A stretch of DNA of 20,267 nucleotides, from assembly GCA_018609965.1 (NCBI GenBank), contig JAHENP010000194.1, positions 1-20,267 of the forward strand, written 5' to 3'. A program made the translations under genes and the position numbers. This DNA is from Haloferacaceae archaeon (GTDB lineage: Archaea; Halobacteriota; Halobacteria; Halobacteriales; Haloferacaceae). The notes under the pieces are model-generated. The model did not search any database. It saw only the letters and a program-made list of their open reading frames with translations, and was not told where the DNA came from. This document shows, piece by piece, positions 1-20,267 of this stretch (position 1 is its first letter; each line of letters starts with the position of its first letter).

Positions 1-682
1 CAACGCGACGGCCGTGCTCGGTCCCGACACCGACGAGGAGCTGTTGGTCACCTCCCACGCCGACGCCCACGACATCGCCGAAGGGGCGATGGACAACGGC
101 GCCGGCACCGCGACAATCGTCGAGATCGCGACCGCGCTGTCGCGTCGCGCCGAGGAGCTGGAGACGAAGGTCCGCTTTGTCGCCTTCGGTGCCGAGGAGG
201 TCGGACTCGTTGGCTCGACCGTCGAGAGCGACGGCGTCGATCACGACCGGATCAAGGCGGTCGTCAACGCCGACTCGAACGTGTTCGGCCGGACGCTCCG
301 CGTGACCACCCACGGGTTCGACGAACTCGGTGCCGCGGCGCGGCGGGTCGCCGACCGGTTCGACCACCCGATCGAGGTGGTGCCGGACCACATCCCGCAC
401 AGCGACCACTGGCCGTTCGTCCGCCACGGCGTCCCCGGCTACATGATCAACGGGAAGACGGAGGGTCGCGGCCGCGGCTACGGCCACACGTTCGCGGACA
501 GCTTCGAGAAGCTGGAGGCGCGGAACCTGCGTGAGCAGGCGATCCTGCTGACCGCGCTCGTCGCGGATCTGGCCCGCGAAGACGTGACAATCGACTCCCG
601 CGAGGAGTCCGAGATCGCCGCCGAACTGGAGGCCGCCGGCCAGGCCGAGGGGATGAAGATCACCGGCGACTGGCCGTACTGA
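1..682 (+). CDS. M28-family zinc aminopeptidase, C-terminal part (5' end outside window)
   Basis: This is the C-terminal portion of a co-catalytic zinc exopeptidase of family M28. The frame is open from the first bases of the window, so the GTG at 14 is probably internal and the true start lies upstream. Visible metal-site motifs are HADAHD, then MDNGAG (bridging Asp), GAEEVGLVGS (catalytic and ligand Glu), VNADSN (ligand Asp) and SDHWPFVRHGVPGY (final ligand His region). This is the canonical M28 order. The family removes N-terminal residues from peptides, and haloarchaeal members are usually cytoplasmic and involved in peptide turnover. The protein ends in an acidic tail closing with ITGDWPY, and the stop is at 680-682. 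Nothing ties it to the neighbouring RiPP genes. It reads as the conserved left flank of the island. Confidence 0.9.
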   Translation, partial: NATAVLGPDTDEELLVTSHADAHDIAEGAMDNGAGTATIVEIATALSRRAEELETKVRFVAFGAEEVGLVGSTVESDGVDHDRIKAVVNADSNVFGRTLRVTTHGFDELGAAARRVADRFDHPIEVVPDHIPHSDHWPFVRHGVPGYMINGKTEGRGRGYGHTFADSFEKLEARNLREQAILLTALVADLAREDVTIDSREESEIAAELEAAGQAEGMKITGDWPY

Positions 683-755
683 TCGTCTGTCGAGAGGGTG
701 GCGACTCGTCGAAGTCGCAGACTTGTACATCACCTCGAAGACGTTTGTGCTGTTG

Positions 756-1444
756 TTAGTCGTCGCTTGACCCGGTGAGCGAAATCTCCTGTACTCGTTC
801 GGGCCGTGACGGACGAACGTCGGGGTACAACTCCTTCACTTTCTTGTGGTAGGCTGCGAACCCCATCTGCTCGGTGATGTGGCGTATCTGCTCGGGCGAG
901 AGCCCGTACAGATCCAGCAGTCGACGTTCGATTTTCCAGTCCAGCGACCCGCCCAGCGAGCCCTCGCCACGCCGGAGTTGATCGATATGCTCGGCAATCT
1001 CCGCGACCGTTTCCCGTCCCTTGGCTGTCGACAGTCGCTTGATTGGAATCGGGAGCGAGCGAATCTGTCCGAGTGTCAGCTTTGCGAACGACTGGGCGCC
1101 GTCAAGTTCGTCGAACCGCTTGAACAGTTAGTAGTCGAACAGCCGAGAGTTCGTGACCCGTAGAGAAACCCGTGGAATACCCGGTCATCGAGGTCGTCAG
1201 GAATCGACTTGACGGTCGCCCACCTGTCGTCGCTGTCGTGACCCCCGATTGTCCCCGAGTGGTCGCCACGGAGCCTGGACACGTGCACTGACTGCGGGCA
1301 GTAGACGGTGCCGTCCTCGTAGAGGGCGGTGAACGCGACGCCAGCCTGTCGGACGAACAGTTGTCACCCTCGTACAGTGTTCGGTCTCTGTACCGAATTC
1401 TGTCGTCTCTGTGCTGGAGCCTGAACCGTTCGAGCGGGTCGTCC
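756..1444 (-). pseudogene. Remnant of Eco57I-like adenine DNA methylase/type IIG restriction enzyme, C-terminal target-recognition region
   Basis: Reading the minus strand gives protein-like pieces in alternating frames. The order is RIRYRDRTLYEGDN, then after a 1-nt shift FVRQAGVAFTALYEDG and TVYCPQSV, then PDDLDDRVFHGFLYG. After another shift comes NSRLFDY, an in-frame TAA at 1128-1130, and LFKRFDELDGAQSF...LTLGQIRSLPIP. The last frame stays open for about 120 codons, contains LDWKIERRLLDLYGLSPEQI, and stops at 756. The 'NSRLFxYLFK...QSFAxLTLGQIRxLPIP' and 'LYGL' end match what I know of the C-terminal specificity region of Eco57I-type methylases. At least two frameshifts and one stop make it non-functional. 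It probably belongs with the methylase fragment at 1680-2110. Family assignment is from motif memory, not a search. Confidence 0.65.
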
Positions 1445-1489
1445 CGCTCGTCGTAGCTGTCGCCGTATACGTGCGCCACGTCGCCGTGC

Positions 1490-1647
1490 GGGGTCGTCGG
1501 TGACGATGTGGTCGTTGACCATCCGATTGCGGTACTCGAACGTGAGACCACAGTGTGAACACGTCCTTTTTGCCGGGACGGCCACCGTGTGGGCGTGGTC
1601 CACCGCCTGCAGCCGGGACACTGGACGACATGGCCGTCCGTGCTCAT
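1490..1647 (-). pseudogene. Frameshifted small zinc-ribbon protein remnant
   Basis: On the minus strand an ATG at 1647 begins MSTDGHVVQCPGC. The protein-like sequence continues only after a frame change, as AVDHAHTVAVPAKRTCSHCG followed by LTFEYRNRMVNDHIVTDD. The CPGC and CSHC pairs, about 20 residues apart, would form a four-cysteine zinc ribbon of the kind common in tiny haloarchaeal proteins. The shift between the two Cys pairs destroys the reading frame. It sits inside a run of other decayed coding pieces and may be an independent small gene or an insert in the methylase remnant. No function can be assigned. Confidence 0.45.
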
Positions 1648-1679
1648 CTCGACGCTGCGTTTCGATACACACAACGTGT

Positions 1680-2108
1680 TAATAGAGACGGAACTCCTCC
1701 CGCATCTGCTCGGCGGTCGCGTCGTCGTCGACGTACCGGAACGGCTCGATCTCCCCCGTATCACGCACCGCGCTTAGGAAATCTCGCCGGCATGTGCGGC
1801 CTCGAGTTGCGCGAGTCCACCCTCGCTGTTGATGCCAGCGCGGCGCTTGTCGCCGACAAGCGTCGTACTGTCGAACGTGCGGTCCGGCTCCGCGTCGTCG
1901 ACATGGAAGTGGGCCACGAGCGAGTCCATATTCACGTCGTCACCGAACCAGTTTGCGCCGAGGACGTGAAACTGCTCCAGCATGTGCTTCTCAACGAGGT
2001 GTTGGCGGACTGCCGCGTGGTCTTCCCGCAGCAGCGTCTTCGGGGGAACGAACGCCAGTCACCGGTTGCGGTGTCGTCGTACGCAGTGCCGGTGACCTCA
2101 GACGACTG
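1680..2108 (-). pseudogene. Remnant of adenine DNA methylase, middle portion, plus an unassigned fragment
   Basis: Immediately after the LanM1 stop the minus strand reads SSEVTGTAYDDTATGDW. After a frame change it reads AFVPPKTLLREDHAAVRQHL, then VEKHMLEQFHVLGANWFGDD and a stretch ending HAGEIS at a TAA (1774). The PPKTLLRED...VRQHLVEKHMLEQ pattern resembles the region after the catalytic motif of N6-adenine methylases, where the usual form is 'FVVPKTLLR...LRxxLLE...LE'. The NPPY-type catalytic motif itself is not present here. A further frame carries DFLSAVRDTGEIEPFRYV...MREEFRLY before a TAA near 1682; I do not recognise that piece. Position and strand suggest these are the front part of the remnant at 756-1444, truncated where the LanM1 gene ends. 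Confidence 0.5.
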
Positions 2109-2110
2109 TG

Positions 2111-5110
2111 TCACCTCCGCAGGACCAGACACGGTAGTCCTGGTTCGACACACCGGGCGAGCGCGTACCCGACGCCCGTGTACCCGTGTCGGAGCGTCGG
2201 GTCGGCGACACGAACGCCGGCTGTCGGGAGTTCGTACTGCCCGCGCCGAGCGACGCGAGCTAGGAGTCGGTCTGCGAGTTCGCCGGCGGCGGCCACGTCC
2301 CCAGCGGCGACGGAGAGCGTGAGTCGCCCTGCTGTCCCACCTCGGAGTTCGTCCCCACGACGGTCGGTCCTGGACAGATCGAACGAGGCGCTCGGGAGTC
2401 CGGCGTCGAGTCCGATTCGTGTCGCCGCGTCTGGCTGTCGCGTCCAAGACGCAACGGTCTCGGCAGCCGCCTCACGGAAGCGGTCACAGCCGGTCTCACT
2501 CCAAGCGTGCGCGAGGGCGTACACGACCCCGCCCCCGCCCCGGTCGAAGGTTGGCTCCTCACGCTGCCACTCGTCGGCCCGGTTGAGCAGTCGGTCGCCG
2601 AGCGCAACGACTCGCGACCGGACGGACTCGTTGTCCGTCCGTCGAGCAACGCCAGTGGTCGCCGCAACGGCACCGGCGAGCCCGCCGTCGAGAGCGACTG
2701 TCTCCGCGGGAGCCGTCATGTGAGCGAGGTCCACCCCGGCAGACACCACACGACCGTCGGCCAGCAACGAGCCGGCGACGACCAGTCCGTAGCCTGCGGT
2801 CGCAGGGCAGGCGACTGCGTCCGGTGGGGCCGTGACGACCGGATTGAGAAGTGACTGCGTCCGATCACGGTACGCGCCTGTCCCGTCGAGCGTGGCCAGC
2901 GCGGCCCCGAGGACGACGAGACCGGTCTGTCCGCGGAAGAGTCCGACACCGACATCCGTGACAGTCGGGACTGCCGTCGCCGTCTGGTCGAACCGGCTCC
3001 ACACACGCGACCCACCGCCCGGCGTCTCGCCGGCGGCGACGACACGCTCGAACGCCCCCTGTGCGGCGCTCCACGGGGTCGCCTGATGGGCCGTCGCCCC
3101 GTGTGCGGCGCCGCAAGTGTCACCTGCGCACACGTCTGGAGTCTCACTGCCGCTCGTGGTGCCTGTGAGCGGTTCGTCTGTGTCCTCGCTCAGCGACGCG
3201 CGGACGATGGCGACAGCCTCTGCGAGTCGGTCCTCGTCTGCCCGCGCCAGTCGCGCCCGTACCCTGTCGAGTCCTGACATGTTGGCGAGATCATAGACAG
3301 CTACGCCGTCGTGCTTGACGACAGTTGCGTCCGATCGCCCCGTGAACCGAGGCCGGTCGAGCCGTTTCAGCGCGGTTCGTTCAGCCTGCAACACTGCGAG
3401 CGGGCGCCGGCCGGCGGTCCCGTCGAACGCGGGAGCAGCGAGTCGGTCGACGGTGACCCCGAACCGTGCGCCGTCAGCCAACACCTCCGGCTGCCGCAGT
3501 CGGTCGAGCGTCTGACGGTACGACTTGGTCGGTCGGTAGACGAACCGTACGGGCAGGTCGGCGAGGTGGTCGATCAGTGGGGTGTCGCCGGCGGCACGCC
3601 GTGCACACACCGCACGGTGTGTGTGCTCGAACCCATCGACGACCGCGTCGACGTACTCGGATGGACCGGCCGGCTCGCCGTCGACTCGAGGTGCGTCTGC
3701 GGCGGCGTCCGCCTCAGTCCGGGCTACCTCCAGGTGCATCGCGTCTGTTGCGACGGCCCGAACGACCGTCTTTGTCGTCGACTCTGCTACCTCCGGGGTC
3801 GGTGCCGCGGAGGACGCGACCAACGACCGGGCCTGTGTCTCACGACCGGTCTGAATCCGGTACGGCAACGTCGCAGTCGACAGCGGTGTCTCGTCGACGG
3901 CGCGACCGAACCCCCAGTCGTACGGTCGATTGTCGGGATCTAAGTATGGGTGACAGATCGTCTCGGCGTCGACGAGCGCCGGACTCTCGTCGGCGACAAC
4001 CACGTTGTCGGCGTGGCAGTCGGTCGTCTCGGTGAGCCAGGCGAGACAACACAGAGCACCGAACCGACGGTAGTATCGGCGTGTCGTCGACTCACCCGTC
4101 GGTTGAGTCGGCTCCAGCATCGCCGTCCACCCGTAGCCGTCTCGCACGAGACACGTGGGCTGTCGAAGCCGCGGAACGTCGGCGTCGGCTCCGAGGTCGT
4201 CGGCGAGCGCGCCGAGTGCGGCCTCCGGCCGGACGGTACGCGGCTTGTAGACGACACTGACCCCCCGCTCGAACGTGACGCGACAGGTGACGCGCCCGTC
4301 GCCGTGGCTGTCGTCCGTGAGTGGCTGCACGGCAGTCACTGGCCCGAGCGACTCACAGTCGCCGAACTGCTCTGTGAGTGCCCGCCGGTCGTCGTCTAGC
4401 CGTCGAGCGAACGTCACGACGGCGTTCCGCCATTGCCGAACCCGTGTCGAGAGTAGCCGTCCGAACACGGGATACGCCAGACACAGGTCGACGAGTCCGT
4501 CGTTGAACAGGTACGCGAGGAAGTTCTCGTACACCTCCGTCTCTGGGGCACTCTCGTCGGTGACCGGCATCTCACTCGGTGTGGTGTGCTGTTGCCTGGC
4601 GCGATCAAACTGTACACACAGGAGTTCGAGAAACTCTCGTTCGAACCGCGACCGGAACGCAGCTTCGAAGGAGTCGACGGCTGCCTCCGACACGGGGACG
4701 GCCGGCAGTCCGTCACGGGCCGCCGCCGCAAGTGCCGCCGTCAGCGGGCCGAACGGCCGCGGCGACGCGCCGTCGTGGTCGGCCGACGGTGTATACGTCT
4801 TGACCACCTCAGCACCGTGTGGCTCCGGGTCGCGAGCGGTCGCGTCTGCGACAACCGTGTCCAGTCGGTCGACCCACGGAGACACAGTCGTCGCCTGCTC
4901 GGCTGCGGCGGCACGCCGACAGTCCGCCCGGGTAACCCCCAACACGGCGAGCCGTTCGTCGAAGCTGTCGCCGTAGACGGCCGCCCAGTCGTCGACGACT
5001 GGAGTGTCTGACGCGGGCTCGTCGGCGAGTATCTCGGCGTTGATGCGTTCGGGGATCGTCGCACCCTCGGCGGTGAGTCGTCGTCGCTCTGTTGGGGTGA
5101 ACCCAGTCAC
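2111..5110 (-). CDS. Class II lanthipeptide synthetase homologue LanM1: intact dehydratase site, cyclase domain without zinc ligands
   Basis: A 999-residue LanM homologue, the usual length for the family. LanM proteins phosphorylate Ser/Thr of a precursor peptide and eliminate phosphate, then a LanC domain closes thioethers. In the dehydratase domain (about 1-560) the expected residues are present: VYKPR with Lys289, DxHxxN as Asp364/His366/Asn369, DAE as Asp381/Glu383, and RFVYRPT with Arg522 and Thr528. The LanC-like domain (about 690-999) keeps GxxG helical repeats and the C-terminal HGYTGVGYALAR but lacks the catalytic set. The usual AHG is FDRGGGG (855-861), WCHG is not seen around 901-912, and CHG is LRGG (922-925). 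I infer dehydration without zinc-dependent cyclisation. The start is GTG 5110; an in-frame stop lies about 25 codons upstream with no better start. The gene is divergent from leuS. Confidence 0.88.
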   Translation of the reverse strand: MTGFTPTERRRLTAEGATIPERINAEILADEPASDTPVVDDWAAVYGDSFDERLAVLGVTRADCRRAAAAEQATTVSPWVDRLDTVVADATARDPEPHGAEVVKTYTPSADHDGASPRPFGPLTAALAAAARDGLPAVPVSEAAVDSFEAAFRSRFEREFLELLCVQFDRARQQHTTPSEMPVTDESAPETEVYENFLAYLFNDGLVDLCLAYPVFGRLLSTRVRQWRNAVVTFARRLDDDRRALTEQFGDCESLGPVTAVQPLTDDSHGDGRVTCRVTFERGVSVVYKPRTVRPEAALGALADDLGADADVPRLRQPTCLVRDGYGWTAMLEPTQPTGESTTRRYYRRFGALCCLAWLTETTDCHADNVVVADESPALVDAETICHPYLDPDNRPYDWGFGRAVDETPLSTATLPYRIQTGRETQARSLVASSAAPTPEVAESTTKTVVRAVATDAMHLEVARTEADAAADAPRVDGEPAGPSEYVDAVVDGFEHTHRAVCARRAAGDTPLIDHLADLPVRFVYRPTKSYRQTLDRLRQPEVLADGARFGVTVDRLAAPAFDGTAGRRPLAVLQAERTALKRLDRPRFTGRSDATVVKHDGVAVYDLANMSGLDRVRARLARADEDRLAEAVAIVRASLSEDTDEPLTGTTSGSETPDVCAGDTCGAAHGATAHQATPWSAAQGAFERVVAAGETPGGGSRVWSRFDQTATAVPTVTDVGVGLFRGQTGLVVLGAALATLDGTGAYRDRTQSLLNPVVTAPPDAVACPATAGYGLVVAGSLLADGRVVSAGVDLAHMTAPAETVALDGGLAGAVAATTGVARRTDNESVRSRVVALGDRLLNRADEWQREEPTFDRGGGGVVYALAHAWSETGCDRFREAAAETVASWTRQPDAATRIGLDAGLPSASFDLSRTDRRGDELRGGTAGRLTLSVAAGDVAAAGELADRLLARVARRGQYELPTAGVRVADPTLRHGYTGVGYALARCVEPGLPCLVLRR

Positions 5111-5230
5111 TGTGTCGACCTCTGGCGGCTGTCTGTCTGCTTGGTGTCTCTCTGCTTAGCTTGTGTCTCTGTCACACGAGTAGTTATTTAGCCGTCTGTG
5201 TCAAGCTTTTTGGCTGTGCGTCCGCAACTG

Positions 5231-5341
5231 CTATCCGAACACGTCGTAGCTACGGCCGAAGATGCGGTAGCCGTCGGCCTACCCGTTCGTTAACTCGTAG
5301 CGGTAGCTGACCGTGACAGCTGTGACCGTGAGAACGGAAGA
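5231..5341 (-). other. Intergenic coding-like remnant between LanM1 and leuS
   Basis: The roughly 250-nt divergent gap holds no intact gene. On the minus strand one frame reads TVTAVTVSYRYELTNG, an in-frame TAG (5279-5281), ADGYRIFGRSYDVFG, and a final TAG (5231-5233). There is no start codon. It looks like the tail of a lost gene, but no family is recognised. An AT-rich element near 5187-5192 (taaata on the minus strand) may be the TATA box of LanM1, which would leave a leader of roughly 50 nt. Confidence 0.25.
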
Positions 5342-5342
5342 T

Positions 5343-5348
5343 TATAAA
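5343..5348 (+). promoter_or_regulatory. TATA box of the leuS-MFS operon
   Basis: The sequence attataaacc holds TATAAA. Its centre is about 29.5 nt upstream of the GTG at 5375 but only about 17 nt from the ATG at 5363. Haloarchaeal transcription usually starts 25-30 nt after the box centre, so the first codon on a leaderless transcript would be the GTG. Confidence 0.6.
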
Positions 5349-5374
5349 CCTGAAGCTGAAATATGTGTGCTACT

Positions 5375-8038
5375 GTGAATCTGGAGGGAACTGACGAACG
5401 ACGGTTCGACCACCGTGAGGTGGAGTTGAAGTGGCAACGGGCCTGGGAGGCGAACTCAGTGTTCGCTGTCTCCGACGAGGCAGACAACCCGGTGTACGTG
5501 CTTGCGATGTTCCCGTACACCTCCGGGAACCTCCACATGGGACACGTCCGGAACTACACGATCACGGACTCGTACGCGCGATTTGTTCGACTCCGGGAGG
5601 GGTCGGTTCTCCACCCGATGGGGTGGGACGCGTTCGGACTCCCGGCAGAGAACGCCGCCGAGCAACGCGACACAGATCCGCGGGCGTTCACAGAGTCGTG
5701 TATCGAGTCGATGCGCGACCAGCTCCAGCAGATGGGGTTCGGCTACGACTGGCGTCGCGAGGTGAAGACGTGTGATCCGGACTACTACCGGTGGAATCAG
5801 TGGCTGTTCCGCCGATTCTGGGACGCTGGCCTGGTGGAGCGTCAGGAGACGACGCTGAACTGGTGTGACTCCTGTGAGACAGTCCTCGCAGACGAGCAGG
5901 TCGAGGGTGAAGAGCGAAGGTGTTGGCGGTGTGATACTCAGATCCGGGAACGGGAACTTCCCCAGTGGTTCTTCACAATCACGGACTACGCCGACGAACT
6001 GCTCGCGGAGTTAGACCGGCTGGACAACTGGCCGACGAACGTCCGGGAGATGCAGCGCAACTGGATCGGCCGTAAGGAGGGACACGTCCTCGGACTCGAT
6101 ACCGAGCTCCTGGAGGAGAAGACGACGCTTGACGTGTTCACCACGCGGCTGGACACGCTGTACGGCGCGACGTTCGTGGCCGTGTCACCGGACCACCCGA
6201 TGGCCGAACAGTTGGCCGAGGCAGACGAGACGGTCGCAGGTTACCGCGACCGTGCGGCAGCCAGCGACGACGACGGCCTCCCACAGACCAGCGGCGTCAA
6301 GACAGACGCACGCGCGATCAACCCAGCAACCGGTGAGTCCCTGCCGGTATACGTCGCCGACTACGTCTTAGACGACGTGGGTACCGGAGCGATCTACGCC
6401 GTCCCAGCACACGACGAGCGTGACCACGCCTTCGCCGAGGAACACGACATCCCGGTCAAACGGGTCGTCGTGCCCGAAGATGACACCCAAGACACAGCCG
6501 AACCGTTCACAGACGACGGTGTGCTCGTGAACTCCGGTGACCACGACGGGACAGCCAGCGAGACAGCCCGCGAACGGTTCGCGGACACGTTCGACGCCAC
6601 GGAACGGACGGAGTACGACCTCCGTGACTGGGCAATCTCCCGGCAGCGCTACTGGGGAACTCCGATTCCGTTAGTCGAGTGTGACGACTGCGGAACGGTA
6701 CCGGTGCCGGACGACCGGCTCCCGGTCGAACTCCCCGAGTTCGTCCACACGACCGGCAACCCGTTGGACGCGGCCACTGACTGGAAGCAGACGACGTGTC
6801 CGAACTGTGACGGGTCGGCCGTCAGGGAGACGGACACGATGAACACGTTCGTCGGCTCCTCGTGGTACTTCCTGCGGTACGTCTCACCGTCATTGGAGAC
6901 GGCACCGTTCGACCCTGACCGGGCCAGCGACTGGCTCCCGGTCGACCGGTACGTAGGTGGATCAGAGCACGCAGTTATGCACCTGCTGTACGCACGGTTC
7001 TTCACGAAGGTGTTGGAGGATATCGACCTGCTTGACGGCGTCCGTGAGCCGTTCGACCACCTCACGACACAGGGGATGGTGTTGGGCGAGAACGGTGAGA
7101 AGATGTCCAAGAGTAAAGGGAACGGCGTCTCACCGACCGAGCTGGTGGAGGAGTACGGCGCAGACACGGCCCGTACGTTCGTCAGTGAGGCCGCCCACCC
7201 GGAGACGGAGTTCGCTTGGGACCCGGAGGGGGTCGCGAACGCCCACCAGTTCCTGCAGGGAGTCTACCGGTTGACGGCCTCGTACACCGACGGCGACTTC
7301 GAGACGACGAACGCCGACCGGGCTGCAGACGAGTACGTCCGCCGGGTCGTCGACGCGACCGTTGAGGAGGCTGCAAAAAAGTACGACGCGTTCCGGTTCA
7401 ACCACGCTGTCCGGACGGTCCGGCAGTTGGTTTCGCTGCTTCGGCGCTACCGTGACGCCACGACACCGGACGACGAGACGTTCGAACACGGTCTAACAGC
7501 AGTGTTGACGGTCCTGTCGCCTGTCGCACCGCACGTCTGTGAGGAGGCGTGGGCGTCGCTGGGCAACGACTCGATGTTGGCGACCGGAGACTGGCCGGCG
7601 ACAGAGGTCCCCGACAACTACGACATCGAGCGAGCGCTCGTCGACGCCACCCGTGAGGACATCTACAACATCTTAGGGACGGTCGGCATCGACGATCCGC
7701 TGCGGATCGACCTCACCGTCGCGCCGGCGTGGCGCCACCGTGCGTACCGACTCGCCCGTGAGGCCGACGACGACGTGGTCGGGACGGTGATGGCCGACGA
7801 CCAACTCCGGTCGGTCGGGTCGGCGGCTGCCGACTACGCGAAGGAGTTAGCCCCCCAGGCCAGCGCGCTGGAGCCGCAGCTGTCGCCGGAGCAGGAACGG
7901 GAGACGCTGGAGCGCGCACGGTGGCTGCTGGAAGACGAGTTCGACGCGAAAGTGACGGTCACAGCCTCTGACGATCCGACTGGCACGGACGCGAAGCCCG
8001 GTCGCCCAGAGATCGACATCACCCCCACCGATTCGTGA
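5375..8038 (+). CDS. leuS: Leucyl-tRNA synthetase (LeuRS), complete, inside the RiPP island
   Basis: Charges tRNA-Leu with leucine. From GTG 5375 the protein is 887 aa (ATG 5363 would add four residues). In order it shows the class I HMGH signature (54-57) in PYTSGNLHMGHVRNY, a zinc motif NWCDSCE...CWRC, an inserted CP1 editing domain with TTRLDT (256-261) and AVPAHDERDH, and KMSKSKGN (576-583). The anticodon-binding domain follows, then a C-terminal domain ending PGRPEIDITPTDS. All catalytic motifs are intact. In the Thr-rich editing motif TTRPDT, Pro is replaced by Leu. The stop overlaps the MFS start by 4 nt (GTGA), so the two are translationally coupled. Housekeeping leuS is not normally found between lanthipeptide enzymes. 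I infer a second, inhibitor-resistant LeuRS giving self-immunity. The alternative is that this is the only leuS and the cluster inserted around it. Confidence 0.97.
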   Translation: MNLEGTDERRFDHREVELKWQRAWEANSVFAVSDEADNPVYVLAMFPYTSGNLHMGHVRNYTITDSYARFVRLREGSVLHPMGWDAFGLPAENAAEQRDTDPRAFTESCIESMRDQLQQMGFGYDWRREVKTCDPDYYRWNQWLFRRFWDAGLVERQETTLNWCDSCETVLADEQVEGEERRCWRCDTQIRERELPQWFFTITDYADELLAELDRLDNWPTNVREMQRNWIGRKEGHVLGLDTELLEEKTTLDVFTTRLDTLYGATFVAVSPDHPMAEQLAEADETVAGYRDRAAASDDDGLPQTSGVKTDARAINPATGESLPVYVADYVLDDVGTGAIYAVPAHDERDHAFAEEHDIPVKRVVVPEDDTQDTAEPFTDDGVLVNSGDHDGTASETARERFADTFDATERTEYDLRDWAISRQRYWGTPIPLVECDDCGTVPVPDDRLPVELPEFVHTTGNPLDAATDWKQTTCPNCDGSAVRETDTMNTFVGSSWYFLRYVSPSLETAPFDPDRASDWLPVDRYVGGSEHAVMHLLYARFFTKVLEDIDLLDGVREPFDHLTTQGMVLGENGEKMSKSKGNGVSPTELVEEYGADTARTFVSEAAHPETEFAWDPEGVANAHQFLQGVYRLTASYTDGDFETTNADRAADEYVRRVVDATVEEAAKKYDAFRFNHAVRTVRQLVSLLRRYRDATTPDDETFEHGLTAVLTVLSPVAPHVCEEAWASLGNDSMLATGDWPATEVPDNYDIERALVDATREDIYNILGTVGIDDPLRIDLTVAPAWRHRAYRLAREADDDVVGTVMADDQLRSVGSAAADYAKELAPQASALEPQLSPEQERETLERARWLLEDEFDAKVTVTASDDPTGTDAKPGRPEIDITPTDS

Positions 8039-9297
8039 CTGGCACGACGGAGCCGGGCGACGAGAGCCTGTGGCGCAACGCCGGGTTTCGCCGGCTGTTC
8101 GGTGGCCGTCTGGCGACGAACGCGGGCGACAGCGCGTACCTGATCGCGGCGCTGTGGCTCGTGTTCGAACTCACGGAGTCGTCGCTGTACACTGGCGTCG
8201 CCGGCTTTCTGATCCGGGCACCACAGGTCGGGCGGGTGCTCGTCGGACCGATTGTCGACCGACGTCCCGCGAGACAGATCCTGGTGTGGGTGCAACTGCT
8301 CCAAGGAGCGCTCGTCGCCGTCTTGGCTGGAGCGGCTCTGCTCGGGCAACTGTCCGTCTGGCTGTTGTTGTTCGTGTTGCCGTTCGTGTCTGGGCTCGAA
8401 CAGTTCGTCTCTCCGGCCGAGAAGGCGGTGCTCCCCCGTCTCGTCGACGACGACAGACTGGTCCGGGCGAACTCTCTGATGTCGCTGGCGAAAAACGGGA
8501 CCGATGTCGCGTTCCAAGCGGCCAGCGGTGTCGTGCTCGCGGTCGTCGGGGCGACCGCGTTGTTCGCCTTCGACACGGCGACGTTCGTGGTGGCGGCGGT
8601 GTTGTTCGCCGGGGTGAGTGTGCCGACGACCGGTGACGACGGGGTACCGACCGACGACGAAGGCCCGTCGTACAACGAACGACTCCGTACTGGTGTCGCT
8701 TACCTCTCCGGCTCGCGACTCGTCCCGTTTCTGCTCGGGGCGGCAGCCGTCAACTTCGGATCTGGGGCGATGACCGCAGTGTTGCCAGAGCTGGGGGCAC
8801 GTCTGGGGTCGGCAGGCGCCTTCGGCGTGTTGATGGCTGCGCTCGCGGCTGCGACGCTGATCGGCTCCGTGCTAGCGACGGCCTTCGAGAGCGTCCCGTA
8901 CGGACGGGTCGGTGTCACGGCGTTTCTCGTCGCGGGGCTGTCGCTGGTGGGCGCAGTTGTGGTTCCCAGCCTCGCGGGAACCGCCGGCTTCCTGTTTCTC
9001 GCTTTCACCCCCGTGGGTGTTTTCAACGTCCTGTTCTTCTCTGTCGTCCAGTCTGCTGCCGACGCCAGCCTGGTCGGACGGGTGTCTGCGACGGTGTCCA
9101 GCCTGACGGCAGCGACGTTCCCGCTCGGGAGTCTCGTCGGCGGTGCCGCCGCCGACGTGATCGGCGTCAACGCGGTGTTGTACGGCTACGCGGGACTGAT
9201 GCTCCTGTTCGCGGCTGGGTGTCTGATCGACGAGGGTGTCCGGACACTTCCGCCGGTGGCGGAGACAGACGCCGACACACTCGGCTTCGGCAGATGA
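8035..9297 (+). CDS. MFS exporter (EntS/macrolide-efflux-like), likely product efflux
   Basis: A 420-residue major facilitator protein with about 12 hydrophobic segments. It starts with the typical 'W+N..FR+L..G...+N.GD' entry (LWRNAGFRRLFGGRLATNAG). The cytoplasmic loop motif between TM2 and TM3 is GPIVDRRPARQ, and FVSPAEKAVLPRLVDDDRLVRAN matches the 'P...A..P.LV....L..AN' signature of the proton-driven drug/siderophore exporters (enterobactin exporter EntS, macrolide-efflux MefA type). The central loop after TM6 is acidic, as expected in a halophile. The GTG start at 8035 lies inside the leuS stop codon region, so expression depends on leuS translation. It converges with the metallopeptidase gene, leaving 15 nt between stops. 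No ABC transporter or C39 peptidase-type LanT is in the window, so this is the best candidate exporter. Confidence 0.88.
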   Translation: MTGTTEPGDESLWRNAGFRRLFGGRLATNAGDSAYLIAALWLVFELTESSLYTGVAGFLIRAPQVGRVLVGPIVDRRPARQILVWVQLLQGALVAVLAGAALLGQLSVWLLLFVLPFVSGLEQFVSPAEKAVLPRLVDDDRLVRANSLMSLAKNGTDVAFQAASGVVLAVVGATALFAFDTATFVVAAVLFAGVSVPTTGDDGVPTDDEGPSYNERLRTGVAYLSGSRLVPFLLGAAAVNFGSGAMTAVLPELGARLGSAGAFGVLMAALAAATLIGSVLATAFESVPYGRVGVTAFLVAGLSLVGAVVVPSLAGTAGFLFLAFTPVGVFNVLFFSVVQSAADASLVGRVSATVSSLTAATFPLGSLVGGAAADVIGVNAVLYGYAGLMLLFAAGCLIDEGVRTLPPVAETDADTLGFGR

Positions 9298-9312
9298 TCC
9301 CGGCGACACAGT

Positions 9313-10005
9313 TCACCGCGGGAACCGGGTCGTCTCGAATACTCGGTGAGTCGGCGTCGTGAACGCCTCTGGCCAGGGTCGATCCGACGTGATCTCACAG
9401 CCAGCGACGAGTTCGTAGGCGAGCACGTAGCCCGCCCCAGGGACGAACGTGTCGTCCTCGCCGAAGCTGCCGTAGAGAACGCGGCCGTGGAGCGACCGAT
9501 CACGGCTCTCTAGTCGGTCTGCGACGGCTCTCAGCAGCCGTTCGGCGTCGTCGACGGTCGCCCACTCCGTCTGTGGTGGCTGTCGGTCGGTCATCGCCGC
9601 CTCGAAACACTGTGCCAATCCCTCATCGACGAGTCGATCGGCCAGCCGACCGTCGCCGGCGTCCCGACAGACGTGTGCGTACTCGTGGGCGACAGCGTTG
9701 CCCAACGCCTCCCGGTGGCCGTGGACCGTCGTGTCGACGTAGATCCACACCCCATCGGTGGTGGTCACGCCACCGACGCCCGACAGCCGCTCTCGGAACA
9801 GCTGCCGGACGCGCTTGCGACGTGTCTTACTCTCGACGACGTGGTCGTGGTCGGCCAGCGCCGACAGCGGAGCGAGCCTGACGACCAGTCGCTCTGTGAG
9901 CGGAGCCGTCTCGACACACCGTTTCAGCGTCTCTCGGACGGTGTCTGTCAACGACGCCAGCTCCGACTCGGCTGTAACCACTAGATCGAATTCGTCCCCG
10001 TCCAC
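9313..10005 (-). CDS. Predicted HExxH zinc metallopeptidase (DUF2268-like), candidate leader peptidase
   Basis: A soluble protein of about 230 aa with HEYAH (His117, Glu118, His121) followed by VDEGLAQCFEA, whose Glu138 is the expected third ligand. The spacing and 'EGLA.xF' resemble DUF2268-type predicted Zn proteases. There is no signal peptide or TM segment, so it is probably cytoplasmic. The frame is open to 10311, but that would run into LanM2. An ATG at 10059 lies upstream of the shared TATA element, whereas GTG 10005 is about 28 nt downstream of it, the leaderless spacing, so I chose GTG. It is divergent from LanM2. Given the absence of any other LanP or C39 protease, removal of the precursor leader is a reasonable but untested role. 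General proteolysis or immunity are alternatives. Confidence 0.75.
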   Translation of the reverse strand: MDGDEFDLVVTAESELASLTDTVRETLKRCVETAPLTERLVVRLAPLSALADHDHVVESKTRRKRVRQLFRERLSGVGGVTTTDGVWIYVDTTVHGHREALGNAVAHEYAHVCRDAGDGRLADRLVDEGLAQCFEAAMTDRQPPQTEWATVDDAERLLRAVADRLESRDRSLHGRVLYGSFGEDDTFVPGAGYVLAYELVAGCEITSDRPWPEAFTTPTHRVFETTRFPR

Positions 10006-10027
10006 GCAGACCGTGTAACTTGTCCAC

Positions 10028-10036
10028 AAATATAAA
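10028..10036. promoter_or_regulatory. Shared bidirectional TATA element for the metallopeptidase and LanM2
   Basis: The short stretch aaatataaa reads as a TATA box on both strands (tataaa on plus, tttatattt on minus). Its centre is about 30 nt from the LanM2 GTG (10063) and about 28 nt from the metallopeptidase GTG (10005). Both distances fit leaderless transcription, so one AT-rich core could serve both genes and make their expression mutually linked. Confidence 0.55.
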
Positions 10037-10062
10037 GTCGTAGGAAACAGATTCTGCATAGC

Positions 10063-12882
10063 GTGTCCCGGAACGCGGACGGCGACGAGTCTGTGCTCGA
10101 CGGCGCGACGGCCCGCCGAGTCGCCGGGCGGGCGCGGACGCTCCACGAGCGGTTGACGGACACGGAGCCGTCGGTGAGCGACGGCGACTGGACGGCCACG
10201 AGTGAGGTGTTCGACGCTTGGCGCGAACAGTTCGGGGCGGATCGGGTGTTCCAACGGCGGCTCAACGCCATCGGTCTCGACCGCTCGGCCTGCGTCGGCC
10301 GGCTCGCCCACGACAGACTGTCGCCGGACACGGCACTGCCGGAGTGGATCGGCCGACTACGGTCGATCCTGGCGGGCGTGACGGAGCCGACGGCCGTCGA
10401 CGACCGAACAGCTCCGTTCACCGAGATCGCCACGGCAGTGGCGAGACACGCGGCCGGGGAGCTGTCGGACGACGACACGGAGGGGTTGACCGAGGGTGCG
10501 CTCGCGGGGCTACGGCGGTGGCTCCGTGAGCGGATCGAACGGTGGCTGTGGCGGCCACCGACGGCGGCTTTCCGCGAGAACGTCGGCGACGACGACCCGT
10601 CGGCGGTTCGGCCCGCGTTCGTCTCGTTCCTGTTCGACGGCGGGCTCTCCCGGCTGTGTGTCGAGTACCCAGTGTACGCTCGGCTCCTCGTCGCGCAGGT
10701 CGACGACTGGCTGGCGGCAGTGCGGCGGCTCGCAGCCCGGATCTGTGCGGATCGTGAGCGGCTCGCGGCCGCGTTCGAGACGGAGTCACTCGGAGCGGCG
10801 ACGGCAGTCGAACCGACGGCCGCCTCGGAGACGGGTGCGGGCGGCGCCACCCTTCGGGTGTCGTTCGGTGGTGCGCTGTCGGTCGCCTACAAGCCCCGTC
10901 CTGTCGACGCAGATGTCGTCTTCTACGACACCGTCGAGCGTGTGTTCAAGCAGGTCGGATGGAAGGTACGGACGCCGACGGTACTAGACCGTGGGACACA
11001 CGGCTGGGTGGAGTGGATCGATCCGGAGCCGTGTGACGGTGAGACAGCGGTGCAGCGGTACTACACCCGTCTGGGTGGACTAATGTGTATCGCGTATTTC
11101 CTCGGCACACGTGATCTCTCGGCGGTGAACGTCGTCGCGGCTGGGGATCACCCCGTTGTCGTCGACGCCGAGACCGCGGTCACACCGGTCGTCGAGCCGT
11201 CCCGGCGGCCGACACCGACGGGGGTGACCGGCTTCCGCGCCCGGTCGGTGCTGGCGACGCTCCTGTTGCCGTACCGCGTTGGGCACTCGTATGAGGCGGA
11301 CGACGACACAGCTGTCCAGACGGCCGGCGCGGTGAGCGCAGCGACGACGGGGCGTCTAGACGATACCAGACCGACATTCGATGGGCTCGGGACCGGAACA
11401 GTGACCGTCGAACGAACCCGACGGTCGTTGTCGACGGGTGGAGCGACGCCGACCGTGGACGGGGACGCACAGCCGGTCGACTGGTACACGGACGCGGTCG
11501 TTGAGGGGTTCCAGCACGTCCATCGCGCCGTGACCGCCGGCGAAATCTCGGTCTCCCCGGCGATGTTCACGGACACGACTGTCAGGTACGTCTACCGCGG
11601 GAACCAGAACAGGCTCCGGGAGAGGCTCTGCCGGCTCGACGCATTGGCCGACGGAGCCACGTATGGCCGCGTCATGGATCACCTCGCGGTCCCGTTGTCC
11701 GAAGACGGGGTCGCAGAGCCACCCTGGGGTGTTCTCGACGCGGAACGACGCGCACTCGAACGACTCCGGACGCCGCGGTTCGTTGCCGGCGGTGACGGGA
11801 CGGCTGTAACGAGTGCAACCGGTAGACACGCTTTCGAGGCGAGTGAGAGCGGAGTTGCAGCCGCTCGAACACGGATTGCGGCGGCAGACACGGCCGACAG
11901 GCGACGACAGACGGAGCTGATCCGAGGCGCCACAGGGGCGACACCGGCACCCGTCGGTACGCCCGCCCGGTCGCACTCGACGGCTTCGACAGCAGATCTT
12001 CAGGCGGCTGTCGCCCGCCAGGTCGAGGTGCTCCAGACGACGGTAGTTCCGGACGGACACGGGGGGTCGACGTGGGGGTGCCTCTCGCCGGCGTCGCCAG
12101 ACAGACGAGTGGCAGTCAGCAGCCTCGACCACTCGCTGGCCGTCGGCCGGACGGGCGTCGCGGCATTTCTGGCCGCTGCCGGCGTGGTTCTAGACCGCGA
12201 CACGACGACCGCAGTGCGACGGGCGCTGCCGCCCTCAGTTACGACGACGAAGGGGGCCCCGGCGTTCGACTGTCACGACACACTCGCGGTCGCGCGGACG
12301 GCTCGCGCGCTGAGTGTGATCGGTGACCTCGCCGGCGACGTGCAGACCCGCGAGACCGCAGTCGGGGCGGCGCAAGCAGTCGATCCGACCGACGTTCAGA
12401 CGGCCGGCGCGTCGGCGGCCGTCGCAGACGCCCTCGCAACAGTCGCCGAGCTGACGGACACCGCAAGTCTCCGAAAGACGGCAGTCGAGTGTGCTGCCGG
12501 GCTGGAGTCGGCGACGGTGACGCGACGACGGGTGCCGCCGGTCCCGGGTGCCCGCGGCGTCGCGGTCGTCGCCGAGCGGCTCGGTCGTCGGGACGTGCGG
12601 CCATACACCGCCACTGAACCGGCGATCAACCGGACGGACACGGACGACCGGTGGACCGGTAACGCCGCCCGAGTCGCTGGGGCACTGGCGGCGGACGACG
12701 TACCCCAGGCTCGGCGGCTGGCGAGACAGCTGACGACACTCCGCCGACAAGGGGAGTTCCGGTCCGGTGCTCGTACAGAGGCCGTGGCCGATCCGACGTT
12801 CGCCTACGGCCGTGCCGGTATCGGATACACACTCTGTCGAGTTTTGTCTCCGAAGACGATCCCGAGGTTGTTACTTCTGTAG
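10063..12882 (+). CDS. Class II lanthipeptide synthetase homologue LanM2: degenerate cyclase and altered dehydratase site
   Basis: A 939-residue LanM homologue colinear with LanM1 but diverged. The dehydratase domain keeps VAYKPR (Lys277), Asp351, Asn356 and VDAE (Asp368/Glu370). However, the DxHxxN motif is DLSAVN (His replaced by Ser353), and the RxxxRPT motif is RYVYRGN (Thr replaced by Asn514). The LanC-like region keeps weak GxxG repeats (AVGRTGVAAFLAA; AYGRAGIGYTLCR) but has no zinc site. The WCHG region is VPPVPGARG (824-832), CHG is RWTGN (863-867), and AHG is AGASAA. It ends PRLLLL, as LanM proteins do. By inspection it may bind or phosphorylate the peptide but looks unable to do normal elimination plus cyclisation. 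An accessory or scaffold role is inferred. An in-frame stop at 10033 fixes the start near GTG 10063. It lies 57 nt upstream of the precursor gene. Confidence 0.85.
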   Translation: MSRNADGDESVLDGATARRVAGRARTLHERLTDTEPSVSDGDWTATSEVFDAWREQFGADRVFQRRLNAIGLDRSACVGRLAHDRLSPDTALPEWIGRLRSILAGVTEPTAVDDRTAPFTEIATAVARHAAGELSDDDTEGLTEGALAGLRRWLRERIERWLWRPPTAAFRENVGDDDPSAVRPAFVSFLFDGGLSRLCVEYPVYARLLVAQVDDWLAAVRRLAARICADRERLAAAFETESLGAATAVEPTAASETGAGGATLRVSFGGALSVAYKPRPVDADVVFYDTVERVFKQVGWKVRTPTVLDRGTHGWVEWIDPEPCDGETAVQRYYTRLGGLMCIAYFLGTRDLSAVNVVAAGDHPVVVDAETAVTPVVEPSRRPTPTGVTGFRARSVLATLLLPYRVGHSYEADDDTAVQTAGAVSAATTGRLDDTRPTFDGLGTGTVTVERTRRSLSTGGATPTVDGDAQPVDWYTDAVVEGFQHVHRAVTAGEISVSPAMFTDTTVRYVYRGNQNRLRERLCRLDALADGATYGRVMDHLAVPLSEDGVAEPPWGVLDAERRALERLRTPRFVAGGDGTAVTSATGRHAFEASESGVAAARTRIAAADTADRRRQTELIRGATGATPAPVGTPARSHSTASTADLQAAVARQVEVLQTTVVPDGHGGSTWGCLSPASPDRRVAVSSLDHSLAVGRTGVAAFLAAAGVVLDRDTTTAVRRALPPSVTTTKGAPAFDCHDTLAVARTARALSVIGDLAGDVQTRETAVGAAQAVDPTDVQTAGASAAVADALATVAELTDTASLRKTAVECAAGLESATVTRRRVPPVPGARGVAVVAERLGRRDVRPYTATEPAINRTDTDDRWTGNAARVAGALAADDVPQARRLARQLTTLRRQGEFRSGARTEAVADPTFAYGRAGIGYTLCRVLSPKTIPRLLLL

Positions 12883-12906
12883 TGTAACCTGAACATATCC
12901 AAAAAG

Positions 12907-12912
12907 TATATT
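12907..12912 (+). promoter_or_regulatory. TATA box of the precursor-peptide operon
   Basis: The sequence aaaaagtatattac directly follows the LanM2 stop and stands out as A/T-rich. The centre of TATATT is about 30 nt before the ATG at 12940, the same spacing as the LanM2 and leuS promoters in this island. It gives the precursor its own strong-looking leaderless promoter independent of LanM2. Confidence 0.6.
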
Positions 12913-12939
12913 ACGCTACAGATATGATCATGGTATGCA

Positions 12940-13032
12940 ATGGAGTTCGAAATCCAGTCCGCAGATGAGACTCGAAGCGTCGACGAGGAAGAGACGACCG
13001 ACCTGCTGTGCTGCTCGGTCACCTTTTCGTAG
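12940..13032 (+). CDS. RiPP precursor peptide, 30 aa, candidate core LLCCSVTFS
   Basis: A very short ORF between LanM2 and the azoline enzymes. The N-terminal 21 residues (MEFEIQSADETRSV, then DEEETTD) are acidic, rich in Ser/Thr/Glu/Asp and free of Cys, as expected of a leader. The C-terminal nine residues LLCCSVTFS concentrate two adjacent Cys with Ser, Thr and Ser, the residues that YcaO enzymes cyclise and LanM enzymes dehydrate. The ATG at 12940 is the only possible start (in-frame TGA at 12925-12927), and its distance to the TATA box fits a leaderless mRNA. A 6-bp stem hairpin lies 15 nt after the stop. The E1-like and YcaO genes follow on the same strand. There is no GG or GA cleavage site, so the leader/core boundary is uncertain. 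I do not know a named homologue. Confidence 0.72.
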   Translation: MEFEIQSADETRSVDEEETTDLLCCSVTFS

Positions 13033-13047
13033 TAACCGAACTGACAC

Positions 13048-13064
13048 TCGGCCTGATCGGCCGA
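13048..13064 (+). other. Stem-loop after the precursor gene
   Basis: TCGGCC, loop TGATC, GGCCGA form a perfect 6-bp stem 15 nt downstream of the precursor stop and about 105 nt before the next gene. It could stabilise or partially terminate the precursor transcript so that precursor is made in excess over the enzymes. There is no T-tract, which archaeal terminators normally need, so a processing or stability role is more likely. GC-rich DNA also gives such stems by chance. Confidence 0.3.
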
Positions 13065-13168
13065 CGAGACACCTTCTGGACAACCTTGTACGGTCGTGAG
13101 GTTCGACTCGGACCGGCCCTCACGGCTACACTCCAGACCCCGACTCACAACAGGAGACAACTAGCACG

Positions 13169-13987
13169 TTGCACGACTCGACACAGACAGACTCAACTGT
13201 GGTCGTACCGGGCGGACACCTCGAACGACGCGACGGCACCCTGTACTTGGGGACCGTCGACGGATCCTACAAACTCGGAGCCGCTCCAGACGGGGTCGAT
13301 TTCGACGCCGTCGTCGAACGGCTCGCAGACGGCTGTCGACCGGCGGCCGTGACAGATCACGGCGAACGGGCGAGGGCGTTCGTCGAGCAGTTGGTAGAAA
13401 GTGGTGTCGCAGTCGTCGTCAACCGCCGGCCGTCGGCGGTCGACACGGCAGCCGTCTCCGCGTTGTCACGATACCACCGGCGCCCGGCGGCGCTGTACGA
13501 GACGGCAGTCGACACGACAGTCGCCGTCGTCGGTGATCTCGCCGTCGACCAGGTGCTCCGTTCGTTCGGTGTCGCCGAGACGACAGACGACCCCGCGGCT
13601 GCCGACGTGGCAGTCAGTGGCGTCCCAGAGCTGGGCGACCGATTCACCACAGACTCCGCGACACCGTACGTTCCCACGTTCGACGACGAGAAGTCGGTGT
13701 GTGTCGGTCCGGTCGTGTCACCGGAGACTGTTTGTGTCGACTGTTACCGCCGTCGTCGGGCGTCGACGCGCGAGAATCCGGCACGGTTTCGACAGAGCCG
13801 CGGACTCTCGGAGTCTGTAGGTCCACTCGCCGGCTCTTTCGCCGGTCTCGCAGCTCTCGGGGTGATCTGTAGTCAGCGCTCCGGCGGTGGACCGCTCGCC
13901 ACGCGCCAGGTGACCGTCGATCCCGTCTCACTTGAGACCGAGACACACGGCGTCTTCTCCGTTCCGGGGTGCGAGAGCTGTGATTGA
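13169..13987 (+). CDS. E1-like TOMM cyclodehydratase partner (leader-binding, Ocin-ThiF-like)
   Basis: A 272-aa protein of the E1/ThiF-like group that presents precursor peptides to YcaO. Residues about 10-85 look like a PqqD-type RiPP recognition element: short beta strands (VVVPGGHLERRDGTLYLG) then helices ending EQLVESGVAVVV. The middle has a reduced nucleotide-fold-like part (TVAVVGDLAVDQVL). The zinc site typical of these proteins is present as two CxxC pairs, CVDC (189-192) and CESC (268-271, at the very C-terminus). It is shorter than the classical SagC-type fusion. The start TTG 13169 follows an AGGAG at 13152-13156; GTG 13199 is an alternative. No ATG or GTG lies between the upstream stop (13097) and TTG. 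It overlaps the ycaO start by 8 nt. Confidence 0.8.
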   Translation: MHDSTQTDSTVVVPGGHLERRDGTLYLGTVDGSYKLGAAPDGVDFDAVVERLADGCRPAAVTDHGERARAFVEQLVESGVAVVVNRRPSAVDTAAVSALSRYHRRPAALYETAVDTTVAVVGDLAVDQVLRSFGVAETTDDPAAADVAVSGVPELGDRFTTDSATPYVPTFDDEKSVCVGPVVSPETVCVDCYRRRRASTRENPARFRQSRGLSESVGPLAGSFAGLAALGVICSQRSGGGPLATRQVTVDPVSLETETHGVFSVPGCESCD

Positions 13988-15248
13988 CTGTCTCCGTTCG
14001 GAGTCCGACCCGACGGCGAATCACGACCTGGCTGTCAGTGACCGCACGGGCATCGTCACCCGGACGGTCGAGACCGATCTCTCGCAGTTGTACGAGGGAC
14101 ACGTCGCAGTTCGATCGGTGATCTCGGACCTGACGGCACTGTTCGACTCTGAGGATCAAGCGACGACCGGCGGCGCCGCAGTCGCGCGCAGTCCACGGGC
14201 GGCACGACACCGGGCGATCGGTGAGGCGCTGGAGCGCTACTCTATCGAGCGACCACCCCCGGCGGTCGTCACTGGGACGGTCGAGACGGTCGACGGGGCA
14301 CTTTGGTGGGAGCCACACACCGACGCCCAGTACGACGACGACGAGCTGTCCTGCCGCCGGCTCACCGCCGACGCCGAACTCGACTGGGTGCCTGTCACCC
14401 ACCTCGAAGACGGGACACACCGCCACGTTCCGGCCAGCACAGTGTATCTCGGTGTGTCCGAGCACGGCCCGACTGCCGAGGTGACGAGCACCGGTGCGGC
14501 CTGTCACACGACGCTCCCGCGTGCAGTCTTGGGGGGGCTGTTGGAGGTAGTTGAGCGCGACGCGACAGTCGTCTCTCTCCTCAACGGACTCCAGCGACCG
14601 CGGCTCCCAGCGCCCGTCGTCGCCGACGCTGCTCCCGACCGGTTCGCCGTACTGTCTGACGCTGGACTGGATGTCACCGTCGTTGACGTGACCTCTGATC
14701 TCGCCGTCCCTGTCTACTTCGCGTACGCAACCGACGGGACGTGGCTCGGTGTCGGTGCCAGCTGTCACCCTCGTGCCGACACTGCTGTCTCGGAGTCGCT
14801 CGAAGAGGCGATGCACACGTACTACAGCCTGCGGGAGGTGTACGATGTCGCACCCGACGCGGTGGCCGACCCGTCGTCGTTGGAGACGCTGAACGATCAC
14901 CTGTTCTACTACCAGGGGGAGACCCAGTCGACGGTGCTCAACCGTGTGCCCGACGAGACGACGACGCTCCGTCCCGACCTCTGTGACCGGCAGGCGACGC
15001 CACCGGAGCAACTCGCGGCTGTCGTCGAGGCGCTCTCTGAGGTCGATATCGACGCGTACTTCCACGAGACAACGTCCAACGATCTCCAGAAGATCGGTGT
15101 CAGAGCAGTCGTTGTCGCCGCGCCGACGCTCGTCGACATCAACGCGCGGTACGCTGCCAGACAGCTCGGACGTGACAGACTTTCGACCGTCCCGGAGCGG
15201 TTGGGCTACGAAGCTGGGCTAATCGACGACCCACACCCGATGCCGTGA
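13980..15248 (+). CDS. YcaO-domain azoline synthetase (cyclodehydratase)
   Basis: YcaO enzymes use ATP to phosphorylate a peptide-bond oxygen so that Cys/Ser/Thr side chains close into thiazolines or oxazolines. From GTG 13980 the protein has 422 aa. It carries the conserved helix motifs RAIGEALERYS (ATP/Mg region, GEALERYS at 81-88) and LGGLLEVVERDA (EVVERDA at 188-194), a third acidic helix SESLEEAMHTYYSLREV, and the C-terminal proline signature PHPMP, which marks azoline-forming YcaOs with an E1-like partner. The frame is open from TTG 13932, but GTG 13980 sits across the E1 stop and implies translational coupling. No SagB-type FMN dehydrogenase is present in the window, so the rings would remain azolines unless an oxidase is elsewhere. 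Its stop is 1 nt from the end of the convergent kinase remnant. Confidence 0.9.
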   Translation: MIDCLRSESDPTANHDLAVSDRTGIVTRTVETDLSQLYEGHVAVRSVISDLTALFDSEDQATTGGAAVARSPRAARHRAIGEALERYSIERPPPAVVTGTVETVDGALWWEPHTDAQYDDDELSCRRLTADAELDWVPVTHLEDGTHRHVPASTVYLGVSEHGPTAEVTSTGAACHTTLPRAVLGGLLEVVERDATVVSLLNGLQRPRLPAPVVADAAPDRFAVLSDAGLDVTVVDVTSDLAVPVYFAYATDGTWLGVGASCHPRADTAVSESLEEAMHTYYSLREVYDVAPDAVADPSSLETLNDHLFYYQGETQSTVLNRVPDETTTLRPDLCDRQATPPEQLAAVVEALSEVDIDAYFHETTSNDLQKIGVRAVVVAAPTLVDINARYAARQLGRDRLSTVPERLGYEAGLIDDPHPMP

Positions 15249-15249
15249 G

Positions 15250-15938
15250 TCAAAACGGCGGCGTGCGTCGCTTTATCCTCCCGCCCCTGTCGACGACGGG
15301 CTCTGCCACGAACTCGTCGGTCGCGTGCGGCAGTGACACCTCGAAAACGGTGCCGTCGAACCAGTTTCTATCAATTCCACGTCGCCGCCGGTCTGGTTAC
15401 AGAGCACGTCCACGATAGAGGCCGTAGTTGTGGTCGCCAGTGCTGCTCTCCGGCGGCTTGAACAGGTCGCCGTGGTCCCCGGCGCCGATCTCCGGGCCGT
15501 CGGCGGCGACGCACAGCTGGACGGTCTCGTCGTCGACGACCACAAACAGCCGCACGTCGGCACCGGGCCGCCGTGTTCCACCGCGTCCGAGAGAGAATTG
15601 CCGATCATCCAGCCGACGATGTTCTCGCTGCGGACGCGCAGTCTCTTGGGCACGTCGGTCGGTGACCGGCCTCCCCGTACCACTCTTTTTAACTGTTCAG
15701 ACAACAGATCAGGAAACCCAGAGTCGACCTCAGTCTGTTGTTTCGGCAGGAGTTGGAACTCCTCACGGCCGGGACGGGCCAGATCGTACCACAGAATTGA
15801 TTCAAAGATGCCGGCGTCGAACGCCTGTTCGAGCGTAAGTTTCCCCAGATTGGACGATGGACCCATCACCCACAGCTGGACCGTCTCGGGAGTCGCATTT
15901 GTGTCGTCTGGCTTGGCGGCCGAGTCGACGATGTTCTG
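15250..15938 (-). pseudogene. Frameshifted histidine-kinase-type ATPase (HATPase) protein
   Basis: The minus strand carries a GHKL ATPase broken across frames. The N-terminal part (QLWVMGPSSNLGKLTLEQAF...) is of unrecognised type and has no start codon after the TAA upstream of 15938, except GTG/ATG within LWVMGP. Then come the N-box NSLSDAVEHGG, a shift near 15550, GADVRLFVVVDDETVQLC with the G1-like ADGPEI, and GDHNYGLY. A shift near 15405 leads to IVDVLCNQTGGDVELIE, and one near 15372 to NWFDGTVFEVSLPHATDEF and a stop at 15250. The pieces align in the order expected for a kinase C-terminus (G2-like GLY, then GGDV...F.V.LP). Three shifts argue for decay rather than a single error, though sequencing error is not excluded. 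Confidence 0.7.
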
Positions 15939-16022
15939 AAAAATAGGATTAAAATATTAATTGACTATTATAAAATGTTTGCTTAATACTTTACTTTGAA
16001 TTTATTGTCTTTATTTACTTCT
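15939..16022. other. AT-rich intergenic patch
   Basis: About 85 nt made almost entirely of A and T, including attataaaatg and tttattgtctttattt, in DNA otherwise well over 60% GC. It lies between the kinase remnant and the purQ 3' end. I find no ORF, inverted repeat or tRNA in it. It may be an old promoter, an insertion scar or the edge of the island. The rest of the gap to 16170 is ordinary GC-rich sequence with nothing recognisable. Confidence 0.5.
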
Positions 16023-16170
16023 CCCCGTCTCGTACAGCGTCGGTTACAACAGAACACGTTCCCCCGAAAGACGCGTCCTTCACAGCGGTTCAACTAACCC
16101 ACCGGTGCGGCTGCGAAGCTCGTTGAAATTCGAGAGTAAACGAATAAAGAGGCCGTACTCCCAGTAACTG

Positions 16171-16869
16171 CTACGCGAACGCCCGGAGCACACCCTGCCC
16201 GTCAGTCCCGCCGATGTCGGGGAGACTCGCCCGCTCGGGGTGTGGCATCATCACCGCGACGTTGTCCGTCTCGCCCAACACGCCGGCGACGTTGTCCCGT
16301 GAGCCGTTCGGGTTCGCGGCGTCGGTGACAGCCCCGTCCGGCTCACAGTACCGGAACAACACCCGCCCGTCTGCGTCGAGTTGCTCGGCGGTCGTGTCGT
16401 CGGCGACGAACCGCCCCTCGGCGTGTGCGATTGGCACCTCGATCACCGCGCCCGGCTCGTAGGCGCTCGTCCACGAGGTGTCGGCCCGTTCCACCCGGAG
16501 GTGGACGTGTTCACACTGGAACCGCGCGGAGGCGTTCGTCGTGAACGCGCCTGGGATGAGTCCCGACTCCGCGCCGACCTGTGCGCCGTTGCAGACGCCC
16601 AGGGTCGGCACCCCCGCGTCGACGGCCGTCTGGACCTCCTCTAAGATCGGTGCTTGCGCGGCGATTGCGCCCGCTCGGAGGTAGTCGCCGTAGGAGAACC
16701 CACCCGGCAACACGATCCCGTCGAGTGCCGCCGGCGTGTCGACGCCGGCACCCGCGGCGAGCCCGTCGTCGTGCCAGACGAGCTCGGCGTCGGCACCCAG
16801 ATGCGAGAGCGCGGCGACGGCGTCTCTGTCACAGTTCGACCCGCCAAACTGGACGACTGCGACCGTCAC
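16171..16869 (-). CDS. purQ: Phosphoribosylformylglycinamidine synthase subunit PurQ (glutaminase)
   Basis: A 232-aa class I glutamine amidotransferase that supplies ammonia to PurL for the FGAM step of purine synthesis. Visible features are the start TVAVVQFGGSNCDRD, GGFSYGDYLRAG (oxyanion region), the nucleophile in LGVCNGAQ, and the C-terminal His/Glu pair in MMPHPERAS. Length and order match PurQ. It starts with GTG at 16869, overlapping the purS stop by 4 nt, so purS-purQ form a coupled pair. purL is not in the window, as is common in archaea. It marks the conserved right flank of the island. Confidence 0.96.
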   Translation of the reverse strand: MTVAVVQFGGSNCDRDAVAALSHLGADAELVWHDDGLAAGAGVDTPAALDGIVLPGGFSYGDYLRAGAIAAQAPILEEVQTAVDAGVPTLGVCNGAQVGAESGLIPGAFTTNASARFQCEHVHLRVERADTSWTSAYEPGAVIEVPIAHAEGRFVADDTTAEQLDADGRVLFRYCEPDGAVTDAANPNGSRDNVAGVLGETDNVAVMMPHPERASLPDIGGTDGQGVLRAFA

Positions 16870-17228
16870 GACTCCCCCGTCGCCTCGTCGTCTGCGCCGG
16901 TGTCGGCCGTCGCCTGCTCGCTCCCGGCTGTCTCGTCGCCCGCGCCGCCCGTCTCGTCACTCTCGGCTCCACCCGACCCCTGTTCGGTGACGCGCACCTC
17001 GTAGTCGTGGATCGTCGGGTTCGCGAGCAGTCGCTCGGCCATCGACTCGGCGCGGTCGGCGGCCGCCGCCGCCGACGCCGCGTCGAGATCCACCTCGTAG
17101 CGGTCCGCCGACCGGAGCGTCTCCAACTGGAACCCCAGCCGTTCCAACGCCTGCTGTGTCGTCTCCGCCTCCGGGTCCAACACACCCTGCTTGAGACTGA
17201 CCGTGACCGTCGCGGTGTAGGCGGTCAT
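16866..17228 (-). CDS. purS: Phosphoribosylformylglycinamidine synthase subunit PurS with acidic tail
   Basis: PurS is the small subunit that links PurQ and PurL in the FGAM synthase complex. Residues 1-80 match the family: TAYTATVTVSLKQGVLDPEA, then ETTQQALERLGF, YEVDLDA and an AERLLANPTIHDYEV end. Instead of stopping near 80-85 aa, the protein continues for about 40 residues of Gly/Ala/Ser/Thr/Asp/Glu low complexity (GSGGAESDETGGAGDE...), presumably disordered and possibly lineage-specific. It starts at ATG 17228. A TATA-like ctttaca (minus strand, about 17251-17257) lies about 25 nt upstream, giving a leaderless purSQ transcript. Confidence 0.93.
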   Translation of the reverse strand: MTAYTATVTVSLKQGVLDPEAETTQQALERLGFQLETLRSADRYEVDLDAASAAAAADRAESMAERLLANPTIHDYEVRVTEQGSGGAESDETGGAGDETAGSEQATADTGADDEATGES

Positions 17229-17451
17229 CGACTGTCGGTGCGTGGTCGTGTGTAAAGTCGGTTACGGCTCGCGAGCGTGTGGGCACGTTCGTGCATTCTC
17301 GCCGCGCCCGCCCGTCGGCGGTGGAACCAACGCGGTCGCCCCGACCAGAGCGGAGCGTCACGAGGACGCGTCGCCACCCGACTGTGAACCAGAAGTAACA
17401 ACTGGAACGGGTTCGTGGGAAATACACAGCGACGCAGCCGTCTCTCTCACC

Positions 17452-18705
17452 ATGTCCGAACACTACGATGTCGTGGTCGCCGGCGCCGGTCCCGCAGGGG
17501 GACAGTGTGCCCGCGATCTCGCGACACGAAACTACGACGTACTGCTGTTGGAGGCCGAAGGGGAAGACGAGTTCCCGGCCGGGAGCAACAAGTCCACCGC
17601 GGGGACGTTCCCCTCGGTGATGTCCTCGTTCGGGATTCCCGATGAGGTCGTGATGAACTACACCGACGAAGTCGTCCTGGAGTCGCCCAACGACTACTAC
17701 GTCCGCGACCAGACCGGCGCGGTGTTGCAGTTCGCGGAGTACAAACAGTGGCTGGTCGAAGACGCCCGGTCGGAGGGGGCAGACGTGCGATTCGACGCCC
17801 GGGCGACGGCGCCGATCCGGAACGACGGCCGTGCGGTCGGCGTCCGGTACAACGGGGACCAGGAGGTGTCCGCCGAGGTCGTGATCGACGCCACCGGCCC
17901 GGCGGCGCCGTTGGCCCGCAAACTCGACGTGTGTGATCTGGAACGGGAACGCCAGGCGATCGGCGTCGAGTACGAGATGCGCGGGATCGACATGAACGCG
18001 CCCGGCCACGCGGACCTGCGGGACGCGATGATGCTCCGGCTCGACCACGATCTCGCCCCCGGCGGCTACTCGTGGATCTTCCACACACACGACGACGAGG
18101 CGAAGGTCGGGGTGTGTTACATCCAAAACGAGAGCCACCGCGAACACGCCCGGGAGGACTTCCGGATCGACGACTACCTCCAGTACTGGATCGACGACGA
18201 CCCGCGTCTCGCCGACGCCGAACGGATCGAGGGGAAACAACACCGCGGCTCGGGCCACATCCAACTCCCCGACAACCTCTCGACGGGCGGGTTCATGGCC
18301 ATCGGCGACACCGTCCCGACGATCGACCCGTTGTGGGGTGAGGGGATCGGCAAGTGTATGCGGTCCGCGCGGGTCGCCGCGGCGACGGTCGACAGCGCGC
18401 TCACCGGGGAGACGGACACCTCCGCGGAGATGATGAGCGTCTACGACGACCTCTGGCACTCCGACGTGGCGCCCAACGCCCGGAAACGGTTGTTGATGAC
18501 GGAGTTGTTGTATCGGGGGTCGAACGACCGGTACGACCGCCTGATGCGGGATCTGAAAGCCGCCGGCACGGACACGCTCCAACGCGCCAACAAGGGGAGT
18601 TTCGCCGCCATGTTCAACCTGCTCACCTTCGACGACGTGCCGCTCGTCGCCGGGCTCGCCCGTGACCTGCTCGACGACGCGATCCCCGGCGTCTCGTTGT
18701 CCTGA
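17452..18705 (+). CDS. Geranylgeranyl reductase family FAD-dependent oxidoreductase
   Basis: A 417-aa flavoprotein with an N-terminal Rossmann motif YDVVVAGAGPAGGQCARDLA and LLLEAE. It has the family pattern around the substrate pocket and the second FAD motif GGFMAIGDTVPTIDPLWGEG, where 'GD..G...P..GEGI' is typical of geranylgeranyl reductases. Such enzymes saturate isoprenoid chains of archaeal lipids or quinones. It is related to digeranylgeranylglycerophospholipid reductases, but the exact substrate cannot be read from sequence. The frame is open from 17242, but the ATG at 17452 directly precedes the Rossmann fold, and an aaatac element about 27 nt upstream fits a leaderless start. It lies just upstream of carS, another membrane-lipid gene. 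Confidence 0.88.
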   Translation: MSEHYDVVVAGAGPAGGQCARDLATRNYDVLLLEAEGEDEFPAGSNKSTAGTFPSVMSSFGIPDEVVMNYTDEVVLESPNDYYVRDQTGAVLQFAEYKQWLVEDARSEGADVRFDARATAPIRNDGRAVGVRYNGDQEVSAEVVIDATGPAAPLARKLDVCDLERERQAIGVEYEMRGIDMNAPGHADLRDAMMLRLDHDLAPGGYSWIFHTHDDEAKVGVCYIQNESHREHAREDFRIDDYLQYWIDDDPRLADAERIEGKQHRGSGHIQLPDNLSTGGFMAIGDTVPTIDPLWGEGIGKCMRSARVAAATVDSALTGETDTSAEMMSVYDDLWHSDVAPNARKRLLMTELLYRGSNDRYDRLMRDLKAAGTDTLQRANKGSFAAMFNLLTFDDVPLVAGLARDLLDDAIPGVSLS

Positions 18706-18789
18706 CGCCGCCTGACACGCCCGCCCGTCGTCTGCCGAACGCCGACCGGGAACCGCCGGAGATTCAAACACCCCGGTGTATGGGTCGGT

Positions 18790-19332
18790 ATGCTCCTCTC
18801 GGTCGTCGTCGGCGCGCTGTGGGCGGTGTTGCCGGCGTACCTCCCGAACAACGCCGCCGTGCTCGCGGGCGGTGGCCGACCGATCGACGGCGGGCGCACG
18901 CTCGGGGACCGCCGTCTGCTGGGTGACGGGAAGACGTGGCGTGGCACCGCCGCCGGCACCGCCGCCGGCATCGCGCTCGCGGTCTCGTTGGACGCGCTCG
19001 CCGGTCGTGCCGGCGCCGCGGTCGGTGTCACACTCCCCGGGTTCCCGCTCGTGGCGGCGCTGGGGCTGGCGCTGGGTGCGATGGTCGGTGACGTGGCCGC
19101 CTCGTTTCTGAAACGCCGGAGCGGGCGCGAACGCGGCGCCGCCTTCCCCGGGTTAGACCAACTCGACTTCGTGGTCGGCGCGCTCGTCTTCGCCGCCGCC
19201 GGCGCGCCGGAGTGGTTCGCGGCGACGTTCACACCCGCACGCCTCGCCGTCGTCGTCGTCGTCACCCCCGCGCTCCACGTCGGGACAAACGTCGCCGCCT
19301 ACGCACTCGGGCTGAAAGACGAACCGTGGTAG
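18790..19332 (+). CDS. carS: CDP-archaeol synthase
   Basis: A 180-aa membrane enzyme that activates unsaturated archaetidic acid (DGGGP) with CTP to give CDP-archaeol, the branch point for polar head groups. The diagnostic segment is YLPNNAAVLAGGGRPIDGG...RLLGDGKTWRG, followed by AMVGDVAASFLKRRSGRERG and PGLDQLDFVVGALVF. About five hydrophobic helices are present, as usual for CarS. The start at ATG 18790 is supported by a ttcaaa element at 18763-18768. Another ATG ten bases earlier is out of frame. The neighbouring reductase-like gene also suggests a lipid function. Confidence 0.95.
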   Translation: MLLSVVVGALWAVLPAYLPNNAAVLAGGGRPIDGGRTLGDRRLLGDGKTWRGTAAGTAAGIALAVSLDALAGRAGAAVGVTLPGFPLVAALGLALGAMVGDVAASFLKRRSGRERGAAFPGLDQLDFVVGALVFAAAGAPEWFAATFTPARLAVVVVVTPALHVGTNVAAYALGLKDEPW

Positions 19333-19417
19333 CGCCGCCGCCGCCGTCGTGTCGTCTCATCTCGCGTCTGATAGCCGGACCGGCGCGTTTAACGGCGTCG
19401 CCGCCCGACGGCGGCGT

Positions 19418-19951
19418 ATGGGAGCCGAGGAGCCGTTCGGCGACCGCGAGGAGGAGGAGCCAGGGAGCTTCTTCGAACGGTTCCGGACGGTGTTCTCGTT
19501 GGTCGCGACGGTGGCGTTGTTGGTTGCGGCGGCGGGGGCGGCGGTCGTCGGCGGGTTGGTCGCCTCCGGCGTCGGCGGTGAGCCGCTCCAACGCCCGCCC
19601 GGCGACGCTTTCTCCTTCCAGATCAACACCTCACAGAACGTCACACAGCTCGAAGTCCGGTACGCCGAGGAGTCGATTCCGAACGTCGACCGACTGTACG
19701 TTGTCGACGGCGACGGCAACCGGGTGGCGTGGACGGCCGCGAGCGCGGGGAGTGGCGCCGTCGTCCGCGTCTCTGGCGCCGACTCGGACCTCTCCTGTCT
19801 CCGGCAGGGTGACAGCTACCGGATCGTGTTCGACGGCCGGGCGACCTCCGGGACGATCGCCGCCTACCAGATCGCCGACCCGATCCCACCCGAGCGGGTG
19901 GACGCCTGTCTGTCCGCCGCCGCCGAGACGGAGACCCCCGGGTTCGGGTAG
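19418..19951 (+). CDS. Membrane-anchored hypothetical protein with extracytoplasmic domain
   Basis: A 177-aa protein of unknown function. It has a short acidic N-terminus (MGAEEPFGDREEEEPGSF), one hydrophobic helix at about 25-52 (VFSLVATVALLVAAAGAAVV), then a predicted beta-rich domain of about 120 residues with repeated VRYAEE/VDRLYVVDGDGN/VVRVSGADS strands. Two cysteines (DLSCL, DACL) could form a disulfide. The layout resembles haloarchaeal pilin-like or surface-exposed proteins, but a prepilin cleavage site is not clear. ATG 19418 is preferred over the upstream start of the open frame (19349) because the TATA-like tttaac at 19388-19393 is about 27 nt upstream. It probably has its own transcript. 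Confidence 0.75.
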   Translation: MGAEEPFGDREEEEPGSFFERFRTVFSLVATVALLVAAAGAAVVGGLVASGVGGEPLQRPPGDAFSFQINTSQNVTQLEVRYAEESIPNVDRLYVVDGDGNRVAWTAASAGSGAVVRVSGADSDLSCLRQGDSYRIVFDGRATSGTIAAYQIADPIPPERVDACLSAAAETETPGFG

Positions 19952-20001
19952 CCCGCCGCCCGAACCGGTAGCTTTTGACTCCGAACGCACCCACCCCGCG
20001 T

Positions 20002-20267
20002 ATGGACACGACACGGCTCGTGACGGCGTTGGTGGAGACGGACGCCGTCCGGTTCGGCGAGTTCGAACTGTCACACGGGGGCACCAGCGACTACTACGTC
20101 GACAAGTACCGCTTCGAGACGGACCCGACGGCGTTGTCGCTCGTCGCCGAGGCGTTCGCCGACCGGCTGTCCGGTGAGCGACTCGCGGGCGTCGCGTTGG
20201 GTGCGGTGCCGTTGGTCGCCGCGACGGCCGTCGAGACGGACACACCGTACGTCATCGTCCGGAAGGC
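20002..20267 (+). CDS. pyrE: Orotate phosphoribosyltransferase, N-terminal part (runs off window)
   Basis: The first 88 codons of an OMP synthase that converts orotate plus PRPP to OMP in pyrimidine synthesis. The frame from ATG 20002 reads [57 protein letters not shown] and PYVIVRKA, all characteristic of haloarchaeal PyrE. YYVDKY and the VRK lysine contact orotate/PRPP. The PRPP loop lies beyond the window end. A cttttg element at 19972-19977, about 27 nt upstream, suggests a leaderless start. Haloarchaea often have two pyrE paralogues, and which one this is cannot be settled here. Confidence 0.92.

Follow-up and report, generated by a model that had tools for sequence, protein, structure and literature searches.

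Do two class II lanthipeptide synthetase (LanM) homologues and a YcaO protein that lie together in a haloarchaeal genome form a single pathway, and what would such a pathway make? The genes occupy positions 2111-15248 of the window, i.e., the whole 20,267-nucleotide stretch analysed here, where the two LanM homologues are accompanied by an E1-like protein, YcaO, a precursor peptide, a DUF2268 metallopeptidase, an MFS transporter and a bacterial-type leucyl-tRNA synthetase (LeuRS). A sequence-only reading had assigned all of them to one locus and treated the block as a unit; both points are borne out, with only the start of the DUF2268 gene revised. The same gene order and relative orientation occur in a congeneric genome (G251), on another contig and at a different genomic place. 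The G251 chromosome carries no insert at the corresponding site, where ~550 bp separate an M28 peptidase gene from purQ, and comparison with it delimits the insert to 686..16170 (no strand assigned). Cassette proteins other than the precursor are 64-82% identical between the two genomes. A chance adjacency of two separate loci, one with the LanM genes and one with the YcaO operon, might be argued from the rarity of the combination, YcaO or E1 genes being near only three of 50 LanM regions examined and most haloarchaeal LanMs working without YcaO. The order kept at another location in G251 refutes this explanation, which retains almost no probability, and a separate LanM/YcaO pairing exists in G031. 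The best joint explanation, to which we give a probability of roughly 45%, treats these genes as a transferable dehydrazole-type RiPP cassette, its chemistry being inferred from the genes described below.

LanM1 (2111..5110, minus strand) is a class II LanM-type dehydratase (DUF4135, E=2e-85; TIGR03897, 352.8 bits, exceeding the cut-off of 304), in which the dehydration residues D267, H269, K289, D364, H366, N369, D381, R522 and T528 are intact. LanM2 (10063..12882, plus strand) is its sister (DUF4135, E=2e-66), with a TIGR03897 score of 280.8 bits that does not reach the cut-off. It retains K277, D351, N356, D368 and R508, and has SET in place of DxH, Ser in place of His at 353 and RGN in place of RPT. 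Three of the four phosphate-elimination residues defined in CylM are thereby lost; they correspond to CylM D252, H254 and T512, the alanine mutants of which are impaired in phosphate elimination (PMC4550811), and this correspondence supports an elimination defect in LanM2. Both zinc motifs are missing from the cyclase domains of LanM1 and LanM2 alike, and the earlier designation of the pair as lanthipeptide machinery is not supported in the strict sense. Neither protein matches the Pfam LANC_like profile at E 0.001. The TIGR03897 match of LanM1 reaches into the cyclase part, and its match to LanKC, the class III type whose cyclase domain is fused to the LanM dehydratase in dehydrazole clusters, is weak (E=0.003). 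The AF2 model of LanM1 (pLDDT 81.2; closest PDB structures LicM2 and CylM) retains a LanC-like barrel, and as a whole it matches class II as well as class III enzymes. Outside the cassette, the closest LanM1 relatives in a protein search show ~35% identity or below over the aligned length, apart from one short local match of 43%.

Since class III cyclases form rings without zinc, loss of the ligands does not exclude lanthionine. A true lanthipeptide with azolines, in which one of Cys24 and Cys25 is joined to a Dha/Dhb by a zinc-independent reaction and the other residues are left to YcaO, would agree with the barrel retained in the LanM1 model. It would also have a precedent in the haloarchaeal sallan, where the N-terminal Cys1 of CTRYSF is linked through a thioether to Ser5 further along (PMC12144867). 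We nevertheless consider such a product improbable: the zinc motifs missing here are kept in 35 of 44 full-length haloarchaeal LanMs, the candidate core of the G031 locus contains no Cys, and carnazolamide, made with the zinc-free LanM CcaM, has no rings (PMC10676384).

The preferred reading, dehydration without cyclization, gains from the distribution of the zinc ligands. These are absent from all five YcaO-linked haloarchaeal LanMs, compared with four of the 39 unlinked full-length sequences (Fisher p=1e-4 counted per sequence; p=0.013 at the lineage level, with the 35 zinc-bearing sequences still counted singly). The count and the tree are based on 57 LanM-like ORFs or pieces, from which 13 below 930 aa were left out. 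The survey covered 392 genomes of an order that contains more, and a number of LanM regions are cut by contig ends; with two candidates scored per genome, the order-wide counts are lower bounds, and LanM2 of G000 and of G251 escaped them. In the tree, which holds haloarchaeal sequences only, the LanM of G031, likewise devoid of zinc ligands, belongs to a different clade from the window LanMs, and the zinc site appears to have been lost in at least two YcaO-linked lineages. The G031 locus (LanM+SagB+E1+YcaO) is the second haloarchaeal LanM+TOMM locus, with a Thr-rich candidate core. Among the short sequences left out, the C-terminal pieces of L123, L125 and L129 carry zinc motifs and that of L128 does not. 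No LanM was detected within flanks of up to 10 kb around 53 YcaO loci of named records, whether three haloarchaeal LanMs served as tblastn queries or a haloarchaeal LanM HMM was applied; the loci had been collected with a YcaO alignment, and the HMM recovered known LanMs, while divergent bacterial LanMs could escape it. A scan of named genomes with the window YcaO as query returned no relative.

The precursor is a peptide of 30 aa, MEFEIQSADETRSVDEEETTDLLCCSVTFS, encoded at 12940..13032 (plus strand). It and its G251 counterpart are identical at 28 of 30 positions, with 10 synonymous and two non-synonymous codon changes. Of 49 small ORFs screened between genes, it alone is convincingly conserved; the other matches comprise two that overlap the precursor in different frames and three weak ones with biased composition. 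No convincing relative was found outside G251 in the loci examined. The core likely ends in LLCCSVTFS, the leader/core boundary being assumed; it contains Ser/Thr and Cys, as in class II lanthipeptide precursors, and no Ser/Thr immediately precedes a Cys. Next follows an E1-like protein, a TOMM C-protein that contains two CxxC pairs (13169..13987, plus strand; TIGR03882, 36.0 bits, slightly below the cut-off of 36.9). It is the presumed leader-binding partner of YcaO; the AF2 model of the E1-like protein (pLDDT 38.6) is too poor for use. The YcaO gene (13932..15248, plus strand, start codon uncertain) encodes a SagD-like cyclodehydratase that surpasses the cut-off of PF02624 (E=1e-49) and scores 200 bits against the SagD-type TIGR03604, below its cut-off of 219. 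YcaO, E1-like C-protein and a nearby precursor with Cys, Ser and Thr thus together constitute a TOMM gene set. The YcaO sequence terminates in PHPMP, which we take to be the mark of a cyclodehydratase; this ending and the E1-like partner suit azoline formation rather than a backbone thioamide, and no TfuA match occurs among the cassette genes searched. Thioamide formation, for which there is an archaeal precedent in the YcaO that modifies methyl-coenzyme M reductase (PMC9953058), is accordingly very improbable. One query for a SagB-type dehydrogenase found no homologue in G000 (74% complete) or G251, so the azolines probably remain thiazolines.

Under the dehydrazole-type reading, we infer the chemistry, the order of steps, the roles of peptidase and exporter, and the target as follows. 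The E1-like protein would bind the leader and hand the precursor to YcaO, which would convert Cys24 and Cys25, and perhaps also a Ser/Thr, to azolines, these probably staying thiazolines. LanM1 would phosphorylate the tail residues S26, T28 and S30 and eliminate the phosphate to give Dha/Dhb, presumably without making lanthionines, its cyclase zinc site being absent. LanM2, the diverged sister, may be either a substrate-holding pseudo-enzyme or an enzyme that phosphorylates without eliminating. The DUF2268 protein would cut off the acidic leader and the MFS protein would export the product, a peptide that is likely short and linear and contains both thiazolines and dehydroamino acids. Dehydroamino acids and azolines in one peptide, as proposed earlier, are thus still predicted by the block, whereas the strict lanthipeptide machinery assumed for it is not upheld.

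Hybrids of LanM and YcaO machinery are already described in bacteria: the dehydrazoles, also with zinc-less LanMs, are made by clusters such as cca (carnazolamide), where the DUF4135 LanM CcaM, with a zinc-free cyclase domain, adjoins YcaO and yields dehydroamino acids and azol(in)es without lanthionine (PMC10676384). The same classes of residue are predicted here. Unlike the dehydrazole clusters, the window belongs to an archaeal host and has two LanMs (one degenerate), a stand-alone E1-like protein, LeuRS and MFS genes, and a precursor of 30 aa where those clusters have a long leader; a dehydrogenase, an rSAM epimerase and a methyltransferase were not seen. CcaM acts on a Ser preceding an azole (PMC10676384), whereas Ser/Thr follows Cys in the window core; with no Ser/Thr directly before Cys and no dehydrogenase found, the enzymology must differ from that of carnazolamide. 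Goadsporin also combines azoles and dehydroalanine in one peptide, by means of a tRNA-dependent split LanB rather than a LanM (PMC10676384, PMC4603692). Class II lanthipeptide clusters have a LanM with a Zn-binding cyclase domain, which the window lacks. Its LanMs align along their length with those of haloarchaeal class II systems (PMC12144867, PMC10105419); unlike the window LanMs, most haloarchaeal LanMs examined have zinc ligands, and 47 of 50 LanM regions are without a neighbouring YcaO. Haloarchaeal SagB-E1-YcaO TOMM loci (e.g., Halovivax asiaticus, L194) share the E1-like and YcaO pair, to which the window proteins are only 19-27% identical where aligned; the window has LanMs and no SagB. 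The claim that no archaeal pathway with this gene set is described survives in the literature searched by title, opening of the abstract and selected passages, where no archaeal LanM+YcaO cluster was found; the combination as such is known from bacteria. New relative to the bacterial hybrids are the archaeal host, the LeuRS and the dual LanM.

The LeuRS, which the sequence-only reading listed without comment, is probably the most informative gene of the cassette. It is a bacterial-type enzyme (LeuRS-B; 5363..8038, plus strand; TIGR00396 leuS_bact, 847 bits) with HMGH and KMSKS motifs, preceded by a TATA-like promoter element, GATTATAAA (5340..5349, plus strand), identified by eye and also present in G251. 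The gene of the MFS transporter, a candidate exporter (8035..9297, plus strand), overlaps leuS by 4 nt, likewise in G251. The DUF2268 Zn-metallopeptidase (HEYAH), a candidate leader peptidase, lies at 9313..10062 (minus strand). Its start is moved from 10311 to 10062, the most likely position, since in G251 a stop codon interrupts the longer frame. Archaeal LeuRS-A is encoded elsewhere in all three genus members tested (G000, G251, G299), and LeuRS-B is absent from both members without the E1 gene (G299, G392). The cluster LeuRS is thus an extra copy, and its co-inheritance with the cassette is drawn from a comparison of four members of a single genus.

In chemical terms, agrocin 84 belongs to the nucleotide analogues and not to the RiPPs. 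Producer immunity to this LeuRS-inhibiting antibiotic is known to come from a carried LeuRS (PMC5059758). LeuRS-B is a candidate self-resistance enzyme here and would be the producer's resistant copy for a product that would target LeuRS. That the gene instead hitchhikes or supplies Leu-tRNA for peptide modification, with no resistance role, is quite conceivable for this part of the reading. LeuRS-B genes have moved among haloarchaea with unconserved neighbourhoods (PMC3436685), and the catalytic motifs look normal. LeuRS-B is, moreover, an ordinary type in haloarchaea and seemingly the sole LeuRS in some (no archaeal LeuRS reached the cut-off in, e.g., G004 and G066), so the window copy is not marked as specially resistant. 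In the vicinity of its closest relatives (G066, G124 and G233), none of the cassette genes used as queries turned up. On the other side, the cassette genes showed no LanB/PEARL-like enzyme of the kind that uses tRNA, and the LeuRS gene is internal to the block, has the overlap with the MFS gene in both genomes and lies at the new site together with the other cassette genes. The full scheme of an archaeal dehydrazole-like LeuRS inhibitor, in which LanM2 phosphorylates only, LanM1 completes dehydration, YcaO contributes azolines and LeuRS-B confers immunity, is unlikely to hold in every part.

To our knowledge, few archaeal RiPPs have a known molecular target. The cassette points to LeuRS as such a target, which, if true, could be read from the gene cluster and checked by an ordinary enzyme test. 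Resistance would also supply a concrete reason for two LeuRS types in some haloarchaea, a question that PMC3436685 leaves open, mentioning differential antibiotic sensitivity as a possibility. The locus extends LanM+YcaO hybrids to archaea, and the YcaO-linked losses of the zinc site offer a natural test of LanM evolution into pure dehydratases. With regard to the ends of the insert, no terminal repeats were recognised in a repeat search of each end separately, and scanning the window for tRNAs and Rfam families gave no matches. Downstream of YcaO lies a piece of a histidine-kinase-type ATPase (15321..15657, minus strand; translation read by eye), the frame of which is broken here and open in G251.

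Pfam and NCBIfam matches bear out the gene list of the sequence-only reading for the window. This is contig C194 of G000, a haloarchaeal draft genome of 2.6 Mb in 361 contigs that is 74% complete. The cassette comprises LanM1 (2111-5110, minus strand), a bacterial-type leucyl-tRNA synthetase (LeuRS-B; 5363-8038), an MFS gene (8035-9297), a DUF2268 protease gene (minus strand), LanM2 (10063-12882), an E1-like gene (13169-13987) and YcaO (13932-15248), with a 30-residue precursor (12940-13032) encoded between LanM2 and E1. The DUF2268 start is most likely at 10062, because a stop codon breaks the longer frame in G251, a congeneric genome with the same block; its HEYAH motif is kept in both genomes. 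On the 3' side of YcaO lies a piece of a histidine-kinase-like ATPase (window 15321-15657; L013:17537-17869 in G251), which appears, from translations read by eye, frame-broken in the window and open in G251, and is possibly a lost regulator of the cassette.

Two of the four genus genomes examined (G000 and G251) encode the E1-like protein, and the G251 gene order, LanM1-LeuRS-MFS-DUF2268-LanM2-precursor-E1-YcaO, is that of the window. Identities between the two are 67% for LanM1, 82% for LeuRS, 77% for MFS, 64% for DUF2268, 66% for LanM2, 66-70% for E1 (in two pieces), 72% for YcaO and 93% for the precursor. In G251 the block sits on C2, one of the two contigs of that assembly. The genes that flank the window block (M28 peptidase, purQ, geranylgeranyl reductase and carS) are grouped on the other contig, C1, where the gap from the M28 gene to purQ is about 550 bp, versus 15.5 kb in the window. 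Since the block is differently sited in the two genomes with its order kept, it behaves as a unit in its placement; the comparison that had been named as a possible refutation of a linked block thus came out in its support. Among 5.8 billion proteins, of which the best 7997 candidates by shared words were scored, the E1-like protein matched the window's own sequence and one other, at 66%. Across 53 YcaO loci drawn from named records, none had a LanM match, and the LanM plus YcaO hybrid is therefore rare. The block is real, a single unit, and rare.

The window precursor, MEFEIQSADETRSVDEEETTDLLCCSVTFS, differs from that of G251 by E2D, Q6E and one additional C-terminal Asn in the latter; of the codon changes over the 30 codons common to both, 10 are synonymous and 2 non-synonymous. 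Of the 49 small ORFs between genes in the cassette region, it alone is convincingly conserved in G251; two of the remaining hits share its stretch in different frames, and the other three are weak, with biased composition.

The two LanM proteins differ in their active-site residues. LanM1 retains equivalents of CylM D252, H254, K274, D347, H349, N352, D364, R506 and T512, as counted along alignments, with R506 and T512 placed from their motif. LanM2 retains K277, D351, N356, D368 and R508, and shows DxH changed to SET, the catalytic-loop His to Ser (position 353) and RPT to RGN, with matching losses in its G251 orthologue. In CylM, D252, H254, R506 and T512 are reported to serve phosphate elimination, which T512A abolishes and H254A only slows, and the substrate stays unmodified with D347A or D364A (PMC4550811). 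Read against these mutants, the LanM2 losses suggest that it may be a kinase lacking elimination activity or may serve as a pseudo-enzyme helper. The AF2 model of LanM1 (pLDDT 81.2) has LicM2 and CylM as its best matches, and LanC-like barrels match the C-terminal part of the model; neither LanM matched Pfam LANC_like at E 0.001.

At least 39 of 392 genomes of the order contain a LanM match, a lower bound, as two candidates were scored per genome. Fifty LanM regions were examined (the window, G251, G031 and 47 more), and YcaO and E1 were near LanM in only the three named. The zinc motifs of the cyclase domain (WCxG and CCG/CHG) are kept in 35 of 44 full-length LanMs and missing in nine, comprising all 5 YcaO-linked LanMs versus 4 of 39 unlinked ones (Fisher p=1.2e-4, counted by sequence; because LanM sequences are related, the evidential weight rests on two lineages). 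In a tree of haloarchaeal sequences only, LanM1 and LanM2 are sisters (100/99), the G031 LanM falls in another clade, and well-supported branches force at least three changes of zinc label. The G031 row consists of LanM, a SagB-like nitroreductase, ThiF/E1 and YcaO, and its candidate precursor, spotted by eye and then translated, ends in VFHLTTPTTVTTVTTTTVFL and is devoid of Cys. In each of G318 and G024, an unlinked zinc-less LanM lies close to a pair of similar Thr-rich precursors, of which one is Cys-free and the other ends in SCSC; these are candidates for poly-dehydrobutyrine peptides (L085:5651-6087 and L088:5532-5965, respectively; the Cys-free one ends LTTWTTVTTTTTTGT(V/A)D, the other ITTTTTVTVTTTTSAPFSCSC, with an ABC transporter nearby). 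Zinc loss thus tends to accompany YcaO or Thr-rich, mostly Cys-poor cores, the pattern that LanMs serving mainly dehydration would show. Further LanMs of the genus keep the zinc ligands in G000 (L094, contig C307) and G299 (L106, C1), and that of G251 (L113, C1) has neither these nor the ATP-site Lys. In G174 (L118:11456-12048), three short precursor-like ORFs ending SCWSSSC(N/GA) accompany a LanM with partial zinc loss, along with a small ORF resembling an acyl carrier protein.

Comparable clusters are described as dehydrazoles, about 50 in number, each with a zinc-less LanM and YcaO; their product carnazolamide contains dehydroamino acids and azoles without lanthionine, and its LanM, CcaM, acts on a Ser preceding an azole (PMC10676384, whose main text lacks the word "archaea"). 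In the window precursor, by contrast, no Ser or Thr directly precedes Cys, and one SagB query found no homologue in G000 or G251; the carnazolamide enzyme order is for these reasons not transferable. Thioether rings may still form despite zinc loss, and an archaeal Cys1-Ser5 thioether is known (PMC12144867). Haloarchaeal lanthipeptides are the subject of PMC12144867 and PMC10105419, the LanM and YcaO genes of Haloferax mediterranei are treated as separate in PMC9953058, and the haloazolisins represent a different haloarchaeal YcaO type (PMC4603692). Searches of the openly accessible literature, at the level of titles, opening lines of abstracts and selected passages, showed no archaeal LanM plus YcaO cluster. 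The block is best regarded as a variant of the dehydrazole kind that is archaeal and carries a LeuRS; full membership is not claimed, because the dehydrogenase feature was not found.

LeuRS-B accompanies the cluster in both G000 and G251 and is missing from G299 and G392 (a 450-contig draft), the other two genus members, neither of which has the E1 gene; this is a correlation across four genomes of one genus. Each of the three members searched with the archaeal model (G000, G251 and G299) also encodes an archaeal-type LeuRS-A above cut-off elsewhere in the genome. Together with the agrocin 84 precedent (PMC5059758), the correlation makes the cluster LeuRS-B a candidate self-resistance enzyme; a paper that describes the LeuRS B forms raises differential antibiotic sensitivity as one possible explanation for the retention of two (PMC3436685). 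A point against any special role is that other haloarchaea commonly have LeuRS-B, and some of them (e.g., G004 and G066) gave no LeuRS-A match reaching cut-off. The cluster LeuRS-B groups with those of G066, G124 and G233 (L142-L144; 94/96) in a third haloarchaeal clade, apart from two others, and LanM, YcaO, E1, SagB, MFS and DUF2268 queries matched nothing in the 16-kb stretches around these three genes. Upstream of leuS, GATTATAAA is conserved in the window and G251. A second co-occurrence of such genes with a LeuRS, perhaps decayed or rearranged, is seen on contig C4 of G008 (L023:5122-10589). There an intact archaeal LeuRS, adjoining OCD and thermosome genes, is bordered by a YcaO piece and by a broken E1-like gene. 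Outside the genus, this E1-like gene is the match of highest identity to the window E1 (50% over 53 residues), although it ranks second by E-value. In G024, a LeuRS-B of another clade (L088:16494-19430) lies about 4.7 kb from a zinc-less LanM.
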